Source: Actinomycetales bacterium (GTDB lineage: Bacteria > Actinomycetota > Actinomycetes > Actinomycetales > Kineosporiaceae). Taken from it: a stretch of DNA of 64,000 nt. The translations under genes and the position numbers were made by a program. This document shows positions 1-64,000 of this stretch, piece by piece; the stretch's first letter is position 1; each line of letters begins with the position of its first letter. Location: positions 1-64,000 of the forward strand of contig JAAYAH010000222.1 of assembly GCA_012719445.1 (NCBI GenBank). The letters run 5' to 3'. The notes below the pieces were generated by a model. That model saw only the letters and a program-made list of their open reading frames with translations. It ran no database searches and was not told the origin of the DNA.

Positions 1-1089
1 CGTCAGCACCCGCTCGACGAGGACGGCGCCGACGAGGTAGAGCCCGAGGTAGGGCAGGTAGACGTGCCGGTTGGCCTGGTGGTTGTCGGCGAGCAGCACA
101 GCCTGGGTCAGCACCAGGGTGACCAGGAAGAAGGAGAGGCCGAGGACGAGGACCTTCCCCGGGACCCCGAGCAGGGACAGCAGTCCGACGAGGAGGCAGA
201 GGACCAGCGGGGTCAGGTAGAGCTGCCACGGGAGGTGGCCGCCGGTCCGCTCCGGGTACGCGTAGACGAAGGACAGGGGATGGGGGGCGACGAGCCTGCG
301 CAGGTAGGCCACGCAGACCGAGGTGAAGAGGAAGAACCGGTCGACAGGGTGGTACGGGTCGGTGCCGTGCAGGTCGGTCCGGAAGCGGAGCGTCACCAGC
401 CCCACGACGACGGAGACCGCCAGGAACGGGACCTTCTCCAGCAGCAGACCCCAGGACGGCCTGCGGGACAGGTGGTGGTCCCACAGCAGCAGGATCAGCG
501 GCAGGACGACGGCCGTCGACTTGGCGAGCGCGGCGAGGACGAAGAGCACCCAGGCCAGGGCCAGGAGATGCCACCGGCGGTCGCCGTCGGCGAGCCGACG
601 CAGGTACCCGGTGTAGGCCAGCAGCGCCCCGAGGAGGAACAGGGTCGCCAGCAGGGTGCCCCTCGCGGAGATCCAGGCGACCGCGTCGACGTTCACCGGG
701 TGGATCGCGAAGGCGCCGGTGACGAGGCGGGACACCAGCGCCCGTCCGGTGAGGGCCCGGACGACGAGGAGGACCAGGACCGTGTTGCCCAGGTGGAGCA
801 GCAGGTTCGTGAGGTGGTACACCCCCGGGTCCAGCCCGCCGATCCGGTAGTCGACCGCGTAGGAGAGCGACGTCAACGGCGTGTACATGTACTGCAGCGG
901 GGTGGTCAGGTATTGGCCGAGGTTCTCCGGGCTCAGCTCCCGGATGGTGACGTTGTCGACCACGCTCTCCGGGTCGTCGAAGTCGATGAACCCGTTTCCC
1001 AGCGTGCGGGCGTACGCCAGCACGGTGAGCAGCAGGACCCCGCCGACCACGAGCAGGTCCTGGCCGCGATCGTGCCCACCACCAGGCAC
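1..1089 (-). CDS. TMTC-like membrane glycosyltransferase (C-terminus beyond window)
   Basis: The reverse frame is open from a GTG at 1089 to the window edge: 363 codons with no stop, so the 3' end is missing. An N-terminal membrane segment (about residues 9-25) is followed by a loop reading NGFIDFDDPE and later PLTSLSYAVDY, YHLTNLLLH, AIHPVNVDAVAW and RHVYLPYLGLYL. These are the recurrent motifs of the TMTC/PMT-like family of multi-pass lipid-linked-sugar glycosyltransferases; the acidic DD in the first loop is the expected catalytic feature. Many hydrophobic segments follow. Family members transfer a sugar from a polyprenyl-phosphate donor to extracytoplasmic targets, and many carry C-terminal TPR repeats, which would lie outside this window. 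The acceptor is unknown. The start is the first plausible one; no strong ribosome site was seen. Confidence 0.75.
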   Translation of the reverse strand, partial: MPGGGHDRGQDLLVVGGVLLLTVLAYARTLGNGFIDFDDPESVVDNVTIRELSPENLGQYLTTPLQYMYTPLTSLSYAVDYRIGGLDPGVYHLTNLLLHLGNTVLVLLVVRALTGRALVSRLVTGAFAIHPVNVDAVAWISARGTLLATLFLLGALLAYTGYLRRLADGDRRWHLLALAWVLFVLAALAKSTAVVLPLILLLWDHHLSRRPSWGLLLEKVPFLAVSVVVGLVTLRFRTDLHGTDPYHPVDRFFLFTSVCVAYLRRLVAPHPLSFVYAYPERTGGHLPWQLYLTPLVLCLLVGLLSLLGVPGKVLVLGLSFFLVTLVLTQAVLLADNHQANRHVYLPYLGLYLVGAVLVERVLT

Positions 1090-1138
1090 GCCCGTCCGGG
1101 GCCGGCCCGGTCCGAGGCGCGCCGGGGCGCGTGGCCCC

Positions 1139-1176
1139 GGGAGGCGGCGAGCGGCCCGAGTCGCTCGCCGCCTCCC
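1139..1176. terminator. 15-bp perfect hairpin, probable terminator of secDF
   Basis: The arms GGGAGGCGGCGAGCG (1139-1153) and CGCTCGCCGCCTCCC (1162-1176) pair perfectly around an 8-nt loop. It lies 38 bp past the secDF stop and before the start of the TMTC-like gene. No U-tract is present on the secDF side, as is usual in GC-rich actinomycetes. Confidence 0.6.
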
Positions 1177-1213
1177 GTTTCGGTCCGGATCAGGGCCGGT
1201 CAGACGACATCCC

Positions 1214-3730
1214 TCAGAGCCGGGCGCCGCGGGCCTTCACCGGGCCCCGGACCGGGGCGTGCGTGACCTGGGGATAGCGGTTCTCGAACCAGGACGCCAG
1301 CGGGACCGCGGTGGCCACCGTCGACCAGGTGCCGACCACCAGCCCCACGAGCAGGGCGAGCGAGATGTTGGTGAGCGAGTCCCCGCCGAGCAGGGTGAGG
1401 GCGGCGAGGATCGCCATCGCCCCGAGCCCGGTGTTGATGGTCCGGGGCAGGGTCTGCAGCACGGCGTCGCTGGAGACCTTGGCGAAGGAGTCCTTCGCCC
1501 GCATCCTGCGGATCTCCCGGATCCGGTCGAAGACCACCACGGAGTCGTTGACCGACAGACCGATGATGGTCAGCGCCGCCGCGAGGAAGACCCCGTCGAT
1601 GGGTCGGCCCAGCCAGGCGAACAACCCGACCACCACGACCACGTCGTGGAACATCGACAGCACCGCGCCGAGCCCCATCGTCCACCGGAACCGGATCGCG
1701 AGGTAGAGCAGCTGCGCGGCGAGCGCGACGGCGAGCGCGATGAGCGCCTTGCGGGTCAGCTCGTCGCCCATGCTCGGTGACAGCAGCTCGTCGCGTTCCT
1801 TCTCCAGCCCCGGCGCGACCCGGGTCAGTGTCTTCTGGATCTCCTCCGCCTGCTCGTTGGTGAGCGGACGGGTCCGCACGGTGATCTCGTCGCCGCCGTC
1901 CTCGTCGCGGGAGGTCTGCACGACCGCTTCGGGGAACCCGGCGTCACCGACCGCGGCTCTCGCCGCCTCGGCGTCGATGGTGCCTGCGGTGGAGTACTGG
2001 AGCAGCCGACCGCCGGTGAACTCCACCCCGAGGTTCAGGCCGCGGACGGCGATGCCGGTGAAGGCCAGCACCGTGACCACTCCGGAGATGACGAGGAACA
2101 GGCCGAAGCGGCGGGTGAGGTCGGGACCACTGGTGTTCAACCAGGTCCGCACCCGCCCGATGCCACTGATCCCGGTGATGGCGGGGTGCCGCTGCACGAG
2201 CCGGCGCCGCAGCACGAACTCGGCGAGGACCCTGGTGACGATCAGCGCGGACACCATGGACGCCAGGACACCGATGCCCAGGGTGACCCCGAAGCCCTTG
2301 ACCGGTCCCGCCGCGAGGAAGAAGAGCAGCCCGGCGGCGAGCAGGGTGGTGACGTTGGAGTCGAGGATGGCGCTCCAGGCCCGGGTGAACCCGGCGGTCA
2401 GGGCACCGTGCAGCCGGGACTCGGCCCCTCGTTGGCCGGTGCCGACGTACTCCTCCCGCGCTCGCTCGAACACCAGCACGTTGGCGTCGATCGCGAGCCC
2501 GATGGCCAGCACGAACCCGGCGAGGCCGGGGAGGGTGAGCGTCGCGCCGACCGCCAGCAGGGCGCCGTAGGCGATGAGCGTGTACGTGCCGAGGGCGATC
2601 GTGGCCACGAAGCCCACCAGCCGGTACACGATGGTGATGAACAGCGCGGTGAGGATCAGACCGATGATCGCGGCCTGGGTCGAGGCGTCGATGGCCTCCT
2701 CACCGAGGGTGGGGCCGACCGTCCGCTGCTCGACGACCTCGACCGGGACGGGCAGGGCGCCACCGCGGATCAGGACGGCCAGCTCCTTGGCCTCCTCGTC
2801 GGTGAAGTCGCCCGTGATCTGGGTGGACCCCCCGGTGATGCCGACGTTGCAGGCGACCGAGGTGTGGACCTGGGGGGAGGAGATGACCTGCTCGTCGAGC
2901 ACGATGGCCACCCGGCGGCGGGGATCACCGTCCGGAGAGCAGGCCGCCTCCGCGGTGAGTTTCTTCCAGGCGTTGGAACCAGAGCCGCGGAAGTCGACGG
3001 TGACGAACCAGCCGAGGCCCTGCTGCGGGTCGGTCTGTGCCGCGGCGTCGTCGACGACCTCACCGGTGAGCGCGCTGGGACCGATCCGGATCGGCTGACC
3101 GGTCTCGTCCTCGATGACCCGCTCCCGGTCGGTCGCGACCCCGTCCGCCTTGTCTCCTCCGGAGTCCTGACGTCCGGTCTGCTCGCCGTCCCCGGTGCCC
3201 TCGTCCGTGCCGGTCGTCTTCGCGGTCGGGGTGGCCTTGGGGCCCTCGGCGTCCTCGGTCGGGGTGGTCTTCGGTTCCTCGGCGTCCTCGGTCGGGGTGG
3301 TCTCCGGGGCCTCGACCCCGAGCACCGGGTGGAAGGTCAGCTGGGCGGTCTTGCCGATCACCTCGGCGGCCTCCTTGGGGTCTTGGACCCCGGGGAGTTC
3401 GATGATGATCCGGCGCTCCCCGGACCGGGCCAGGGTGGGTTCGCTGACACCGAGGGCGTCCACCCGTCGGCGCAGCACCTCCAGCGCCCGGTCCGTGGAC
3501 TCTGCGTTGGCGGTGACGTCGGGGCCGTCCTGGGTCTCCAGCACGATCTGCGTCCCTCCGCGCAGGTCGAGACCGAGGCGGACGGGGGTGGTGAGGGCGA
3601 GGGCGAGGGCGCCGGCGACCACGCCGAAGGCCAGCAGGGCGCGGATCAGCCCGGCACGGGAGCGGGGTGTCGACGGACGGTGGCCCGACGGGCGTCGGGC
3701 CTGGGAGGAACGGGACGAGGAACTGCTCAC
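1214..3730 (-). CDS. secDF: Fused protein-export membrane protein SecDF
   Basis: SecD and SecF lie on one 838-residue chain. The start is taken as the GTG at 3730, preceded by GGAGATC; a longer open frame upstream does not look like coding. SecD part: a Ser/Arg-rich cytoplasmic tail, a membrane segment near residues 25-45, then RLGLDLRGGTQIVLE (the SecD D1 motif) and the periplasmic domain. A Thr/Glu/Pro-rich insert with an imperfect 11-residue repeat lies near residues 140-195. After five membrane segments (GLAIDANVLVFERAREE) the SecF part begins, with GLNLGVEFTGGRLLQ and LSVNDSVVVFDRIRE. SecDF uses the proton-motive force to help finish Sec-dependent export. In most actinomycetes secD and secF are separate genes next to yajC; here the fused gene stands alone, so it may be an extra copy. 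Confidence 0.93.
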   Translation of the reverse strand: MSSSSSRSSQARRPSGHRPSTPRSRAGLIRALLAFGVVAGALALALTTPVRLGLDLRGGTQIVLETQDGPDVTANAESTDRALEVLRRRVDALGVSEPTLARSGERRIIIELPGVQDPKEAAEVIGKTAQLTFHPVLGVEAPETTPTEDAEEPKTTPTEDAEGPKATPTAKTTGTDEGTGDGEQTGRQDSGGDKADGVATDRERVIEDETGQPIRIGPSALTGEVVDDAAAQTDPQQGLGWFVTVDFRGSGSNAWKKLTAEAACSPDGDPRRRVAIVLDEQVISSPQVHTSVACNVGITGGSTQITGDFTDEEAKELAVLIRGGALPVPVEVVEQRTVGPTLGEEAIDASTQAAIIGLILTALFITIVYRLVGFVATIALGTYTLIAYGALLAVGATLTLPGLAGFVLAIGLAIDANVLVFERAREEYVGTGQRGAESRLHGALTAGFTRAWSAILDSNVTTLLAAGLLFFLAAGPVKGFGVTLGIGVLASMVSALIVTRVLAEFVLRRRLVQRHPAITGISGIGRVRTWLNTSGPDLTRRFGLFLVISGVVTVLAFTGIAVRGLNLGVEFTGGRLLQYSTAGTIDAEAARAAVGDAGFPEAVVQTSRDEDGGDEITVRTRPLTNEQAEEIQKTLTRVAPGLEKERDELLSPSMGDELTRKALIALAVALAAQLLYLAIRFRWTMGLGAVLSMFHDVVVVVGLFAWLGRPIDGVFLAAALTIIGLSVNDSVVVFDRIREIRRMRAKDSFAKVSSDAVLQTLPRTINTGLGAMAILAALTLLGGDSLTNISLALLVGLVVGTWSTVATAVPLASWFENRYPQVTHAPVRGPVKARGARL

Positions 3731-3777
3731 GAGGATCTCCGAGACGGATGGGACGTCGTCCGGAGAGCCGGGCGACG

Positions 3778-4251
3778 TCACGGGTGGGGGACGAGGACGT
3801 GCGCCGTCGTCGGAGGAGCCCGGCCCCGGAGTGCGTCGACGGTGTGACGGGGGATCCCGGGGCGCGAGGCGCCGGCGGCACCCCGCCCCACCGCCGCGTC
3901 GGAGGGTGAGTGCCACGCCCGGTGGGGCAGCCCCTGGGGGCCGGAGGACGCCGTCCAGGCCGACCGGTGCCCCGGGCTGCGGTACACCGGTGACGAGGCA
4001 CGTTCGGTGGCCGTCCCCGGAAGACCTCCCCGCTGCCCGCCGCAGTCGGTGAGCCGTCCCGCCGGTATGCCGCCGCCCACCGTGCAACCGGTCTCCACCC
4101 GGACCGGGTCGGCCCCGGACGGGAGACCGGAGGCAGCCGACCTGCCCGCGGGGCTCCCGGCGAGCGTCCACCAGATCAGGCAGGCGGTGGCCAGCGCCGT
4201 CACGACCGGGCGCAGCGGCGAGGACGGTGCCTCTCGCCGCTGCCGAGTCAT
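3778..4251 (-). CDS. Hypothetical protein with an N-terminal membrane/signal segment
   Basis: A 157-codon frame from ATG 4251, lying just upstream of secDF on the same strand. The N-terminus has charged residues followed by a hydrophobic stretch (PVVTALATACLIWWTLAG, about residues 15-32), like a signal anchor or signal peptide. The rest is Gly/Pro/Arg-rich without a recognisable domain. Codons mostly end in G or C, which supports coding, but such frames also arise by chance in this DNA and no clear ribosome site precedes the ATG. It may be a small exported protein; I do not recognise it. Confidence 0.35.
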   Translation of the reverse strand: MTRQRREAPSSPLRPVVTALATACLIWWTLAGSPAGRSAASGLPSGADPVRVETGCTVGGGIPAGRLTDCGGQRGGLPGTATERASSPVYRSPGHRSAWTASSGPQGLPHRAWHSPSDAAVGRGAAGASRPGIPRHTVDALRGRAPPTTAHVLVPHP

Positions 4252-4296
4252 GGGGAGCAGGCTACGCGCCCCCGGTCCTGGTCGAGGCGACGGTGA

Positions 4297-4332
4297 CGGT
4301 GACGATCGTCGATACGGTGACGATCGCCGATA
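4297..4332. repeat. Two tandem copies of an 18-bp unit in a divergent promoter gap
   Basis: CGGTGACGATCGTCGATA at 4297-4314 is followed directly by a copy with one change (4315-4332). Each copy contains the palindrome CGATCG. The pair lies between the leftward hypothetical/secDF genes and the rightward UvrC-like gene, 48 bp before the latter's ATG. Confidence 0.55.
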
Positions 4333-4379
4333 CTGCATCGGCACGGGTCGTGACGGTGGGCGGACCGGGACGGTGGCGG

Positions 4380-5321
4380 ATGACGGTGCCTCGGGTCGTC
4401 ACCCGGCTGCCGTCGGAGCCCGGCGTCTACCGGTTCCGGGACGAGCGGGGCCGGGCCCTCTACCTCGGCAGGGCAACCGACCTGCGTCGCCGGGTCGCGT
4501 CCTACTGGGGCGAGCTCGCCGACCGCCGTCACCTCCGGCGCATGATGCCGCAGGTCCACCGGGTGGAGGCGGTCTCCTGCGACTCCGTGCACGAGGCGGC
4601 CTGGCTGGAGCTCAACCTGCTCGAACGCGCCAGGCCTCGCTGGAACAGGATGGTGGGCGGGCTCGAGGTCCCGGTCTGGATCCGCCTGGAGACCCGGTCC
4701 CGGGTCGCCTCGCTCGCCGTCGTCCACTCCCCGGAGTCGCAGGGCGATGCCCTCGTCTTCGGTCCGTACCTCGGTGGCGGCAGGGCGCGCCTCACCGTGT
4801 CGGGCCTCGACCGGGTGGTGTCGCTCGCCTACGCGGGGGAGGGGCTCGGCGGGTTCGACCGGGACATGGCCCGGGTGCGCGGCGTCCGGTCCGGCGAGCT
4901 GCGGAGCCGGGTCGAGACGGTGGCGGCGGTCCTCGGCCGTGACCCGGTCGCGGTGGCGGCGGTCCGCGAACACCTCGTGCGGCGCAGGGACCAGGCCGCG
5001 GCCCGGCTCGCGTTCGAGTTGGCCGGTCGGATCCAGGAGGAGCTCGACGCCGTCGCCTGGGTCACCTCCGAGCAGAAGGTGACGGTGCCCGAGGCGGTCG
5101 ACGTCGACGTGCACGGGTGGGCGGACGGCGTGCTGGTGCGGTTCGAGATCCGTGGCGGCCGGTTGTGCGCCTGGAGACAGCGGGTCTGCCGGGCGGAGGC
5201 GGCCGAGCCACTGGTGGCGGCCACCCCCGGCACCTGGGCCCGGTTCGCCCGCAGGAACGCCGAACTCGCAGGGAGGCTCTACCCTCCGGGGGACCGGGCA
5301 CCCGAGGGACCGGTCACCTGA
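4380..5321 (+). CDS. GIY-YIG nuclease domain protein, UvrC-like (short, Cho-type)
   Basis: 313 residues from ATG 4380. The N-terminal GIY-YIG fold shows PGVYRFRDERGRALYLGRA (GVY...YLG), a downstream Arg in RRRVASYW and a Glu in AAWLELNLL, matching the catalytic pattern. Near residues 215-245 is a UvrB/C-interaction-like helix pair (AAARLAFELAGRIQEELDAV). The C-terminal RNase-H-like endonuclease and helix-hairpin-helix domains of full UvrC (about 600 residues) are absent. It therefore resembles Cho or other UvrC paralogues that incise 3' of DNA lesions. It stands alone between a divergent neighbour and an aldo/keto reductase. The start was chosen where similarity begins; upstream sequence is the repeat region. 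Confidence 0.82.
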   Translation: MTVPRVVTRLPSEPGVYRFRDERGRALYLGRATDLRRRVASYWGELADRRHLRRMMPQVHRVEAVSCDSVHEAAWLELNLLERARPRWNRMVGGLEVPVWIRLETRSRVASLAVVHSPESQGDALVFGPYLGGGRARLTVSGLDRVVSLAYAGEGLGGFDRDMARVRGVRSGELRSRVETVAAVLGRDPVAVAAVREHLVRRRDQAAARLAFELAGRIQEELDAVAWVTSEQKVTVPEAVDVDVHGWADGVLVRFEIRGGRLCAWRQRVCRAEAAEPLVAATPGTWARFARRNAELAGRLYPPGDRAPEGPVT

Positions 5322-5417
5322 CGTGTCCGGCTCCCGGTCCGGTGACCTCGCCGCGCCCCGGGAGCTGACATCGTCGGCCCCGCACCCGAGCACCACCTCC
5401 GAGAGGGGAGCATCCCC

Positions 5418-6416
5418 GTGAGCTACACCGCCGCGGTCGACCGCTACGACTCCATGCCCTACCGCCGGGTCGGCGGCAGCGGTCTCCTGCTCCCCGCCGT
5501 GTCGTTGGGGATGTGGCACAACTTCGGCGCCTCGACCCACCTCGACGTGCAGGGCGCCGTCCTGCGCCGGGCCTTCGACCTGGGGGTCACCCACCTCGAC
5601 CTGGCCAACAACTACGGTCCTCCTCCCGGTGCGGCGGAGGAGAACGTCGGCCGGCACCTCGCCCGCGACTTCCGGCGGCACCGGGACGAGCTCGTGATCT
5701 CGACCAAGGCGGGGTACCTCATGCACCCGGGGCCCTACGGCGACGGGGGGTCACGCAAGTACCTGCTGTCCAGCCTCGACCAGAGCCTGACCCGGTTGGG
5801 GCTGGACCACGTCGACATCTTCTACTCCCACCGGTACGACCCCGAGACCCCGCTCGAGGAGACCATGGGGGCGCTGCACTCGGCGGTGCAGCAGGGGAAG
5901 GCTCTCTACGTCGGGATCTCCAACTACCGTCCGGAGCAGACCCGGGAGGCGGCCCGGATCCTCGCGGCCCTCGGCACGCCGCTGCTGATCCACCAGCCGA
6001 ACTACAACATGTTCGACCGCTGGGTCGAGGACGGCCTGCTGGACACCCTGGACGAGCTCGGCGTCGGCTCCATCGCCTACTCCCCGCTGGCCCAGGGGCT
6101 GCTCACCGACCGGTACCTCGACGGCATCCCCGCGGGCTCACGCGCCGCAGGGGACAGCCCCTTCCTCACCAGCCACGCGATCACCGAGGAGCGGCTGGCG
6201 ACGGTCCGGGCACTCGACGCGATCGCCCGCGGTCGGGACCAGACCCTTGCCCAACTGGCCGTCGCGTGGATCCTGCGGGGAGGCCGGGTCACCTCGGCCC
6301 TGGTGGGGGCCAGCAGCGTCCGGCAGTTGGAGGACACCGTCGCGGCGACCCGGTCCCTGGACTTCGACGACGCCGAGCTGGGGGAGATCGACCGGGTGCT
6401 GCGCGGCGTCGGCTGA
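5418..6416 (+). CDS. Aldo/keto reductase (YghZ/MgrA-like)
   Basis: 332 residues from a GTG at 5418 with GAGAGGGGAG upstream. It is a TIM-barrel NADPH-dependent oxidoreductase. The catalytic tetrad is visible: Asp and Tyr in HLDLANNYGPP, Lys in STKAGY, and His in FYSHRYDP. The motifs RVGGSGLLLPAVSLGMWHNFG and ISNYRPEQ place it with the AKR14-like group, which reduces L-glyceraldehyde-3-phosphate or methylglyoxal in other bacteria. No pathway partner is adjacent, so the physiological aldehyde is unknown. The 3' end abuts the remnant of a split-barrel gene on the other strand. Confidence 0.92.
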   Translation: MSYTAAVDRYDSMPYRRVGGSGLLLPAVSLGMWHNFGASTHLDVQGAVLRRAFDLGVTHLDLANNYGPPPGAAEENVGRHLARDFRRHRDELVISTKAGYLMHPGPYGDGGSRKYLLSSLDQSLTRLGLDHVDIFYSHRYDPETPLEETMGALHSAVQQGKALYVGISNYRPEQTREAARILAALGTPLLIHQPNYNMFDRWVEDGLLDTLDELGVGSIAYSPLAQGLLTDRYLDGIPAGSRAAGDSPFLTSHAITEERLATVRALDAIARGRDQTLAQLAVAWILRGGRVTSALVGASSVRQLEDTVAATRSLDFDDAELGEIDRVLRGVG

Positions 6417-6451
6417 TCAGGCGGTGCCGGTTGCTCAGGCGGTGTCGCCGC

Positions 6452-6562
6452 GGGCGGCGAGGCCGTAGAGGCGGCGGAGGGGGAGCCGTCGCGCCTGATC
6501 GTGGTGAGCACGCCCATGCGTCCCACCGCCAGCAGGGAGAGCAGGTCGTTCTGGTGGGGCAC
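6452..6562 (-). pseudogene. Remnant of an F420/FMN split-barrel (PPOX-type) protein, N-terminus only
   Basis: Reading leftward from GTG 6562, about 35 codons give HQNDLLSLLAVGRMGVLTT and then IRRDGSP, the usual N-terminal strand pattern of pyridoxamine-oxidase-like split-barrel proteins. The frame then turns into Ala/Pro-rich sequence and collides with the end of the aldo/keto reductase gene. The rest of the domain is missing. An intact member of the same fold lies at 7775-8242. This is most likely a decayed 5' end; homology was judged by eye over a short stretch. Confidence 0.4.
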
Positions 6563-6715
6563 ATCGGTCCCGCCCGACACCGGGATGCGAGGACACGGGG
6601 GACGCGGGTGCCGATCAATCCCCGGGAACCGGTTTAGCGTGCACGGCGATCGGCAATATCCCTGGTCGGGTGCCTCGCCCCGGCAGCGTCTCGGTTCTCG
6701 GCTCGGGAGGTCACG

Positions 6716-6913
6716 ATGCGTATTGCGACCCTGTTGGTCGTGCTCTGGTTGGTGATCGGCTTCGTGGCCGCAACTCAGCGCGGCTACTTCAGCGGCTCGG
6801 ACACGAACTGCGCCGAGGTCGGCTCCGTCGTCCTCACCGTCGTCGCCGGCCCGCTCAACTACCTGGGCGCCAACCCCAGGATCGAGTGCGACCTGCCGCA
6901 GCCGTCCACGTGA
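6716..6913 (+). CDS. Small conserved-looking membrane protein
   Basis: 65 residues from ATG 6716 with GGGAGG 6 bases upstream. Residues 3-20 form a hydrophobic helix (IATLLVVLWLVIGFVAA), followed by a short loop with one Cys, a second hydrophobic segment (VVLTVVAGPLNYLG) and a Cys near the C-terminus. The architecture matches a family of tiny two-helix actinobacterial membrane proteins of unknown function. It precedes the alpha/beta hydrolase by 144 bp; no operon is obvious. Confidence 0.7.
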   Translation: MRIATLLVVLWLVIGFVAATQRGYFSGSDTNCAEVGSVVLTVVAGPLNYLGANPRIECDLPQPST

Positions 6914-7057
6914 CCCGCCCCGGGGCTCATCCCGATCCCTGTTCCCGTGCCGGCCCACGACCGTCCCGGGCGTGAGCTGGCCGGTCCGGAGCGGGGATCC
7001 CCGGCGCCGACGCCGGACCGCCGGGACGACGTCACCACCCGACGACGGGAGGACGGA

Positions 7058-7756
7058 GTGACCACTCGGACCAGCGCGTTCGGCATCCCGACGGCCGGGG
7101 TGCTCCTCGACGCCGAGCTGACCGTCCCGGACCAGGCTCGCGGCCTCGTGCTGTTCGCCCACGGAAGCGGGAGCTCCCGGCTCAGCCCGCGCAGCCGGGC
7201 GGTGGCCGACACCCTCGACCGACTGGACCTGGCGACGGTGCTCGTCGACCTGTCCACCCCCGAGGAGGCGCGGGACGAGGCCGCCGCCGGTCGCGGGTCG
7301 TTCGACCTCGGACCGGTGGCCGACCGGCTGGTCGGGGTCGTCGACTGGCTGCGTGACCAGCCGGGGACCGCAGACCTGCCGATCGGCCTGTTCGGGGCGA
7401 GCACCGGCGCCGCGGCGGCGTTGGTGACGGCCGCCGCACGCCCGCACGACGTGCGTGCGGTGGTGTCCCGGGGAGGACGGCCCGACCTGGCCGGAACCGC
7501 GCTGGTCGAGGTCACCTCACCGACCCTGCTGCTCGTGGGGGAACGGGACGCCGAGGTGCTCGAACTGAACCGCGAGGCCCAGCGGGTGCTGACGGCGGGG
7601 GTCGCCGACCTGCGGATCATCGCAGGAGCCGCGCACCTGTTCGAGGAGCCGGGTGCGCTGGAGCAGGTGGCCGAGCTGGCCGGGACGTGGTTCCGGGACC
7701 ACCTCTCCCCGCCGCCGCGTCGAGAGGTCCGTCGACTCACCGACGGGTGTGGCTGA
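7058..7756 (+). CDS. Alpha/beta hydrolase (dienelactone-hydrolase-like)
   Basis: 232 residues from GTG 7058 with GGGAGGACGGA upstream; a longer open frame upstream is not convincing. The fold signature is an oxyanion segment (LVLFAHGSGSSR), the nucleophile elbow G-A-S-T-G, the acid in LLLVGERDAEV and the histidine in IIAGAAHLFEEPG. Proteins of this type often sit near phosphoribosyltransferases and act on small esters; the substrate cannot be read from the sequence. It appears to be monocistronic and soluble. Confidence 0.85.
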   Translation: MTTRTSAFGIPTAGVLLDAELTVPDQARGLVLFAHGSGSSRLSPRSRAVADTLDRLDLATVLVDLSTPEEARDEAAAGRGSFDLGPVADRLVGVVDWLRDQPGTADLPIGLFGASTGAAAALVTAAARPHDVRAVVSRGGRPDLAGTALVEVTSPTLLLVGERDAEVLELNREAQRVLTAGVADLRIIAGAAHLFEEPGALEQVAELAGTWFRDHLSPPPRREVRRLTDGCG

Positions 7757-7774
7757 CTCGCGGATGTCGTCGAC

Positions 7775-8242
7775 TCACCGACGGGTACGGCGCTGCAGCC
7801 CTCGGCCGGGGTGCCACGACTCGATCACCAGGTGGTCGGCAGGGACGCCGACGGCGGTGACCACGACCTCGAGGAGTCCGACGGTGAACCGGTGACCTTC
7901 TCCGGGAGCGCCGGAGCCGGGGACCTCGCGGGCCACTCCGGCGATCTTCGCCTCACCCGGCCAGGCCCCGGGATCCTCCTCCGGCGGGTCGACCGTGGGG
8001 GAGTGGAGCGCCAGCCGGGGGTCGCGGTGCAGGTCCAGCGCCTTGACCGAGCCCGGCATCATCCCGAGGCAGACGTCGTCGCCGACGAACTCCACCTCGG
8101 TGCCGCTGATCCTGGGCGAGCCGTCCCGCCGCAGCGTCGCCAGGGTGGCGTGCTTCCGGCGGCTGAAACACCCGCGCACCCGATCGGCGAACTCGGGCTC
8201 GGCGGCGGCGAACGTGGCCCAGGACGTCATGCACCCGAGCAT
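7775..8242 (-). CDS. Pyridoxamine 5'-phosphate oxidase-family (split-barrel flavin/F420) protein
   Basis: 155 residues from ATG 8242, six bases after GGAGGGG; a second ATG at 8230 is the alternative. The core RKHATLATLRRDGSPRISGTEV, followed by MMPGSVKALDLHRDPR and LHSPTV, is typical of the FMN/F420-binding split-barrel family. Such proteins reduce or bind flavin or deazaflavin cofactors; the substrate is unknown. It is convergent with the alpha/beta hydrolase and divergent from RNase HI. Confidence 0.82.
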   Translation of the reverse strand: MLGCMTSWATFAAAEPEFADRVRGCFSRRKHATLATLRRDGSPRISGTEVEFVGDDVCLGMMPGSVKALDLHRDPRLALHSPTVDPPEEDPGAWPGEAKIAGVAREVPGSGAPGEGHRFTVGLLEVVVTAVGVPADHLVIESWHPGRGLQRRTRR

Positions 8243-8311
8243 GGCGGACCCCTCCGACACCGCAGTCGGCTCGGTGGACCACCCCCGGATCCCGGCTCAT
8301 AGGGTGGGGAC

Positions 8312-8971
8312 GTGGCGGTGACGGCGAAGTACCCGGCGGTGTGCGGTGTCTGTTCCTCGGCGATCGTCCCCGGAGCCGAGATCGTCAAGGTCGAGGGGCG
8401 CTGGGCGCACCGGGAGTGCGCCGCCGGCGGCGCAGGGGCCCTCTTCGACGCCCCGGGCGGTCGTGCCGGCCGGGCTACCACCCCGGCCGTGCCCACCGGG
8501 CGGTCTGTCGCCGGTGCCGGCCGGGGACCGGCCGCCGTCCCGTCCGGTGCCCTGGAGGTCTGGACCGACGGCGCATGCTCGGGCAATCCCGGCCCCGGCG
8601 GCTGGGCGTGGGCGACGAGGGACGGCCGGCAGGCCAGCGGCGGCGAGTCGGCGACGACGAACCAGCGCATGGAGATCCGGGCCGTGCTCGAGGCGGTGAC
8701 CGTCCTCGACGGCCCGCTCGTCGTGGTCAGCGACTCGACCTACGTCGTGAACTGCTTCCGGGACTCCTGGTGGCGGGGGTGGCTGGCACGGGGCTGGACC
8801 AACAGCGCGAAGCGGCCGGTGGCGAACCAGGACCTCTGGGAACCACTGATCACGGTCTACCGGAACCGGAACGACATCGCCTTCCGCTGGGTCAAGGGGC
8901 ACTCCGGCGACACCATGAACGACCTCGTCGACCGCCTCGCCGTTGAGGCGAGCCGGACCGCCGCCGGCTGA
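8312..8971 (+). CDS. rnhA: Ribonuclease HI with an N-terminal zinc-ribbon-like module
   Basis: 219 residues from GTG 8312. The C-terminal RNase H fold (about 80-215) shows the catalytic acids: D86 in WTDGACSGNPGPGG, E121 in QRMEIRAV, D141 in SDSTYVVN, and an Asp in NDLVDRLA with the preceding KGHSGD loop. It cuts the RNA strand of RNA/DNA hybrids. Residues 1-40 add a possible zinc site (C11, C14, H33, C36), joined by an Ala/Pro/Gly linker; this may help bind nucleic acid. The extension and linker explain the length compared with about 155 residues for the plain enzyme. Confidence 0.93.
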   Translation: MAVTAKYPAVCGVCSSAIVPGAEIVKVEGRWAHRECAAGGAGALFDAPGGRAGRATTPAVPTGRSVAGAGRGPAAVPSGALEVWTDGACSGNPGPGGWAWATRDGRQASGGESATTNQRMEIRAVLEAVTVLDGPLVVVSDSTYVVNCFRDSWWRGWLARGWTNSAKRPVANQDLWEPLITVYRNRNDIAFRWVKGHSGDTMNDLVDRLAVEASRTAAG

Positions 8972-9040
8972 TCGTCCGGTGGGCCCGACCCACCCCCCCG
9001 CAATCCGCTGCACCCGGGTGCTCAACCCGTCCTGCACGTC

Positions 9041-9062
9041 GTCCGACATGGAGGTGTCGGAC
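9041..9062. terminator. Hairpin downstream of RNase HI
   Basis: GTCCGACA and TGTCGGAC form an 8-bp stem with a 6-nt loop, 70 bp past the rnhA stop and before the PilZ gene. It could end rnhA transcription or act in the leader of the c-di-GMP genes. Confidence 0.35.
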
Positions 9063-9138
9063 GGGTCACACGACAGCCGAGCGGACGACCACCAGGTCCC
9101 GAGTGCCACGGTGTTGGGAGTGGTTCGGTGAACGGTCG

Positions 9139-9875
9139 ATGAGGCTGCGCAGGGGCAAGGAGGAGAGCCGGGCAGCCGAGCGGGAGCTGCCCAAGAACCT
9201 GCCGGAGATCAGTCACGCCGTTCGGCTGCGCGTCCAGGTGGACCGGAACGGGTCGGCCGACGAAGTCTTCGTCGAGCTGCCGTCGAAGATCGCCGACATG
9301 GGCTGGGGCGACGACGACGACCGGGTCCAGCTGCTCATCTTTCCGCCGGATGTGAGCTTCCTCCCCGCGGGCATCGACCTCACGGTCGAGCACACCCTGA
9401 TCTGGACGAGCGAGAGCGGGCAGATGGAACTGCCCGTGCGGGTCGGTGCACCGAAGCAGGTCGAGTACGGCGAGGTCTGGGTCATCCGGGTGACCGGCCC
9501 CGCCCGTCGGATCCAGCGCCGGATGTTCTGCCGGGTGGCGCTCCAGCTCCCCATCAGGATGCACGTCGAGGGCACCGACGAGGTGCCGGAGTACGACGGC
9601 GTCGGGACGACTCTCGACCTCAGCGAGGGCGGCGCGCTGTGCATGCTGGAGGCCGACCCCCCGTGGCGGGCAGCGCCGTGGTCATCAGCGTCACCCTGGC
9701 CGGTGAGCCCCTCAAGATTCCGGCGGTGGTCATCCGGCAGGTGCCGCAGGAGCACAGTCCGCAGCCCGCCCTCGCGCTGCGCTTCGACGACCCCGACGAG
9801 TACGGCGACCTCATCCGGCACGAGGTGTTCGCCGCCCAGATGCGGGCCCGGACCAGCCGCGCCGCGGGGGACTGA
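9139..9875 (+). pseudogene. PilZ-domain c-di-GMP effector (YcgR-like), frame shifted by one base
   Basis: An N-terminal YcgR-like beta domain (residues 1-120) leads into a PilZ domain with the RxxxR pair (RRMFCR, near residue 127) and D-x-S-x-x-G (DLSEGG, near residue 160), the two c-di-GMP-binding motifs. At a run of six C (9657-9662) the frame breaks: the rest of the PilZ barrel (VAGSAVVISVTLAGEPL ... FDDPDEYGDLIRHEV) continues one base back and stops at 9875. One extra C would restore a protein of about 245 residues. The cause could be a real deletion, a sequencing error in the homopolymer, or slippage at C-CCC-CCG. In the unshifted frame no stop occurs before the downstream GGDEF-EAL gene ends. 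The start ATG 9139 has only a weak ribosome site. Confidence 0.75.
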
Positions 9876-10002
9876 CCGCCGGCGCGTGACACGGCGATCA
9901 CCGGCGGGGGCGGCCGTACAGTTCTGGGGTGGCCGCAGGATTCAGTCGGGCCCTCTTCCGTCCGATCTTCCCCGTAGAGGACGAGAAGTCGAGGGAGGCC
10001 GA

Positions 10003-13000
10003 GTGCGTCGACCGACCATCGGCGTCCTGACGCCCCTGGGCGCCGGCCCGTTCTTCGGCTTCGCCCTCGTCGGTGTCGCCGCCGCGGCCCACAAGGCGGG
10101 AGCTCGGACTCTGGTCGTCCAGACCGTCGACGCGCGGGTGGGGGACGCGCACATGGACGTCCCCGACTTCCACGTCCCCGTCGGCTGGGACCACGTCGAC
10201 GGGTTCGTCGTGGTCAGCAACGGGGTGGGCGCCGAGTACCTGCACCGGATCCGCGCGGCGGGGAAGCCGGTGGTCATCATGTGCAACGAGGTCGAGGGCT
10301 TCCCCTGTCCCACCGTGTGGCCAGACAACGCCAGCGGGATCAGGGAGGCGGTGCTGCACCTCGTCGAGCACGGCCACCGGCGGATCGCCTTCGCCGGGAA
10401 CGTCGCGAACAAGGACTTCCGGGAACGTCGCGACGAGTACCTGGACGCCCTGCGGGAAACGGGCATCGACCCCGACGACACCCTCTACTACGACACGGCC
10501 GGATACATCGACTCCGACGGCGTGGACGTCGGCCGCCGGATGCTCGCCGAAAGCCTGCCGTCGACCGCGATCGTCGCGGGCAACGACCAGCTCGCCTTCG
10601 GCATCATGTCCGCTCTCACCGACGCCGGCCGGTCGATCCCCGGCGACCAGGCGGTGGTGGGGTTCGACGACACCGAGGCCTCCCTCGTCGTCCAGCTGTC
10701 CACGGTGACCCAGCACGTCGACCAGATCGGGGCAGCCGCGGCGGAACTGGTGCTGAGGATGCTCGACGGGGAGGACGTCCCGCAGCAGGCGCACCGGCTG
10801 CCGACGACCCTGGTCCCCCGGCGCACCTGCGGCTGCGCCTCGCTCGGCGTCACGCCCCTCGCCGGGGCGGCGGTGAAGGAGCCGCGGGAGATGTTCCGCG
10901 ACGTGCTCGCCCCGGCGTTCGCCACCACCCCGGAGGGCACTCGGGTCGTCGACGACCTTGTCGACGTGTTCGACAGCGCCGTGCGGGCGACCGATGACGA
11001 CGTCCACCCGGCCGTCCGGGACGACGAGGCCCTGTCAGCCGCCGTGTACCGCCTGTACGCGCTGCACCCCCGGGCGGAGAGCATCGAGGTGGTCACGGCG
11101 GCGGCGCAGGCCTACCGCCGGGGGCTGGAGCGGTACCCCGGCCCCTCGGGGACCGCGCGGGTAGTCGATCCGGTCGCCCTCGAACCGGCCGAGCGGCTGC
11201 TGGTGACGACCCTGGCCCAGGCCATGTCCAAGCGGGCCCTCGACATGGCGGCCCGCCTGCAGATGATGCTGCGGCACGGGTTCGACATCAGCCTGGAGCT
11301 GCTCCGCAGGCACTCCGACGGATCGGAGTCCCTGGAGTGGCTGGCGCGGACGAACGTGCGGGTCGGCGTCGTCGGCCTGTGGCGGGACGACACGGGAACC
11401 CTTGACCTCGTCAACGGCTTCGGCCAGGACACCACCGTCCTGGACCGGGGCGAGCCGGTCAGCCCGGTCGCGTTCCCGCCCCGGTTCGTCCTTGATGCCG
11501 CGACGACGGAGACGGACGTCACGTTCTGCCTGCCGTTGCGGACCTGGACGCACGACTGGGGCTTCCTCTCCGTCGCCGGTCCGGTGGAGACCGACACGCC
11601 GACCGGCCGGGAGACCTACTTCCAGTGGGCGGCCCTGCTGGGCATGGCGCTGGACCAGAAGGCCACCTTCCAGTCGTTGCGGGACCAGCAGGAGGAGCTC
11701 GCCGCGGCGATCCTCCGGGAGCGGCGGCTCGTCGAGGACATCCGGCAGAGCGAGGAGCGGTACGCCCTCGCGGCCGACTCCGCGAACGACGGGCTGTGGG
11801 ACTGGGACCTGCTGGCCGACGAGTTCTACTACGCGCCGCGCTGGAAGAAGCTGCTCGGCTACCCCAACGAGGCCATCGGCCGGTCACCGGACGAGTGGTT
11901 CTCCCGGGTCAACTCCGAGGACCTGCCGGTGCTCCGGGCCGCCGTCGAGGCGTCCAGGGTGAAGTGCGTCCCGCTGGAGAACGAGCACCGGATGCTGGCG
12001 AAGGACGGTACCTACCGCTGGATGCTCACCAGGGCCCTCGCCGTCCCCGGGGAGGACGGCGAGGCGGTCCGGTTGGTCGGGTCGATGACCGACGTCACCG
12101 AGCGGAGGGAGCTGGAGGACCGGCTCCGCCACCAGGCCATGTACGACGCCCTGACCGGCCTGCCCAACCGGACCGTGTTCTTCGACCGGCTCGACCGCGC
12201 CATCGCCTACCTCGGCCGGCGGCCCGAGCTCGGGTTCGCCGTGCTCTTCCTCGACCTGGACGGCTTCAAGGTGGTCAACGACAGCCTCGGCCACCCCACG
12301 GGAGACCTGCTCCTGGTGCGGGTAGCCGAGCGGCTCTCGCACCACCTCCGCAGCACCGACACCGCCGCCCGGCTCGGCGGCGACGAGTTCGCCATCCTGC
12401 TGCAGGACGTGCGGGAGATGACCGACGTCCTGCAGACGGTGCGCAGGCTCCAGATGCACCTGTGCGAGCCGTACGACCTGAAGGGGCACCGGGTCGTCGT
12501 CAGCGCCTCCATCGGCATCGCCACCAGCGCGTCCGACTACCTGCACGCCGAGGAGATCCTCCGGGACGCCGACATCGCGATGTACCGGGCGAAGACCAAC
12601 GAGCGCGGCGGGTACGCGATCTTCGACCCGTCCATGCACGAGGGGGCGGTGAACCGTCTCCGGGTGGAGTCCGAGCTCCGCCGTGCCATCGACCGGAGGG
12701 AGCTCGAGGCCCACTACCAGCCGATCGTGTGCCTCGGCTCGGGCCGGGTCTTCGGGCTCGAGGCCCTGGTGCGGTGGCGGCACCCCGAGCGGGGCCTGGT
12801 GCCCCCCGGGGACTTCCTGCCGGTGGCGGAGGAGACGGGGCTGGTGGTCCCCCTCGGCCGCCGGATGCTCGCCGACGTGTGCGACGACCTCAACCGGTGG
12901 AAGTCCGCGGGCCTGCTGTCGGAGGCTGCCCGGGCGAGCGTGAACGTGTCCAACCGCGAGTTCTGGCAGGGCGACCTGCTGGAACACCTGGACCGGACCC

Positions 13001-13449
13001 TGCGGACGACGGGGACGCCGGCCGAGTGGCTGACCCTGGAGATCACCGAGGGCGTGGTCATGGGCAACGCCGACCAGGCCAGCCGGATCCTCGAGGACCT
13101 GCACCGGCGGGGTCTGCACCTGCACATCGACGACTTCGGGACCGGCTACTCGTCGCTGGAGGCCCTGCACCGGTTCCCGATCCACGCCCTGAAGATCGAC
13201 CGGTCGTTCGTCGCCCGGCTGCAGGACGAGCACTCCAGCAGGGAGCTGGTGCGGACCATCGCCTCCATGGGCCGGAACCTCGGGGTCGACGTCATCGCCG
13301 AGGGCGTGGAGAGCTCCCGGCACCAGGAGATCCTGCTGGAGCTGGGCTGCCCCTACGCACAGGGCTACTGGTTCGCCCGGCCGTCGAGCGCGACCGCGCT
13401 GGAGGACTACCTGAGGGCTGGGTCGGTCTCGGACGTTCCGGTGACCTGA
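10003..13449 (+). CDS. LacI-type sensor / PAS / GGDEF / EAL c-di-GMP enzyme
   Basis: 1148 residues from GTG 10003, four bases after GAGGGAGG. Residues 1-285 are a periplasmic-binding-protein fold of the LacI/PurR type (PTIGVLTPLGAGPFFGF, HGHRRIAFAG, GFDDTEASL), ending in a C-x-C motif, without the LacI DNA-binding head, signal peptide or membrane segment, so the protein is cytoplasmic. A helical and GAF-like region (285-580) leads to PAS (582-705). GGDEF (705-870) has an intact RLGGDEF motif and an RxxD inhibitory site (RSTD) five residues before it. EAL (892-1140) keeps LEALVRW, LEITEG, DDFGTGYSS, KID and AEGVES. Both synthesis and hydrolysis of c-di-GMP are possible, set by a sugar-like ligand. 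It follows the PilZ gene and shares its first two regions with the protein at 38707. Confidence 0.9.
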   Translation: MRRPTIGVLTPLGAGPFFGFALVGVAAAAHKAGARTLVVQTVDARVGDAHMDVPDFHVPVGWDHVDGFVVVSNGVGAEYLHRIRAAGKPVVIMCNEVEGFPCPTVWPDNASGIREAVLHLVEHGHRRIAFAGNVANKDFRERRDEYLDALRETGIDPDDTLYYDTAGYIDSDGVDVGRRMLAESLPSTAIVAGNDQLAFGIMSALTDAGRSIPGDQAVVGFDDTEASLVVQLSTVTQHVDQIGAAAAELVLRMLDGEDVPQQAHRLPTTLVPRRTCGCASLGVTPLAGAAVKEPREMFRDVLAPAFATTPEGTRVVDDLVDVFDSAVRATDDDVHPAVRDDEALSAAVYRLYALHPRAESIEVVTAAAQAYRRGLERYPGPSGTARVVDPVALEPAERLLVTTLAQAMSKRALDMAARLQMMLRHGFDISLELLRRHSDGSESLEWLARTNVRVGVVGLWRDDTGTLDLVNGFGQDTTVLDRGEPVSPVAFPPRFVLDAATTETDVTFCLPLRTWTHDWGFLSVAGPVETDTPTGRETYFQWAALLGMALDQKATFQSLRDQQEELAAAILRERRLVEDIRQSEERYALAADSANDGLWDWDLLADEFYYAPRWKKLLGYPNEAIGRSPDEWFSRVNSEDLPVLRAAVEASRVKCVPLENEHRMLAKDGTYRWMLTRALAVPGEDGEAVRLVGSMTDVTERRELEDRLRHQAMYDALTGLPNRTVFFDRLDRAIAYLGRRPELGFAVLFLDLDGFKVVNDSLGHPTGDLLLVRVAERLSHHLRSTDTAARLGGDEFAILLQDVREMTDVLQTVRRLQMHLCEPYDLKGHRVVVSASIGIATSASDYLHAEEILRDADIAMYRAKTNERGGYAIFDPSMHEGAVNRLRVESELRRAIDRRELEAHYQPIVCLGSGRVFGLEALVRWRHPERGLVPPGDFLPVAEETGLVVPLGRRMLADVCDDLNRWKSAGLLSEAARASVNVSNREFWQGDLLEHLDRTLRTTGTPAEWLTLEITEGVVMGNADQASRILEDLHRRGLHLHIDDFGTGYSSLEALHRFPIHALKIDRSFVARLQDEHSSRELVRTIASMGRNLGVDVIAEGVESSRHQEILLELGCPYAQGYWFARPSSATALEDYLRAGSVSDVPVT

Positions 13450-13720
13450 GCCGGACCGCGGCGAATGACGTGATCACGGCCAGGGGACGTGGGATGCTCT
13501 TCCCTGGTACGGCGGGCATCCGGCCGCGGGCCGTCGGGGGACGGCGCCGGTCGGCCCGGCGGTACCGGCGCGGCGACCGCGAGGTCGCACCCGGGGAACG
13601 CGCTCCCGCACACGGACCGCCTCGTCGACGGCGGCCGCGGCGGACGGTGAGGACAACGTTGTGGTCAGGAGAGATCGCCGGAACGCGGGTGCCGCGGTGA
13701 CCGGCCGGCAGGGGTAGGAC

Positions 13721-13966
13721 GTGCGTGTCGAGGTTCCGGTAGTCGAGGGTGACAGTCCCGAGATGGTCGTCTGGCGGCAGCGGAAGGCTGTCGCCGAGGC
13801 CATGGGCAAGCCCGTTCCCGAGCGGCCGCTCGAGGTCGTCCAGCGGCTTCCACGAGGCAGGGCGAAGTGCGGCTGGTGCATGTCGGGACACCACGCCGCG
13901 TGCCTCGTCAACATCGTGGTCGACGGCGAGGGCAACCGGGCTGGCTGCGCCTGCGAGTGTCCCTGA
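13721..13966 (+). CDS. Small Cys/His-rich hypothetical protein, possible metal site
   Basis: 81 residues from GTG 13721 with GGGGTAGGAC upstream. The N-terminal half is charged and helical; the C-terminal half carries KCGWCMSGHHAAC followed by CACEC at the end, giving C-x2-C, two His and a terminal C-x-C-x-C. This spacing suggests a zinc or other metal site. I do not recognise the family. It sits alone between the c-di-GMP enzyme and a convergent two-component operon. A gap of about 270 bases before it shows no other gene. Confidence 0.6.
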   Translation: MRVEVPVVEGDSPEMVVWRQRKAVAEAMGKPVPERPLEVVQRLPRGRAKCGWCMSGHHAACLVNIVVDGEGNRAGCACECP

Positions 13967-13981
13967 CCGTGCCGGTCCGGG

Positions 13982-15184
13982 TCAGGACGCGTCGCGCACG
14001 ATGACCGTGAAGCAGGCTCCTCCCTCCGGAGCCGGTCCGACGGCGATCCCGCCGCCGAGCCGCTGCACGAGCCCGTGCACGAGGGACAGTCCGATGCCGA
14101 CTCCGACCGGTCGGTGGTCCCGGTACCGGTGGCCGAGCGCTCCCGGCTCGAAGGCCACCGCGTAGTCCTCGGGGGCGAGGCCGGGGCCGCTGTCCCGCAC
14201 CTGGATCACCCCGCGCGTCCCCGGCGGGTCCTCCGGCGACGGCTCCCGGAGGGCGAGCGTCACCGAGCCGCCCGCGGGGCACATCCGGACCGCGTTCTCC
14301 GCGAGTCCGTCCACGATCTGGCGCAGCCGGGACGCGTCGGTGCGGGCGGGCAGCCGGGCACCTCCCGGCTCGGGGGTCGTGCCGGGATCCGGGCGCTCGG
14401 CGCGGAGCTCGACCCGGCGTTCCCGGGCCCGGGTCGTCCAGACCTCGACCGCCTCCTCGAACACCGTCAACAGGTCGAGGGAGGTGAGGTCGAGGCGGAA
14501 GTCGTCGGCACCCAGACGGGCCAGGTCGAGGAGGTCGTGGACGAGGCGTTCCAGCCGTCGGGACTCGGCGAGGACGACCCGGCCGGCCGCCACGGCCTCC
14601 TCGCCGTCGACCACGCCGTCGGCTATGGACTCCGCGTACCCGCGCACGGCGGTCAGCGGGGTGCGCAGTTCGTGGGAGACCGACAACAGGAAGCGCCGCT
14701 GGCGGCCCTCGCTGAGGGCCAGCGCGTCCGCGAGCTCGTTGAGGCTCACCGCCACCTCCGCGACCTCGGGCGGGCCCTCGACCGGGACTCGCACGTCCCG
14801 CTGCCCCGCGCTCATGGCCCTCGCCGCCCGCGAGGTCCTGCGCAGCGGGCGGGTGAGCACCCGGGCGGTCGCGCCGCCCGCGGTGAGGCCGACGAGCAGC
14901 CCGATCGTCAGCGACAGCCCGACGGCCCGGCGCACCCGCACGGCCGGGCGCCGCGCCCTCAGCCGGGTGCGGTCGGCGAGGCGGTCCCGGACCGCGTCGC
15001 CGACCGCCGTCACCGGGACCGCCCGACGGGCGGCGGCCCGCTCGTCCGCGGCCACGTACCTGGCGGCGGCGAGCCCCGAGAGCAGCGCCGCGACCAGGGC
15101 GACGCCGACGCTGATGAGGGTGATCCGTGCGGTGAGCGACAGGTGGCCGATGCCCACGGTGCGTCGGGCGGGAGGCCGGGTCAC
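13982..15184 (-). CDS. Membrane sensor histidine kinase
   Basis: 400 residues; the GTG start at 15184 overlaps the stop of the response regulator gene (GTGA). Two membrane helices (about 20-42 and 87-106) enclose only about 45 extracytoplasmic residues, so the sensor loop is short and basic. HAMP spans about 107-160, then the dimerisation helix with the phospho-acceptor H171 in SVSHELRTPLTAVRGY, and an ATPase domain with N (LAENAVRM), DSGPGL and GIGLSLVHGLV boxes. It should phosphorylate the adjacent OmpR-type regulator. The signal is unknown. It is the last gene of a four-gene operon with a lipoprotein and a secreted protein, which may be the sensor's partners or targets. Confidence 0.93.
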   Translation of the reverse strand: MTRPPARRTVGIGHLSLTARITLISVGVALVAALLSGLAAARYVAADERAAARRAVPVTAVGDAVRDRLADRTRLRARRPAVRVRRAVGLSLTIGLLVGLTAGGATARVLTRPLRRTSRAARAMSAGQRDVRVPVEGPPEVAEVAVSLNELADALALSEGRQRRFLLSVSHELRTPLTAVRGYAESIADGVVDGEEAVAAGRVVLAESRRLERLVHDLLDLARLGADDFRLDLTSLDLLTVFEEAVEVWTTRARERRVELRAERPDPGTTPEPGGARLPARTDASRLRQIVDGLAENAVRMCPAGGSVTLALREPSPEDPPGTRGVIQVRDSGPGLAPEDYAVAFEPGALGHRYRDHRPVGVGIGLSLVHGLVQRLGGGIAVGPAPEGGACFTVIVRDAS

Positions 15185-15891
15185 CGGGACCCGCCCCCGG
15201 GATCGTCGTCGTCCGGCAGGTCGGCCGCGTACCCGACTCCGCGCACCGTCCGGACGGGGCAGGCCGGGCCGAGCTTGGCGCGCAGCTGGGAGACGTGCAC
15301 GTCGACGGTGCGGGTTCCGGCCGCGGCCCCGTACCCCCAGACGGCGGCGAGCAGCTCCTCCCGCTGCCACACCCGCCCCGGCCGGCGCAGCAGGTGGGCC
15401 AGCAGGTCGAACTCGGTCGCCGTGAGCCGGACCTCGGCTCCCGAGGCCCACGCGCGGCGTCGCGGGACGTCGACGAGCACCTCGCCGAGCCGGAGCCGGT
15501 CCTGGTCCCGCTCCGGGCAGGACCGGCGCAGCACCGCGTGCAGGCGGGCGACGAGCTCGCGGGGACTGAACGGCTTGGTGACGTAGTCGTCGGCGCCGAG
15601 CTCCAACCCGAGCACCCGGTCCACCTCCTCGTCGCGAGCGGTGACGAACAGGATCGGGGTGGTGTCGCCGTCCGCGCGCAGCCGACGGCACACCTCCACC
15701 CCGTCGGTGCCGGGCAGGCCGATGTCCAGGACGACGGCGACGGGCCGGTGCGTGCGGACGGCGTGCAGGGCGGCGGTGCCGTCCCCGTAGGTCTGCACGC
15801 CGTACCCGTCCCGTTCCAGGTAGAGCCGGATCAGACCCGCGACGGCGGGATCGTCCTCTGCCACCACCACGAGCCCGGCACCTGGGGTCAC
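15181..15891 (-). CDS. OmpR/PhoB-family response regulator
   Basis: 236 residues from GTG 15891. Receiver domain: acidic pair in VVAEDDPAV, phospho-Asp in VVLDIGLPGTDG, Thr/Ser switch in LFVTARDEEVD and Lys in VTKPFSPRE. The C-terminal winged helix (about 135-230) shows RLTATEFDLLAHLLRRPG and DVHVSQLRAKLG. It should control transcription when phosphorylated by the kinase whose gene overlaps its stop by four bases. The lipoprotein gene ends two bases upstream. Confidence 0.95.
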   Translation of the reverse strand: MTPGAGLVVVAEDDPAVAGLIRLYLERDGYGVQTYGDGTAALHAVRTHRPVAVVLDIGLPGTDGVEVCRRLRADGDTTPILFVTARDEEVDRVLGLELGADDYVTKPFSPRELVARLHAVLRRSCPERDQDRLRLGEVLVDVPRRRAWASGAEVRLTATEFDLLAHLLRRPGRVWQREELLAAVWGYGAAAGTRTVDVHVSQLRAKLGPACPVRTVRGVGYAADLPDDDDPGGGSR

Positions 15892-15893
15892 GA

Positions 15894-16142
15894 TCAGTCC
15901 TCCCGGTCCTCGGCCAGCTCGTCCTCGGCGGCGCCGGCGGCCGCCCCGGCCTCCTCCAGCACGGCGGAGAGCTCGTCGAGATCATCCTGGGGGATGGCCG
16001 CGGCCGGGGTGACCGACGCGCCCGGGGGAGAGGTGACCCCCTCGGTGGACCGGCACCCGGCGAGAGCCGGACCCAGCACGAGGACGGCGACGACCGTCCC
16101 GCCCGCGACGCGGGCCCGGAGCCGCCGGTCCGTCCCGCTCAT
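15894..16142 (-). CDS. Small putative lipoprotein in a two-component operon
   Basis: 82 residues from ATG 16142, whose ATGA overlaps the stop of the upstream gene. Residues 1-30 form a lipoprotein signal with lipobox LAGC (LGPALAGCRS); the mature chain is short, Ser/Thr/Pro-rich, then acidic and helical (DDLDELSAVLEEAG, AAEDELAEDRED). It should be anchored on the outer face of the membrane. Translational coupling on both sides suggests it works with the secreted protein and the sensor kinase, for example as an accessory sensor. No known family recognised. Confidence 0.75.
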   Translation of the reverse strand: MSGTDRRLRARVAGGTVVAVLVLGPALAGCRSTEGVTSPPGASVTPAAAIPQDDLDELSAVLEEAGAAAGAAEDELAEDRED

Positions 16143-16684
16143 CCCGCGTCCCGGATCGCGGAGCAGACGGTGTCGTCGACCCGGTCCAGCCGGGTCATGG
16201 CGCGCCGGATCCGTTCCCCGACCTCGGCCCGGCGGTCGGCCCGCCGGTCGAGCCGGTCGGCCAGGCGCTCGTTCCCGGCCTTCCCGGCCGCAGCGGCCTT
16301 CGCCTCGACCCAGGTCACCGAGCCGATCACCTCCGCTCCGCCGTGGATGCGCGCGTCCAGCCGGGCGAGCCGGCTCCTGGCGGCGGCGACCCTGCCGCAC
16401 AGTAGGCGCGCGGTGGCGAGGTCCACCGTGACGGTCACCCTGTCGCCGTCGACCACCACCGTGCCCGGCGACGCCATCGTGTCCGGCGACGCCAACGTTC
16501 CTGACGGCGACGGCGACGGCGACGCCGGCGGCTCGCTCGACGCGTACCGGCCCGGGGCGGCGGGGACCGCGGTGGCCGGGACCGCGGTGGTGAGCGCCAC
16601 GGCTGTGCCCACCCCGGTGACCGCGACGGCCAGGACGAGACCGAGGGGCCGGTGGGGGTGACGTGTCGGACAGGACATGCTCAT
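16139..16684 (-). CDS. Secreted, helix-rich hypothetical protein heading a two-component operon
   Basis: 181 residues from ATG 16684 after GAGGAG (a second ATG at 16678 is possible). A signal peptide covers about residues 1-40 (PLGLVLAVAVTGVGTAVALTT ... ATA, quoted in part), then a Pro/Ser linker (PASPSPSPSG), a short beta segment (VVVDGDRVTVTVD) and a long charged helical part rich in Arg/Ala. It contains two Cys. It is the first gene of an operon with a lipoprotein and a two-component pair, and three 23-bp repeats lie 79-147 bp upstream of its start, so it may be autoregulated by the response regulator. Confidence 0.7.
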   Translation of the reverse strand: MSMSCPTRHPHRPLGLVLAVAVTGVGTAVALTTAVPATAVPAAPGRYASSEPPASPSPSPSGTLASPDTMASPGTVVVDGDRVTVTVDLATARLLCGRVAAARSRLARLDARIHGGAEVIGSVTWVEAKAAAAGKAGNERLADRLDRRADRRAEVGERIRRAMTRLDRVDDTVCSAIRDAG

Positions 16685-16762
16685 CAGCTCCTCGACTGGA
16701 CCGCGACGGCGATCGCCTGCGGTACCGAGACCGTGCCCGGTGCGGATGAGCGTGTCGTCAGT

Positions 16763-16831
16763 GCTCTGTTCGGATCGGGTAAGGAGCTCTGTCCGGATCG
16801 GGCCAGGAGCTCTCTCCGGATCGGGTGAGGA
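16763..16831. repeat. Three tandem 23-bp repeats upstream of the two-component operon
   Basis: Units at 16763-16785, 16786-16808 and 16809-16831 share GCTCT(G/C)T(T/C)CGGATCGGG, followed by two variable bases and (A/G)GGA. The period of 23 bp is about two helical turns, placing each copy on nearly the same face of DNA. The position is right for binding sites of the OmpR-type regulator encoded in the operon. Confidence 0.65.
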
Positions 16832-16876
16832 CGCGTGCCCGCTGCCCCGGAACGGGTCACGACGTCCCGGCACGCC

Positions 16877-16910
16877 GACGGGGCCGGCCCCGGGAGGGGC
16901 CGACCCCGTC
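16877..16910. terminator. 15-bp hairpin, terminator of the cellulase gene
   Basis: GACGGGGCCGGCCCC (16877-16891) and GGGGCCGACCCCGTC (16896-16910) pair with one mismatch around a GGGA tetraloop. It starts 45 bp beyond the cellulase stop codon, which matches a GC-rich intrinsic terminator without a U-tract. Confidence 0.65.
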
Positions 16911-16954
16911 GACCGGCTGCCGTCGACTGACGGAGGCCGGGTGGAGCAGGACGA

Positions 16955-18718
16955 TCAGGCCGGGCTGCAGGTGACGCTGACGCCGCTGCCGTTGCCGGTG
17001 CCCTGGAAGCCGAAGCTCGTGTTCTGCGCGGCGCCGAGGCTTCCGTTGTAGGCGGCGTTGGAGACGGTCACCTCACCGGAGGTGCCCGACAGGGTGCCGT
17101 TCCAGAGGTTGGAGACGGAGGCGTCGCCGAGGTTCATCGTGACCCGCCAGCCCCTGATCGCCGAGCTGCCCGCCGTCACGGTGACGTTGGCCACGAACCC
17201 GGTGGGCCAGGAGCTGGCGACGGAGTACGACGCCGTGCAGGCGCCCTCGCCACCGCTGGTGGTCGTCGTGGTCGTCGTGGTGGTGCGCGGGCTGGTCGTC
17301 GTCGTGGTGGTGCGGGGGCTGGTCGTCGTCGTGGTGCTGGTGGGGCCACCGCCGCCGTAGCGATCGGCCAGGCTGATGCCCGTGGTGGACCCGGAACCGC
17401 CGAGCGGGACCTGGTGGTCGAGGCTGACGAACTTGCCGCCGTGCTGCCACAGGGCGGGCCTGAGCATCTTGTACTTGGTCTCGTCCCAGGTCTTCCAGTC
17501 GTCCAGCAGCAGGCCGCCGGTGTCACCGGAGTTGGGGTTGAGGCACCAGAAGGTCTGGTGCAGCCCGTTCTCGGTGATCAGGTCGCGCAGGGCGGTCATC
17601 CACTTGTCCTGCCGGGCGTCCTGGCCGAGACGGCCGCCCCACTCGCCGATGAGCAGCGGAGCGATCTTCTCCTCGTGGATGTAGAGCCAGTTCGGCTGCC
17701 ACACGTCGGTGGTCAGCGAGTCCTTGTCGAACGTCCCCGTGAACCACGGCTGCTCGTACACCAGCGGGCCGTAGTCGTGCGGCGAGTAGACGAGCTGGTC
17801 CTGGTTGGCGCCCAGGTTGACCGGGTAGTCACGCACTCCGCGCAGGTTCCCGCCCCACCAGTTGTTGTAGAAGTTGGACGACCGGTCGGGGTTGGTGCTC
17901 GGCGAGTCCCAGGTCTGCCCCGGCCGCGGGTAGGCCTCGATGCCCTCGACCAGCACCAGCACGTTCGGGTTGATGGCCAGGATCCGCTTGGCCGCGGTCT
18001 CCGCCGTGTACTTCCAGTTGTCGACGTCGGTGGAGCCGTCCCACTTGGCGCGCGGGGAGGTGTCCGGCTGACCGTGCGGCTCGTTCTTCAGGTCCATCGC
18101 CACGATGGTGTCGTTGTTCTTGTAACGGGCTGTGACCCACTCCCAGCCCTGGTAGAACATCTCCGGGGTGATCGTGCCCTTGTACCACATGGGTGCGATG
18201 TGGCCGGAGTTGTCTGCCTCGGCGCTGTGCAGGTCGAGCAGGACCTTGATGCCGTACTTCTCGCAGAGTTCCAGCCAGTAGTCGAAGACCTGCAGGCTGT
18301 TCTTTCCGGTCAATTCCGGGTTGGCGTAGGTGTTGACGTTCACCGTACCGAAGGTGCCGGCCTTCCACTCCAGCAGCAATTGCGTGGAGATCGGGACCCG
18401 GACGAGGTTGATGCCCCGGTCGGCCATCGCCTTGGTGATCTCGGTGACGTTGCCCGACCACAGCCCGTGAAAGACCCGCTCGGAGGCGTTGAAGCCGAAC
18501 CAGTTCGCCCCGGTCAACCACACCGGGTTACCGGCCTGGTCGACGATCTGATTGCCCTGCACGTGCAACCAGTCGTTTTCCGGCACGGCCGCTGAGGCCG
18601 TCTGTGAGCCGCTCACGGGGAGTACCGCTGCCACGGTCGCCATGACAGCGGCCGCTGCCAGTCTGGCCCGTCCGCTCCGGCGTCCCGACAGAGGGTTGCG
18701 TCCCTCGACGGTCGACAT
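16955..18718 (-). CDS. Secreted GH5 endoglucanase with C-terminal CBM2
   Basis: 587 residues from ATG 18718 with AAGGAGATCA upstream. A signal peptide (about 1-44, ending ASA) precedes a GH5 barrel (about 48-445). The acid/base Glu lies in DLKNEPHG (near 211) and the nucleophile Glu in LLIGEWGG (near 358); other hallmarks are [15 protein letters not shown] and YSPHDYG. A Thr-rich linker (about 455-485) made of SPRTTTTT repeats joins a family 2 cellulose-binding module with paired Cys, conserved Trp (GWRVTMNL) and NAAYNG. The enzyme cuts internal beta-1,4-glucan bonds outside the cell. Codons show the host pattern. Products could feed the importer and GH3 enzyme at 32.7-38.5 kb. Confidence 0.95.
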
Positions 18719-19416
18719 AGAGTGATCTCCTTCGGTCTCGGGTCGGGGGGACCCGGGGGTGCGACGGTCCACGGTGACGGAGCCAAAGGATCCGGGCGCC
18801 GGAGGGATGTCGCCGTTCAATGAGGCGCACTCTAGAACGTTTCTCGGTTCGAGGGAACAGGGCCCTGCTGTCGCGGGCGGCACTTCCTCGGGAGCGTCGC
18901 CGTCGGTGGGGGATCGGTTACTGATCCCAATGCCGGAAAGGCTTTCCCGGGGATATTCCGGGGTGCCGACGAGCAGGTATGACGGTGCGACTTCCCTGGT
19001 TACTCACGGTAACGATGTGTGGGTGGGTGTCATATTCCAGAAAAGGAATCCCGATCGAGGTCGACCGGTCCTCCCCGAGCGCCGGAACCGGACCGGGGAC
19101 GCGCTCGTTGGTCGACGTGCCGGACAGCGGTCGCGGCCGACCGGGGACCCGCCCGGATGCGCCGGGCCGGAGACCTGGTCGGGACGCCCGATCGGTCCCA
19201 CGACCGGCTCCGGTACGAGGAGGGGCGTTCCGTGTCGTCACCGCAGCCGTGGTCACCGCAGCCGTCGCGCCGCCGGTGCGGGTCGTCCGTGAGCCCGTAC
19301 GGGGTGGGAGACCGGGCACCGATATCTTCCCGGTACCCGCTGTGACGTCGGAGAGGTCCCCGCGGCCCCGCGTGTCGGCTCCCGTGGACCACGCAAGGAA
19401 GCGGTGCTGAACCCGA
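18719..19416. other. Gene-poor 698-bp gap, divergent promoter region
   Basis: No convincing gene. It separates the leftward cellulase from the rightward isoprenoid synthase. GC is lower near 18890-19050. A partial palindrome centred on AACGTT (TCTAGAACGTTTCTCG at about 18831-18846) resembles the central core of LacI-family operators and lies about 115 bp upstream of the cellulase start; the classic CebR 14-mer is not present. Confidence 0.5.
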
Positions 19417-20748
19417 ATGAGCATCCTGCAGGACCTCGACGGCCCGTTCCCCTTCGGGCGGACCGATCTCGCGGCGGACCGTCTCACGGTCGGCGCGCGG
19501 CACACCGTCGCGCACTTCGTCCGCTGGCGGGACCGCAACCAGGACGCGATCGCCGGGCACGTCGACCGGTACACCCGGCACCTGGAGACCCTCGTGCCGC
19601 GGTCGGGACTCGCCTCCGCCGTCCGGTACCGGGTCCTGCCGCGTTCCCGCCGCCGGGAGCGGTACCGGGAGATCGCCCGAGAGGTGAACTACTTCGGCGT
19701 GTTCAACCTCGGCGAGGTCCCCGACCCCGCTCTGGTCGCCGCGATCGTCGACGGCTTCGGCGGCAGGGTGCCCTCGGTGACGGGGATCCTCGCGGACCTG
19801 GACGGGCACCGTGGAGCTGCCGGCGTCGTGGAGTCGCTGGAGCGGCACCTGCCGGTCCTGGCCGAGGTCCCGGACACCCGATGGCTGGGGGAGCGGCTGG
19901 ACCGGCTGCACCGCATCCTCCCCGAGTCCGTCGTCCGGGCTGGCGGCATGGGCAAGGCGGTCCGGGCCCTCGCGGGGGTGCTCGTCATCGGGGCGTTCGA
20001 CACCCTCGACGCCGATCCCGCGGCCCGGCGGGAGCACCTGGCGCGGATCGTGCCCGCCGCCTACGCGCTGGGCGCCGCGTACGTGATCGTCGACGACACG
20101 CTGCAGGACCTGCCGGGCGGCCACGTCTCGCCGGCGGACCGGGACTGGTGCCACCGGGCGATCCTGCACGGGCTCACCACGGGGGAGGCCGTCGACGTCG
20201 TCGGGATGCCGGACCACCCGGTGGCCGAGGAGCTGCACGAGCTCTACGGGATGCTCCGGGAGAGCCACCCGTTCGCCGAGCACCGGCACCTCTACCAGGC
20301 CGCCGAGGCCATGTACCTGGCCCAGCACCGGGACGCGGCCAGGACGGTCGCGGACGTCGAGGCAGGCGGGCTGGCGGCGATGTACCCGGACCTCCTGGTC
20401 AAGGCCGGGGTGAGCAGGGTGGTCGCGAACGCCGTCGGGCGGCGGCGGCTCCCGGACGGTGCCCTCGCCCGCTGCCTCAACACGATCCTGCTCGGGCAGT
20501 TCCGGGACGACCTGCGGGACCGCGACGAGGACCGGGACGCCGGGAGGGTGACCCCGTTCACCGTGCCGCCGGACCTGCTGGACGCCGACCCGCTGCACGA
20601 CCTCTTCGCCTACGACGCCTATGTGGCGTCGGAGGTGTTCGGCGGCGACCCGACCGCGGCGGAGACCCTGGTCTCCGTCGGGGCGGTGAAACTGGCGAAC
20701 CACCTGTCCGCCGACCCGGGCCGGGCCGAGGAGCTGCTGCGTGACTAA
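19417..20748 (+). CDS. Isoprenoid-synthase-like domain protein (first half of an interrupted didomain enzyme)
   Basis: 443 residues from ATG 19417. It looks like an all-helical class I isoprenoid synthase: a first Asp-rich motif VDDTLQD (D226, D227, D231) and a second motif GQFRDDLRD (D364, D365, D368), 138 residues apart as in prenyl-diphosphate synthases. There is no clear NSE/DTE motif of a terpene cyclase. The frame ends at TAA 20746-20748, but the same frame stays open straight after it and runs into a complete polyprenyl-synthase domain at 20794-21768 with no ribosome site between. This half is therefore best read as the N-terminal domain of one roughly 783-residue protein. A substrate cannot be assigned. 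Confidence 0.75.
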   Translation: MSILQDLDGPFPFGRTDLAADRLTVGARHTVAHFVRWRDRNQDAIAGHVDRYTRHLETLVPRSGLASAVRYRVLPRSRRRERYREIAREVNYFGVFNLGEVPDPALVAAIVDGFGGRVPSVTGILADLDGHRGAAGVVESLERHLPVLAEVPDTRWLGERLDRLHRILPESVVRAGGMGKAVRALAGVLVIGAFDTLDADPAARREHLARIVPAAYALGAAYVIVDDTLQDLPGGHVSPADRDWCHRAILHGLTTGEAVDVVGMPDHPVAEELHELYGMLRESHPFAEHRHLYQAAEAMYLAQHRDAARTVADVEAGGLAAMYPDLLVKAGVSRVVANAVGRRRLPDGALARCLNTILLGQFRDDLRDRDEDRDAGRVTPFTVPPDLLDADPLHDLFAYDAYVASEVFGGDPTAAETLVSVGAVKLANHLSADPGRAEELLRD

Positions 20749-20793
20749 CGGGTCGGCGCCGAGATCAGCCGCTTCCTGCGCACCGCCGCGGGG

Positions 20794-21768
20794 ATGCCCC
20801 GGCGCCTGGTCGCGCACCTGGAGCCCGCGGACACCCGGATCAAGGACCACTGCGCCGCGGTGCTGAGGACGAGGGACCAGCGGGCCGTCGACGCGCGGAC
20901 CTTCGTCGCCGACCGGCTGCCGTACATCAACGAGCTGACCTGCAGCAGCTACCCGCAGGAGGGCGCGACCGGGCTGGACCGGATCGTGGCCTACGCCATG
21001 AACGCACCGGGCAAGCGGCTCCGTCCCGCCCTCGGGCTGATGCTCGCCGAGGAGCTGGGCGTCGACACGGAGGCCGTCGGATCGTTCGTCGTGGCGTGCG
21101 AGCTGTTCCACACCGCGAGCCTGGTGTTCGACGACCTGCCGGCACAGGACGACGCCACGGTGCGGCGGGGCAGGCCGACGGCGCACACCGTCTTCGACGA
21201 GGGCAGCGTCCAGCTCGCCGCCGTCTCCATGATCTCCTCGGGGTTCGGCATCCTCGCCGGGCTTGCCGACAGGTACCCGGCGGAGCGGGTGACCGAGGTG
21301 ATCGCCTACGTCGGGTCGGTCCTCGGGCCGGAACGCCTGTGCCGCGGGCAGGACCTCGACCTGCACCTGGGCCGGGAGGGCGGCCCGCCGGTGACCGGCG
21401 AGGCGATCCTGGAGATGTACGAGCTCAAGACGTCGACGAGCATCGAGGCGTCGCTGGTGCCGCTGATGATGCTCGAGGGCAGGCCCGCTGCGGAGACCGA
21501 CCTCGTCCGGCGGTACGCCCGCCACGCCGGCATCGTGTTCCAGATCCGCGACGACATGCTCGACCTCACGTCGTCGACCGAGACCATCGGCAAGGACGCG
21601 GGGCTCGACGTGGGGAAGGTAAACGTCGTCCGGGTCTTCGGACTCGACGAGGCGAGCCGGCTCATACAGGCCCACCTGGCGGACGCGATCGCCTGCTGCG
21701 AACGGCTGCCCTTCGACACCCGCCTGCTCGTCGGCATGGTCACCCACTTCGCCACCCGCAGGCGCTGA
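20794..21768 (+). CDS. Polyprenyl diphosphate synthase domain (second half of an interrupted didomain enzyme)
   Basis: 324 residues if begun at ATG 20794; the same frame is open back to the TAA at 20746. Motifs: NAPGKRLRPALGLMLAEELG (diphosphate-binding), first Asp-rich motif VFDDLPAQDD (D113, D114, with the conserved RRGRPTAH after it), GQDLDLH, YELKTSTSIEASL (KT motif) and second Asp-rich motif FQIRDDMLD, then TIGKDAGLD. These are diagnostic of trans-prenyltransferases making geranyl-, farnesyl- or geranylgeranyl-type diphosphates. GTVFQ-like chain-length cues are not decisive. With the N-terminal half it would form a bifunctional or regulatory fusion; alone it could still be active if translated. 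Confidence 0.88.
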   Translation: MPRRLVAHLEPADTRIKDHCAAVLRTRDQRAVDARTFVADRLPYINELTCSSYPQEGATGLDRIVAYAMNAPGKRLRPALGLMLAEELGVDTEAVGSFVVACELFHTASLVFDDLPAQDDATVRRGRPTAHTVFDEGSVQLAAVSMISSGFGILAGLADRYPAERVTEVIAYVGSVLGPERLCRGQDLDLHLGREGGPPVTGEAILEMYELKTSTSIEASLVPLMMLEGRPAAETDLVRRYARHAGIVFQIRDDMLDLTSSTETIGKDAGLDVGKVNVVRVFGLDEASRLIQAHLADAIACCERLPFDTRLLVGMVTHFATRRR

Positions 21769-21867
21769 CGCGGGTCCGCTCCGGGCGCCGTGCGGGCTCG
21801 CCCCCACCGTCGCCACCCGCAGGCGGTCCGGCACCCCGGAGGCGGTGCGGTGGGTCACCGTGCCCGG

Positions 21868-23127
21868 TCACAGCTCGTGCTCGGCGAGCTCGCGGAACTC
21901 GTCCGGGACGGAGGCGGTCCGCGGCATCGCCGCGGGCAGGTACCCGACGGCGCGTCGTCCGAACCGGCGGCAGACCGCGTCGACGGAGCGGTCAAGGGCC
22001 CACCGGGCCGCGCCCTGGGTCGACCCGGGGCGGTGCGGGTCCTCGGGCGGGATGGGCAGCTCCAGTTGGACGGCGTGCTGGTGGGACAGATTGGACACCG
22101 ACACCGCGAGCAGGCTGATCTCGGCGTCGGCCCGGTCCCGACCGTCGAGGGCCTGCCAGGTGAGCTGCTCGGCGAGCTCGGTGAGGGTCAACGTGGTGGC
22201 GATCGGTGCGGACAGGGTGACCGAGCGGGTCACCGAGCGCATCCCGCTGAACCGCACGGTCACGGTCACCGTCCGGCCGGCCCTGTTCTTCGCGCGCAGC
22301 CTGCTCGCGACCCGGTCGGCCAGGTGACTGAGCACCTCGCGGACCAGGTCGGGGGCTGGCGACCGGCGCCCGAACGCCGACTGGGCACTCACCGACCGTG
22401 CCCTGTCCGGGGTGACCACGCGGCGCGGGTCGTCGTTGCGGGCCAGGGCGTTGAGCCTGGTCCCGACGGCGTGACCGAGCAGACGCTCCACCTCGGGTGC
22501 CGGAGTCCTGGCCAGGTCGCCGATGGTGCGGATGCCCCAGTCGGCCAGGCGCTGTTCGGTCACCGGGCCGACCCCCCAGACCAGGCTCACCGGCAGCGGG
22601 TCGAGGAATCGGCGCTCCTCGTCGGGCTCGACGACCACCAGCCCGTCCGGCTTGGCCACCTGTGAGGCGATCTTCGCCAGGTGCTTCGTCCTGGCGATCC
22701 CGACCGAGATCGGCAGGCCCAGCTCCTCCCGGACCCGGCGGCGGAGCAGGGCGGCGATCACCCGGGGTTCCCCGAACAGGTGGGTCGACCCGGACAGGTC
22801 GAGGAACGCCTCGTCGATGGAGATGCGCTGCACCTCCGGCGTGACGTCGTGCAGGACGGCCATCACGCCGTCGGCGAGACGCTGGTACTCGGCGAAGTGC
22901 CCCCGGACGAACCTCAGCGTCGGGCACAGCCTCTTGGCCTGCCAGCCGGACATGCCCCCGCGGACGCCGTGCGCCTTGGCCTCGTAGGAGGCGGCGAGGA
23001 CGACACCGCCGTCGGCGCTGCCCCCGACCGCGATCGGGCGGCAGCGCAGCGCCGGGTCCAGGAGCTGCTCCACCGAGGCGTAGAAGGCGTCCAGGTCGGC
23101 GTGCAGGATGGTCGCTCGGCCCACCAC
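21868..23127 (-). CDS. dinB: DNA polymerase IV (Y-family translesion polymerase)
   Basis: 419 residues from GTG 23127. The palm motifs are intact: LHADLDAFYASVEQ with the first metal-binding Asp, and ISIDEAFLDLSG with the catalytic DE. Then come the thumb helix-hairpin-helix part (VWGVGPVTEQRLADWGI, TIGDLA) and a little-finger domain (about 240-350). The C-terminus lacks an obvious strong beta-clamp motif except QLELPI near residue 350, which may serve. A perfect LexA box lies 14 bp upstream of the start, so damage-inducible expression is expected. The protein copies past lesions at the cost of errors. Confidence 0.95.
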   Translation of the reverse strand: MVGRATILHADLDAFYASVEQLLDPALRCRPIAVGGSADGGVVLAASYEAKAHGVRGGMSGWQAKRLCPTLRFVRGHFAEYQRLADGVMAVLHDVTPEVQRISIDEAFLDLSGSTHLFGEPRVIAALLRRRVREELGLPISVGIARTKHLAKIASQVAKPDGLVVVEPDEERRFLDPLPVSLVWGVGPVTEQRLADWGIRTIGDLARTPAPEVERLLGHAVGTRLNALARNDDPRRVVTPDRARSVSAQSAFGRRSPAPDLVREVLSHLADRVASRLRAKNRAGRTVTVTVRFSGMRSVTRSVTLSAPIATTLTLTELAEQLTWQALDGRDRADAEISLLAVSVSNLSHQHAVQLELPIPPEDPHRPGSTQGAARWALDRSVDAVCRRFGRRAVGYLPAAMPRTASVPDEFRELAEHEL

Positions 23128-23140
23128 GCAGGCATCCTAC

Positions 23141-23156
23141 TCGAACAGGTGTTCGA
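23141..23156. promoter_or_regulatory. LexA (SOS) box of dinB
   Basis: TCGAACAGGTGTTCGA matches the actinobacterial SOS consensus TCGAAC-N4-GTTCGA at every fixed position. It lies 14 bp before the dinB GTG on the reverse strand, within a probable core promoter. Confidence 0.92.
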
Positions 23157-23188
23157 ACGGCCAGGGTTCACCGAGGACGGACACCTCC

Positions 23189-23232
23189 GCACGGCTCGCG
23201 CGACGGCACGGCTCGCGCGACGGCACGGCTCG
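23189..23232. repeat. 17-bp tandem repeat, 2.6 copies
   Basis: GCACGGCTCGCGCGACG occurs at 23189-23205 and 23206-23222, with a partial third copy to 23232. It lies between the dinB promoter and the end of the gene at 23240. Confidence 0.6.
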
Positions 23233-23239
23233 TCGGGCC

Positions 23240-24259
23240 TCACCGCCGGGTCACCACGAGGACCACCGGCAGCCCGGCGGCCCGCCGGCTGCCGACGAGC
23301 GGGCGCAGGAGCCGCAGCCGGTCGCCCCGGCCTGCGAGCTCACGGCTGCCGCAGAACTCGCGGTGGAACCCGTGAGCCGAGACGGCCTGGCAGGCGATCG
23401 GACCGCCGTCGAGGTTCATGGCCAGCCGGAGGTCCAGCCCGGCCCTCGGCAGGAACGCGGCGAGGCCGGGCAGGGAGAAGTACGCGTCCCTCGTCGTGCC
23501 GACGACGATCCGCCCCGCCCCGTCCTGGCCGACGAAGCTGCGGTTGGCCAGCCACCGGGGATCGGCCGCAGCCGTCCGTCCGCGGCCGTCCTCGCCGAGG
23601 AGCAGCGGGTAGGACACCATCGCCTGGTCGGCACCCGCGAGCACCTGCCGCCAGTCCCGGCCGGTGAGGTCCTCCAGCCGGGCACCGGCGGCCGACACCA
23701 CGAACGCGCCGTGATCGGCTCGGTAGGCGGTCGGCCCCAGCGTCCTTCCGTCGCTGACGAGGGGGGTCGCCGGGGCACCCCTCGGGGTGAAGTAGCTCCC
23801 GTTGACCACGAGGACGGCGTCCGTCGCCGCCAGCCACTCGCCGACGTCCCGGTCCCCGGCCGGGCGGCTGAGCACCCGGAAGCCGTGGTGCGCCGGGTCC
23901 ACCCTGGTCAGCAGGAGCGTGTCGACCCGCTGCCCGGCGACGTGCACGTCGAGTTCGGCGACCTCCAGCCCCACGCCCACCGACCGCCACCGCACCTCGG
24001 CCGGCGGATCCGGGGTGGTGCGGCCGTGCAGGGCCAGTCGCATCCCGGTCGAGAGCCGTCGGTCCTCCGGGGTCACGTCGTCCCAGACGTAGCCGCCGTG
24101 GGTGAGCAGCACGTTGACCCCGAACCAGCCGTACCCCAGGTAGGCGACGGCACCGGCAACCACCGGCACGAGGACGAGCACGATCCCGGCCACGGCCACG
24201 GCCCACCGCGGTCGCCGTCGGTGCCACCAGCGCCGTGGTGCGTCGGGTCCGTCGCTCAC
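23240..24259 (-). CDS. Membrane-anchored phosphodiester glycosidase (NAGPA/DUF2233) family protein
   Basis: 339 residues from GTG 24259. An Arg-rich cytoplasmic tail and a single membrane helix (about 19-42) precede an extracytoplasmic domain. Typical motifs are VLVVNGSYFTPRG, TPLVSDGR, VVGTTRDAYFSLPGL and AMNLDGGP, matching the family named after the mammalian uncovering enzyme that removes N-acetylglucosamine from phosphodiesters. Bacterial members probably act on cell-wall or capsule glycan phosphates; the substrate is unknown. It is transcribed away from the DUF664 gene. Confidence 0.85.
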   Translation of the reverse strand: MSDGPDAPRRWWHRRRPRWAVAVAGIVLVLVPVVAGAVAYLGYGWFGVNVLLTHGGYVWDDVTPEDRRLSTGMRLALHGRTTPDPPAEVRWRSVGVGLEVAELDVHVAGQRVDTLLLTRVDPAHHGFRVLSRPAGDRDVGEWLAATDAVLVVNGSYFTPRGAPATPLVSDGRTLGPTAYRADHGAFVVSAAGARLEDLTGRDWRQVLAGADQAMVSYPLLLGEDGRGRTAAADPRWLANRSFVGQDGAGRIVVGTTRDAYFSLPGLAAFLPRAGLDLRLAMNLDGGPIACQAVSAHGFHREFCGSRELAGRGDRLRLLRPLVGSRRAAGLPVVLVVTRR

Positions 24260-24637
24260 CTCGGCATCGTGCCAGGGCGCTGCCGTGGACGGGTGCCGTC
24301 CGGGCGCCGAGGACCACAGCTTCTCCGGGCGGGGTGCGCCGCTCCGGACGGACGGTCGGCCCTGGACCGTGCCTGCCGGCGGAGTACGACGTGGCCGCGA
24401 CGTCGTCGTTAACGAAGTCCTAACGGCTCGGCCGCGGCCCCGTTCCTACCCGCCGCGCATGGGAACGATCCCCGCTCCGCTGGTGTCCCCGGACCGCGAG
24501 CCGTCGAACCGGTCCGAGCGGCCCTCACCCGTCCCCGGGCAGGGGCCGCAGCCGACGGGGCACCGGACGCCATCGCGGTCCCCGCCAGGCGTCCGGCTCG
24601 GGGAACCCGGCACCGTCCCCGCTGTCAGACTCACCCC
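24260..24637. other. 378-bp divergent intergenic region, no gene seen
   Basis: It holds the promoters of the leftward glycosidase and the rightward DUF664 gene. A pair of TTAACG/TAACG elements near 24407-24427 is the only AT-richer stretch; no consensus promoter or known operator could be read. Confidence 0.4.
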
Positions 24638-25264
24638 ATGACCGATCCGAAGGCCGACCTCGTCCGATACCTGCAGGCAGGCAGGGAGGCGTTGCTCTGG
24701 AAGCTCGATGGGCTGTCGGAGTACGACGTTCGGCGTCCCCTGGTGCCGACGGGGACCAACCTGCTGGGCCTGGTCAAGCACGTGGCGGGCGTCGAGGCCG
24801 GGTACCTCGGGGAGACCTTCGGTCGCCCGTTCCCCGAGCCGCTGCCGTGGCTCGACGACGGCGCGGAGTCCAACGCGGACCTGTGGGCCACAGCGGAGGA
24901 GTCCCGGGAACAGGTCGTCTGCCTGTACCGCCGGGTGTGGTCGCACTCGGACGCGACCATCGGCTCGTTGGACCTGGACGCCTCCGGGCGGGTGCCCTGG
25001 TGGCCGTCTGGCCGGGACGGGGTGACCCTGCACCGGGTCCTGGTGCACCTGATCGCGGAGACCCATCGCCACGCCGGGCACGCGGACCTGGTGCGGGAGC
25101 TCGTCGACGGGACCGTGGGGATGCGGGAGGGCAACGAGAACCTTCCGGACGCCGATCCGGCCTGGTGGGCCGGCTACCGGAACCGCCTGGAACGGGTGGC
25201 GAGAGAGGCGGGCCGGCACGGGGGCGACGGGCGAGCGTCCGGCTCGGGGGAGCGGAGTCCCTGA
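24638..25264 (+). CDS. DinB/DUF664-family protein (putative thiol-dependent metalloenzyme)
   Basis: 208 residues from ATG 24638. The four-helix fold is suggested by LVRYLQAGREALLWKLDGLSEYD (quoted from its N-terminus in part), LLGLVKHVAGVE and HLIAETHRHAGHADLVREL. The three metal-binding His are in LVKHVAG and in THRHAGHAD. The family (unrelated to polymerase DinB) includes mycothiol- and bacillithiol-dependent transferases; actinomycetes make mycothiol. The C-terminal 20 residues are Gly/Ser-rich. Convergent with the DUF1905 gene seven bases away. Confidence 0.85.
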   Translation: MTDPKADLVRYLQAGREALLWKLDGLSEYDVRRPLVPTGTNLLGLVKHVAGVEAGYLGETFGRPFPEPLPWLDDGAESNADLWATAEESREQVVCLYRRVWSHSDATIGSLDLDASGRVPWWPSGRDGVTLHRVLVHLIAETHRHAGHADLVRELVDGTVGMREGNENLPDADPAWWAGYRNRLERVAREAGRHGGDGRASGSGERSP

Positions 25265-25271
25265 GCGACGG

Positions 25272-25580
25272 CTACAGGTCGACGAGTTCCAGTCGGACCG
25301 GGACATCGTCCCCCGGCCGGAGGCGCTCGGCGTCGCGGACCGCTCGCTTCATCGGCAGCAGGTAGGTGCCGCTGCGGCGGTCGGGGAAGACCGACGTCCG
25401 CCAGGTCGTCCCGCCGACCGTGACCGAGACCCGTACCGAGCCGAAGCCGCGCCGGATGCCCTGGCTGAGGTCGGTGAGGTCGTCGCTCGTCTCGGGCGGG
25501 ACCGAGACGAAGTGCCACCCGTCGTCGCCGGGATGCCGCCACAGCGGCGCCACGAACTCGAAGGTCCCGATCCGGTCCAC
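25272..25580 (-). CDS. DUF1905-domain protein
   Basis: 102 residues from GTG 25580. The sequence shows FEFVAPLWRHPGDDGWHFVSVP, RRGFGSVRVSVTVGGTTWRTS (each quoted in part of the family pattern), FPDRRSGTYLLPMKRAVR and GDDVPVRLEL, the small beta-barrel pattern of DUF1905. Its biochemical role is unknown; it often sits alone or is fused to YdeI-type domains. It is divergent from the MFS transporter that follows. Confidence 0.85.
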   Translation of the reverse strand: MDRIGTFEFVAPLWRHPGDDGWHFVSVPPETSDDLTDLSQGIRRGFGSVRVSVTVGGTTWRTSVFPDRRSGTYLLPMKRAVRDAERLRPGDDVPVRLELVDL

Positions 25581-25677
25581 GAGTCGAGGCTACGTCGGGG
25601 TGGTGACAACCTCCGGCCGCCGACCCTCGGTGAATCGGCGTGACAGGCGGGGGAGGGAGCCGTAGCGTCCTGTTCTC

Positions 25678-26925
25678 GTGAGCCGACTCGTGGAGACCCT
25701 GGTCCCCGCGCGGCTCGGTACCGGTTTCCGCTGGCTGCTGGCCTCCTCCTGGACGACCAACCTCGGGGACGGCATCGCGATGGCAGCCGGTCCGCTGCTC
25801 GTCGCCTCGTTGACCGACGACGCCGTCCTCGTCTCCCTGGCCGCCCTGCTGCGCTGGGCACCCGCCCTGCTCTTCGGCCTGTACTCGGGGGTCCTGGCCG
25901 ACCGCCTCGACCGGCGCCGGATCCTGATCGGGGCCAACGTGGTGCGCGCCGTGGTGCTCGCCGTCCTCGCCGCCATGGTGATCACCGGCTCCGTCACGAC
26001 GTCCTGGGCGTTGCTGACGCTGGGCCTGCTGGCCACGGCCGAGGTCTTCGCGGACAACACCTCCTCGACCATCACGCCGATGCTGGTACGCAGGGACGAC
26101 CTCGTCGTCGCCAACGCCCGGCTGCAGACCGGCTTCATCACCCTCGACCAGCTCGCCGGCCCGCCGGTCGGGGCAGCGCTCTTCGCGGCCGGAACGGTCT
26201 GGCCCTTCGTCACCGAGGGGGTTCTGGTCCTGGCGGGGGTGCTGATGGTGTCCCGGATCACCCTTCCCGCCCTCGACCGCGGCACGGACGCGCCGAAGGG
26301 CCTGTGGCGGGAGACGGTGGAGGGGCTCCGGTGGACCCTGCACCACCCGGCGGTGCGCACCCTGGCGCTGACGATCTTCGTCTTCAACGTCACCTTCGGC
26401 GCTGCCTGGTCGGTGCTGGTGCTCTACGCCATGCAGCGGCTCGGCATGGGGTCCGTCGGGTTCGGCGTGCTCACCTCCGTCTCGGCCGCGGGCGGGCTGC
26501 TCGGCACGGCGCTGTACGGCTGGATCACCCGGCGGGTGAGCCTCGGCGACGTGATGCGGGTCGGGCTGGTCATCGAGACGCTGACCCACCTGGTTCTCGC
26601 CCTGACGACGTCGGCGTGGGTGGCCTCCGCCGTCCTCTTCGTCTTCGGCGCGCACGCCTTCATCTGGGGCACCACCTCCACCACGGTGCGGCAGCGGGCG
26701 GTGCCGGCCGAACTCCAGGGGCGGGTCGGGAGCGTGCACCGGCTCGGCGTGTTCGGCGGGCTCGTCGTGGGTGCCGCCGTCGGCGGCGTCCTCGCCGAGC
26801 AGTTCGGGGTGACGGCCCCCTTCTGGTTCGCCTTCGTCGGCTCGGTGGTCTTCCTGATCGCGCTGTGGCGGGAGTTGACCAGGATCGCCCACGACGACAA
26901 CAGCCCGGAGCGGGCGCCCGGGTGA
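25678..26925 (+). CDS. Major facilitator superfamily exporter (EntS-like)
   Basis: 415 residues from GTG 25678. Twelve hydrophobic segments are apparent, with the MFS loop 2-3 motif LYSGVLADRLDRRR and RILIGANVVRA after it, TSSTITPMLV in helix 5 and LQGRVGSVHRL in the second half. These features fit the MFS_3 group of putative drug or siderophore exporters. No adjacent regulator or biosynthetic genes show its substrate. Located in the cytoplasmic membrane. Confidence 0.9.
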   Translation: MSRLVETLVPARLGTGFRWLLASSWTTNLGDGIAMAAGPLLVASLTDDAVLVSLAALLRWAPALLFGLYSGVLADRLDRRRILIGANVVRAVVLAVLAAMVITGSVTTSWALLTLGLLATAEVFADNTSSTITPMLVRRDDLVVANARLQTGFITLDQLAGPPVGAALFAAGTVWPFVTEGVLVLAGVLMVSRITLPALDRGTDAPKGLWRETVEGLRWTLHHPAVRTLALTIFVFNVTFGAAWSVLVLYAMQRLGMGSVGFGVLTSVSAAGGLLGTALYGWITRRVSLGDVMRVGLVIETLTHLVLALTTSAWVASAVLFVFGAHAFIWGTTSTTVRQRAVPAELQGRVGSVHRLGVFGGLVVGAAVGGVLAEQFGVTAPFWFAFVGSVVFLIALWRELTRIAHDDNSPERAPG

Positions 26926-27067
26926 CCGCTGCCGCCCCCCGACCGGACGGGAACGGCTCCCTCCGCCCGGGCCCGACCTGCCGGGAGCCCGCGAGGCCGG
27001 TCGGTCCCGTCCGCACCGGTGGTCGACCATGGTGGTGGACCGGACCACTGCCGTTCGAGGAGGGGCC

Positions 27068-27802
27068 ATGGACACCGCCGTCGTCACCGGGGCCAGCAGC
27101 GGGATCGGCGCCGCCACCGCCCGCCGGTTGGCCGCAGCCGGGTACCGCGTCGTCCTCGCCGCACGCAGGGCCGAGCGGCTGCGAGATCTCGCGGAGGAGG
27201 TCGGCGGGCTGGCCGTCCCGGTCGACCTCACCGATCCCCGGTCCGTGCGGCGGCTCGCGGACCAGGTCGACGCGGCGTCGGTGCTGGTGAACAACGCCGG
27301 GGGAGCGATCGGCCTGGAGAGCGTCGCGGAGGCCAGGGTGGCGGACTGGGCCGCGATGTACGAGGTGAACGTGCTCGGGGCGGTGCGGGTGACCCAGACG
27401 CTGCTGCCGGTCCTGCGCCGGGCGGCCCACGCGACGATCGTGTTCGTGACCTCCACCGCCGCGCAGGTGGTCTACGAGGGCGGCGGCGGATACTGCGCGG
27501 CGAAGCACGCCGAGCACGCCCTGGCCGCGACCCTGCGGCTGGAGCTCAACGGCGAGCCGATCCGGGTGGTGGAGGTGGCTCCGGGAATGGTGCACACCGA
27601 GGAGTTCTCCCTCAACCGGTTCCGTGGCGACCGGACCATGGCCGAGGCGGTCTACGCCGGGGTGGACGAGCCGCTCACCGCCGACGACGTCGCTGCCTGC
27701 GTCGCCTGGGCGGTCACCGCGCCCCCGCACGTGAACCTCGACCTGCTCACGGTCCGACCGCTGGCCCAGGCCGCCCAGCACAAGGTGCACCGCCGGGGCT
27801 GA
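27068..27802 (+). CDS. Short-chain dehydrogenase/reductase
   Basis: 244 residues from ATG 27068 with GAGGAGGGG upstream. The Rossmann motif VVTGASSGIGAATARRLA is at the N-terminus, followed by LVNNAGGA, the catalytic Ser in VTSTAA, and Tyr/Lys in GYCAAKHAEHAL; PGMVHTEEF closes the active site. An NADP preference is suggested by the basic AARRAERL. Resembles YdfG-like 3-hydroxy acid dehydrogenases. It ends two bases before the convergent prfH stop, so the two transcripts run into each other. Confidence 0.93.
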   Translation: MDTAVVTGASSGIGAATARRLAAAGYRVVLAARRAERLRDLAEEVGGLAVPVDLTDPRSVRRLADQVDAASVLVNNAGGAIGLESVAEARVADWAAMYEVNVLGAVRVTQTLLPVLRRAAHATIVFVTSTAAQVVYEGGGGYCAAKHAEHALAATLRLELNGEPIRVVEVAPGMVHTEEFSLNRFRGDRTMAEAVYAGVDEPLTADDVAACVAWAVTAPPHVNLDLLTVRPLAQAAQHKVHRRG

Positions 27803-27804
27803 GG

Positions 27805-28473
27805 TCACCGGGGGGAGGCCGCGACGTCGGGGCGTTCGATCCTGGTCGGGTCGCCGCGGACGAGATCGTCGTGGATCCGCCACCGTTCCGTCGCGAGGGC
27901 ACGGTTCGCCGCTGCGCCGTCCTGCTCGACGCGCTGACGGAGCAGGTCGAGGGCGAGGCGGCGGTTCCGGTCGAACCGGCGTTCGGTGTCCACCACGACG
28001 ACGTGTCCCGTCGGACGGTGCGTGGCCCGCACCGCCGTGCTCACCTTGTTCCGGTGCTGCCCGCCGGGGCCCCCGGTGCGGCACGGGACGACGGTGACAT
28101 CCGACTCGGAGAAGCGCTCGCGAGCGGCCTCCACCTCGCACCGGCGGGCGACGACGTACCAGTTCTTCCGTCCCGCACCCGTCCGGTAGGGGCTCGGCGC
28201 CTGCCAGCACAGGGTTCCGCTCCAGGACCGGACGAAGGCGGCGGTCCCGTCGCCGGACACCCGGAGCAGGACCGACCGGTAGGTCCCGCGTCGGTCGCCG
28301 GGAACGGTCTCGACCCGGTGCACCACCAGCTTCCGCCGGATCGCCTCGGTCTCCAGACGGTCGAGCAGCCGGGCCACCGCCCAGGCGCACTCCTGCGGTC
28401 CCCGGCCCGCCGACAGCAGCAGGTGGACGGCGCCACACCCGCCACCGCTGCTGCCGGCCTCGCGCGCGTTCAC
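27805..28473 (-). CDS. prfH: Peptide chain release factor H-like protein (PrfH)
   Basis: 222 residues from GTG 28473, which overlaps the rtcB stop (GTGA). The catalytic loop GGPGGQHRNKVSTAVRATH holds the GGQ motif that triggers peptidyl-tRNA hydrolysis. The N-terminal part carries QECAWAVARLLDRL and WSGTLCWQAPSPYRTGAGRK, as in PrfH, while the stop-codon-reading domain of RF1/RF2 is absent, explaining the shorter length (about 220 against 360). PrfH is known as a partner of RtcB: it releases ribosomes stalled by damage to the decoding-centre RNA so that the ligase can reseal them. Translational coupling here supports that pairing. Confidence 0.93.
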   Translation of the reverse strand: MNAREAGSSGGGCGAVHLLLSAGRGPQECAWAVARLLDRLETEAIRRKLVVHRVETVPGDRRGTYRSVLLRVSGDGTAAFVRSWSGTLCWQAPSPYRTGAGRKNWYVVARRCEVEAARERFSESDVTVVPCRTGGPGGQHRNKVSTAVRATHRPTGHVVVVDTERRFDRNRRLALDLLRQRVEQDGAAANRALATERWRIHDDLVRGDPTRIERPDVAASPR

Positions 28474-29642
28474 GGGCGATCCCGGCGGCGGCCCCGATGA
28501 TCACGCCCGGATGCGGGACCCGCGTGGTCCCGCTGCCGCTCGGGCGTCTTGTAGGTGACCAGCGGGACGGTGGTGGCGACCGGCGTGGCGAGGCCGTGTC
28601 CCACGAGATCGGCGATCACCTGCTCGATCCGCTTGTACGCCGACGGCGCCTCTTCGAACAGCAGCCGCCGGTCACCGCACACCACCAGCGATCCGAGAGG
28701 CGTACGGCGCAGCTCCTCGACGGTGTTCTTGGCCCGGCCCCGGCGCAGCGCGTCGGCCCGGGACATCTTGCGGCCGGCGCCGTGGGCGACCGAGTGGTTG
28801 GCCTCCGGCCCGGCGTGGGCCGCCACGAGATAGGAGCGGGTGCCACGGGTGCCGGCGACGAGGACGTCGTGGTCGTCACCGGGTGCGGCTCCCTTCCGGT
28901 GCAGGTAGGCACCGCCGACCACCTCGACGAGGTTGTGGCACTGGTCGACGACCGGGTCACCGGGGTCGGTGCCCAGGGCGACGGCGACCCTGGCGGCGAT
29001 CACCCGGCGGTTGAGGGACGCCCAGCGCACGGCGGCGTCGTGTGCGGCCAGGTACGCGACGGGATCGTCGGCGGGACCGGCGCCGTGCCGGTCGGTGTGC
29101 GACCGCAGGATCCGCTCCCCGAGACCCCGCGAACCGCTGTGGACGATGAGCACGAGGTCACCGTCGGCGAGCCCGAGACGCGCCGTGTGCTCCGCGGCGA
29201 GAACCCGCTCGATCCTGGCCAGCTCGACGAAGTGGTTCCCCCTGCCGACCGTCCCGAGCCCTTCGACGTGGTCACGTGGCACGTCGGTGACGACGGACCA
29301 GGCCGGGTGGCCCGCGTCCCGGCGCGGATCGAGACCACGGTCGAGGTCGGGGAACCGGTCGGCCAGCCGCTGCGGGACGGCTCGCCTCAGCCGGACAGGG
29401 AACACGGCGATCCCGCATCCGATGTCCGATCCGACGAGGAACGGGTAGAGCACGGTGGAGGCCATGGCGGCACCGATGGGGGCGCCCTTGCCCGGATGCA
29501 GGTCCGGCATGCCCGCGACGTGGAGCATGCCGTCGAGGTTCGCCACCCGCCGGCACTGGTCCACGGCCTCGGACTCCACCCAACTGGTGGGGGAGGCGAA
29601 CACGGTGACGGTGGCGGGGGAGGGGGACGGCGATGGGGACAC
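28470..29642 (-). CDS. rtcB: RtcB-type RNA-splicing/repair ligase
   Basis: 390 residues from GTG 29642, with GGAAGAG upstream. Metal-binding motifs are present: HVAGMPDLHPGKGAPIG, GSDIGCGIAVF with the conserved Cys, GRGNHFVEL and VHSGSRGLG. The guanylylated His sits in VAHGAGRKMSRADALRRG. The C-terminal end reads VPLVTYKTPER, the usual RtcB tail, then about 20 basic residues. It joins 2',3'-cyclic or 3'-phosphate RNA ends to 5'-OH ends using GTP and Mn2+. It is shorter than archaeal RtcB (about 480) and belongs to the bacterial group coupled to prfH, which lies four bases inside its stop. Confidence 0.95.
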   Translation of the reverse strand: MSPSPSPSPATVTVFASPTSWVESEAVDQCRRVANLDGMLHVAGMPDLHPGKGAPIGAAMASTVLYPFLVGSDIGCGIAVFPVRLRRAVPQRLADRFPDLDRGLDPRRDAGHPAWSVVTDVPRDHVEGLGTVGRGNHFVELARIERVLAAEHTARLGLADGDLVLIVHSGSRGLGERILRSHTDRHGAGPADDPVAYLAAHDAAVRWASLNRRVIAARVAVALGTDPGDPVVDQCHNLVEVVGGAYLHRKGAAPGDDHDVLVAGTRGTRSYLVAAHAGPEANHSVAHGAGRKMSRADALRRGRAKNTVEELRRTPLGSLVVCGDRRLLFEEAPSAYKRIEQVIADLVGHGLATPVATTVPLVTYKTPERQRDHAGPASGRDHRGRRRDRP

Positions 29643-30143
29643 GGAGTGCTCTTCCCGGACTGCGGAGGGTCCTCGTGATCGTGGACGGCCCTCGGTGGAT
29701 GGACGGACGGCGGGATGGCAGACCTGGGCGCAGGCGGTCCCGGAGCGGGAACGGCGCAGGTCCGAACGGGAAACGGCCGTCAGAACGTCATGGCCCAACG
29801 GTCCCGGAGCAGGCGGGAGCCGGGCAACCGGTTTTCGGCCTCCACCGGGAGGGGGATCGTTCCACCATGGTGGGGCGGTCGGGCATCGTCGTCGGCCCAG
29901 TCCGCATCGTCGATGGCCCGGGTGCGCCGCGAAGCGCCCTCACCATGACTCCCACGGCCCGGGACGGGGCGAACGTCACCCCGAGGTGACCCCGCCGCAG
30001 ATCAGGGTCAGGACCCCCTGCGACTGGCTGACCCTCCAACGGGTGGCGGGCACGCACGTCCTCGGGGTGGAGCTCGCCGACGAGGCGATCCGCCTCGGGG
30101 ACCTGTCGCCGGCCCGCGGGACTGGTCTGATCCCCGGGACGGA
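29643..30143. other. 501-bp gap upstream of rtcB, one possible gene remnant
   Basis: No intact gene. The first 350 bases contain the rtcB promoter and AT-poor spacer. A short rightward frame near 29994-30140 resembles part of a SpoU/TrmH RNA methyltransferase and is listed separately. Confidence 0.4.
29994..30140 (+). pseudogene. Possible fragment of a SpoU/TrmH-type RNA methyltransferase
   Basis: Reading rightward the frame gives DWLTLQRVAGTHVLGVELAD and then EAIRLGDLSPARG, like the strand-helix leading to the SAM knot of SpoU methyltransferases (pattern T-V-x-G-V-E-x-x-x-x-A-x-x-L-x-x-L). The knot itself (GNE.. GL, N-A) is not present, and the sequence runs into the 3' end of the opposite-strand gene at 30144. 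If right, it is a leftover of an RNA-modifying gene beside the RNA repair pair. The match is weak and judged by eye. Confidence 0.25.
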
Positions 30144-30623
30144 TCAGCTCGCCGTGCCCACGGGGACGACCCGGAACACCGGGTACCGGTCGGCGATCGC
30201 CGCGAACGCCTCGACGTCCTGGTGCCGGTCGACCGGGATGTGGGGCCGTCCACCCGGCACCTTGACGACGTAGCGCCTGAGGACCGGTGCCCGCTCGCCC
30301 GCCGGAACCTCCTCGAGGACGACCGGCCGCGGGCGGCGTCGCCGGAGCACGGCGTGACCGTCGGCCGCCCGCACGTTGAGCACCCAGTTGCACTCGCCGA
30401 GCATGGACACCAAGTACCAGTCACCGTCGACGTCCGCCATGCCCAGCGGGAAGTGCGTGGTCCTTCCGCTCTTCCTGCCCGGCACCTCGAGGACGACCCA
30501 CCTCCGGGGCACGACCCCCAGGCGCAGCACCCTGCTCCAGAACCGGGCGTACCGCCTGGCCGTGGCGTCGGCCCGACCCCCGACGTACATCGCCCGTAGC
30601 CGGGCGTCCTGTCTCCTGCCCAT
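30144..30623 (-). CDS. DUF385 / Ddn-like F420-dependent nitroreductase-family protein
   Basis: 159 residues from ATG 30623 with GAGGGAGG upstream. The split-barrel pattern RRWVVLEVPGRKSGRTTHFPLG, then WYLVSMLGECNWVLNVRAAD and a C-terminal FRVVPV match the actinobacterial family of deazaflavin(F420)-dependent quinone reductases and nitroreductases (Ddn). It likely binds F420H2 at the membrane or in the cytosol; no substrate can be named. It is divergent from the Bcr/CflA-type transporter. Confidence 0.85.
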   Translation of the reverse strand: MGRRQDARLRAMYVGGRADATARRYARFWSRVLRLGVVPRRWVVLEVPGRKSGRTTHFPLGMADVDGDWYLVSMLGECNWVLNVRAADGHAVLRRRRPRPVVLEEVPAGERAPVLRRYVVKVPGGRPHIPVDRHQDVEAFAAIADRYPVFRVVPVGTAS

Positions 30624-30820
30624 GGCACCTCCCTCGACCGGCCGGACGGCGGTCCGGTCGCGCGACCGGTGGACCCGGGCGGACCCGGCGGGGTACACGC
30701 CGCCGTCGGGGTACCGCATAGCCTGCACGCCGGGGACCCGGTCCCAGCCGGTCCACGCGCCCTGGCTCGTACCGACGTCCCGGCCGGTACCGACGTCCGG
30801 TCCGAACAGAAGGGTGCCGC

Positions 30821-32272
30821 ATGAACCGGATCCGCGGAATCGTCGGATCGTCGGCGGTGGCAGCCGGATCGACGGCCAGGGCGGCCGGATCGGCGGCCAC
30901 GACAGCCGGTCCGACGGCGGGGGCAGCCGGTGACGCGAGGCCGTTGCGGTGGCCGCTCCTCGCCGCCCTCGCCCTGATCAACGCGGTGAACCCGTTGTCG
31001 ATCGACGTGTTCCTCGCGGCCTTCCCGACGATGGCCCGTGAGCTGCACACCACTCCGGCGACGGTGCAGCTCACGCTGACCACCTACCTGATCGGCATGG
31101 CCTGCGGGCAGTTCGTCATCGGTCCGGTCTCCGACAGCCTGGGACGGCGACGTCCTCTGGTCATCGGCACCCTCGGCTGTCTCGCGGCGAGCGTCGCCTG
31201 CGCCCTTGCCCCCACGATCGGGCTGCTGGTCGCGGCCAGGTGCGTGCAGGGCTTCGCCGCGGCCGCGGGCGTGGTGACCGCTCGCGCCGTCATCGCCGAT
31301 CTCACCGGTGACGAGCAGACGGCCCGGGTGATGAACCTCATGATGATCATCATGGCCGTCGCCCCGATCGTCGGCCCGGTGCTCGGGGGCGTCGTCTTCA
31401 CCGCCCTCGGCTGGCGGGCGGTGCTGTGGTCGGTGGCTCTCGCGGTGGCCGTCATGGCCGCGGGGGCGCTGCTGGTGGTGCCGGAGTCCCTTCCCCCGTC
31501 CCGGCGGCACGGCGGTGGGCTCGTCCAGTTGGTCTCCGGGATGCGGGCCGTCGTCACCGACCGGGTCTACCTGGGGTACATGCTCACCGCCGTGCTCGGC
31601 TTCGGGACGCTGTTCGCCTACATCTCCAGTTCCTCCTTCGTCGTCCAGGAGGTGCTGGGGCTCGGTCCGAGGGCGTTCACGCTGGTCTTCGGGGCCAACG
31701 CCCTGGCGACCACGCTGGTCTCCGCCATGTCGATGCGGCTGGTCGGCCGGGTGCGGACGCGGAGGCTGCTCGGCGTCGGGGTGACCTGGTCGGTGCTGGG
31801 CTGCCTGGTCCTCACGCTGCTCGTCCTGGTCGCCGGAGCGCCCGTCGTCCCGGTGCTCGTCGCGTTCCCGCTCACCCTCGCCGCGCTCGGGCTGGTGATG
31901 GGGAACGCGACGGCGTTGGCGATCAGCAGGGTCCGCGCCAACGCGGGCTCCGGCTCCGCCGTGCTCGGCACCCTGCAGTTCACAGTGGCCGGCGCGGTCT
32001 CGTCGGCGGCTGGGCTCGGCGACGGCGCGTCCGGGATGGCCGTCGTGATGCTGTCCTGTGCCTGCCTGTCCGCCCTGTCCTTCGCCGTGGTCACCCGGGA
32101 ACGGGGGCTGCGGCAGACCGCAACCGGCGGACGATCTCCGGTGCGGGGACCGGCAGGGAGAACAGGAAGCCCTGCACCAGCCGGCACCCCAGGTCACCCG
32201 GGGCGGCCGCGCCCTGCTCGGTCTCGACCCCCTCGGCGATCACCGGGACGTCGAACAACGACCCCATTGTGA
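30821..32272 (+). CDS. MFS transporter of the Bcr/CflA drug-efflux group, 3' end altered
   Basis: 483 residues from ATG 30821. After a low-complexity Ala/Gly N-terminus (about 40 residues) come twelve hydrophobic segments with PLSIDVFLAAFPTMARELHT and GPVSDSLGRRRPLVIG, hallmarks of Bcr/CflA proton-driven exporters. The transporter fold ends near FAVVTRERG (about residue 430). The last 50 residues are Pro/Arg-rich and are read through an opposite-strand EAL-domain remnant (32091-32276), so the native stop was probably lost. Just upstream GTACCGACGTCC occurs twice (30769-30780 and 30787-30798), 18 bp apart, which may be an operator. Confidence 0.87.
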   Translation: MNRIRGIVGSSAVAAGSTARAAGSAATTAGPTAGAAGDARPLRWPLLAALALINAVNPLSIDVFLAAFPTMARELHTTPATVQLTLTTYLIGMACGQFVIGPVSDSLGRRRPLVIGTLGCLAASVACALAPTIGLLVAARCVQGFAAAAGVVTARAVIADLTGDEQTARVMNLMMIIMAVAPIVGPVLGGVVFTALGWRAVLWSVALAVAVMAAGALLVVPESLPPSRRHGGGLVQLVSGMRAVVTDRVYLGYMLTAVLGFGTLFAYISSSSFVVQEVLGLGPRAFTLVFGANALATTLVSAMSMRLVGRVRTRRLLGVGVTWSVLGCLVLTLLVLVAGAPVVPVLVAFPLTLAALGLVMGNATALAISRVRANAGSGSAVLGTLQFTVAGAVSSAAGLGDGASGMAVVMLSCACLSALSFAVVTRERGLRQTATGGRSPVRGPAGRTGSPAPAGTPGHPGRPRPARSRPPRRSPGRRTTTPL

Positions 32273-32276
32273 TCAT
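32091..32276 (-). pseudogene. C-terminal remnant of an EAL-domain c-di-GMP phosphodiesterase
   Basis: 61 codons read VPVIAEGVETEQGAAAPGDL and CRLVQGFLFSLPVPAPEIVR, matching the end of EAL domains (VAEGVET...LGC...QGY.F..P). The catalytic EAL, DDFG and KxD parts are missing, so it cannot work. It overlaps the 3' end of the transporter gene in the opposite direction. It shows that another c-di-GMP enzyme once lay between the transporter and the sugar operon. Confidence 0.75.
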
Positions 32277-32688
32277 GAGCCGGACCGGTTCCCGGGTCCG
32301 TCGCGAGTCTGGTCGTGGCGTTCATCGGTCCCGGTTCCCCGGTAGCTGCCGACGAGGGTGATGGCGGTGTGGTCGTTTCCCACGGGGGGCAGGGGAGTGG
32401 TCCCGGCGCGTTCCACGCCTCTGCCGGGCGTGTCCCCGCTGCACTCACAGTAGTGCGATGTCACTGCGAGTAACGTGACCGGCGTCTGTGATGCCGAGGG
32501 GGTACGGGTCGTCGCATCAGTCTCGCTGTCGTCGCAGTCCCTGGGAGGGGCTGTCCGAGCCGGTGAGGGCGGAGGGAAGGACGGCTGTGGGGCATCCGTG
32601 TTCCTCGTGACGCCGTTCACCGGACGGACGGTGCGTGTCCCTCGGGCTCACCGGACCGCGTCGTCCTCGAGAAACGGGAGATCGGGAA
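32277..32688. promoter_or_regulatory. 412-bp promoter region of the sugar-uptake operon, with a palindrome
   Basis: No gene is seen. GCACT-CACAGT-AGTGC (32441-32456) is a perfect 5-6-5 inverted repeat in an AT-richer stretch, about 235 bp before the binding-protein start. It could be an operator for the importer operon. A second half-like CACTGC lies at 32462. No LacI or CebR consensus is recognised. Confidence 0.4.
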
Positions 32689-33987
32689 ATGGTGGGATCC
32701 AGGCGCATCCTGGTGCTGGTGAGCGCGGCCTGTGTCGTGGCTCTCTCGGCGTGCGGCGGGGCCGAGGGCTCCGATGGGGACTCGAACGGGTCCGGTGGCA
32801 AGCAGGTCACCCTCACCTGGTGGCACAACGGCAACAACGATCCCCTGAAGGGGTTCTGGCAGCGCATGGCCGACGAGTACCACGCGGCGCATCCGGATGT
32901 CGCGATCAAGGTGAGCGCCATGCAGAACGAGGATCTCAAGACGAAACTGCCCGTCGCGATGCAGTCCGACGACCCACCCGACGTCTACCAGGCGTGGGGC
33001 GGGGGGCAGTTGGCGACCCAGGTCCAGGCGGGGAAGGCCAGGGACCTCACCGAGGCCGTCCAGCCCTGGATCGGCGAGCTGGGGGCCGTCACCTCCGGAT
33101 GGCAGGTCGCGGGCAAGCAGTACGGCATTCCCTACAGCTTCGGCATCGTGGGCTTCTGGTACGACAAGTCCCTCTTCGCCAAGGCCGGGATCACCGCTCC
33201 GCCGTCGACCTTCGACGAACTGCTCGCCGCGATCGGTGCGCTGAAGGCCGCGGGCATCACCCCGATCTCCATCGGCGGGAAGGACAAGTGGCCCGACGCC
33301 TTCTGGTGGGAGTACTTCGCCGTCCGCGCCTGCAGCCGGGAGACCCTCGAGAAGTCGGCCGTCGACTACGACTTCACCGATCCCTGCTGGGTGACCGCGG
33401 GTGTGAACAACCAACGGCTCCTGGACGCGCAGCCGTTCCAGAAGGGATTCCTGGCCGCCCCGGCGCAGCAGGGTGCCGGGAGCTCGGCGGCCCTGGTCGC
33501 CAACGGCAAGGCGGCCATGGAACTGCAGGGGCACTGGAACCCCGGGGTCATGGCGGGGTTGACCACGAAGAAGGACGCCCTGGCGAAGAACCTCGGCTGG
33601 TTCCCGTTCCCGTCCGTCGACGGCGGGCTCGGTGCCCCGGACGCCGCCCTCGGCGGTGGTGACGGGTTCGCCTGCTCCGCGACGGCTCCGCCGCAGTGCG
33701 CCGACTTCCTCCGGTTCCTCGTCACCGTCGACCACCAGAAGGAGTACGGCGCCCTGGGGGTCGGCCTTCCCGTGACGAAGGGATCGGAGGGCTCGGTGAC
33801 CGATCCCGTGCTCAAGGACCTGCTCACGTTCCGGTCCGAGGCGTCGCTCGTCCAGACCTACTTCGACGTCCAGTACGTCACCAGCGTCGGTGAGGCCGTG
33901 AACGACGCGATCGCCCGGCAGTTCGCCGGGGACGCCTCGCCGCAGCAGGTCGTGGAGCTGATCTCGGACGCCGCCAAGGACCGGTGA
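32689..33987 (+). CDS. Sugar ABC transporter substrate-binding lipoprotein
   Basis: 432 residues from ATG 32689 after GGGAGATCGGG. The signal ends in lipobox LSAC with Cys22. The mature protein shows the family 1 binding fold: VTLTWWHNGNNDPLKGFWQ, PDVYQAWGGGQLATQV, GKQYGIPYSFGIVGFWYDK, GKAAMELQGHWN. Such proteins catch mono- or oligosaccharides outside the membrane for CUT1-type importers. Two permease genes follow with a GTGA overlap, then a GH3 glycosidase, so a beta-linked oligosaccharide is the likely cargo. No ATPase gene is in the operon; actinomycetes usually share an MsiK-type ATPase encoded elsewhere. Confidence 0.93.
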   Translation: MVGSRRILVLVSAACVVALSACGGAEGSDGDSNGSGGKQVTLTWWHNGNNDPLKGFWQRMADEYHAAHPDVAIKVSAMQNEDLKTKLPVAMQSDDPPDVYQAWGGGQLATQVQAGKARDLTEAVQPWIGELGAVTSGWQVAGKQYGIPYSFGIVGFWYDKSLFAKAGITAPPSTFDELLAAIGALKAAGITPISIGGKDKWPDAFWWEYFAVRACSRETLEKSAVDYDFTDPCWVTAGVNNQRLLDAQPFQKGFLAAPAQQGAGSSAALVANGKAAMELQGHWNPGVMAGLTTKKDALAKNLGWFPFPSVDGGLGAPDAALGGGDGFACSATAPPQCADFLRFLVTVDHQKEYGALGVGLPVTKGSEGSVTDPVLKDLLTFRSEASLVQTYFDVQYVTSVGEAVNDAIARQFAGDASPQQVVELISDAAKDR

Positions 33988-34952
33988 GGGTGCCCACGGG
34001 GACGATGACGGACGGCGGGCTCTCCGGAACGTCGGGGACCGGGGCCCGCCTCCGTCGCCGTCCCGGTCGGCGGATGCAGGTCGCAGCCCTCCTGGCACCG
34101 GCCATGCTGCTGTACCTGGTCTTCGTCCTGGTCCCGGTGGGGCTCGCGGCCTGGTACAGCCTCTTCAAGTGGAACGGGATCGGCCCGCTGGAGGAGTTCG
34201 TCGGTCTCGGCAACTACCGGCGGGCCCTGGGGGACGACGTCTTCCGCGGCGCGGTCCTGCACAACGCGATCTTCGTGGTGCTCTCGCTGGTGGTGCAGTT
34301 CCCGCTGACGCTCGGGCTCGCCCTGCTGCTGGACCGGAGGATCCCCGGACGGCCCGTGCTCCGGCTCGTCCTCTTCACCCCGTACGTGCTGTCCGAGGTC
34401 ATCACCGCGATCGCCTGGCTGCTCATCCTCCAGCCGGACGGACTCCTCGACGCGGCGCTCGACGCCCTCGGTCTCGGCGGGCTGATCCGCCTGTGGCTCG
34501 CGGACCAGGACCTCGTGCTCTACACCCTGTTCGGGGTGGCCACCTGGAAGTACCTGGGGTTCGGCATCATCCTCTTCCTCGCCGGTCTGCGGAACGTGCC
34601 GGAGGAGGTGAAGGAGGCCGCCACCCTCGACGGGGCCTCGGCCGGCCAGATCGTCCGGCACGTCACCGTGCCCCTGCTGGGACCGACCATCCGGATCTGG
34701 GCCTTCCTGTCGGTCATCGGCTCGCTGCAGCTCTTCGACCTCGTGTGGATCATGACGGAGGGCGGTCCGTCGAACGCCTCCACCACCATGGCGACCTATC
34801 TCATCGATCACGGCTTCCAGCGGTACGAGTTCGGCTTCGGCAGCGCGGCGGCCACCCTGCTCTTCCTGATCTCGTTCGTCGTCGCACTGGCCTACCAGCG
34901 GTGGGTGCTGCGTCGGGATCTCATCGGTGTCCCGGCCGGACGGGTGGGGTAG
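33984..34952 (+). CDS. Sugar ABC transporter permease (first)
   Basis: 322 residues; GTG 33984 overlaps the stop of the binding-protein gene (other possible starts are 33990 and 34005). Six membrane segments, starting with LLAPAMLLYLVFVLVPVGLA, and the coupling-loop motif EEVKEAATLDGASAGQIVRH (EAA...G), which docks the shared ATPase. Typical WYSLFKWNG after helix 1 places it in the MalF/UgpA-like group of CUT1 importers. Confidence 0.93.
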   Translation: MRVPTGTMTDGGLSGTSGTGARLRRRPGRRMQVAALLAPAMLLYLVFVLVPVGLAAWYSLFKWNGIGPLEEFVGLGNYRRALGDDVFRGAVLHNAIFVVLSLVVQFPLTLGLALLLDRRIPGRPVLRLVLFTPYVLSEVITAIAWLLILQPDGLLDAALDALGLGGLIRLWLADQDLVLYTLFGVATWKYLGFGIILFLAGLRNVPEEVKEAATLDGASAGQIVRHVTVPLLGPTIRIWAFLSVIGSLQLFDLVWIMTEGGPSNASTTMATYLIDHGFQRYEFGFGSAAATLLFLISFVVALAYQRWVLRRDLIGVPAGRVG

Positions 34953-34955
34953 GCC

Positions 34956-35912
34956 GTGGACGACGGCGCGCTCACCGACAGGCCGCCGACCGGCCCGTCG
35001 CCGGACTCCGTGCCCGACCCCTCCGCCGGGTCCCAGTCCCAGCTCGGGTCCCGGTCCCTGCCCTGGTCCGGACGCCGACGCCGACGCCGGCGCCGATCCG
35101 ACCCGGCCGCCGTCCCCGCGTTCGTCCTCGCCGTCGCCGTCGCCGCGTTGACGCTGGTCCCGGTGATCTACGTCGTCCTCGGCGGCTTCACGTCCACCGC
35201 CCAACTGGCGGAGGACCCCGTGGGGATGCCCGATCCGTGGATGACGGGCAACTACGGGTCGGTGCTGTCGTCGGCCCGGTTCTGGCGCCAGCTGGGGAAC
35301 AGCCTCCTCATCGCTCTCCTCGCCACGGGCCTCGTGGTGGCGGTGGGGTCGCTGGCCGCCTTCGCCGTCTCCCGGTACGTCTTCCGGGGGCGGGAGCTCG
35401 TCTACACCGTCTTCACCCTCGGGCTCCTCTTCCCCGTCGGGGTGGCGATCCTGCCGCTCTACCTCATGCTCCGGGAGCTCCACCTGCTGGACAACCCGCT
35501 CGGCGTCGCCGTCCCGCAGGCGGCGTTCAGCATCCCGGTCACCATCGTCGTCCTCCGGCCGTTCATGGCCGCCGTCCCGAACGAGCTCGAGGACGCCGCC
35601 GCCATCGACGGCTGTTCCGGGTTCGCCTTCTTCTGGCGCATCCTGCTCCCGCTGTCCAGGCCGGCGTTGACCACCGTGTCGGTGCTGGCCTTCGTCACCA
35701 GCTGGAACGCCTACCTGCTGCCGCTGCTCGTCCTCAACGACGAACAGCAGCACACCCTGCCGCTGGGCACGGCGATGTTCAGCACCCAGTACACCCAGGA
35801 CACCGCTCGGGTCCTCGCCTTCACGGCGCTGTCCATGGTTCCCGCGCTGGTGTTCTTCGTCCTCGCCGAACGCCGCATCGTCGGCGGTCTCACCGGGGCG
35901 GTCAAGGGATGA
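34956..35912 (+). CDS. Sugar ABC transporter permease (second)
   Basis: 318 residues from GTG 34956, three bases after the stop of the first permease gene. About 50 Ser/Pro/Arg-rich residues precede the first membrane helix (AFVLAVAVAALTLVPVIYVV, quoted). Then come six segments, YVFRGRELVYTVF, and the coupling motif ELEDAAAIDGCSGFAFFW. It belongs to the MalG/UgpE-like group and completes the translocation pore. The GH3 gene starts 50 bases downstream. Confidence 0.93.
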   Translation: MDDGALTDRPPTGPSPDSVPDPSAGSQSQLGSRSLPWSGRRRRRRRRSDPAAVPAFVLAVAVAALTLVPVIYVVLGGFTSTAQLAEDPVGMPDPWMTGNYGSVLSSARFWRQLGNSLLIALLATGLVVAVGSLAAFAVSRYVFRGRELVYTVFTLGLLFPVGVAILPLYLMLRELHLLDNPLGVAVPQAAFSIPVTIVVLRPFMAAVPNELEDAAAIDGCSGFAFFWRILLPLSRPALTTVSVLAFVTSWNAYLLPLLVLNDEQQHTLPLGTAMFSTQYTQDTARVLAFTALSMVPALVFFVLAERRIVGGLTGAVKG

Positions 35913-35961
35913 CCCCTCCCGTCCCCGACATCCCGGTCCGTCCACGAGCTGAGGAGCCCCC

Positions 35962-38532
35962 ATGAGCGCCGAGTCCGGCCCCCGCGAAGCGACCCCGGGG
36001 ACGCGTCCGTGGCTCGACCCGATCCTCCCCGACGGCGAACGGGTGAGGCTGCTGGTCGACGCGATGACCCTGGACGAGAAGCTCGCCCAGCTCGGCAGCG
36101 TCTGGGGCGTCGTCGACGTCGACGCGGACGGCCGTGCCCGGGTGTCCCCCCGGGCGGACGACGAGGGCGGGACCGACCGCACCTTCGCGGAGCTCACCCG
36201 GCACGGCATCGGCCAGCTGACCCGGGTCTACGGCACCCGGCCCGTGGAGCCGCGCGACGGCGCCAGGGCCCTGGCCGCCGTCCAGCGGGACCTCAGGGCC
36301 AGGACCAGGCTGGGGATCCCCGCCATGGTCCACGAGGAGTGCCTCTCCGGTCTCATCGCCTTTCGGGCCGCCGCCTTCCCGACCCCGCTGGCCTGGGCGG
36401 CGTCCTTCGACCCCGCGACGATCGAACAGACGGCCGCGGCCATCGGTCACGACCTGCGAGCCCTCGGCGTCCATCAGGGGCTCGCACCCGTCGTGGACGT
36501 GGTCCGTGACGCCCGGTGGGGGAGGGTGGAGGAGACCCTCGGCGAGGACCCGTACCTGGCCGGGGTGCTCGCCGCCGCCTACGTCCGCGGCCTCGAGAGC
36601 GCGGGCGTCGTCGCCACCCTGAAGCACTTCGCCGGGTACTCGGCGTCCCGTGCCGGGCGGAACCTCGCCCCGGTGAGCATGGGGCCGAGGGAGTTCGCCG
36701 ACGTCGTCCTGCCGCCGTTCGAGCACGCCCTGCGGGCGGGGGCGCGCTCGGTAATGCACGCCTACACCGCGGTCGACGGTCTGCCGGCCGCGGCGGACCA
36801 GCACCTCCTGACCACGGTTCTCCGGGAGGAGCTGGGGTTCCGGGGCGTCGTCGTCGCCGACTACTTCGGCATCACCTTCCTGGAGACCCACCACCGGGTG
36901 GCGTCCTCCCCGGGGGACGCCGCGGCGCAGGCGTTGACGGCCGGGGTCGACGTGGAGCTGCCGACCACCCGGTGTTACGGCGAGCCGCTCGCGGAACGGG
37001 TCCAGGCAGGGGACGTCGCCGAGGAGCTCGTCGATCGTGCCGTCACCCGGGTGCTCCGGCAGAAGGTCGAGCTCGGCCTGCTCGACCGCGGCTGGGACCC
37101 GGAATCGCCAGTGCTCCGCGCCGCGCGGGGGGAGACGCTCCCGACCGCGGGGGAGGACGCCCTGCCGGTCGCGGGGGAGGACGCCCTGCCGGTCGCGGGG
37201 GAGCTGGACTCCCCGGCGCACCGGGTGCTGGCCCGGCGGCTCGCCGAACGGTCCGTGATCCTGCTCGCGAACGTCGGCGAGGCGCTCCCGCTGACACCGG
37301 GGCTGAGCCGCCTGGCGGTGGTCGGCCCGTGCGCGGACGATCCGTCGACGCTGCTCGGTGCCTACTCCTTCGTCAACCACGTGGGCCCCCACCACCCGGG
37401 GACGGGATCGGGCATCGCGATCCCCACGGTGCTCGACGCGCTGCGTGCGGACCTGCCGGACACCCTGATCGAGTACGCGCGCGGCTGTGACGTCGACGGC
37501 ACCGATCGTTCGGGCTTCGACGAGGCGGTACGGATCGCCGCAGGGGCGGGGCTCTGCCTCGTCGTACTCGGCGACCAGGCCGGTCTGTTCGGCGGGGGTA
37601 CCTCGGGGGAGGGGTGCGACGTCGGGGACCTCACCCTGCCCGGGGTACAGGGTGAGCTGCTGGAGGTCCTGCTCGGCACCGGGGTGCCCGTCGTCCTCGT
37701 GACGATCTCCGGCCGCCCCTACGCCGTCGGTGCCTGGAACGACCGGCTGGCCGCCCACCTGCAGGCCTTCTTCCCCGGCGAGGAGGGCGGCCGGGCCGTC
37801 GCGGCGGTGCTCAGCGGCCGGATCGCGCCCTCGGGCCGGTTGCCGGTGCAGATCCCGCGGCACCCCGGCGGCCAGCCGGCCACCTACCTGCACGCCCCCC
37901 TCGGCGACCTGAGCGGGGTCAGCTCCGCGGATCCGACCCCGGTGTTCCCCTTCGGCCACGGTCTGACCTACACCACCTTCGCCTACGGCGACCTGCAGGC
38001 CGACGACCGCTCGATCGGCACCGACGGCGAGACGGTCCTCCGGTGCACGGTGACCAATACCGGGTCCCGCCGGGGCACCGAGGTGGTCCAGCTCTACCTC
38101 TCCGTCCCGGTCGCGGCGGAGGTGACCCGGCCCGTCCGCCAGCTCATCGGTTTCGCGAGAGTGACCCTCGACCCCGGTCACCTGGCGCAGCTCGCCTTCA
38201 CCGTCCACGCCGACCGGACCGCCTGCACCGGGCGTGACCTGCGCCGGACCGTGACGCCGGGCCGGGTCGAACTGCTCGTGGGGCCGTCCTCGGCCGTCCT
38301 CCCGCTGCGCGTGTATCTCGACCTCGTCGGTGACGTCCGGGAGGTCGGCTCCGACCGGGTTCTCGTCACCCCGGTACGGGTCACCGCGCGGCGATCTGTC
38401 CCGATCCCCGCCCCGCGAACGGGGGAGGACGCGGTGACGGCGCCGGGTACGGCGGTGGCGGGGGATCCCCCTGAGGAGACCGTGCTGCGGGCGACCCCGC
38501 CGGGCACGCCCTCGGACCGCGCGTCCGGGTGA
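35962..38532 (+). CDS. GH3 beta-glycosidase (cytoplasmic)
   Basis: 856 residues from ATG 35962. GH3 N-domain (about 20-330): MVHEECLSGLIAFRA, RVEETLGEDPYLAG, TLKHFAGYSASRAGRN, and the nucleophile Asp in VVVADYFGI (near 299). The C-domain (about 415-625) has ERSVILLANVGEALPL and GSGIAIPT; a fibronectin-like domain (about 660-760) begins FPFGHGLTYTTFAYG. No signal peptide, so it acts on imported oligosaccharides. A triplicated octapeptide (TAGEDALP, VAGEDALP, VAGEL) lies near residues 393-416. The GH3 family covers beta-glucosidase and beta-xylosidase; which one cannot be told. It follows the importer genes as one operon. Confidence 0.93.
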   Translation: MSAESGPREATPGTRPWLDPILPDGERVRLLVDAMTLDEKLAQLGSVWGVVDVDADGRARVSPRADDEGGTDRTFAELTRHGIGQLTRVYGTRPVEPRDGARALAAVQRDLRARTRLGIPAMVHEECLSGLIAFRAAAFPTPLAWAASFDPATIEQTAAAIGHDLRALGVHQGLAPVVDVVRDARWGRVEETLGEDPYLAGVLAAAYVRGLESAGVVATLKHFAGYSASRAGRNLAPVSMGPREFADVVLPPFEHALRAGARSVMHAYTAVDGLPAAADQHLLTTVLREELGFRGVVVADYFGITFLETHHRVASSPGDAAAQALTAGVDVELPTTRCYGEPLAERVQAGDVAEELVDRAVTRVLRQKVELGLLDRGWDPESPVLRAARGETLPTAGEDALPVAGEDALPVAGELDSPAHRVLARRLAERSVILLANVGEALPLTPGLSRLAVVGPCADDPSTLLGAYSFVNHVGPHHPGTGSGIAIPTVLDALRADLPDTLIEYARGCDVDGTDRSGFDEAVRIAAGAGLCLVVLGDQAGLFGGGTSGEGCDVGDLTLPGVQGELLEVLLGTGVPVVLVTISGRPYAVGAWNDRLAAHLQAFFPGEEGGRAVAAVLSGRIAPSGRLPVQIPRHPGGQPATYLHAPLGDLSGVSSADPTPVFPFGHGLTYTTFAYGDLQADDRSIGTDGETVLRCTVTNTGSRRGTEVVQLYLSVPVAAEVTRPVRQLIGFARVTLDPGHLAQLAFTVHADRTACTGRDLRRTVTPGRVELLVGPSSAVLPLRVYLDLVGDVREVGSDRVLVTPVRVTARRSVPIPAPRTGEDAVTAPGTAVAGDPPEETVLRATPPGTPSDRASG
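37138..37209 (+). repeat. Three tandem 24-bp units inside the GH3 gene
   Basis: Units at 37138-37161, 37162-37185 and 37186-37209 encode near-identical octapeptides of the form LPVAGEDA in the linker between the two GH3 domains. In-frame expansion by slippage is the simplest explanation. Confidence 0.8.
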
Positions 38533-38706
38533 CGGACAGGCGGGTCCCGGAGTCCCCGTTCCCGGTCCGATCCGTGCCGCGCACGGAGCCGAGGCGAAGC
38601 ATCCGTTCGGTGGACACGGTTCAGGCGCCGACGGCGCGCAGCCGACAACTATATGTCGCCGAGCGTCAGTGCTGTCGCTGGTCGGGATCGGCTGAGGGAG
38701 GGGCGT

Positions 38707-40899
38707 GTGCGGTCCGATCCGCCCATCATCGCCGTCTTGTCGCCCTTCGTCGGCGGTCCGTACTACGGCGAGCTGCTGAACGGTGTCTGCCGGGGGGTGC
38801 GCCGAACCGGCAGGCGCGTCCTCGTCGTGCAGACCCTGGACGCCGGCTCCTTCCGGGCCGAGGCACACACGACGCCGGATCGTCTGCTCCCGGTGGCACA
38901 CCATCACGCCGACGGGTTCATCGTGCCGGTCGGTGCCGTCGGGGACGGGCACCTCGAGCTACTCCGAGCCACCGGCAAGGACATCGTGCTGGTCGGTTAC
39001 CAGGCCGACGGGCTGCCCTCGGTCCGGGCGGACAACGCCGTGGGCGTCTCCTCGGCGGTCGCTCACCTGATCGAGCACGGCCACAGCCGGATCGCCTTCG
39101 TCGGGCATCGGGCGACGCCGGACGTCGACGAGCGGTACCAGGGGTACCTCCGGGCCCTGCGAGCACACCGCATCGAGCCGGATCCCGCCCTGGTGTACGA
39201 CACCGAGGACGATCTGGAGGATGGGGGCGAGGCTGCAGCAGACGCCGTGATCCGGGACGGGCTGCCCCCGACGGCCACGGTGTGCGGGACGGATCTCAAC
39301 GCGATCGGGTTCATGCGGGTGCTGCGCCGGCGGGGGTACCGGCTACCGGACGATCAGGCGGTGGTCGGGTTCGACGACATCGATCGGGCGGCCTTCCAGG
39401 TGCCGAGCCTGGCGACGGTCGCGCAGCACACGGACGCCATGGGGGTCGCCGCAGCCGAGCTGCTGGACCGGCGACTCCTGGGCGACCGCGGAGAGGTCGA
39501 GCAGGTGCGGGTGCCGACGTCGTTCATCCCGCGAGCGTCCTGTGCGTGTCCGGCCGGCGGTGCGTCTGCTGTCGGCCAGGCCTCCCCCCTCACGCCCCGG
39601 GAGGCCCTGACAGCGCGACTGGCCGCCCTGATCCCGCCCGCCAGCGGCGACCACGGGACGGGTGCCCGGGTGGTCCCGGAACTCGTCGACGAGATCACCC
39701 GGGCCGTGCTCGCCTCGCGGGACGGCGTCCCGCCGCCGTCGCCGGAGTCACTGCTGACCGCGTTCCGGTCGCTGTGCGGGATCCGCCGCCAGCCGGGGAC
39801 GCTGCGCCTGGCCAGCGAGGCTGTCCAGGAGTTCGCCGACGACGTCGCACCCGTCGGCGGCACCCCGGCACCCGCGCTGCGCCGGGTCGCCTCGACGGTC
39901 CGCGACCTGACCGTGCTGATGGCGCGCGCCCAGGACGAGCTGATCTTCCAGAGCCGACGTGATCTCGGCAACGCGGTCAGCACGCACTACGAGGTCACGA
40001 TGGACCTTTTCCACAGTCCGGACGAGGACCCCCGGACGCTGCGCTGGATGCGCCACACTCCCGCCCGCGGTGGATGCCTCGGACTGTGGGCGGAGGGCCA
40101 GCAGCCCTGGTCACGAGACGTCCTCGACATCGTCGGGGTGTACAGCCCGGACGGCGCGGTTCCCGTGCCGCGGGAGGCGACGACCGTCGCGGGGTTCCCG
40201 CCGATCGAAGTGATCGAGATGGCGGAGGACCAGGACGACGTCGTCCTCGTCGTCCCGGCCAAGGTCAACCTGAGCGACTGGGGGCTGCTGACCTTCGTCG
40301 GACCCCTGCAGACCAGGATCGAGAACGGCAGGGAGAGCCTCTACCAGTGCACGGCCCTGCTCACGGTGGCTCTGGACCTCAGGTCCAAGGAGAGCCAGTT
40401 GCGCAGGGCTGCGCTCTACGACGATCTGACCGGACTGGCCAACCGCACCCTGTTCATGGAGCAACTGCAACGCACGGTGCTCAGGGCCGAACGCCACCCC
40501 GACTACCGGTTCGCGGTGCTGTTCCTGGACCTGGACGGCTTCAAGAAGATCAACGACACCCTGGGACACACGGCAGGCGACGAGGTCCTCGTCGAGGTGG
40601 CCCGGCGGATCACCGAGTCGGTCCGCCGGAACGACCTGGTGGGCAGGTTCGGCGGAGACGAGTTCCTGGTGCTCCTGGACGGCCTGGTCACCCCGGAGAG
40701 CACGGACGAGGTGGCCGCCCGGTTCCGGGAGGCGATGCTGCACCCGATCACAGCGGGCGGCCACGCCATCCGGGTCCGGGTGAGCGTCGGTGTCTGGACC
40801 AGTGCGGACGGGCTCTGCTCGGCGGAGGAGGTGCTCCGGCACGCTGACAACGCGATGTACCGCGCCAAGAGCGCACGCGACGAGTCCCTCGTCCGGTGA
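38707..40899 (+). CDS. LacI-type sensor / GGDEF diguanylate cyclase
   Basis: 730 residues from GTG 38707, after GAGGGAGGGG. Residues 1-280 are a LacI/PurR-type binding fold (PIIAVLSPFVGGPYYGELL, HGHSRIAFVGH, VVGFDDIDRAAFQ) ending in a C-x-C motif, without DNA-binding head, signal peptide or membrane helix. A middle helical and GAF-like region (280-560) resembles that of the protein at 10003. GGDEF (565-725) has DLTGLANR, LDLDGFKKIND, the intact FGGDEF motif near 648 and an RxxD inhibitory site (RRND) five residues before it. It lacks PAS and EAL. It should make c-di-GMP in response to a ligand, probably a sugar, as it follows the importer/GH3 operon by 174 bp. CGACA-ACTATA-TGTCG (38643-38658) upstream may be its promoter or operator. 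Confidence 0.9.
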   Translation: MRSDPPIIAVLSPFVGGPYYGELLNGVCRGVRRTGRRVLVVQTLDAGSFRAEAHTTPDRLLPVAHHHADGFIVPVGAVGDGHLELLRATGKDIVLVGYQADGLPSVRADNAVGVSSAVAHLIEHGHSRIAFVGHRATPDVDERYQGYLRALRAHRIEPDPALVYDTEDDLEDGGEAAADAVIRDGLPPTATVCGTDLNAIGFMRVLRRRGYRLPDDQAVVGFDDIDRAAFQVPSLATVAQHTDAMGVAAAELLDRRLLGDRGEVEQVRVPTSFIPRASCACPAGGASAVGQASPLTPREALTARLAALIPPASGDHGTGARVVPELVDEITRAVLASRDGVPPPSPESLLTAFRSLCGIRRQPGTLRLASEAVQEFADDVAPVGGTPAPALRRVASTVRDLTVLMARAQDELIFQSRRDLGNAVSTHYEVTMDLFHSPDEDPRTLRWMRHTPARGGCLGLWAEGQQPWSRDVLDIVGVYSPDGAVPVPREATTVAGFPPIEVIEMAEDQDDVVLVVPAKVNLSDWGLLTFVGPLQTRIENGRESLYQCTALLTVALDLRSKESQLRRAALYDDLTGLANRTLFMEQLQRTVLRAERHPDYRFAVLFLDLDGFKKINDTLGHTAGDEVLVEVARRITESVRRNDLVGRFGGDEFLVLLDGLVTPESTDEVAARFREAMLHPITAGGHAIRVRVSVGVWTSADGLCSAEEVLRHADNAMYRAKSARDESLVR

Positions 40900-40949
40900 C
40901 GGTGCACGTCACTATTCCACTCGGGTGTCCAGGGCGAACATGACTGCCG

Positions 40950-41186
40950 GTGCGTCGTCGAACAGTCACGCACCGTACCGATCTGTTGTACATCAGTATT
41001 CGGTTCTCTCCCGACTCTGGTCTTCCCGATTCCGGGCTCCTGAACCTTTTCTACGCGCACAGCCCAGAAGCAGAGATCGCCTGGTACGAAGAAGGCTTCG
41101 GGTACGCGGAGTTCCACGCCTCGCCTGAAGGGCTTGCCCCCAGACGCCACCCCGAGATGTCCACTTCGGAGCACGTGCGGGAGTGA
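40950..41186 (+). CDS. Hypothetical protein
   Basis: A 78-codon frame from GTG 40950 in DNA of lower GC than its neighbours. The second half (FYAHSPEAEIAWYEEGFGYA) looks protein-like, with aromatic and acidic residues and balanced codons; the N-terminus is less convincing. Its stop overlaps the next frame (GTGA). It may be part of an older mobile element next to the att site. No family recognised. Confidence 0.35.
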   Translation: MRRRTVTHRTDLLYISIRFSPDSGLPDSGLLNLFYAHSPEAEIAWYEEGFGYAEFHASPEGLAPRRHPEMSTSEHVRE

Positions 41187-41488
41187 GGCTTGTCCCGACA
41201 CTCGATCTGCCTCACGACGAGTATCAACTCGCGAACATCCCGTCGGCCGCAGAACTTCTGAAGGACTTCGAAGCACTCTCTGACGACTACCGCTGTCTTC
41301 GGGATTCGCTCCACGTCGCCAAGGACTACCTGCTCGGCCTCCCCTCTCATCGCATGCTCGCCTACGACCCCACGCCCGGACCGGAGTTGATGCCGCCCCG
41401 GCCGATGCCCTGCTCCCAGTCGTGGCGCCCGCCGTCTCGCTCAACTCGTCGACGTCGTCGCCCGGGGATCGTCAGTCACCGGTGGTGA
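41183..41488 (+). CDS. Hypothetical protein, possibly truncated
   Basis: A 101-codon frame from GTG 41183, coupled to the previous frame. The first 70 residues (LPHDEYQLANIPSAAELLKD, DYRCLRDSLHVAKDYL) look like a genuine helical protein; the last 30 are Arg/Ser/Pro-rich and look out of frame, so the true 3' end may be lost. The mixed codon use differs from the chromosomal genes to the left. Likely a leftover of a mobile element. Confidence 0.35.
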   Translation: MRLVPTLDLPHDEYQLANIPSAAELLKDFEALSDDYRCLRDSLHVAKDYLLGLPSHRMLAYDPTPGPELMPPRPMPCSQSWRPPSRSTRRRRRPGIVSHRW

Positions 41489-41578
41489 CGATCCCTCTTC
41501 CCGGACCCGACAGCCGCACAGTCATGGATATCCATGAGTCGGCACAAGTCGCGATCGTGGCCGAGCGTCTCGAACTGA

Positions 41579-41788
41579 TGGAAGCTCGGCGTGGCCGTCA
41601 ACGACGTGCAGTGGGTGATGGGACACGAGCAGGCATCGACCACCCTGAGCATCTACACGCATGTCATGGGCGGGATGAACGACCGGGTCCTCGGAGCCCT
41701 TGCTGCCTTTTCGCTGCCTTCTGAGCCCGAGAACGACGCAGAGGCGCCGGAGCCCGAAGACCCTGACGCCTCTGACCTGGAGTTATGA
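41579..41788 (+). pseudogene. C-terminal remnant of a tyrosine-recombinase integrase
   Basis: About 69 codons read KLGVAVNDVQWVMGHEQAST followed by TLSIYTHVM. This is the end of the catalytic domain of phage/AICE integrases, with the conserved H in GHEQ and the nucleophile Tyr in IYTHV, then an acidic tail and a stop at 41786-41788. Upstream the frame is closed by TGA (41576) and no other catalytic boxes (R, K, HxxR) can be found. It stops two bases before the tRNA-like att sequence, the usual place of an integrase gene end. Confidence 0.82.
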
Positions 41789-41790
41789 AG

Positions 41791-41836
41791 GGTGGGCGAT
41801 ACTGGGATTGAACCAGTGGCCTCTTCCGTGTCAAGG
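41791..41836 (-). other. 3' half of a tRNA-Val(GAC) gene: attachment site
   Basis: On the reverse strand this 46-bp stretch reads an anticodon loop TTGACAC (GAC, Val), the 3' anticodon strand GGAAG, a T-arm ACTGG-TTCAATC-CCAGT and acceptor strand ATCGCCC followed by ACC. The 5' half (acceptor GGGCGAT, D-arm, and CTTCC of the anticodon stem) is absent, so it is not a working tRNA gene. Such 3' halves are what tyrosine integrases leave at the far end of an element inserted in a tRNA gene. Confidence 0.85.
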
Positions 41837-42695
41837 CGCCGCACTGGAGGCAGGGATGACGGGAGCAGGTCGCTGAGCTGCAGGTTTGTAGGGGGCGGTC
41901 CTGGGGGAGTGCCCCCATTGACCCCTGTTTACCTGCAGTCTGTAGGGCTGGTGTAGGGCCAGCCCTACAGGCGTTCCTCCGGAGTCGGCGGTGGCAGGTC
42001 TACGCCGGACAGGGCGTTGGGGGTCTGCATCGCCGCACATCATTTCCTGCCCGGCGCGGGAAACTGATATGACGGTCAAGCGTCCGTCTTTCGAATCATG
42101 ATTCGACCCGTGAGTACTTTCAAAACCGCAATCGGGGTCTCGGTCTCGATTGACGGCTTCACTTGGGCGAGTGGTAAGAAATGCATGGTGAGGGTCATTG
42201 TCACTCGGATGGAACCGGCAGGGTGCTTGTGTGAGGTCGGAATGATCCGTACAACATCTGCGGCAGCAGGTAACGACAATGTGTGATGGTGTGGCATGTT
42301 TCTCGGCAAGGTCACTTCGGTCGATCGGTGTCGTCTTCCAGCTTCCGGTCATCGTGGGATCTGTGGATCGGTCGCATCCGCTCCGAATACCCTCAGTGTC
42401 GGAGAGCAGACAGCTCTCCCTGCGCGCTCACCGCTTTCACTCGCCGCCACCCGATCCGTGCCACCGCTCGATCCCGGTTCACTGCGCTGGGCTGTTCGCT
42501 TGCCTGCGCACCGGCCGATGCTCGGGTCGGCCGCCCGACTGAGCTGAGACGCCAGCCCCTGTCGGGGTTGCGTGTCAAGGAAGTGTCAGGAAACCCGAGG
42601 CGGCCGTTGTTTTTGCGTCAGGACGTCTGGTCGTGCCCGGATCGCGGTCCTGTACTTGCTGTGTCGCGGGGTGATGCCGTGATGGTGGGAGGTAC
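41837..42695. other. 859-bp gap between att and the kdp block, no sure gene
   Basis: The GC content drops noticeably around 42060-42450. Short open frames exist (for example 42098-42286, rightward, 62 codons, and 42076-42315, leftward) but none has a convincing ribosome site or known motif. The left 130 bp hold hairpins and repeated TGTAGGG motifs described separately. The right part should contain the kdp promoter. Confidence 0.5.
41887..41970. repeat. TGTAGGG cluster with two hairpins beside att
   Basis: TGTAGGG occurs at 41887, 41941 and 41952 and inverted (CCCTACA) at 41963-41969. CTGTAGGGCTGG (41940-41951) and CCAGCCCTACAG (41959-41970) form a perfect 12-bp stem; TGGGGG/CCCCCA (41902-41917) forms another. 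Two copies are preceded by CTGCAG. Position 50-130 bp from the att core fits integrase arm-type or Xis binding sites, or a terminator at the element border. Confidence 0.55.
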
Positions 42696-43106
42696 GTGAT
42701 GTTGCAGGCGCGTCGGGACGGGAGTCCTCACGGGCGGGTGGGCTCCAGGGGTACGCCGTTGGGGGTCGGTCTGGCGATAGGCGCTCTGGCGGTGGTTGCG
42801 GGCACTGTGGTGGTGTCGCAGCTCCCTGCGGGGGGTGTGTGGCTGAGGTTGGCGGTGTTGATGGTGGTCGTCGCCGGTATCGGTGTCGTGAGCCGCGACT
42901 GGATCGTCGCGGTCGTGTCCGGGGTGATCGCGTTCTTCTTCGCGGACGGTTTCGTGGAGAACACGATGGCGGTCCTGTCCTGGCACGGGCTGCGGGATCT
43001 TGTGCTGCTGGTCGGTCTGGTCGTGGCCGGGGTTGCGGGGGTCGTCGTGGGGGAGACCCGGGCGTTTGTGCTGGCTCGGCGCGGGTACAGGGGTGCGGGG
43101 TCGTGA
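42696..43106 (+). CDS. Small membrane protein upstream of kdpF, resembling the KdpD membrane domain
   Basis: 136 residues from GTG 42696 (ATG 42699 equally likely) after GGGAGG. About four hydrophobic segments follow a basic N-terminus: GVGLAIGALAVVAGTVVVSQ, WLRLAVLMVVVAGIGVVS, IVAVVSGVIAFFFADGF and LRDLVLLVGLVVAGVAGVVV. The spacing and the phrase FFFADGF then a helix starting LRDLVLL resemble the four-helix DUF4118 module of KdpD (FLLLNYYFTPP ... QENLLALVVF). It sits 111 bp before the kdp genes and may be a regulator or accessory of the pump. No catalytic domain is present. Confidence 0.65.
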   Translation: MMLQARRDGSPHGRVGSRGTPLGVGLAIGALAVVAGTVVVSQLPAGGVWLRLAVLMVVVAGIGVVSRDWIVAVVSGVIAFFFADGFVENTMAVLSWHGLRDLVLLVGLVVAGVAGVVVGETRAFVLARRGYRGAGS

Positions 43107-43217
43107 CGTCGCGCGTCGGTTTCCGGTCTCCTGCGATCCGCCGGTTCCGCCCCCGGGGACTCGTCGAGTCGGCGCGGGGCGAACGGGCACGGACCGGTCG
43201 TGATGGGGAGTGGTGCG

Positions 43218-43301
43218 GTGGCTGACGTGGCGTTCGTGGCGTTGACCGTGGTGTCGTTCGCCGTCCTCGCGCTGGTGGTGCGGGGGGTGGAACGGCTGTG
43301 A
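43218..43301 (+). CDS. 27-residue membrane peptide overlapping kdpF
   Basis: GTG 43218 to TGA 43301 encodes VADVAFVALTVVSFAVLALV followed by VRGVERL: one membrane helix with a basic end. Its stop overlaps the kdpF start (GTGA). Similar tiny proteins precede kdpF in other actinomycetes, so it is probably a genuine conserved gene and a possible stabiliser of the Kdp complex. Confidence 0.75.
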   Translation: MADVAFVALTVVSFAVLALVVRGVERL

Positions 43302-43387
43302 ACGCGGTGAACATCGCGGGTCTGGTCCTAGCGGTCGGTCTCGTCGTCTTCCTCGTCGCGGCCTTGCTGTTCCCGGAGCGGTTCTAG
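43298..43387 (+). CDS. kdpF: KdpF, small subunit of the potassium-transporting ATPase
   Basis: 29 residues from GTG 43298 to TAG 43387: a single membrane helix (IAGLVLAVGLVVFLVAALLF) ending PERF, the classic KdpF ending. KdpF stabilises the KdpABC complex and lies in the membrane. kdpA starts on the base after its stop, and the upstream peptide gene overlaps its start, so all are one operon. Confidence 0.9.
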   Translation: MNAVNIAGLVLAVGLVVFLVAALLFPERF

Positions 43388-45049
43388 ATGAGTGCCTGGT
43401 CCGCAGGGGCGGTCTTCCTCGTCTCCCTGGTGGCGGCCCTGGTCGTGGTCTATCGGCCGATGGGTGACTACGTGTACAGGGTCGTCTCCTCGCCGAGGCA
43501 TCTGCGGGTGGAGCGGTCGCTCTACCGGGTGATGGGGGTCGACCCGGACGGTGAGCAGCCATGGGGTGGGTACGCCCGCTCTGTCCTGGCGTTCTCCGCG
43601 GTCTCGATCCTGTTCCTGTACGCGTTCATGCGGCTGCAGAACCGGCTGTGGCTGTCTCTCGGGTTGCCTGCGGTGAAGCCGGACGGGGCGTGGAACACCG
43701 CGGTGAGCTTCGTCACGAACACGAACTGGCAGTGGTATTCGGGGGAGTCCACGATGGGCCATCTCGTGCAGATGGCGGGGTTGGCCGTGCAGAACTTCGC
43801 CTCCGCCGCTGTCGGTATCGCGGTCGCCGTGGCGTTCGCGCGGGGCTTCGCCCGGAGCAGGACGGCGCAGTTGGGCAACTTCTGGGTCGACCTGGTGCGG
43901 GTCGTGCTGCGGGTCCTGCTCCCGATCTCCGTTCTCGTCGCGATCGTGTTCGTCGCGGCCGGCATGGTGCAGAACCTCTCGGCGGGCACGGACGTGCACA
44001 CCCTGGCCGGGGCGACTCAGCACCTCACGGGTGGCCCGGTGGCCAGCCAGGAGGCCATCAAGGAGCTGGGGACCAACGGCGGCGGCTTCTACAACGCCAA
44101 CAGTGCTCACCCGTTCGAGAACCCGACGTCCTGGACGAACTGGATCGAGGTCTTCCTGCTGCTGCTCATCCCGTTCTCCCTGCCACGCACGTTCGGCCGG
44201 ATCGTCGACGACAACCGGCAGGGGTATGCGATCGCCGCGGCGATGGCCGTGCTGGCCCTGGGCAGCCTGGTGACGATCAACGTGCTGCAGGGTGTCCACG
44301 GGGGAACGGTGCCGCAGGCCGTGGGAGCCGCGAGCGAGGGAGTGGAGACCCGGTTCGGGGTCTTCGATTCGGCGACCTTCGCCTCGGCCACGACGCTGAC
44401 CTCGACGGGGTCGGTGAACTCCTTCCACGACTCCTACACCGCCCTGGGCGGCGGGGTGACGATCGTCGACATGATGCTCGGCGAGGTCGCACCGGGCGGG
44501 ACCGGCTCGGGACTGTACGGGATGCTCGTCCTGGCCGTGATCACCGTGTTCGTCGCCGGGCTCATGGTCGGGCGGACCCCGGAGTACCTCGGGAAGAAGA
44601 TCGGCGCCAGGGAGGTGAAGCTCGCCTCGCTGTACTTCCTGACCACCCCGCTGCTCGTGCTGACCGGTGCCGGGATCGCGATGGCCCTGCCCGGTGAACG
44701 GGCGGCGATGCTCAACCGCGGGCCCCACGGCCTCTCGGAGGTGCTCTACGCCTTCACCTCCGCGGCCAACAACAACGGCTCGGCCTTCGCCGGGCTGGGC
44801 GTGAACACCACCTGGTACGACAGCGCTCTCGGCCTGGCCATGCTGCTCGGCCGGTTCGTCCCCGTGGTCCTCGTCCTCGGCCTGGCCGGGTCGCTGGCCG
44901 CACAGAAGCCGGTGCCGGCCTCGGCCGGAACGCTGCAGACCCACCGTCCGCTGTTCGTCGCCATGCTCGTCGGGGTCACGGTGATCCTCGTGGCGCTGAC
45001 CTTCCTGCCCGCCCTGGCTCTCGGGCCGCTCGCCGAGGGGGTGCGCTGA
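43388..45049 (+). CDS. kdpA: KdpA, potassium-binding channel subunit
   Basis: 553 residues from ATG 43388, full length (usual about 557). Ten membrane segments with four pore-loop regions; typical words are [45 protein letters not shown] (selectivity loop) and [14 protein letters not shown]-like [15 protein letters not shown]. KdpA picks up K+ from outside with high affinity and passes it to KdpB. Three bases separate it from kdpB. Confidence 0.98.
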
Positions 45050-45052
45050 GCG

Positions 45053-47245
45053 ATGACGGCCGCCCTCGCCCACGAACCGTCCGCCGGCCGTGAACCGTCC
45101 ACCAGCGCCGCCGGCCCCGGACCGCACCGGATCTCCGGCGGCCTGCTGGAGCCCCGGCAACTCCTGGCCTCGCTCCCGGGGGCCGTGCGAAAGCTCGGCC
45201 CCCGGACCCTGTGGCGCAACCCGGTCATGTTCATCGTCGAGATCGGCGCGATCTTCACCACGGTCCTGGCCGTCACCGACCCCTCGGTGTTCGCCTGGTC
45301 GATCACCGTGTGGCTGTGGCTGACCGTGGTGTTCGCCAACCTCGCCGAGGCCGTGGCCGAGGGCCGGGGCAAGGCACAGGCGGACACCCTGCGCCGGGCC
45401 AAGAAGGACACCGTGGCCAGGCGGCTGCCCGGCTGGAGTCCCGGCACGACCGCCCGGGAGGCCCTGGGCCGGGTGGAGACCGTTCCCGCGTCGCAGCTGC
45501 GCCAGGGGGACGTCGTCGTGGTCGAGGCCGGCGAGATCATCCCCGGGGACGGCGACGTCGTCGAGGGGATCGCCAGCGTCGACGAGTCCGCGATCACCGG
45601 GGAGTCCGCGCCGGTGATCCGGGAGTCCGGGGGCGACCGCAGCGCGGTCACCGGCGGCACGAAGGTGCTCTCGGACCGGATCATCGTGCGGATCACCCAG
45701 AGGCCGGGGGAGAGCTTCATCGACCGGATGATCGCCCTCGTCGAGGGAGCGAACCGGCAGAAGACCCCCAACGAGATCGCGTTGAACATCCTGCTCGCCG
45801 CGTTGACGATCATCTTCCTGCTGGCGGTGGCGACCCTGCAGCCGCTGGCGATCTACTCCAAGCGCGTCCAGGCCTTCGCCCCCGACTCCCTCGCCCTGAA
45901 CGGCAACGGCGTCACCGGCATCGTGCTGGTGTCCCTGCTGGTGTGCCTGATCCCGACCACGATCGGGGCGCTGCTGTCGGCGATCGGGATCGCGGGGATG
46001 GACCGGCTGGTCCAGCGCAACGTGCTGGCCATGAGCGGACGGGCGGTGGAGGCCGCGGGGGACGTGAACACCCTGTTGCTGGACAAGACCGGGACCATCA
46101 CGTTGGGCAACCGACAGGCCAGCGAGTTCGTCCCGCTCGGCGGTGTCACCGAGCTGGAGCTGGCCGACGCCGCGCAGCTGTCCAGCCTGGCCGACGAGAC
46201 CCCGGAGGGCCGCTCCGTGGTCGTGCTGGCCAAGCAGCGGCACGGGCTGCGGGAACGCACTCCGGGGGAGCTGGCCCGCGCCGAGTGGGTGGAGTTCACC
46301 GCGAAGACCCGGATGTCCGGGGTCGACCTGGGCGAGGACGGCAGCGCCCGCAGGATCCGCAAGGGCGCGGCGACCGCCGTCATGACCTGGGTACGCGACC
46401 ACGGTGGGTACCCGCCGGGGGAGGTGGACTCGATCGTGGATGGGATCTCCGCCTCCGGTGGCACCCCGCTGCTCGTCGCGGAACACCCCGCCGGGCAGCC
46501 GGCCCGGGTGCTCGGGGTCATCCAGCTCAAGGACGTCGTCAAGCAGGGCATGCGCGAGCGGTTCGAGGAGATGCGCCGGATGGGCATCCGCACCGTGATG
46601 ATCACCGGGGACAATCCGCTGACCGCACGGGCGATCGCCGCCGAGGCCGGCGTCGACGACGTCCTCGCCGAGGCCACCCCCGAGGACAAGCTCGCCCTGA
46701 TCAAGCGGGAGCAGGCCGGCGGCAGGCTGGTGGCGATGACCGGGGACGGCACCAACGACGCCCCGGCCCTGGCCCAGGCCGACGTCGGGGTCGCCATGAA
46801 CACCGGCACCTCCGCGGCGAAGGAGGCCGGCAACATGGTCGATCTGGACTCCGACCCGACCAAGCTCATCGAGATCGTGGAGATCGGCAAGCAGCTGCTC
46901 ATCACCAGGGGAGCGTTGACCACGTTCTCCATCGCCAACGACATCGCGAAGTACTTCGCGATCATCCCGGCCATGTTCGCCGCGGTCTACCCGGGCCTGG
47001 GCAGGCTCAACGTCATGGGCCTGCACAGCCCGACCTCGGCGATCCTGTCCGCGGTGGTCTTCAACGCGCTGGTCATCGTGGCGCTGATCCCGCTGGCCCT
47101 GCGCGGGGTGCGTTACCGCCCCGCCAGCGCCGCGGCGATGCTGCGCCGCAACCTGTGGATCTACGGCGCCGGGGGCATCGTCGCCCCGTTCCTCGGCATC
47201 AAGCTCGTCGACCTCCTCGTCCAGTTCGTCCCCGGGATCTCCTGA
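45053..47245 (+). CDS. kdpB: KdpB, P-type ATPase subunit
   Basis: 730 residues from ATG 45053. The phosphorylated Asp is D344 in [13 protein letters not shown]; the actuator loop reads [12 protein letters not shown]; the nucleotide domain has KGA and the hinge [18 protein letters not shown]. Membrane segment 4 carries the family [15 protein letters not shown] motif. KdpB drives K+ uptake by ATP hydrolysis with KdpA and KdpC. The N-terminal 30 residues are an Ala/Ser/Pro-rich tail. Its stop overlaps the kdpC start (TGATG). Confidence 0.98.
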
Positions 47246-48126
47246 TGCGTCTGCCCCCCTGGCTCGCCCAGCACCTCGCCGCCCTGCGGACCCTGCTCGT
47301 GCTCACCGTGATCGCCGGGATCGCCTACCCGCTGGCGGTCACCGCGATCGCCCAACTGCACGGGTTGCGACACCACGCGAACGGATCCCTGGTCACCGTC
47401 GACCACACCGTGGTGGCCAGCTCGCTCATCGGCCAGTCGTTCACCGACACCGGGGGGAAGCCCCTCCTCCGGTACGTCCAGACCCGGCCCTCCGCCGCGG
47501 GCGCCGGATACGACCCCACCGCCACCGGGGCGTCCAACTTCGGCCCGGAGAGCGTCGTCGACACCCTTCCCGGACCCGCCGACCCCACCGGTGAGCAGAG
47601 TCTGCTCACCCGGGTGTGCGCCCGCAGCCTGGCGGTCGGCCGGTTGGAGGGCGTGGACGGCGCCCGGCCCTACTGCACCCCGGACGGCGTCGGTGCCGTT
47701 CTCGGCGTCTTCCACCGCGACGGGGTCACCGGAGGCGTGACCCGGGTGGTCAGCCTCAACCAGGCCTGCCCCGCCGCCCCGTTCCTGACCACCTATCGGG
47801 GTGTGCGGGTGGAGTGCGCCCGCCCCGGCCAGGACTACTCCCATGCCGTCGTCACACCCATCCGGGGAGACGCCCCCGCACACCCCGCCGTCCCGCCCGA
47901 CGCGGTCACCGCCAGCGGCAGTGGTCTCGACCCTGCGATCAGCCCCGCCTACGCCCGGCTCCAGGCACCCCGGGTGGCCAGGGCCCGCGGGATCGACGTG
48001 ACGACGGTGGACCGGCTCATCACCGCGCACACCACGCGGCGGGCGCTCGGCTTCCTCGGCGAGCCCTCGGTCAACGTCGTCACGCTCAACACCGACCTCG
48101 ATCGGAGGTACCCCGTCCCCGGATGA
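47245..48126 (+). CDS. kdpC: KdpC, potassium-transporting ATPase subunit with a long insertion
   Basis: 293 residues from ATG 47245 (usual about 190-200). The N-terminal helix (LAALRTLLVLTVIAGIAYPL) and GSLVTVDHTVVASSLIGQSF, YVQTRPSAAGAGYDPTATGAS and the end GLDPAISPAYARLQAPRVAR plus LGFLGEPSVNVVTLNTDL are standard KdpC. An extra segment of about 90 residues (roughly 115-205) separates them and brings four Cys, which on the outer face could form disulfides. KdpC stabilises the complex and aids ATP binding. Confidence 0.95.
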   Translation: MRLPPWLAQHLAALRTLLVLTVIAGIAYPLAVTAIAQLHGLRHHANGSLVTVDHTVVASSLIGQSFTDTGGKPLLRYVQTRPSAAGAGYDPTATGASNFGPESVVDTLPGPADPTGEQSLLTRVCARSLAVGRLEGVDGARPYCTPDGVGAVLGVFHRDGVTGGVTRVVSLNQACPAAPFLTTYRGVRVECARPGQDYSHAVVTPIRGDAPAHPAVPPDAVTASGSGLDPAISPAYARLQAPRVARARGIDVTTVDRLITAHTTRRALGFLGEPSVNVVTLNTDLDRRYPVPG

Positions 48127-48211
48127 GCCGCGACCTTTCCAGGTGACCGGGATCGGCCCCCACGACCACCGGGCTCACCCAGAACCGCAGGCAAGCAGCC
48201 ATACGCACCGG

Positions 48212-48286
48212 CAGCCACGCACCAGCAGCCACACGAACCAGAAGCCACGCACCAGCAGCCACACGAACCAGCAGCCACGCACCAGC
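48212..48286. repeat. 30-bp tandem repeat, 2.5 copies, between kdpC and kdpD
   Basis: Units at 48212-48241 and 48242-48271 differ at one base and a half unit follows to 48286. Each contains AGCCACGCACCAGCAGCCAC. The region is A/C-rich and open in one frame (48143-48373), which would give a His/Ser/Thr/Gln-rich repeated peptide, but no ribosome site supports it. The repeat may separate kdpFABC from kdpDE expression. Confidence 0.6.
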
Positions 48287-48409
48287 CTCACCGGAGCCGC
48301 CCACCCGGACCAGGAGAGATCGAGGTCGGCAGCGGTGTGCAACTCCCGGAGAGGACCGGTACCGCCACGGTGACCCGGTGGCCGGGCCGGGCCGGAAGGA
48401 GGGAGTCGG

Positions 48410-51082
48410 ATGTCTCGAGGACGGCTGCGCGTCTACCTCGGCGCCGCTCCCGGGGTCGGCAAGACCTTCCGGATGCTCGACGAGGCGCATCGGCGACGAG
48501 ACCGCGGCACCGACGTGGTCATCGGCTACGTCGAATGCCACGGCCGTCGCCGCACCGAGGAACGCGCCATGGACCTGGAGATCGTGCCCCGACAGGAGAT
48601 CACCTACCGGGGCGTGGTCTTCACCGAACTGGACGTCGGCGCGGTGATCTCCCGTCACCCCGGGGTGGTGCTGGTCGACGAGCTCGCCCACACCAACATC
48701 CCGGGTGCTCGCCACGCCAAGCGCTGGCAGGACGTCGAGGAGATCCTCGACGCCGGGATCGACGTCATCACCACGGTGAACATCCAGCACCTGGAGTCCC
48801 TCAACGACGTCGTCGCCCAGATCACCGGCATCACCCAACGGGAGACCGTTCCCGACCAGGTCGTACGGCGTGCCGAGCAGATCGAGCTGGTCGACATGAC
48901 CCCCGAGGCCCTGCGCCGACGGATGGCCCACGGCAACATCTACACCCCGGAGAAGATCGACGCGGCTCTCGGCAACTACTTCCGGGTCGGCAACCTCACC
49001 GCGCTGCGCGAACTGGCCCTGCTGTGGCTGGCCGACAAGGTCGATGACCAACTCGACCGCTACCGCGCAGAGCACCACATCTCCTCCACGTGGGAGACCC
49101 GGGAACGCGTCGTCGTGGCCCTGGCCGGTGGCCCGGAGGGCGACACGATCATCCGCCGCGCGGCCCGGGTCGCCGCCCGCACCAAGGGCAGCGACCTGCT
49201 CGCCGTCCACGTGGCCCGCAACGACGGCCTCGCCGGCGCAGACCCCGCCCACCTGGCACGACAGCGGGCCCTGGTCGAGCACCTGGGTGGGACCTACCAC
49301 CAGGTCGTCGGCAACGGCGTCCCCACCGCCCTGCTGGACTTCGCCCGTGGCGTCAACGCCACCCAGCTCGTGCTCGGGGTCAGCCGTCGTCACCGGCTCG
49401 CCCAGGTACTGAGCCCGAGCGTCGGCACGATCACCACGCGTGAGTCCGGGCCGATCGACGTGCATCTCGTCACCCACGAGACCCGCAGGCAGCCGCTGCC
49501 GCTCCTCGGGGTGACCCAGGCGCTCAGCCGACGGCGCAAGGCGACGGGATACGCGGTGGCCGCCCTCGGACTGCCCGCCCTGACCGTGCTGCTCTCCTGG
49601 CTTCGCGGAGACCTGAGCCTGCCGAGCGACATCCTGCTGTTCCTGGCCTGGATCGTGGTCACCGCGTTGGTGGGCGGCCTCTTCCCGGCGCTCGTCGCGG
49701 CCGTCGCGGCCTTCCTGCTGCTCAACTACTACTTCACCCCACCGCTGTACCGGTGGACGATCGCCGACCAGGAGAACCTGCTCGCCCTGGTGGTGTTCCT
49801 CGCCGTCGCCGTCGCGGTGTCGGCGGCGGTGGACCGCGCGGCCCGAACCGCCATGGACGCGGCGCGGGCACGCGCCGAGGCCGAGACCCTGTCCACCGTC
49901 GCCGGGAACGTCGTCCGCGGATCGCGACCCCTGCTCGCGCTGCTGGACCAGTTGCGCGAGACCTTCACGTTCGCCAGCGTCAGCCTCCTGGTCCGCCGTC
50001 CCGACGCCCTCCCGCGGCTGGACGCACGCTCGGACCCGGCCGCGTGGCGCCTGGCCGCCGCGGTGGGTGACCGCCCGTGTGTCACCCCCGCCGAGGGAGA
50101 CGTCGACATCCCGGTCGACGAGACCACGGCCCTGGTCCTGCGCGGCCACGCCCTGGACGCCGCCGACCGCCGCGTGGTCGAGGCCTTCGCCGCCCAGGCA
50201 GGAGCAGCCCTGCACCAGGAACACCTCGCCACCCAGGCAGCCGCCGTCAAACCCCTGGCAGAGGCCGACAAGCTGCGCACCGCCCTGCTGTCCGCGGTCA
50301 GCCACGACCTCCGCACGCCCCTCGCCTCGGCCAAGGCGGCGATCTCGAGCCTGCGCAGCCAGGACGTCGTCTTCAGCGAGGAGGACAGAACCGAGCTCCT
50401 GGCCACCGCCGACGAGTCCCTCGAACGCCTCGTCCGACTCGTCGAGAACCTCCTGGACATGAGCCGGCTCCAGGCCGGCGCGCTCGGCATGTCCCCGCAG
50501 ACGATCAGCGTCGCCGACGCCGTCGCGAAGGCCCTTGCCGACCTCGGGCCGCCGGGCCGCCCCGTCGTGGCCCAGATCCCCCACCGCCTCCCCGAGATCC
50601 GCGTCGACCCCGGCCTGCTCGACCGCATCCTGGCCAACGTCCTGTCCAACGCCCTGCGCTACAGCCCACGCGGCTACCCCCCCATGGTCACCGCCAGCGC
50701 CTACGCCGGGAACGTCGAGATCCGCGTCATCGACCACGGCCCGGGCATCCCCACCACCCACTGGGACCAGGTCTTCCTGCCCTTCCAACGTCTCGGGGAC
50801 CGCGTCACCGACAACGGTGTCGGCCTCGGCCTGGCCCTGTCCCGCGGGCTGGCCGAGGCCATGGGCGGGCACCTGGACCCCGAGATCACCCCCGGTGGGG
50901 GGCTGACCATGACCCTGCAACTGCCCGCCGTCCGTCCCACCGGCCCCGCGGAACACCCCCCGGAGGACACCGCGGACGTCGAGCCGGAGCCGACATTCAC
51001 CGAACCCGTCGCGGCGGCACCTCACCCGGCAGGCACCGCAGACACCCACGACGACGACCACCCGGAGCACCGGGATGGCTAG
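48410..51082 (+). CDS. kdpD: KdpD, potassium-responsive sensor histidine kinase
   Basis: 890 residues from ATG 48410 with GGAAGGAGGGAG upstream. The N-terminal KdpD domain has Walker A GAAPGVGKT (residues 11-19) and VLVDELAHTN; a universal-stress-protein-like domain follows (about 225-370). Four membrane helices (about 380-485, with LLNYYFTPPLYRW) lead to a GAF-like part, then phospho-acceptor H632 in AVSHDLRTPLASAKA and the ATPase boxes NVLSNALRYS, DHGPGIP and GVGLGLALSRG. The last 45 residues are Pro/Glu/His-rich. It senses K+ limitation or osmotic stress and activates KdpE, whose gene overlaps its 3' end by eight bases. Confidence 0.97.
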   Translation: MSRGRLRVYLGAAPGVGKTFRMLDEAHRRRDRGTDVVIGYVECHGRRRTEERAMDLEIVPRQEITYRGVVFTELDVGAVISRHPGVVLVDELAHTNIPGARHAKRWQDVEEILDAGIDVITTVNIQHLESLNDVVAQITGITQRETVPDQVVRRAEQIELVDMTPEALRRRMAHGNIYTPEKIDAALGNYFRVGNLTALRELALLWLADKVDDQLDRYRAEHHISSTWETRERVVVALAGGPEGDTIIRRAARVAARTKGSDLLAVHVARNDGLAGADPAHLARQRALVEHLGGTYHQVVGNGVPTALLDFARGVNATQLVLGVSRRHRLAQVLSPSVGTITTRESGPIDVHLVTHETRRQPLPLLGVTQALSRRRKATGYAVAALGLPALTVLLSWLRGDLSLPSDILLFLAWIVVTALVGGLFPALVAAVAAFLLLNYYFTPPLYRWTIADQENLLALVVFLAVAVAVSAAVDRAARTAMDAARARAEAETLSTVAGNVVRGSRPLLALLDQLRETFTFASVSLLVRRPDALPRLDARSDPAAWRLAAAVGDRPCVTPAEGDVDIPVDETTALVLRGHALDAADRRVVEAFAAQAGAALHQEHLATQAAAVKPLAEADKLRTALLSAVSHDLRTPLASAKAAISSLRSQDVVFSEEDRTELLATADESLERLVRLVENLLDMSRLQAGALGMSPQTISVADAVAKALADLGPPGRPVVAQIPHRLPEIRVDPGLLDRILANVLSNALRYSPRGYPPMVTASAYAGNVEIRVIDHGPGIPTTHWDQVFLPFQRLGDRVTDNGVGLGLALSRGLAEAMGGHLDPEITPGGGLTMTLQLPAVRPTGPAEHPPEDTADVEPEPTFTEPVAAAPHPAGTADTHDDDHPEHRDG

Positions 51083-51758
51083 GGTCCTGATCGTCGATGA
51101 CGAACCTCAGATCCTGCGCGCGCTGCGGATCAACCTCCTCGCCCGCCAACACGAGGTCGTCACAGCCGAGGACGGCACCCAGGCACTGGCCGCCGCCGGC
51201 CGTCAACACCCCGACCTGATCGTCCTGGACCTCGGCCTGCCCGACCTCGACGGAGTCGAGGTCATCCGCAGCCTCCGCACCTGGACCCCGATCCCGATCG
51301 TGGTGCTCTCCGGTCGCGCCGACAGCCAAGACAAGATCGACGCACTGGACGCCGGCGCAGACGACTACGTCACCAAGCCCTTCAACATCGACGAACTCCT
51401 CGCCCGCATCCGCGCCGTGACCCGACGCACCACCCCCGCCGAGATCGACCTCACCGTGCGAATCGGCCACCACGACATCGACCTGACCGCCCATACCGTC
51501 CACCGCAGCGACGACCCCGCGGTGTCGGTGCACCTGACCCGCACCGAATGGCAACTCCTGAGCATCCTGGCCCGCAACCCCGGGAAACTGATCAGCCAGC
51601 GGCAGCTCCTCCAACAGGTCTGGGGCCCCACCTACCAGGAGGAGACCCAGTACCTGCGCCAGTACATCGCCCAACTCCGTCGCAAGCTCGAAGACGACCC
51701 CTCCCGGCCCCGGCACATCATCACCGAACCCGGCATGGGCTACCGCTACACGCCCTGA
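51075..51758 (+). CDS. kdpE: KdpE, OmpR-family response regulator
   Basis: 227 residues from ATG 51075. Receiver motifs: VLIVDDEPQILRALRINL, phospho-Asp in LIVLDLGLPDLDG, VVLSGRADSQDKI and VTKPFNIDELLAR. The C-terminal winged helix has HLTRTEWQLLSILARNPGK and YLRQYIAQLRRKLEDDP, ending EPGMGYRY, as in KdpE. It should activate the kdp promoter upstream of 42696. It is coupled to kdpD. Confidence 0.97.
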   Translation: MARVLIVDDEPQILRALRINLLARQHEVVTAEDGTQALAAAGRQHPDLIVLDLGLPDLDGVEVIRSLRTWTPIPIVVLSGRADSQDKIDALDAGADDYVTKPFNIDELLARIRAVTRRTTPAEIDLTVRIGHHDIDLTAHTVHRSDDPAVSVHLTRTEWQLLSILARNPGKLISQRQLLQQVWGPTYQEETQYLRQYIAQLRRKLEDDPSRPRHIITEPGMGYRYTP

Positions 51759-51844
51759 CGCCGGGCGGGCTTGTGGTGCGTTGGGTGGCTGTCATTCATG
51801 TTCGTCGTTTCGACAGGCGCGAGGGGTTGCCGTTCGCAGCCAGG

Positions 51845-51886
51845 GTCAAGGCTGGCCGCAGGCCACCCGTAGGGCGTGGCCTTGAC
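51845..51886. terminator. Inverted repeat downstream of kdpE, possible terminator
   Basis: GTCAAGGC (51845-51852) pairs with GCCTTGAC (51879-51886), with an inner hairpin TGGCC-GCA-GGCCA. It lies 87 bp past the kdpE stop. The surrounding 298-bp gap (51759-52056) shows no gene. Confidence 0.45.
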
Positions 51887-52056
51887 GCTGGTGATAACGG
51901 CGGCACGATGGCCGCGTCGGGACGACGTGCAACGCATGGCAGGGGGTCGCTCATCCCGGGTGCCCCGATCGCAGGAATCGACAACAGAGGTCTGGGTTGT
52001 CAGCTCATGATCGTCAGGGAGAGCGTCCTGTCGATGCGCCCGGATACTCTGGAGCT

Positions 52057-52719
52057 GTGATTCGGGCTGTGGTCTTCGACGTCGGCGAGTGCCTTGTGGA
52101 CGAGACAACGGAGTACGCCACCTGGGCCGACTGGCTCGGGGTTCCTCGGCATACCTTTCACGCTGTGTTCGGCGCGGTGATCGCTCAGGGGCGTGATTAC
52201 CGGGAGACCTTCCAGGAGTTCCGGCTGGGCTTCGACCTGGAGGTGGAGCGGGAGAAGCGTGCACGGGCGGGGCGGCCGGAGAGCTTCGGTGAGGCGGATC
52301 TGTACCCGGATGTGCGGGAGGCGCTGGCGGCTCTACGTGCCGACGGGCTGTGGCTGGGCATCGCTGGGAACCAGACGGTGCGCGCTGGGTCGATCTTGCG
52401 TGAGTTGTTCGCCGGGGATGTGGACCTGATCGGTACCTCTGGCGACTGGGGGGCCAGTAAGCCGGATCCGGGGTTCTTCCGCCGGGTTGCCGAGGTCACG
52501 CCCTTCCCCAGCGACGAGATCCTTTACGTGGGCGACCGGGTCGACAACGACCTTCGACCCGCCAGGGAAGCGGGCATGCGCACGGCCTTGGTCCACCGTG
52601 GCCCCTGGGCGTTGATCCAATGGCGTAGTACGGATGCGGAGAAGCTGCCGACCTTCCGGGTCGAGAGTCTGCGTGAGCTGCCGGGCCTGATCCAGGGCTT
52701 CAACGAGCGAGCGCGCTAA
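52057..52719 (+). CDS. HAD-superfamily phosphatase-like hydrolase
   Basis: 220 residues from GTG 52057. Catalytic motif I reads VVFDVGECLVDET, in which the second Asp is replaced (DVGE instead of DxD), motif II is GIAGNQT, motif III Lys in ASKPDPGFF and motif IV VGDRVDNDLRPAREAGM. The altered motif I is common in the HAD-like subgroup with DVGGVL, so activity is uncertain. Start: GTG with GATACT 16 bases upstream, so the transcript may be leaderless. Its end overlaps the convergent regulator gene by 20 bases. Confidence 0.87.
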   Translation: MIRAVVFDVGECLVDETTEYATWADWLGVPRHTFHAVFGAVIAQGRDYRETFQEFRLGFDLEVEREKRARAGRPESFGEADLYPDVREALAALRADGLWLGIAGNQTVRAGSILRELFAGDVDLIGTSGDWGASKPDPGFFRRVAEVTPFPSDEILYVGDRVDNDLRPAREAGMRTALVHRGPWALIQWRSTDAEKLPTFRVESLRELPGLIQGFNERAR

Positions 52720-53926
52720 CCGTCGTCGACCACCCGTACAGACGGTCGTCGAGTTCCCGGACGCATCGCTGGTGTTGGTGAGGTGTCAGCTCGCGTCGTA
52801 CCTCGCGGACCCGGTCCATGCCCATCGCGTACCAGGTGCGCTCCAGTTGGTCGAGGGCGCGCAGCACGTAGCGGCAGGCCTCTTCGGGGTCGCCGGCTGC
52901 TGCCTCGACCGCGGCGAGGTCTCCGAGGACGACCGTCGTCTGCTTCTCCTCGCCCGGACTGAGGGCGTCGAGCACTCCGAGCAGGGTCTCGCGGGCCTGG
53001 GGCAGGTGTCCGGCCTTCAACTGGGTGTTGCCCTTGAACGCCGCCAGCCGGACCGGGCTGAACCAGTCCAGCCACGGTGGGCTGGGGTGCTCGGATCCGG
53101 TGGCGAGGATGTCCTCGGCGTGTCCGGTCAGGCGTAACGCTGCTCGGGTGTTTCCGCAGCGGGTCTCGCACTCCGCCTCGACCGCGTCCAGCCAGGCGAG
53201 CAGCTCCGCCGAGGCGGCGCCCCGGCGGGCGTAGGTGCGTGCGGCGATCATCCGCTCGACGGCTGCGTCCCGTTGGCCTGCCCAGCCGGGGATGAACGCG
53301 GTGTGGGCCAGGATGGCCGCGCCTAGCAGGGGATCGTCGGCTTCCCCCGCGGCCTGGAGCGCGAGTAGCAGGGTGCCTCCGGTGCGGTCGGCCTCGCGCA
53401 GGTCGAAGAACTCGATGCGTCCGGCGAGTAGGTAGGACTCGGCGAGGGCCGCAGCGACCGTACGACGCGTCTGCCCAGTGGTTTCGGTGAGCAGTGCGCA
53501 GCCGAGGGCGGCGTGGGCCTGGACGGCGGGATGCAGGGTGGCGGGGGCGACCGACCAGTACAGGTGTCGGTGGGCGCGGGTGATGGCTGCGAAGTCGGCG
53601 GCGACGGAGGCCGGTTGCACGGTGACTGGCTGTGTCGGTACCGCCGCCATGCCGATCGCCGCGGTCGTGGACGCGCCAGCGGCAGCTCTCCGGCTATCAC
53701 CTCGCATGACGGGGGACGGGGGGAACCCGAGCAACTCCAGGTCCTGGCCGAGCAGGCGGGTCAGCGCCTTGCCCACCTCGGGTTGTGGGCGCGGAGGGTT
53801 CTCGGACTCCCAGCGACGCACCTGCCGGACTCCCACGCCGAGAGCATCGGCGAGGGCCTGCTGGGAGCCGAATCCGGCTGCCAGGCGCGCTGCCTTGAGG
53901 CGGGTGTTGCCCGCGGGTCGTGGCAT
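52700..53926 (-). CDS. XRE-family HTH regulator with a TPR-like C-terminal domain
   Basis: 408 residues from ATG 53926, eight bases after GGAGG. Residues 8-65 form a helix-turn-helix (LKAARLAAGFGSQQALADAL, GVGVRQVRRWESENPPRP). The rest is alpha-helical with repeated pairs like TPR (LAESYLLAGRIEFFDLREAD, AHTAFIPGWAGQRDAAVERM, GNTQLKAGHLPQARETLLGV). Such regulators are common beside mobile and secondary-metabolite genes in actinomycetes and bind a peptide or small ligand. It is divergent from the methyltransferase gene; phased repeats in between may be its operator. Confidence 0.87.
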   Translation of the reverse strand: MPRPAGNTRLKAARLAAGFGSQQALADALGVGVRQVRRWESENPPRPQPEVGKALTRLLGQDLELLGFPPSPVMRGDSRRAAAGASTTAAIGMAAVPTQPVTVQPASVAADFAAITRAHRHLYWSVAPATLHPAVQAHAALGCALLTETTGQTRRTVAAALAESYLLAGRIEFFDLREADRTGGTLLLALQAAGEADDPLLGAAILAHTAFIPGWAGQRDAAVERMIAARTYARRGAASAELLAWLDAVEAECETRCGNTRAALRLTGHAEDILATGSEHPSPPWLDWFSPVRLAAFKGNTQLKAGHLPQARETLLGVLDALSPGEEKQTTVVLGDLAAVEAAAGDPEEACRYVLRALDQLERTWYAMGMDRVREVRRELTPHQHQRCVRELDDRLYGWSTTVSALAR

Positions 53927-54009
53927 GTCCAGCACCTCCGTTGAGTACTGAGGTCAGTGTCGCTCAGAGTCCTTATTCTGACCAGATCACTTTCAGATCA
54001 GGCTAGCAA

Positions 54010-54049
54010 AAGTCCTCTCTGTGCGCCTAGAAGTCCTCTTGAAGTCCTC
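54010..54049. promoter_or_regulatory. Three phased AAGTCCTC repeats between the XRE regulator and the methyltransferase
   Basis: AAGTCCTC starts at 54010, 54031 and 54042: spacings of 21 and 11 bp, that is two turns and one turn of DNA. Just left, AGATCA is repeated 11 bp apart (53984 and 53995). The helical phasing suggests protein binding, most simply by the neighbouring HTH protein. Confidence 0.5.
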
Positions 54050-54170
54050 GTTAGTGCCACATGAGGCGGACATGCTGGTTCTCGACGACCTACGTGGCGA
54101 AGGCCGGGAGTGGCGGCAGTCGATGAGCGTTAGCACTGAGGCGAACGGTGGCATGCGGCTGGAGCGTGGC

Positions 54171-55040
54171 ATGCGGTGTCCGGTGTCGTCGCCACCGGAG
54201 GACAGTGTGCGGGCCAACCCGGCGCGGGTGTACGACGCCTGGCTGGGCGGGAAGAACCACTACGCCGTGGACCGGATCGTCGCCGACCGGATCGCGGCGG
54301 TGACACCGTTCGTGGTGGCTGGAGCCCGGGCCAACCGCGCGTTCCTGCGTCGGGCGGTGACCTACCTGGTCCGGATCGGCGTCGATCAGTTCATCGACGT
54401 CGGGTCCGGGCTCCCGACGGTGCGCAACGTGCACGAGGTAGCCCGGCGGGTCAATCCCACTGCCCGCGTGGCCTACGTGGACCTCGACCCGGTGGTACTG
54501 GCGCACGCCCGGGCACTGCTGGCCACCGACGAGCACACGATCGTGGTCGAGGGTGATGCCCGGAACCCGCGGGCGATCCTCACCGACCCCGCATTGACGG
54601 CGCACCTGGATCTGTCCAGGCCGGTGGCCGTGCTGTTCGTCGCCGTCCTGCACTTCCTCACCGACACCGATGACCCCGGTGCCGTGGTGGACGCCTTCCG
54701 CCGTGCCATGGCCCCGGGCAGTCACGTGGTCATCTCCCACGTGACTCCCGGGGAGCCTGGTCAGGAGTCCGGCATGGCCCAGGCCGTGGGGCTATGCGCC
54801 AGCGGGGCGGCGCCGTTCACCCCGCGGACCCGCGCTCAGGTCCGGCAGCTGTTCACCGGGTTCGAGCTGGTGGATCCGGGCGTGGTGCCGGCGCAGCGCT
54901 GGCGTCCTCACGGGCCCCAGGCCCGCACCGTTCTTCCGATCATCGCCGGAGTCGGTCGCCTGCACGGCGCGGGCGCGACTCCACCGCGTCGAGGGATCAG
55001 TTCGAGGAGGAGGTGCACGGTGACCGATCCACCGACCTAG
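54171..55040 (+). CDS. SAM-dependent methyltransferase of the DUF574 type
   Basis: 289 residues from ATG 54171, seven bases after GGAG; earlier in-frame ATGs at 54123 and 54021 are alternatives. The opening NPARVYDAWLGGKNHYAVDR is the family signature. The SAM pocket is FIDVGSGLPTVRNVHEVA with acidic YVDLDPVVLAHARALL, then DARNPRAIL and VAVLFVAVLHFLTD. These enzymes are highly expanded in actinomycetes; targets are mostly unknown. The C-terminal 25 residues are basic. It is followed by a terminator-like hairpin and heads the cassette with the SAH-hydrolase-like gene, whose substrate would be its by-product. Confidence 0.9.
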   Translation: MRCPVSSPPEDSVRANPARVYDAWLGGKNHYAVDRIVADRIAAVTPFVVAGARANRAFLRRAVTYLVRIGVDQFIDVGSGLPTVRNVHEVARRVNPTARVAYVDLDPVVLAHARALLATDEHTIVVEGDARNPRAILTDPALTAHLDLSRPVAVLFVAVLHFLTDTDDPGAVVDAFRRAMAPGSHVVISHVTPGEPGQESGMAQAVGLCASGAAPFTPRTRAQVRQLFTGFELVDPGVVPAQRWRPHGPQARTVLPIIAGVGRLHGAGATPPRRGISSRRRCTVTDPPT

Positions 55041-55068
55041 AGCCCGAGAGCCGGCTCATTCAGGTGGG

Positions 55069-55107
55069 CCGGGCCACCCGCAGCTGGCACGCGTGGGGGT
55101 GGCCCGG
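55069..55107. terminator. 11-bp hairpin after the methyltransferase gene
   Basis: CCGGGCCACCC (55069-55079) and GGGTGGCCCGG (55097-55107) pair perfectly around a 17-nt loop, 29 bp past the stop. Likely an intrinsic terminator without U-tract. Confidence 0.55.
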
Positions 55108-55230
55108 TCAGGGGCTTGCACCCCGGTATCGGATGGTACCGGGGCAATCGTGCTCGTTGCGGCACACAGCAGGTGTCGCGTCCCCCGGGACCGCAGGCGC
55201 AGGCCACGGCACATGGGGAGCTGAGCAGGG

Positions 55231-55617
55231 TTGAGGCCCGCAGAACACCACCGGCACGAACCGAACCACCACATCACCGACGACCCGGTATCCCTGGGGG
55301 ATGGTGAGGACGACCAGGTCCCCTGGGTCCCGGTCACTCCTGGCGAGGTGCAGCATCTTCTCGCCGCCTATCGGCAGGCGCAGGCCTTCGCCGAGGTCCT
55401 GCGCGGATTGCTGCTGGCAGCCGGGCTGCCCGCGACGGATCTCCCAGTGATCGTTGCGAGTGTCGATGCCGACGGCGAGCCGGTGGTTCGGGTGAGCCGG
55501 CTCGATCAGGGGTCGTGGCGGCGTCTGGAATGCCTCTGGCACGAAACGCGGCGGGCACAGCGAGCAGGCGGCGTCGGGATGGGTGGACGCCGAGCCCGAC
55601 GCATGCGAGCCGCGTGA
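55231..55617 (+). CDS. Hypothetical protein
   Basis: 128 codons from TTG 55231 with GAGCAGGG upstream; a GTG in PWVPVTPG further in is another possible start. The middle (PGEVQHLLAAYRQAQAFAEV, LRGLLLAAGLPATDLPVI) forms a helix pair, then a beta segment VVRVSRLDQGSWRRLECLW. The C-terminal end is Arg/Gly-rich. Small proteins like this occur beside AICE genes; no function known. The 289-bp gap after it (55618-55906) holds no other gene I can support. Confidence 0.5.
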   Translation: MRPAEHHRHEPNHHITDDPVSLGDGEDDQVPWVPVTPGEVQHLLAAYRQAQAFAEVLRGLLLAAGLPATDLPVIVASVDADGEPVVRVSRLDQGSWRRLECLWHETRRAQRAGGVGMGGRRARRMRAA

Positions 55618-55906
55618 GACAGGGCATGGAGGCCGCCAACAGCGTGCCTGGCCGTGCCTGGCGGGGTGTGTCACCGGAGCCCCGCATCGTCACGGTGGTG
55701 GATCGGGCGCGGGCGGGTGCCGGGCCGGGACCGGCGCCTCAGCGCCGCATGCCCGGCCCGAGCACCAGGGTCGCGCCCCGGCCCCGCCAGGGGCCGGGCT
55801 TGATGAGTAGGGCGAATGTTGCACAACTCCGCTCGCCGGCCGGATCCCCGGCGCTGGTCGGCGAGCGGCCGTGGGTCGGTTGTCGGCGCGGGTGGAAGGA
55901 AGCGGG

Positions 55907-57028
55907 ATGGAGCCGTTCGAGCGGGCACGTCTGGACGCCTACTTCGCGCGGATCGCGCAGACGTTCGCGCCGCCGGAAGCGGTGTCGTCGTTGCTGGTCA
56001 CGCACCTGCTGGTGGAGCGGCCGGGGTTCGTGCGGGCGGTGGCGTCGGTGTCGCGGCTGCGGGTAGTGCTGCCAAAGCCGAAGTCGGTGGTGCCGGCGGT
56101 GCGCTCGGAGGTGGAGACCATCGCACCGTGTGCGGAGCTGTCCCGGGAGATGTTCACCGATCCGGACTCGGCGGTGGGGTTCCTGGAGGCACACGCGGCG
56201 GGGGAGCCGGTGGTGTTGCTGGACGTCGGGGGGTACTTCGCGCCGTCCCTGTCGGCGGTGGCGAAGGGGTTCTCCGGTCGGCTGGTGGGGGTGGTGGAGG
56301 ACACCGAGAACGGTCATCGCCGCTACGCGGAGATGCAGGAGTTGCCGTGTCCGGTGGTGTCGGTGGCCCGGTCACCACTGAAGGACCCGGAGGATTACCT
56401 GGTGGGGCAGTCGGTGGTGTTCTCCACCGAGGCGTTGATGCGCGGCCGGGGAGACATTCTGCCCGGCAGGGCGGCGCTGGTGATCGGGTTCGGGAAGCTC
56501 GGGTCGAGCATCGCCCGGTTGTTGCAGGCCAAGGGGGTGCAGGTCACGGTCTACGACGTGGATCCGATTCGACGGACACACGCGTTGAGCCAGGGGTTCG
56601 CGGTCGCCCCGGACCGGCGGGCGGCGTTGGCCGGTGCGGGCGTGGTGTTATGCGCCACGGGCGCGCTGGCTCTGCGCGGGGAGGACTTCACCTGCCTGCG
56701 CAACGGCGCGTACGTGGCCACGGTGACCAGTAGCGAGGACGAGCTGGAACTCGCCGGCTTGCCCGAGGTCTACACCTGCGCGCCGGCTGGGGAGCACGTG
56801 GCGCGGTGGGAGACGACGGGGCACTACTTCTACCTGCTCAACGGTGGGAACGCGGTGAACTTCCTGCACGGGGCTAGCGTGGGGCCGTTCATCTTCCTGA
56901 TCCAGGCCGAGATACTCGCCGGTGTCGCCATGCTCGCTCGGGGGGACCTCAGCCCGGGACTGCACGAGGTCGACGACGCTGCCCGCGCGGTTATCGCGGC
57001 GATGTGGCTGGACTACTTCAACAGGTGA
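55907..57028 (+). CDS. S-adenosylhomocysteine hydrolase-like NAD-binding protein
   Basis: 373 residues from ATG 55907 after GGAAGCGGG. The C-terminal half has a Rossmann NAD site LVIGFGKLGSSIARLLQAKG, VTVYDVDPIR, GVVLCATGALAL and NGAYVATVTSSEDEL; LNGGNAVNFLHGASVG stands where SAH hydrolase has its closing loop. The N-terminal half keeps VVEDTENGHRRYAEM, comparable to the hydrolase EETTTGVHRL. Length is below the usual 430-480 and several catalytic residues of true SAH hydrolase cannot be found, so it may act on a related nucleoside. It pairs with the Nudix gene six bases downstream and lies near a SAM methyltransferase. Confidence 0.8.
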   Translation: MEPFERARLDAYFARIAQTFAPPEAVSSLLVTHLLVERPGFVRAVASVSRLRVVLPKPKSVVPAVRSEVETIAPCAELSREMFTDPDSAVGFLEAHAAGEPVVLLDVGGYFAPSLSAVAKGFSGRLVGVVEDTENGHRRYAEMQELPCPVVSVARSPLKDPEDYLVGQSVVFSTEALMRGRGDILPGRAALVIGFGKLGSSIARLLQAKGVQVTVYDVDPIRRTHALSQGFAVAPDRRAALAGAGVVLCATGALALRGEDFTCLRNGAYVATVTSSEDELELAGLPEVYTCAPAGEHVARWETTGHYFYLLNGGNAVNFLHGASVGPFIFLIQAEILAGVAMLARGDLSPGLHEVDDAARAVIAAMWLDYFNR

Positions 57029-57034
57029 GGTGTG

Positions 57035-57580
57035 ATGATCACAGCGGCGGCTATCCGGGACACCCTCCTCGGCTACCTGCGACGTCACCCGACCGAACAG
57101 GTCGAACTGGCCCCCGTGCTGGATCTCCTGGGCGCCGGGGCTGACCTGACCAGTCGGTCCGAGGCCCGTGGACATCTCACCGCCGGCGCGATCCTCCTCG
57201 ACGGTCGCGGACGGGTGTTGCACGTCCACCACCGGGCGTTGTCGCGGTGGCTGCTGCCCGGCGGGCACCTCGAACCCGGCGACACCGACCTGCAACATGC
57301 CGCGCTGCGGGAACTCAGCGAAGAGACCGGCATTGACCCCGCACGCGTGAGCGCGGTCGGGCAGGAGCCGGTGCACATCGACGTCCACCCCATTCCCGCG
57401 AACCCGGCCAAGGGCGAACCGGACCACCAGCACATCGACCTGCGCTACCTGTTCCGCACCGACGGCGATGTCCAGCAGCTGCAGGCCGAGGAGGTCATCG
57501 ACGCCGCCTGGCGGGAGGTCGGGGCCATGACCGATCCCGTTCTCCGGGAACGCATCACACTCGCTGTCGCCGACGCTTGA
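57035..57580 (+). CDS. Nudix hydrolase
   Basis: 181 residues from ATG 57035 (GTG 57032 also possible). The Nudix box is GGHLEPGDTDLQHAALRELSEETG, here quoted only by its ends: GGHLEPG and RELSEETG, giving the metal-binding REx2EE. A helical N-terminal part (about 1-45) precedes the Nudix fold (45-170). Nudix enzymes cut nucleoside diphosphates linked to another group. Coupled to the SAH-hydrolase-like gene; Nudix genes are frequent cargo of AICEs, possibly acting on a signal nucleotide or sanitising pools. Confidence 0.92.
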   Translation: MITAAAIRDTLLGYLRRHPTEQVELAPVLDLLGAGADLTSRSEARGHLTAGAILLDGRGRVLHVHHRALSRWLLPGGHLEPGDTDLQHAALRELSEETGIDPARVSAVGQEPVHIDVHPIPANPAKGEPDHQHIDLRYLFRTDGDVQQLQAEEVIDAAWREVGAMTDPVLRERITLAVADA

Positions 57581-57694
57581 TTTTCACCGCACCCGGCCGA
57601 TCCCCGATGCCGCTGCCCCCGGGCCGGGCCTTCGGTGGCCGGCGCGTCGACCGGCCGGCTGCCGCCGCGCCTGTCGTTTCCGCGGCAGAACAGC

Positions 57695-58531
57695 TCACCG
57701 TGCGCTGGTCTCCTGGGTGAGGGACAGCAGAGTGGGGTTCAGGCACAGTTCCTCCCGCAGCATCGATTGGCTCTGATCCCCCGCCCCGGTGGTGGTGCGG
57801 GTGTGGATGAGCAGCGGGACACCCTCGTCGGCCTTGAGGGTGGTCGCCTCGTCGGGGGTGGGCATGCGGGCGGTCGTGGCGTCGTGCCAGGACAGGTCCC
57901 GGCCGGCTGCTGTTAGGTGTCCGTAGAGGGCGGCGGGGGCGGCGAACGGGTCGGCCTCGATGCCGGGGACGGTGGTGCACACCGTGAAGGGGACCCACAT
58001 CCGGTGTACGACCCGGGCGCCGCTGGGGTGGGTCAGGAGCCGTTCGCAGACGAACACCGGCTCGCCCTCCGCCATCCCCAGTTGGGGGGCGAGGGCCTGG
58101 TCGACGGTGGTGCGGTAGCGGGTCGGCTCCTCGACCAGGGTCCAGCCGTCGTCCTCCCAGGTGTGGAACCGATCGCCTACTCGACGGATGGTGAGGTCGA
58201 GGTCCACCGGTTGGGTGGGGGCAAGGCGGACGTAGGTGGCGCGGCCGTGTTCGGTGATGACCAGTCCGGCGGCCCGTAGGGCGCGGACGGCGGCGCGGAC
58301 GGTGATCCGGGAGACCCCGTAGCGGTCGATGAGCACCGTCTCGCTCGGCAGGGGCTCGCCCGGCGCGAGGACGCCGGTGTGGATCTGTTCGCGGAGGTCC
58401 TCGGCGATCTGCTGATAGCGGGGGAGTCGGGCGAGTAGGGCACGTGAGCTGGTCCCCGTACCAGGTGGTGGCCCGTTCGGGACGTCGACCGGGGGAGCGG
58501 TGTGGGGGGTGTCCTGGTTCACGGTGCTCAT
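57695..58531 (-). CDS. GntR-family repressor (KorSA-like, UTRA domain)
   Basis: 278 residues from ATG 58531 after GGAGAGAG. A Pro-rich N-terminal tail (1-35) precedes a winged helix (38-103: RYQQIAEDLREQIHTGVLAP, PLPSETVLIDRYGVSRITVR) and a UTRA ligand domain (about 120-270). In pSAM2 the equivalent KorSA represses the transfer and activator genes; the position here, divergent from the transfer genes with repeated CTCGTCAT motifs between, supports the same role. It is convergent with the Nudix gene. Confidence 0.88.
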   Translation of the reverse strand: MSTVNQDTPHTAPPVDVPNGPPPGTGTSSRALLARLPRYQQIAEDLREQIHTGVLAPGEPLPSETVLIDRYGVSRITVRAAVRALRAAGLVITEHGRATYVRLAPTQPVDLDLTIRRVGDRFHTWEDDGWTLVEEPTRYRTTVDQALAPQLGMAEGEPVFVCERLLTHPSGARVVHRMWVPFTVCTTVPGIEADPFAAPAALYGHLTAAGRDLSWHDATTARMPTPDEATTLKADEGVPLLIHTRTTTGAGDQSQSMLREELCLNPTLLSLTQETSAR

Positions 58532-58689
58532 CTCTCTCCGTGGGGGTCCTGCCGGCGCCTCGTGGCCGGTGTTCTGGGGACCCGTGGCCTGCATCTCGAC
58601 CCGTCTCGTGTGGTCGTGTGTGACGGGAGTGCACCCCAGTTCTGTCGTGTAGCTGGAGTCAACCGGAGCGCACCAGTGTTACCCGTACG

Positions 58690-58766
58690 CTCGTCATCAT
58701 AAGTACTTGACCTGTCGTCGTCCAGACGGTTCACTTCTCTGGCACTCGTCATAACGAGATGACGAG
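58690..58766. promoter_or_regulatory. Putative GntR (KorSA-like) operators: CTCGTCAT repeats
   Basis: CTCGTCAT at 58690-58697 recurs at 58745-58752 and in inverse form ATGACGAG at 58759-58766; the last two form a perfect 8-6-8 palindrome 24 bp before the first transfer-region gene. TTGACC (near 58707) and, on the other strand, TATGAT overlapping the first copy look like promoter elements. This fits repression of both divergent transcripts. Confidence 0.6.
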
Positions 58767-58795
58767 CTTGATGAGAGTGAGAGGCAGGGATGGTC

Positions 58796-59164
58796 ATGAG
58801 ATCGATTCCGGTGAAGGAGAGCGCGTTCGCGGGGCTGATGTGCGTGATGGCCCCGGAGCCGAAGTTGGTCGACGTCAAGACCGGCGAGGTGAAACGGGAC
58901 CAGGCCACCGGGCAGACGGTGTGGACCGTGGGGGTGTGTGCCCTGCGCGGCCGGGACTCCTCGGTGATCCAGATCTCGGTCGTGGGGGAACCTCGCGGCC
59001 TGAGTGTGGGGATGCCGCTGCGGGTGGTGGATCTGGAAGCCACTCCGTGGGAGCGGGAGGGACGGTCCGGGATCGCCTGGCGAGCCGGGCAGGTCCTGTC
59101 CGCCACCGAGGCGCCGCCTGGACCCACCACTGGTGGGCGTGGCGGTGGAAAGGAGGGTCAGTGA
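58796..59164 (+). CDS. SCO3933-family regulatory protein of AICEs
   Basis: 122 residues from ATG 58796 (ATG 58790 two codons earlier is also possible; AGGCAGGG precedes). The start MRSIPVKESAF and the phrases KLVDVKTGEVKRDQATGQTVWTV (quoted as two parts in the family pattern), SVVGEP and GMPLRVVDLEATPW fit this small family found next to traSA-like genes. A beta-rich single domain; its role in transfer or copy control is not established. Its stop overlaps the start of the translocase gene. Confidence 0.82.
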   Translation: MRSIPVKESAFAGLMCVMAPEPKLVDVKTGEVKRDQATGQTVWTVGVCALRGRDSSVIQISVVGEPRGLSVGMPLRVVDLEATPWEREGRSGIAWRAGQVLSATEAPPGPTTGGRGGGKEGQ

Positions 59165-60708
59165 CCTTGGCCCTACCGGTGCTCGGCGGGATAGGCCCGG
59201 CCTCGGTGGCCGAGCCCGCCCCGGCCGGGCAGGAGGGGCCGTGGTGGCCGGTGGCTGTCGTCACCGCCGCCGTGCTCGCCGTCGTCGTGGCGCGGTGGGG
59301 GATGGAACGTCTCCGGGTATCCCGACCGCGGGTGTGGTGGCCGCTGTTCGGGGCGCCGGTGGCGTTGTGGCGGCTGGCGTGCACATGGCGGGTGTTGTGC
59401 GAGGGCTGCGACCTCGTGCTCCCCGCCCGGCACGCCACTCGCTATGGACTGCTCACGTCCGGATCCCGCCGTCATCGCGGCGGTGGGGTGATCGTGCGGG
59501 GAGCCCCGGTGCGGGTCATCGTGCCGCGGCGGGTCGGGCTACGCCTGACGTCGACAGGGTTCATGGTCACGGTCCGGTTGTTCGCCTCCCAGACCCCTGG
59601 GGCCTACGCGAAGGCGGCCGAGGCGATGGCACACGCCTGGCGGGTCCACGCCGTCCGGGTGGCCTGTCCCCGTCCCGGGACGGTGACTTTGACTGCGATC
59701 GGGTTCGATCCGCTCCGCCATCCGGGCCAGGCACGGTCGGCACGATCCGGCGGCGGTACCGGGCTCGCCGGTCTGGGGTCTGCGTCGGGTCCGCGGGTCC
59801 CGGTTGTCCGGCGGCAAGATCTGGCGGTGGAGGTCGGTTCCCGGGAGGACGGCACCGCGTGGGTGATCGACCTCGTCGAACGGCCGCATCACCTCGTCAC
59901 CGGCGCCACCCGGTCGGGCAAGTCCACCCTCACCGCGGCGCTGATCGCCGGCCTCGCCCCGCATCGGGTGGCGCTGGTCGGGATCGATGCCAAGGGCGGG
60001 ATGGAACTGGACCCGTTCACCCCGCGGCTGTCGAACCTTGCCACCACCCGCGCCGAGGCTGTCGCCGTGACCGAGGCGTTGGTGGACGAGGTCCTCGACC
60101 GCATGGGCACCTGCCGTATCAACGGGGTGCGTTCGGTCTGGGACCTGCCCGTGGAGCTGCGTCCGGTGCCGGTGCCGGTGCCGGTGGTGGTGGTCGTGGA
60201 CGAGGTCGCGGAGATCTTCCTGTATGCCGACCGCTCCGGCAGGGACGAAGCCACGCGGTGTGTGACCGCCCTGGTGCGGCTGGCCCAGCTCGGCGCGGCA
60301 TTGGGGGTGCATCTGTGGGTCGCCGGTCAGCGCTTCGGCTCCGACCTCGGCCCCGGCGCCACCCTGCTCCGCGCCCAACTGGTGGGGCGGATCTGCCACC
60401 GGGTCGCCGACGTCGAGACCGCCGAGATGACCCTGGCCGGCCTTCCCGCCGAGGCCGTCCAGGCCGCCTTGCAGATCCCCACCGGCCTGCCGGGGGTGGC
60501 CGTGGTCGGCGATGACTCCGCGAACTGGACCAGGGCCCGCAGCGTGCACCTGGACCTGGATGAGGCCATCGCCACCGCCCACCACCACGCCGACCTCCGG
60601 GTGGACCTCCCTGAGGTCACCGCGGCCCTGGACCAGATCCGCTGCCGGGGGCGGCACCGCGACGACGGCCCGGATGACAACCACGGCGGTGAACCCTCAT
60701 GGCGTTGA
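59161..60708 (+). CDS. FtsK/SpoIIIE-type DNA translocase for conjugation (TraSA/TraB-like)
   Basis: 515 residues from GTG 59161 with AGGAGGG upstream. One or two membrane segments near the N-terminus (WWPVAVVTAAVLAVVVARWG) anchor it. The motor has Walker A GATRSGKST (248-256), Walker B VVVVVDEVAEI (near 346), and VHLWVAGQRFGSD and LLRAQLVGRI after it. In actinomycetes a single such protein moves double-stranded DNA between mycelia. The C-terminus overlaps the next small gene by 10 bases. Part of the AICE transfer operon. Confidence 0.93.
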   Translation: MTLALPVLGGIGPASVAEPAPAGQEGPWWPVAVVTAAVLAVVVARWGMERLRVSRPRVWWPLFGAPVALWRLACTWRVLCEGCDLVLPARHATRYGLLTSGSRRHRGGGVIVRGAPVRVIVPRRVGLRLTSTGFMVTVRLFASQTPGAYAKAAEAMAHAWRVHAVRVACPRPGTVTLTAIGFDPLRHPGQARSARSGGGTGLAGLGSASGPRVPVVRRQDLAVEVGSREDGTAWVIDLVERPHHLVTGATRSGKSTLTAALIAGLAPHRVALVGIDAKGGMELDPFTPRLSNLATTRAEAVAVTEALVDEVLDRMGTCRINGVRSVWDLPVELRPVPVPVPVVVVVDEVAEIFLYADRSGRDEATRCVTALVRLAQLGAALGVHLWVAGQRFGSDLGPGATLLRAQLVGRICHRVADVETAEMTLAGLPAEAVQAALQIPTGLPGVAVVGDDSANWTRARSVHLDLDEAIATAHHHADLRVDLPEVTAALDQIRCRGRHRDDGPDDNHGGEPSWR

Positions 60709-60893
60709 CGGTCTCCGGGGTGTTCGTGTTCGGCCTGGCCACCTGGATCTGCTGGCGCACCTTCGGCCTGCGCGTCTCGCACGCGATCTGCGCCGGGCTG
60801 CTGGGGTTCTTCCTCGCCGAGACCGGGCTCGCGCCCGCCATCCGCCACGGAGTGAGCGCGGTCTTCGCCTGGATCGCCTCCTGGCACCTGTGA
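60699..60893 (+). CDS. Small membrane protein of the transfer operon (Spd-like)
   Basis: 64 residues from ATG 60699, overlapping the translocase gene end. Two hydrophobic segments (LTVSGVFVFGLATWICW and AICAGLLGFFLAETGLA). Small Spd proteins in AICEs help spread DNA through the recipient mycelium; the assignment rests on position and topology only. Confidence 0.72.
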   Translation: MALTVSGVFVFGLATWICWRTFGLRVSHAICAGLLGFFLAETGLAPAIRHGVSAVFAWIASWHL

Positions 60894-60949
60894 CCCGCCG
60901 TGAAGCGATCCGTGTCCGTGACGAGCCCGTGGAGGGAGGTGATACCTGG

Positions 60950-61084
60950 ATGAGTTACAGCGATCTGGACTGCCCGAGGTGCAAGGGCCTGGGTGACCTG
61001 CCGGCCGGGACGGTCTACCGGCTCACCGGCCCGGTCCCCCGGACCCGGCGATGCCGCCGCTGCCGGGGCACCGGCCTGATCTGA
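60950..61084 (+). CDS. 44-residue double C-x-x-C protein
   Basis: ATG 60950 follows GGAGGGAGGTGAT. Two zinc-knuckle-like motifs CPRCKGLG and CRRCRGTG, as in DnaJ-type zinc fingers, are 27 residues apart. A GTG at 60890 overlapping the previous stop would add 20 residues. Likely a small AICE protein with nucleic acid or protein binding. Confidence 0.7.
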   Translation: MSYSDLDCPRCKGLGDLPAGTVYRLTGPVPRTRRCRRCRGTGLI

Positions 61085-61139
61085 CCCGCACCCCCACCGA
61101 TCACACCGTGACGGTGGGCCCCCTGGAAGGAGACCTGCG

Positions 61140-61433
61140 ATGACCCACATGCCAAGACCGGTCCCGGCTGCCCGCCCCGCCCCCATGGCGGGCGGCCGGC
61201 CCCCGGCCATCACGACCCCCGAACACCACACCACCGGGCTTGCCCGGCACGGACAGCCTCCTGTCGCCGGACGGGTCCAGCAGCGGAGGGAGAACGCATG
61301 GACAGAGCAACACCCGAGACGACACCTCGAACCGCGACGACGACCACCACACGGACGACGCACGACACCACGACGACGACGCGGCGTCAGGCAACGGGAC
61401 CCGCCGAACCCCAGGCCCCGAACCACGGACTGA
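61140..61433 (+). CDS. Hypothetical Pro/Arg/His-rich protein overlapping repSA
   Basis: 97 codons from ATG 61140 with a good ribosome site (GGAAGGAG). The sequence is low-complexity (Pro, Arg, His) and its last 45 codons overlap the repSA 5' end in another frame. It may be a real short leader gene for repSA that ends differently, or a chance frame; the strong ribosome site is the main argument for it. Confidence 0.35.
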   Translation: MTHMPRPVPAARPAPMAGGRPPAITTPEHHTTGLARHGQPPVAGRVQQRRENAWTEQHPRRHLEPRRRPPHGRRTTPRRRRGVRQRDPPNPRPRTTD

Positions 61434-62881
61434 ATCCGGCGGTCCTGGCGGATCTGATCCGCGTGGTCAACGCCCCCGACCACCCGGCGTGGCTGGTCCA
61501 AGTCCAGCGGATCGGCGGCTGCGCCCATCCGCTGCACATGACCGGCTACACCCGCCGCCGCGACGCCACCGGCCGCGTGATCGAGAACTACTCCAGCGCC
61601 GACCAACCCGGCGGGGTGATCCTCGTGCCCTGCCGCAACCGACGAGCAAGCGTCTGCCCGGTCTGCGCGGCCCTGTACCGAGGAGACACCTACGCCCTGG
61701 TCCTCGCCGGACTCATCGGCGGCAAGGGCATCCCCGACAGCGTCACCGCACACCTGCGCGTCTTCGCCACCCTGACCGCTCCCGGGTTCGGTGCCGTCCA
61801 CACCCACCGCACCACCGCAGGCGGCGGACCGGCGCCGTGCCACCCCCGACGCACCGGCTCGTGCCCGCATGGCGCGGACACCTCCTGCATGACCCCGCAC
61901 ACCCCCGACGATCCGCTTGTTGGGGTGCCGCTGTGCCCCGAGTGCTACGACTACCCCGCCGCCGTCATCTGGCAGGCCAACCTCGGCATCCTGTGGGCAC
62001 GATTCACTACCTACCTGCCCCGACACCTCGCCAAGACCGCCGGGATCACCCACGCCCGACTCCGCGCCCAGGTCCGCCTCTCCTACATCAAGATCGTGGA
62101 ATACCAGCGTCGAGGCCTCGTCCACGTCCACGCCGTGATCCGCGTCGACAGCCCCACTGCCCCGGGTGCTCCGATCCGTCCCGGACCCGTGTGGGTGACC
62201 GCAGACCTCCTCACCCATGCCATCACCGCCGCCGCTCAAGCGGTGCGAGTCCACGTCGATGGCGGGATTGCGGGCTCCTGGACCCTGTGCTGGGGCCAAC
62301 AGCTCGACGTCCAGGAACTCACACCCGCCAATGCCATGGCAGACGGCACCGACACCATGCCGGAGGCCGACGCGGGAGGAGCCACGGCCCAGTCGGTAGC
62401 CGCCTACGTGGCCAAGTACGCCACCAAGGGCACCGAGATCACCGGATGGACCGGTGACCACCTCGACGGCACTCCCCGATCCGCCCACGCCCAACGGATG
62501 ATCACCACCGCGGCGGAGCTGTCCGCGATCATCGAACTGACCCACCTGAACCTCGGCCGATGGGCCAAGACCCTGGCCTATCGCGGTCACGTCTCCAGCA
62601 AGTACCGCCGCTACTCCACCACCCTGATCGCACTCCGAGCAGCACGAGCCGACTACGTCCGCCGAGCCAAAGGCCGACCCGACCCCACCGACGCCGAGAC
62701 CTCGGGCGTCGTCACCGAATCGGCGTGGCGACTGATCGGCCACGGCTACACCCCAGGACAGGCCCTCCTCGCAGCAGACATCGCCCGAGACGCGGCGGCC
62801 AACAGGCACGCGGCGCGCGAGGCAGGGATCTCTCCGACACCGGAGGGCTCTGTGGACGGCCGCGCGAGAGGGCGCGCGTGA
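61298..62881 (+). CDS. repSA: Replication initiator protein RepSA
   Basis: 527 residues from ATG 61298 after GGAGGGAG. A Thr/Arg-rich start (1-40) precedes the conserved core: WLVQVQRIGGCAHPLHMTGY, paired Cys in CRNRRASVCPVCAALYRGD, the metal-binding H-x-H in RGLVHVHAVIRVD (H276, H278) and the Tyr candidates Y370/Y374 in SVAAYVAKYATKGTE. This is the HUH rolling-circle pattern of pSAM2-type initiators. After excision it would nick the element's origin and start copying. Its stop overlaps the xis start. Confidence 0.92.
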   Translation: MDRATPETTPRTATTTTTRTTHDTTTTTRRQATGPAEPQAPNHGLNPAVLADLIRVVNAPDHPAWLVQVQRIGGCAHPLHMTGYTRRRDATGRVIENYSSADQPGGVILVPCRNRRASVCPVCAALYRGDTYALVLAGLIGGKGIPDSVTAHLRVFATLTAPGFGAVHTHRTTAGGGPAPCHPRRTGSCPHGADTSCMTPHTPDDPLVGVPLCPECYDYPAAVIWQANLGILWARFTTYLPRHLAKTAGITHARLRAQVRLSYIKIVEYQRRGLVHVHAVIRVDSPTAPGAPIRPGPVWVTADLLTHAITAAAQAVRVHVDGGIAGSWTLCWGQQLDVQELTPANAMADGTDTMPEADAGGATAQSVAAYVAKYATKGTEITGWTGDHLDGTPRSAHAQRMITTAAELSAIIELTHLNLGRWAKTLAYRGHVSSKYRRYSTTLIALRAARADYVRRAKGRPDPTDAETSGVVTESAWRLIGHGYTPGQALLAADIARDAAANRHAAREAGISPTPEGSVDGRARGRA

Positions 62882-63207
62882 CGACGAACTCGCCGGAGAC
62901 GCCGGAGGGGCTGGGTGGCCTTCCGTACGGCAGCGGAACGCGGATGCTCACCCTGGCGCAGGTGTGCGAGTGGTTCAACATCACCGAGAGACATGTGCGA
63001 AAGCTCGTCGCACGCGACGCAATCCCGTTCCGCAAGGTCGGTCACCTCCTACGGTTCCCGGAATGGGAGGTGGAGCAGTGGTCCCATCCGTCGCAGCGAA
63101 TGCACGAGAGTGCGGAAGGGCTACCCATTGAGCGTGTGCCTGGCGTTCGGAGAGGCAGATCCCGCAGGGCGGGTGCTCTTCGTCTTCCGAAGTCACTCAT
63201 CGAGTAG
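62878..63207 (+). CDS. xis: Excisionase (Xis, HTH_17-type)
   Basis: 109 residues from GTG 62878, overlapping the repSA stop. The DNA-binding part is residues 23-69: MLTLAQVCEWFNITERHVRK, ARDAIPFRKVGHLLRFPEWE, i.e. the MerR/HTH_17 fold of excisionases. The C-terminal 40 residues are Arg-rich. Xis directs the integrase to excise the element. It sits 110 bp before int. Confidence 0.9.
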   Translation: MTTNSPETPEGLGGLPYGSGTRMLTLAQVCEWFNITERHVRKLVARDAIPFRKVGHLLRFPEWEVEQWSHPSQRMHESAEGLPIERVPGVRRGRSRRAGALRLPKSLIE

Positions 63208-63317
63208 CGATCATGGCTGCATTGGTTCCATCGACGCCCGATGCGATCGCTTCCTACGGTAAGGTTGACATGATGGCTCGTCATTGGGCGGCGAGCCTCA
63301 GTCGAATGGAGAACACC

Positions 63318-64000
63318 ATGGCCAGAGGTGGCCGTCGGGATCTTCCTCGGGGGATCACACGCAAGATGTGCACCAAGAACGGTCGGCAGGAGCCTGCCCT
63401 CAACCGGGATGGGGCACCGCTCTATCGAGTGCGGGTCTGGGATCCGATAGTCAAGAAGCAGGTCGAACGGGTGGTCGCAGGCTTGGACGCGGCCAAGGAG
63501 CTGATGGAGGAGTACGCAGAGACGAAGAACCGGCGACCTGGGCAGTTGCGTCCCCAGCGGGTCCGGTTCGTCGACGTGTCAGCACGGTACCTCGTGGCCT
63601 ACAAGGTCAAGCGAGATGGCTCTCCGCGACCGAGGTCCTCGGTCGCCAAGGAACGCAACGTGCTCAATGCCTACCTGCTCCCGGTTCTCGGGAGCGCCTG
63701 GATCGGAGACCTGGATCTACCGGATCTCAATCAAGCCATCAAAGGCTTGACGTTGCAGGACGGAAGGCAAGCCTCGGGGGGCACGAAAAGCACGGCAGCG
63801 GCGGTGCTACGGCGGGTATTCGTCTGGGCGAGGGAAGAACGTGTCATCCCCGTGAATTCGGCTCTGGAGCTTCGTACTGGTTGGGGCGCGTCACTGCGAC
63901 GGCGGGTCGTCATTCCCAGCATTCCCCAGGTGCTCCGGCTCGCTGATGCGATGGATCATTTCAAACTCGGGCTCGGTGACGTCGTCGTTGTCCTGGCATT
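63318..64000 (+). CDS. int: Tyrosine-recombinase integrase (5' part, runs off the window)
   Basis: 227 codons from ATG 63318 (TGGAGA upstream) remain open to the edge. The N-terminal arm-binding part (LYRVRVWDPIVKKQVERVVA) and the core-binding SAM-like domain (about 75-175: RFVDVSARYLVAYKVKR, VLNAYLLPVLGSAWIGDLDL, TAAAVLRRVFVWAREERVIP) are typical of AICE/phage integrases. The catalytic domain only begins (PQVLRLADAM); its Arg, His and Tyr boxes lie beyond 64000. Base composition is lower in GC than the neighbours. It should insert the element into the tRNA-Val(GAC) gene. Confidence 0.9.
   Translation, partial: MARGGRRDLPRGITRKMCTKNGRQEPALNRDGAPLYRVRVWDPIVKKQVERVVAGLDAAKELMEEYAETKNRRPGQLRPQRVRFVDVSARYLVAYKVKRDGSPRPRSSVAKERNVLNAYLLPVLGSAWIGDLDLPDLNQAIKGLTLQDGRQASGGTKSTAAAVLRRVFVWAREERVIPVNSALELRTGWGASLRRRVVIPSIPQVLRLADAMDHFKLGLGDVVVVLA

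Follow-up and report, generated by a model that had tools for sequence, protein, structure and literature searches.

A two-domain isoprenoid synthase-like gene split by an in-frame stop codon in an actinomycete

The window, the whole stretch of 64,000 nucleotides of actinomycete DNA that was analysed, carries on its + strand at 19417-21768 a gene whose relatives encode one long fused protein, and which is split in this genome by an in-frame TAA codon at 20746-20748. On balance, we favour the account in which the family product is a two-domain class I polypeptide of about 780 residues, with a relay from the C-terminal to the N-terminal half, and in which a nonsense substitution has split the gene here. 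The C-terminal half is, by family match and motif content, an ordinary short-chain trans-isoprenyl diphosphate synthase (IDS; PF00348). The N-terminal half is probably, judged from its conserved residues, a second and very divergent class I isoprenoid synthase. The enzyme family appears to be uncharacterised, while the TAA by itself is ordinary and most simply one strain's broken copy.

Reading frame

Translation of 19417-21768 yields 784 codons with one internal stop and a final TGA at 21766-21768. Residues numbering 443 and 339 are encoded in one frame, and nothing but the TAA lies between them, as the earlier note had claimed. Coding character carries on unbroken past the TAA. Third-position GC is 0.96 in the N-terminal half, 1.00 in the first 150 bases past the stop and 0.97 in the C-terminal half, against 0.74 upstream of the gene. 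The alignment of homologues crosses the TAA column gap-free, and the five nearest homologues share 53-58% identity with the window protein in the N-terminal half and 54-71% in the C-terminal half; the continuity of the frame beyond the stop is therefore not a matter of chance.

The start codon of the N-terminal half, ATG 19417, has a Shine-Dalgarno pairing energy of -9.1 kcal/mol. The first in-frame start past the stop, the ATG at 20794-20796 (+ strand), is without a Shine-Dalgarno sequence by the same measure (-1.1 kcal/mol; 96% of random positions pair more strongly), and the second, GTG 20860, is at background level (-4.9 kcal/mol). A ribosome site for the second half, which the earlier note held would speak against its view that coding resumes at once without one, was sought through Shine-Dalgarno energies at both codons, and no convincing site was found at either. 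The TAA lies between the domains, about 45 residues ahead of the C-terminal synthase domain. As a gene end, TAA is rare in the window but used (two of 40 gene ends, that at 20746-20748 counted as one). A 942-residue frame is also open antisense to the whole gene (19030-21858, - strand); we rejected it as a real gene and regard it as a shadow of the high-GC codon bias.

Homologues and the origin of the stop

Homologues were searched for in about 1,400 genomes and in one scan of a species-level contig collection, and the ten that were found are sparsely and patchily distributed over several actinomycete families. The scan of the contig collection with the N-terminal half returned one locus, in Allorhizocola rhizosphaerae (L002). 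Two further homologues come from genomes in the window's own family (L003, L004), two from sister species of one other genus (L008, L009), four from one genus of a further family (L010, L012, L013, L014) and one from another genus of that same family (L116). The window protein and six of the homologues form the motif-bearing set (n = 7) referred to below, and L010, L012, L013 and L014 the motif-less set. Relatives of the gene were looked for on plasmids and viral contigs, and none were found there. Weak matches at L117-L119, which lie on the frame of a beta-lactamase-like serine hydrolase, and at L011, whose frame runs antisense to another coding stretch, were taken as chance. Gene neighbourhoods have nothing in common outside the motif-less clade and the sister species L008 and L009, and they hint at no product.

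All ten homologues are single fused open reading frames through the stop column and none is split. The uninterrupted relatives of about 780 residues for which the earlier note proposed a search are thus at hand, and the consistently separate genes that it named as contrary evidence are the opposite of what is seen; we reject two genes as the ancestral state. At the stop column, Tyr is found in six of six motif-bearing homologues (TAC in five, TAT in one) and His in four of four motif-less ones. Since the homologues have Tyr or His there and none has a stop, the TAA is, by this comparison, derived and private to the window's genome. A nonsense mutation is its likeliest origin, with one genome of the species in the data set.

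The earlier note had offered mutation, error or readthrough for the stop, and of these mutation has come out ahead. A sequencing or assembly error, with the gene intact in the living strain, is the more doubtful reading: the assembly is a draft of 283 contigs and the TAA is the one lesion among 784 codons, which show no further decay, but the genome is otherwise good (99.3% complete, 1.85% contamination) and isolated base errors are rare in assemblies of this quality. Programmed readthrough into a full-length protein is scarcely credible, even with the coding frame uninterrupted on either side, since TAA is usually the tightest stop codon, none of the ten homologues has a stop at that column, and the linker around the codon is variable and offers no conserved context. 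It also seems improbable that the split is functional, with the halves acting in trans as separate proteins and the second made by reinitiation or internal initiation. Neither 20794 nor 20860 has a ribosome site, every homologue is fused, and conserved residues (RFL) lie between the TAA and the first start; in its favour, the position of the stop about 45 residues before the C-terminal domain leaves both domains nearly whole, the C-terminal half is still fully open and coding-like, and separation of the two domains of the fungal fusicoccadiene synthase PaFS costs only about twofold in rate (PMC8190136).

The C-terminal half

The C-terminal half (20749-21768, + strand; 339 residues and the TGA) consists of a linker followed by the trans-IDS domain. 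It matches PF00348 in Pfam with 136.6 bits (E 1.1e-39; cut-off 27), and its closest solved structures, from a search of PDB sequences, are FPP/GGPP synthases (E 4.6e-46). The nearest NCBIfam models are those for FPP synthase and CrtE, and the half scores below every NCBIfam cut-off. Its IDS motif set is complete. By alignment, the IPP-binding element GKRLRP is at 21010-21027; it is followed by the first Asp-rich motif with the Arg pair after it (DDLPAQD..RRGR, within DDLPAQDDATVRRGR, 21130-21174), by YELKTST and by the second Asp-rich motif, QIRDDMLD (21541-21564), all on the + strand. Both Asp-rich motifs are conserved in the seven motif-bearing proteins. In view of what is established on chain-length control, a C20 product is suggested by the sequence TASLVFDDLPAQDD, which, like CrtE-type GGPP synthases, has small residues ahead of its Asp motif. 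In L008 and L009 (also in L015 and L016), GQPxGT-like repeats are inserted near the start of the C-terminal half, between the first helix and GKRLRP, and their copy number differs between the close species L008 and L009.

The N-terminal half

The N-terminal half (443 residues; 19417-20745, + strand) is a divergent domain with an IDS-like signature and no assigned family. Searches of Pfam (none at E 1), NCBIfam, PHROGs and PDB sequences gave no match, and the statement in the earlier note that this half has no nameable relative holds in all four collections. Two PDB rows, at E 0.02 and 1.4, were taken as chance. Profile-profile similarity to the C-terminal half, actinomycete IDS, phytoene synthases and terpene synthases was not significant, as 4 of 120 shuffles equalled the score. 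A significant profile match to PF00348 was likewise absent (hhalign best P 0.037), and squalene/phytoene synthase PF00494 gave no Pfam match, with similarity limited to a motif of 31 columns (P 0.0078). Also, no sequence match to terpene synthases was obtained in Pfam or by profile comparison, and the motifs read DDTLQD and DDLRDRDED.

The signature itself is made up of four elements on the + strand. K180-x-x-R183 (in GGMGKAVRA; 19954-19965) is the putative counterpart of the GGKxxRP IPP-binding element of trans-IDS, and its Lys is invariant in the seven motif-bearing proteins. The first Asp-rich motif, DDTLQD (residues 226-231; 20092-20109), has its DD and last D invariant in the same set. 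Further on, K329-A-G-x-S-R334 (20401-20418), likewise invariant in the seven, would correspond to the catalytic Lys-Thr of IDS (YELKTST). The second Asp-rich motif, QFRDDLRDRDEDRDAGR (residues 361-377; 20497-20547), opens with QFRDDLRD (residues 361-368), and Q361, D364, D365, D368, D372, G376 and R377 are invariant in the seven. The two Asp-rich motifs per half listed in the earlier note (DDTLQD and QFRDDLRD; DDLPAQDD and QIRDDMLD) are thus all present.

Across the seven proteins, K180 and K329 are the only invariant Lys of the N-terminal half, and 226-227 and 364-365 are its only invariant Asp pairs. Its elements repeat the C-terminal order of K-x-x-R, DDxxxxD, Lys-Thr and DDxxD, with spacings of 46/103/35 versus 39/99/41 residues. 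Shuffling the columns 200,000 times never reproduced this order and spacing, and placing the same units at random did so in 12 of 200,000 trials; the figures are indicative because the test was framed after the motifs had been seen. It is because the invariant Lys and Asp pairs repeat the order and spacing of the C-terminal signature that we take the N-terminal half to be probably a second class I isoprenoid synthase. The same assignment in the earlier note gains from the motif arrangement and finds no significant profile similarity on its side. The Arg pair that IDS has after the first Asp motif is absent from the N-terminal half in the window and in its relatives.

Structure prediction adds a suggestion in the same direction. 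AlphaFold models from two-row alignments were poor for both halves (pLDDT 40 and 39) because the alignments held only two sequences; as the C-terminal half, a certain IDS, is equally poor, the low confidence is uninformative on the N-terminal half. When the N-terminal model (pLDDT about 40) was compared with PDB chains, 28 of the 50 rows listed were terpene or prenyl synthases (best Z 6.9), and the strongest were sesquiterpene and diterpene synthases. At that model confidence, the fold matches to class I synthases are suggestive only.

The N-terminal half could instead be a class I terpene cyclase with non-canonical motifs, as in classes IB to IF, which would make the protein a bacterial counterpart of the fungal chimeras with a convergent order, cyclase first and synthase second. 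We regard this as possible and hold it tentatively. D364, D368 and D372, invariant in the seven, are spaced (+4, +8) like the N/S/E residues of the terpene-synthase triad; sesquiterpene and diterpene synthases lead the fold rows of the low-confidence model; the domain order is that of the fungal chimeric terpene synthases, or PTTS (PMC8307374; PMC8190136); and actinomycetes are known to have class I synthases that sequence does not reveal (PMC11234867). However, profile comparison with 29 actinomycete PF19086 sequences was null, and K180-x-x-R183 and K329 are prenyl-transferase elements. To our knowledge, cyclases are without these K-x-x-R and Lys elements. From sequence, then, K180/R183 and K329 would favour a transferase, while the spacing of D364, D368 and D372 resembles the cyclase triad.

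A sister clade without either signature

The four motif-less homologues (L010, L012, L013, L014; also in L017-L020) have kept the fused frame, at about 708-717 residues, and the signatures of both halves are gone. In the N-terminal half, K180 and K329 are replaced (the surrounding segments read GAMDRA and ETGAGG-like, respectively), DDTLQD is deleted, and the QxxDD of the second motif has become RxxHD (QFRDD to RFRHD or RLRHD). In the C-terminal half, GKRLRP has become GPLRP, and neither DDLPAQD..RRGRPTAH, which is deleted, nor the second DDxxD survives. In the tree, the clade stands next to L116, a motif-bearing homologue of the same family, and the loss of the signatures is therefore derived. 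As both were lost together, the two active sites would be tied to one function, and this joint loss is the best evidence from the comparison that both halves may serve one pathway.

The place of the motif-less gene is conserved: ftsK-like, RNase J-like and dapA-like genes flank it on one side, and the other side has rimO/pgsA-like genes (names read from the sequences). Its pN/pS is 0.5-0.6, compared with about 0.2 in the neighbouring genes. All four lineages are free of stops and frameshifts, whereas in simulation a neutral gene acquires 1-4 stops at 0.05-0.2 substitutions per site. On these two grounds, constraint on the gene is relaxed but not neutral. A clade that has dropped both active sites would provide a natural test of how catalytic domains persist as non-catalytic proteins.

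Relation to known systems

PTTS were described in 2021 as unique to fungi (PMC8307374). In PaFS, GGPP from the C-terminal domain is cyclised by the N-terminal one, and a linker of 70 residues lies between the two domains (PMC8190136). The family described here resembles them in having one polypeptide of about 700-800 residues with a trans-IDS at the C end and a class I-like domain with two Asp motifs at the N end, a layout seen in all ten homologues and broken by the TAA in the window. It differs in being bacterial and in its N-terminal half, which is without detectable terpene-synthase similarity or an NSE motif as such and has the IDS-like K-x-x-R and Lys. If that half is a functional class I synthase, bacteria would own fused two-step isoprenoid synthases, a layout once called fungal-only (PMC8307374), and with them a domain family that escapes genome mining by profiles.

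The family also resembles geosmin synthase, a bacterial enzyme of about 720-800 residues in which two class I isoprenoid-synthase domains stand in tandem. With that precedent attached, the claim of the earlier note that a bacterial double protein of about 783 residues is unusual stands. Both domains of geosmin synthase belong to the cyclase family PF19086, whereas here a PF00348 C-terminal half follows an N-terminal half of no known family, and no PF19086 match was found in either half. In another genome, a PF19086 match adjoining a second one (L049, G493:C7:36931-37401; a geosmin-synthase-like pair) also has an in-frame TAA.

The C-terminal half is like short-chain trans-IDS (FPP/GGPP synthase, CrtE) in all its signature motifs, and unlike them it is fused behind a domain of 440 residues. 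Structure-guided mining has shown that actinomycetes hide class I synthases that cannot be recognised from sequence (PMC11234867). Similarly to such non-canonical class I terpene synthases (classes IB-IF), the present family is actinobacterial and sequence-unrecognisable, with its gene outside a terpene cluster; compared by motifs only, its N-terminal half differs from the published motifs of classes IB, IC and ID. No description of a bacterial fusion of a PF00348 C-terminal half with such an N-terminal half was found in the literature searched, which left out most subscription journals. It is conceivable, and we put it forward with reserve, that these genes represent undescribed bacterial assembly-line isoprenoid synthases, in which a cryptic and strongly diverged isoprenyl-synthase domain was fused before an ordinary one independently of the fungal chimeras, and that the sister clade lost both active sites and kept the double protein, presumably for a non-catalytic role.

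Proposed function and fate of the gene

In the account that we favour, the product of the family gene would be a single chain of about 780 residues in which two class I isoprenoid-synthase domains are joined. The C-terminal half is predicted from family membership to condense IPP with an allylic diphosphate to a diphosphate of probably C15 or C20. The N-terminal half, which appears to have the two Asp motifs for Mg binding as well as the K-x-x-R and Lys elements known from IDS, may then use this product, either for cyclisation or for coupling to another acceptor such as a further prenyl unit. Being fused, the halves would pass the intermediate on at short range, as in fungal PaFS. In the window's genome, a nonsense substitution at the conserved Tyr position of the interdomain region would have split the gene, and the two-step enzyme would be lost or reduced unless inefficient reinitiation yields the C-terminal half. 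Two further isoprenyl diphosphate synthases are intact in the genome, one by nuoN and one by crtB, and no PF19086 terpene synthase match was found anywhere in it, so loss of the gene in this strain should be tolerable.

Other genes in the window

Upstream of the gene and divergent from it lies a secreted cellulase-like protein (16955-18820, - strand) with a Thr-rich linker and a C-terminal domain of cellulose-binding type. Translations of the open reading frames at 43388-51758 read as an ordinary kdp-like potassium transport cluster with a sensor kinase and a response regulator. Further, what looks like an integrative element with a replication-type protein takes up the end of the window (about 52069-63998), where a small excisionase-like DNA-binding protein is encoded at 62878-63207 and an integrase-like open reading frame starts at 63366.

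Follow-up and report, generated by a model that had tools for sequence, protein, structure and literature searches.

Whether the position of a diguanylate cyclase gene behind a sugar importer tells which sugar the enzyme senses is the question raised by the window, the whole 64,000-nucleotide stretch of DNA that was analysed. The first-pass annotation placed a sugar-sensor diguanylate cyclase at 38707-40899 (+), directly after an importer and GH3 operon, and Pfam confirmed both parts: a LacI-type Peripla_BP domain and a GGDEF domain were found in the protein, and SBP_bac_1, two BPD_transp_1 and GH3 matches lie upstream on the same strand. The cyclase open reading frame spans 38653-40899 (+), with the GTG at 38707 as its likely start, directly 5' of which stands a strong ribosome-binding sequence, GAGGGAGGGG; none was found upstream of the ATG at 38653. 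From this GTG the gene encodes 730 amino acids, in which sequence, Pfam and model together delimit a LacI-fold sensor, a helical bundle, a GAF-like domain and a GGDEF domain.

Pfam matches to the cyclase were Peripla_BP_3 (1.3e-33), Peripla_BP_1 (2.4e-18) and GGDEF (2e-44, 151.6 bits against a cut-off of 23.8), with no match to EAL, PAS or the LacI helix-turn-helix. The middle region matched no Pfam family at E 0.01, GAF included. Neither a signal peptide nor a transmembrane helix was found, the maximum 19-residue hydropathy mean being 1.34, inside the GAF-like core. With the DNA-binding, membrane and export parts all missing, the sensor is therefore predicted to be cytoplasmic.

An AlphaFold model built from 22 homologues (mean pLDDT 85.8) shows a Venus-flytrap sugar-sensor domain at residues 1-281 (38707-39549, Pfam and VIA-align), helices at 297-435 (39595-40011), a beta-rich domain at about 430-540 (39994-40326), a helix at 541-570 and GGDEF at 574-730, the last placed at 40411-40878 by Pfam and alignment. 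Absences from the Foldseek and VIA-align lists were given no weight. The sensor superposed on CcpA (2jcg, Z 26.4, rmsd 2.5, 265 aligned) and on CelR with cellobiose (5ysz, Z 25.7, rmsd 3.2, 263 aligned), and RbsR with ribose was also among the sugar-bound LacI-family structures matching its fold. The C-terminal domain matched GGDEF structures at Z of about 25; the active site and the RRND I-site (RxxD, in RRNDLVGRFGGDEF), 5 residues ahead of it, are both intact, and the product is predicted from its signature to be an active diguanylate cyclase. Modelled alone, the middle region reached a pLDDT of 91.3 and aligned by VIA-align to GAF domains at Z 10.1-11.1 over 111-133 residues. Its listed structural matches were overwhelmingly GAF (phytochromes, ptsP, DevS, NLH2, CodY); the best Foldseek E-value was only 5.9e-3, and the domain is therefore described as a divergent GAF.

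Six sensor residues, D139, R143, D196, D223, C279 and C281, did not vary in 47 of 47 aligned homologues. R143 and D223 presumably fall where LacI-family regulators such as LacI and PurR hold their sugar, and alignments show the pairing of the arginine and of the FDD/YDN stretch with those regulators. The two cysteines sit at the flytrap end in an RxSCxC motif (residues 276-281, 39532-39549), likewise present in all 47.

A first paralogue at 9985-13449 (+) carries, by Pfam and alignment, the same sensor and GAF-like middle followed by PAS, GGDEF and EAL. That the second protein shares this sensor and middle and has GGDEF alone is correct in the sense of homology, with identities of 27-45% (sensor 44%, middle 27%, GGDEF 45%). 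A palindrome, CGACA-N6-TGTCG, lies at 38643-38658 in the gap ahead of the cyclase gene, and a second copy at 9044-9059 is ahead of the first paralogue, so that each of the two copies in 64 kb (0.12 expected) stands just before a LacI-GGDEF locus. Because the other own-genome loci scanned were without it, the palindrome was dropped as a family site. The gene at 9139-9875, directly preceding the first paralogue, gave no Pfam match and contains the motifs RRMFCR and DLSEGG; we take it to be PilZ-like. Its reading frame shifts near a C run at about 9660, either by a sequencing error or by a real frameshift.

The operon upstream begins with an extracellular sugar-binding lipoprotein (32689-33987, +; SBP_bac_1, 4.6e-36; N-terminus MVGSRRILVLVSAACVVALSACGG), whose longest open reading frame runs from 32635 and whose likely start is the ATG at 32689. 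It is followed on the same strand by two ABC permeases (33984-34952, BPD_transp_1, 6.4e-11; 34956-35912, BPD_transp_1, 5.7e-18) and a GH3 glycosidase (35962-38532; Glyco_hydro_3, 4.5e-75). On the NCBIfam XyloArabinsidase model the glycosidase scored 1047 bits, just below the cut-off of 1050, and it showed no export signal or hydrophobic N-terminus. It is probably a cytoplasmic beta-xylosidase/alpha-arabinosidase, and the operon probably imports and splits xylan sugars. The gap between GH3 and the cyclase gene is 174 bp; since the remaining gaps range from an overlap to 49 bp, the cyclase gene may have a promoter of its own. No sign of a terminator or special RNA structure was seen ahead of the gene: no terminator-like site was found in 32000-41500, and the gap folded no better than shuffled sequences (z -0.33). 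A profile search detected no LacI helix-turn-helix anywhere on the contig, and the BxlR motif CGAANNTTTCG was not found at the operon. Beyond the cyclase, ion-transport genes occupy 43388-48126 of the window; these presumably resemble KdpA and KdpB.

Of 57 other genomes searched, 20 have relatives of the binding protein. Regions from 18 of the 20 were read (G016 and G017 left out), and G008, with a weak match and no GH3 match, was excluded to give 17 loci. Both permeases were present in all 17, the order binding protein-permease-permease-GH3 in 16, and a LacI-type gene adjoined the operon in 16; the helix-turn-helix was confirmed in all five adjoining genes scanned (two in G005, one each in G029, G007 and G055). 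A CGTTATCGATAACG-type palindrome stood upstream of the binding protein in 11 of the 17 loci, often as an overlapping double form (L148, L149, L150, L152, L153, L157, L159 and others). None was found upstream of the window's binding protein, and the relatives' operator, searched as the pattern CGWTAWCGWWAWCG, was not found in the whole window genome. The nearest repressor of the relatives' kind in that genome is at C63, fronting a GH3 paralogue of 65% identity; it is about 40% identical to most of the relatives' repressors and 54% identical to that of G005.

Conservation of the full order with the cyclase as its last member had been proposed as a check, and it failed: binding protein-permease-permease-GH3-GGDEF was found in the window only and in none of the 17 loci, and was rejected as a conserved unit. 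The first-pass annotation would have been refuted by this together with a sensor that binds nothing related to GH3 substrates, so that one half of its refuting condition has come true. A LacI-GGDEF cyclase occurred at the operon in one relative, G005 of the same family, the other 16 being without one. There the operon has two flanking LacI repressors with a LacI-GAF-GGDEF gene behind one of them, a placement with a chance of about 0.009 for one of G005's three such genes. Compared with the window's, the G005 cyclase lies on the other side of the operon, is divergent and has a shortened middle, with a sensor 41% identical. Trees paired the two proteins at 84/82 and 61/83, and the 47-row sensor plus GAF tree left the pairing unresolved; orthology of the two is thus a weakly supported reading of the sequences. 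In G009 the binding protein is preceded, at a distance of about 2.8 kb, by a partial GGDEF match with no LacI-type sensor. The window sensor was 29-40% identical to the relatives' operon LacI repressors and 33-45% identical to other cyclase sensors; the identity comparison gave no sign of descent from the operon's own repressor, though such an origin may still apply.

A profile search of the window's genome, which is 5.42 Mb long and 99.3% complete, gave 106 GGDEF matches, contig-end fragments included, and 76 Peripla_BP_3 matches compared with 8-47 in its family mates. With those fragments counted, the GGDEF number exceeds the range of 0 to 80 proteins per actinobacterial genome, highest in zoospore formers, given in the available part of a published survey (PMC10746217). 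For the counts that follow, the 5 weakest or partial GGDEF rows, 1 sub-cut-off Peripla_BP_3 row and 1 of 29 LacI helix-turn-helix rows were left out. Of 75 Peripla_BP_3 domains above cut-off, 40 share an open reading frame with GGDEF and 27 stand behind a LacI helix-turn-helix, after removal of the apparent fusion at C104 (797-residue gap), which lowered the fusions from 41 to 40. At that locus (L267:1582-3966) a LacI-fold sensor is joined to a histidine-kinase ATPase domain. An ABC permease lay within 5 kb of 3 of the 40 LacI-GGDEF fusions, 3 of the 61 other GGDEF genes and 9 of the 27 LacI repressors (fusions versus repressors, p = 0.0098; fusions versus other GGDEF genes, p = 0.68). From 3/40 versus 3/61, about two such permease neighbours are therefore expected by chance, and position next to an importer is by itself weak evidence.

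CxC classes were read from 59 of the 75 sensor ORFs of this genome. Among 39 fusions read there were two classes, RxSCxC (10) and those without CxC (29), and CxC was absent from all 11 LacI repressors read. Where they were scanned, the neighbours of other same-class members in the genome were unrelated genes, housekeeping genes or peptide-transport genes: a peptide transporter with MgtE, a TruB/FAD synthetase/PNPase group, a chorismate enzyme, a cation exporter, a hydantoinase, an Fe-S subunit, an integrase and a transposase. At C144 (L174, L172) a GH42 beta-galactosidase importer locus is flanked on one side by a LacI repressor gene and a LacI-GGDEF fusion from the other class, and on the opposite side by an RxSCxC sensor ORF that lies at the end of the contig and lacks an output.

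Another pattern appeared when 46 untruncated RxSCxC-class ORFs were compared with their flanks (2 truncated rows of 48 omitted). GGDEF was the sole recognised output, with PAS and EAL scored by short motifs, in 3 of the 46: the window protein and those of G005 and G449, which represent three genera and two families, G449 being from the other family. Each of the three has sugar-type permease matches at a distance of 2.8-4.5 kb, compared with 0 of 43 other members within the fetched flanks, which are short in some stretches (Fisher 6.6e-5, a post hoc test on related sequences). C144, one of the 43, is 6.9 kb from sugar permeases, beyond the flank examined. At the G449 locus a permease, a second permease, a binding protein, a LacI repressor, one further gene and the cyclase follow on one strand, with a divergent GH35 beta-galactosidase. 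In trees the G449 protein does not group with those of the window and G005, suggesting that the arrangement arose at least twice. The coincidence of short form and importer is a good lead, not proof. The claim that the location is meaningful thus stands only in part: with some 40 fusions in the genome, position alone was not significant, and the support comes from the coincidence of GGDEF-only members with sugar importers. A genome-contig search for relatives gave nearly all GGDEF-end-only matches and was left unused. The same class includes a large clade, mostly of family f9 (L183, L216, L218, L220, L221, L223, L225-L230, L232-L234, L237-L239), with the sensor, RxSCxC, the GAF-like domain and a PAS-like WDWD motif, and without the GGDEF signature.

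The explanation we favour, to which we give an even chance, is that a bxl-type xylo-oligosaccharide uptake operon ends here with a gene for a soluble diguanylate cyclase that responds to sugar in the cytoplasm, and that this enzyme reports the sugar coming in through that operon. The strongest competitor, which we hold to be unlikely yet worth serious weight, is that the cyclase is a chance neighbour, one of about 40 scattered LacI-type cyclases, sensing a cytoplasmic sugar or metabolite unrelated to the operon. Such a view would agree with the near-equal permease proximity of fusions and other GGDEF genes, with the lack of a conserved gene order and with pocket residues that are invariant across members in very different neighbourhoods. 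It accounts poorly for the related cyclase at the same operon in G005 and for the full coincidence of short form and importer (3/3 versus 0/43).

Control of the operon itself is a considerably less probable reading, under which the sugar-sensing cyclase would replace the lost LacI repressor and act through a c-di-GMP-binding regulator or by protein contact. The missing LacI helix-turn-helix on the contig, the absence of the relatives' operator from the whole genome and the location of the nearest repressor of their kind elsewhere, at C63, are all in keeping with it; however, G005 keeps two LacI repressors and has a cyclase nonetheless, and the distant LacI at C63 could control the operon. We give equally little credence to the invariant CxC at the sensor exit being the real switch, by metal or redox, with the sugar fold as scaffold or co-sensor: C279 and C281 are indeed constant in all 47 homologues, and CxC is missing from the 11 LacI repressors read and from 29 of 39 fusions read, but a structural role is as likely and the pocket positions are equally invariant.

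On the favoured reading, in which the cyclase reports the operon's incoming sugar, xylobiose, or a monosaccharide freed from it, would be imported by the binding protein and permeases and hydrolysed by GH3 in the cytoplasm. The LacI-type flytrap of a cyclase dimer, co-transcribed with the importer, would bind the incoming sugar and close, and closure would be relayed to the GGDEF dimer by way of the helical bundle, the GAF-like domain and the helix behind it; a shift of the helix-GAF-helix stem would set the GGDEF pair, a mechanism already inferred in other enzymes of the GAF-GGDEF type. Synthesis of c-di-GMP would thereby be changed, up or down, with product inhibition at the I-site limiting its level. 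Because short members accompany importers and the relatives keep a LacI sensor next to this operon, we consider it about as likely as not that the ligand is among the sugars which the operon handles. As the cyclase stands at an operon that in relatives has a LacI repressor, the sugar signal would here go to a second messenger. The output may be motility or development; the development proposed in the first-pass annotation was extrapolated from Streptomyces, and since flagellin genes are present in the window's genome, motility is at least as likely.

More tentatively, and with the balance of our judgement against it, the findings may fit a wider history, in which an RxSCxC LacI-fold lineage of flagellated actinomycetes was rewired from DNA binding to c-di-GMP. 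Short GGDEF-only members would have settled at sugar-import operons at least twice independently as counterparts of repressors, the window's operon would have lost its ancestral repressor and operator, and the cell would read imported sugars as c-di-GMP.

Nutrient control of c-di-GMP is largely open, and in the available text of a review of c-di-GMP sensing (PMC8846402) the LacI-like domain is named only as a possible sugar sensor. In the window one protein joins sensor and cyclase beside a transporter and a glycosidase that hint at its ligand, and ligand, enzyme effect and phenotype are thus directly testable; about 40 natural variants of the LacI-GGDEF design are available in one genome. It is plausible, and partly conserved, that sugar uptake is wired to a second messenger and not to a gene repressor. 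Among the titles and abstracts listed from an open-access library, no LacI-fold sugar-sensing diguanylate cyclase with a tested function was found; the combination of LacI-like and GGDEF domains, a c-di-GMP enzyme encoded in a sugar operon and the importer-GH3-LacI order were already known. This analysis adds the GAF-like middle, the RxSCxC motif without variation, the count of these proteins in a single genome, the tie between short form and importers, and the lack of both repressor and operator at the window's operon.

The review on c-di-GMP sensing, as far as its available text goes, lists Periplas_BP (LacI-like) plus GGDEF proteins among the input classes, with no function yet tested (PMC8846402). 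Its input and output domains are those of the window cyclase, which differs in being predicted cytoplasmic, in the helical bundle and GAF-like domain between them, in the invariant RxSCxC and in its place at an importer. The xylobiose operon bxlEFG-bxlA-bxlR of Streptomyces, with its LacI regulator, resembles the window in clustering a binding protein, two permeases, a GH3 enzyme (a beta-xylosidase there, probably one in the window) and a LacI-type ligand-binding protein, with bxlEFG-bxlA in the order seen in the window and in 16 of the 17 loci, according to the part of PMC12772271 available; in the window, by contrast, there is no LacI repressor or BxlR motif at the operon and a LacI-fold diguanylate cyclase follows GH3. 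In the maltase operon amlR-amlE-ACSP50_2473 of Actinoplanes SE50/110, from which its authors, in the available portion of PMC6828939, infer a coupling of sugar use to c-di-GMP, a c-di-GMP enzyme gene is likewise last in an actinomycete sugar-use operon. In that operon the LacI repressor is a protein of its own and the c-di-GMP enzyme is of the GGDEF-EAL type and carries a transmembrane helix, whereas in the window sensor and cyclase are one protein. The phytochrome-activated diguanylate cyclases 5llw and 5llx, to which model residues 421-730 align by VIA-align, share with the window cyclase the series of GAF-type sensor, helix and GGDEF; in place of their chromophore module, the window protein has a LacI-type sugar fold as its input.
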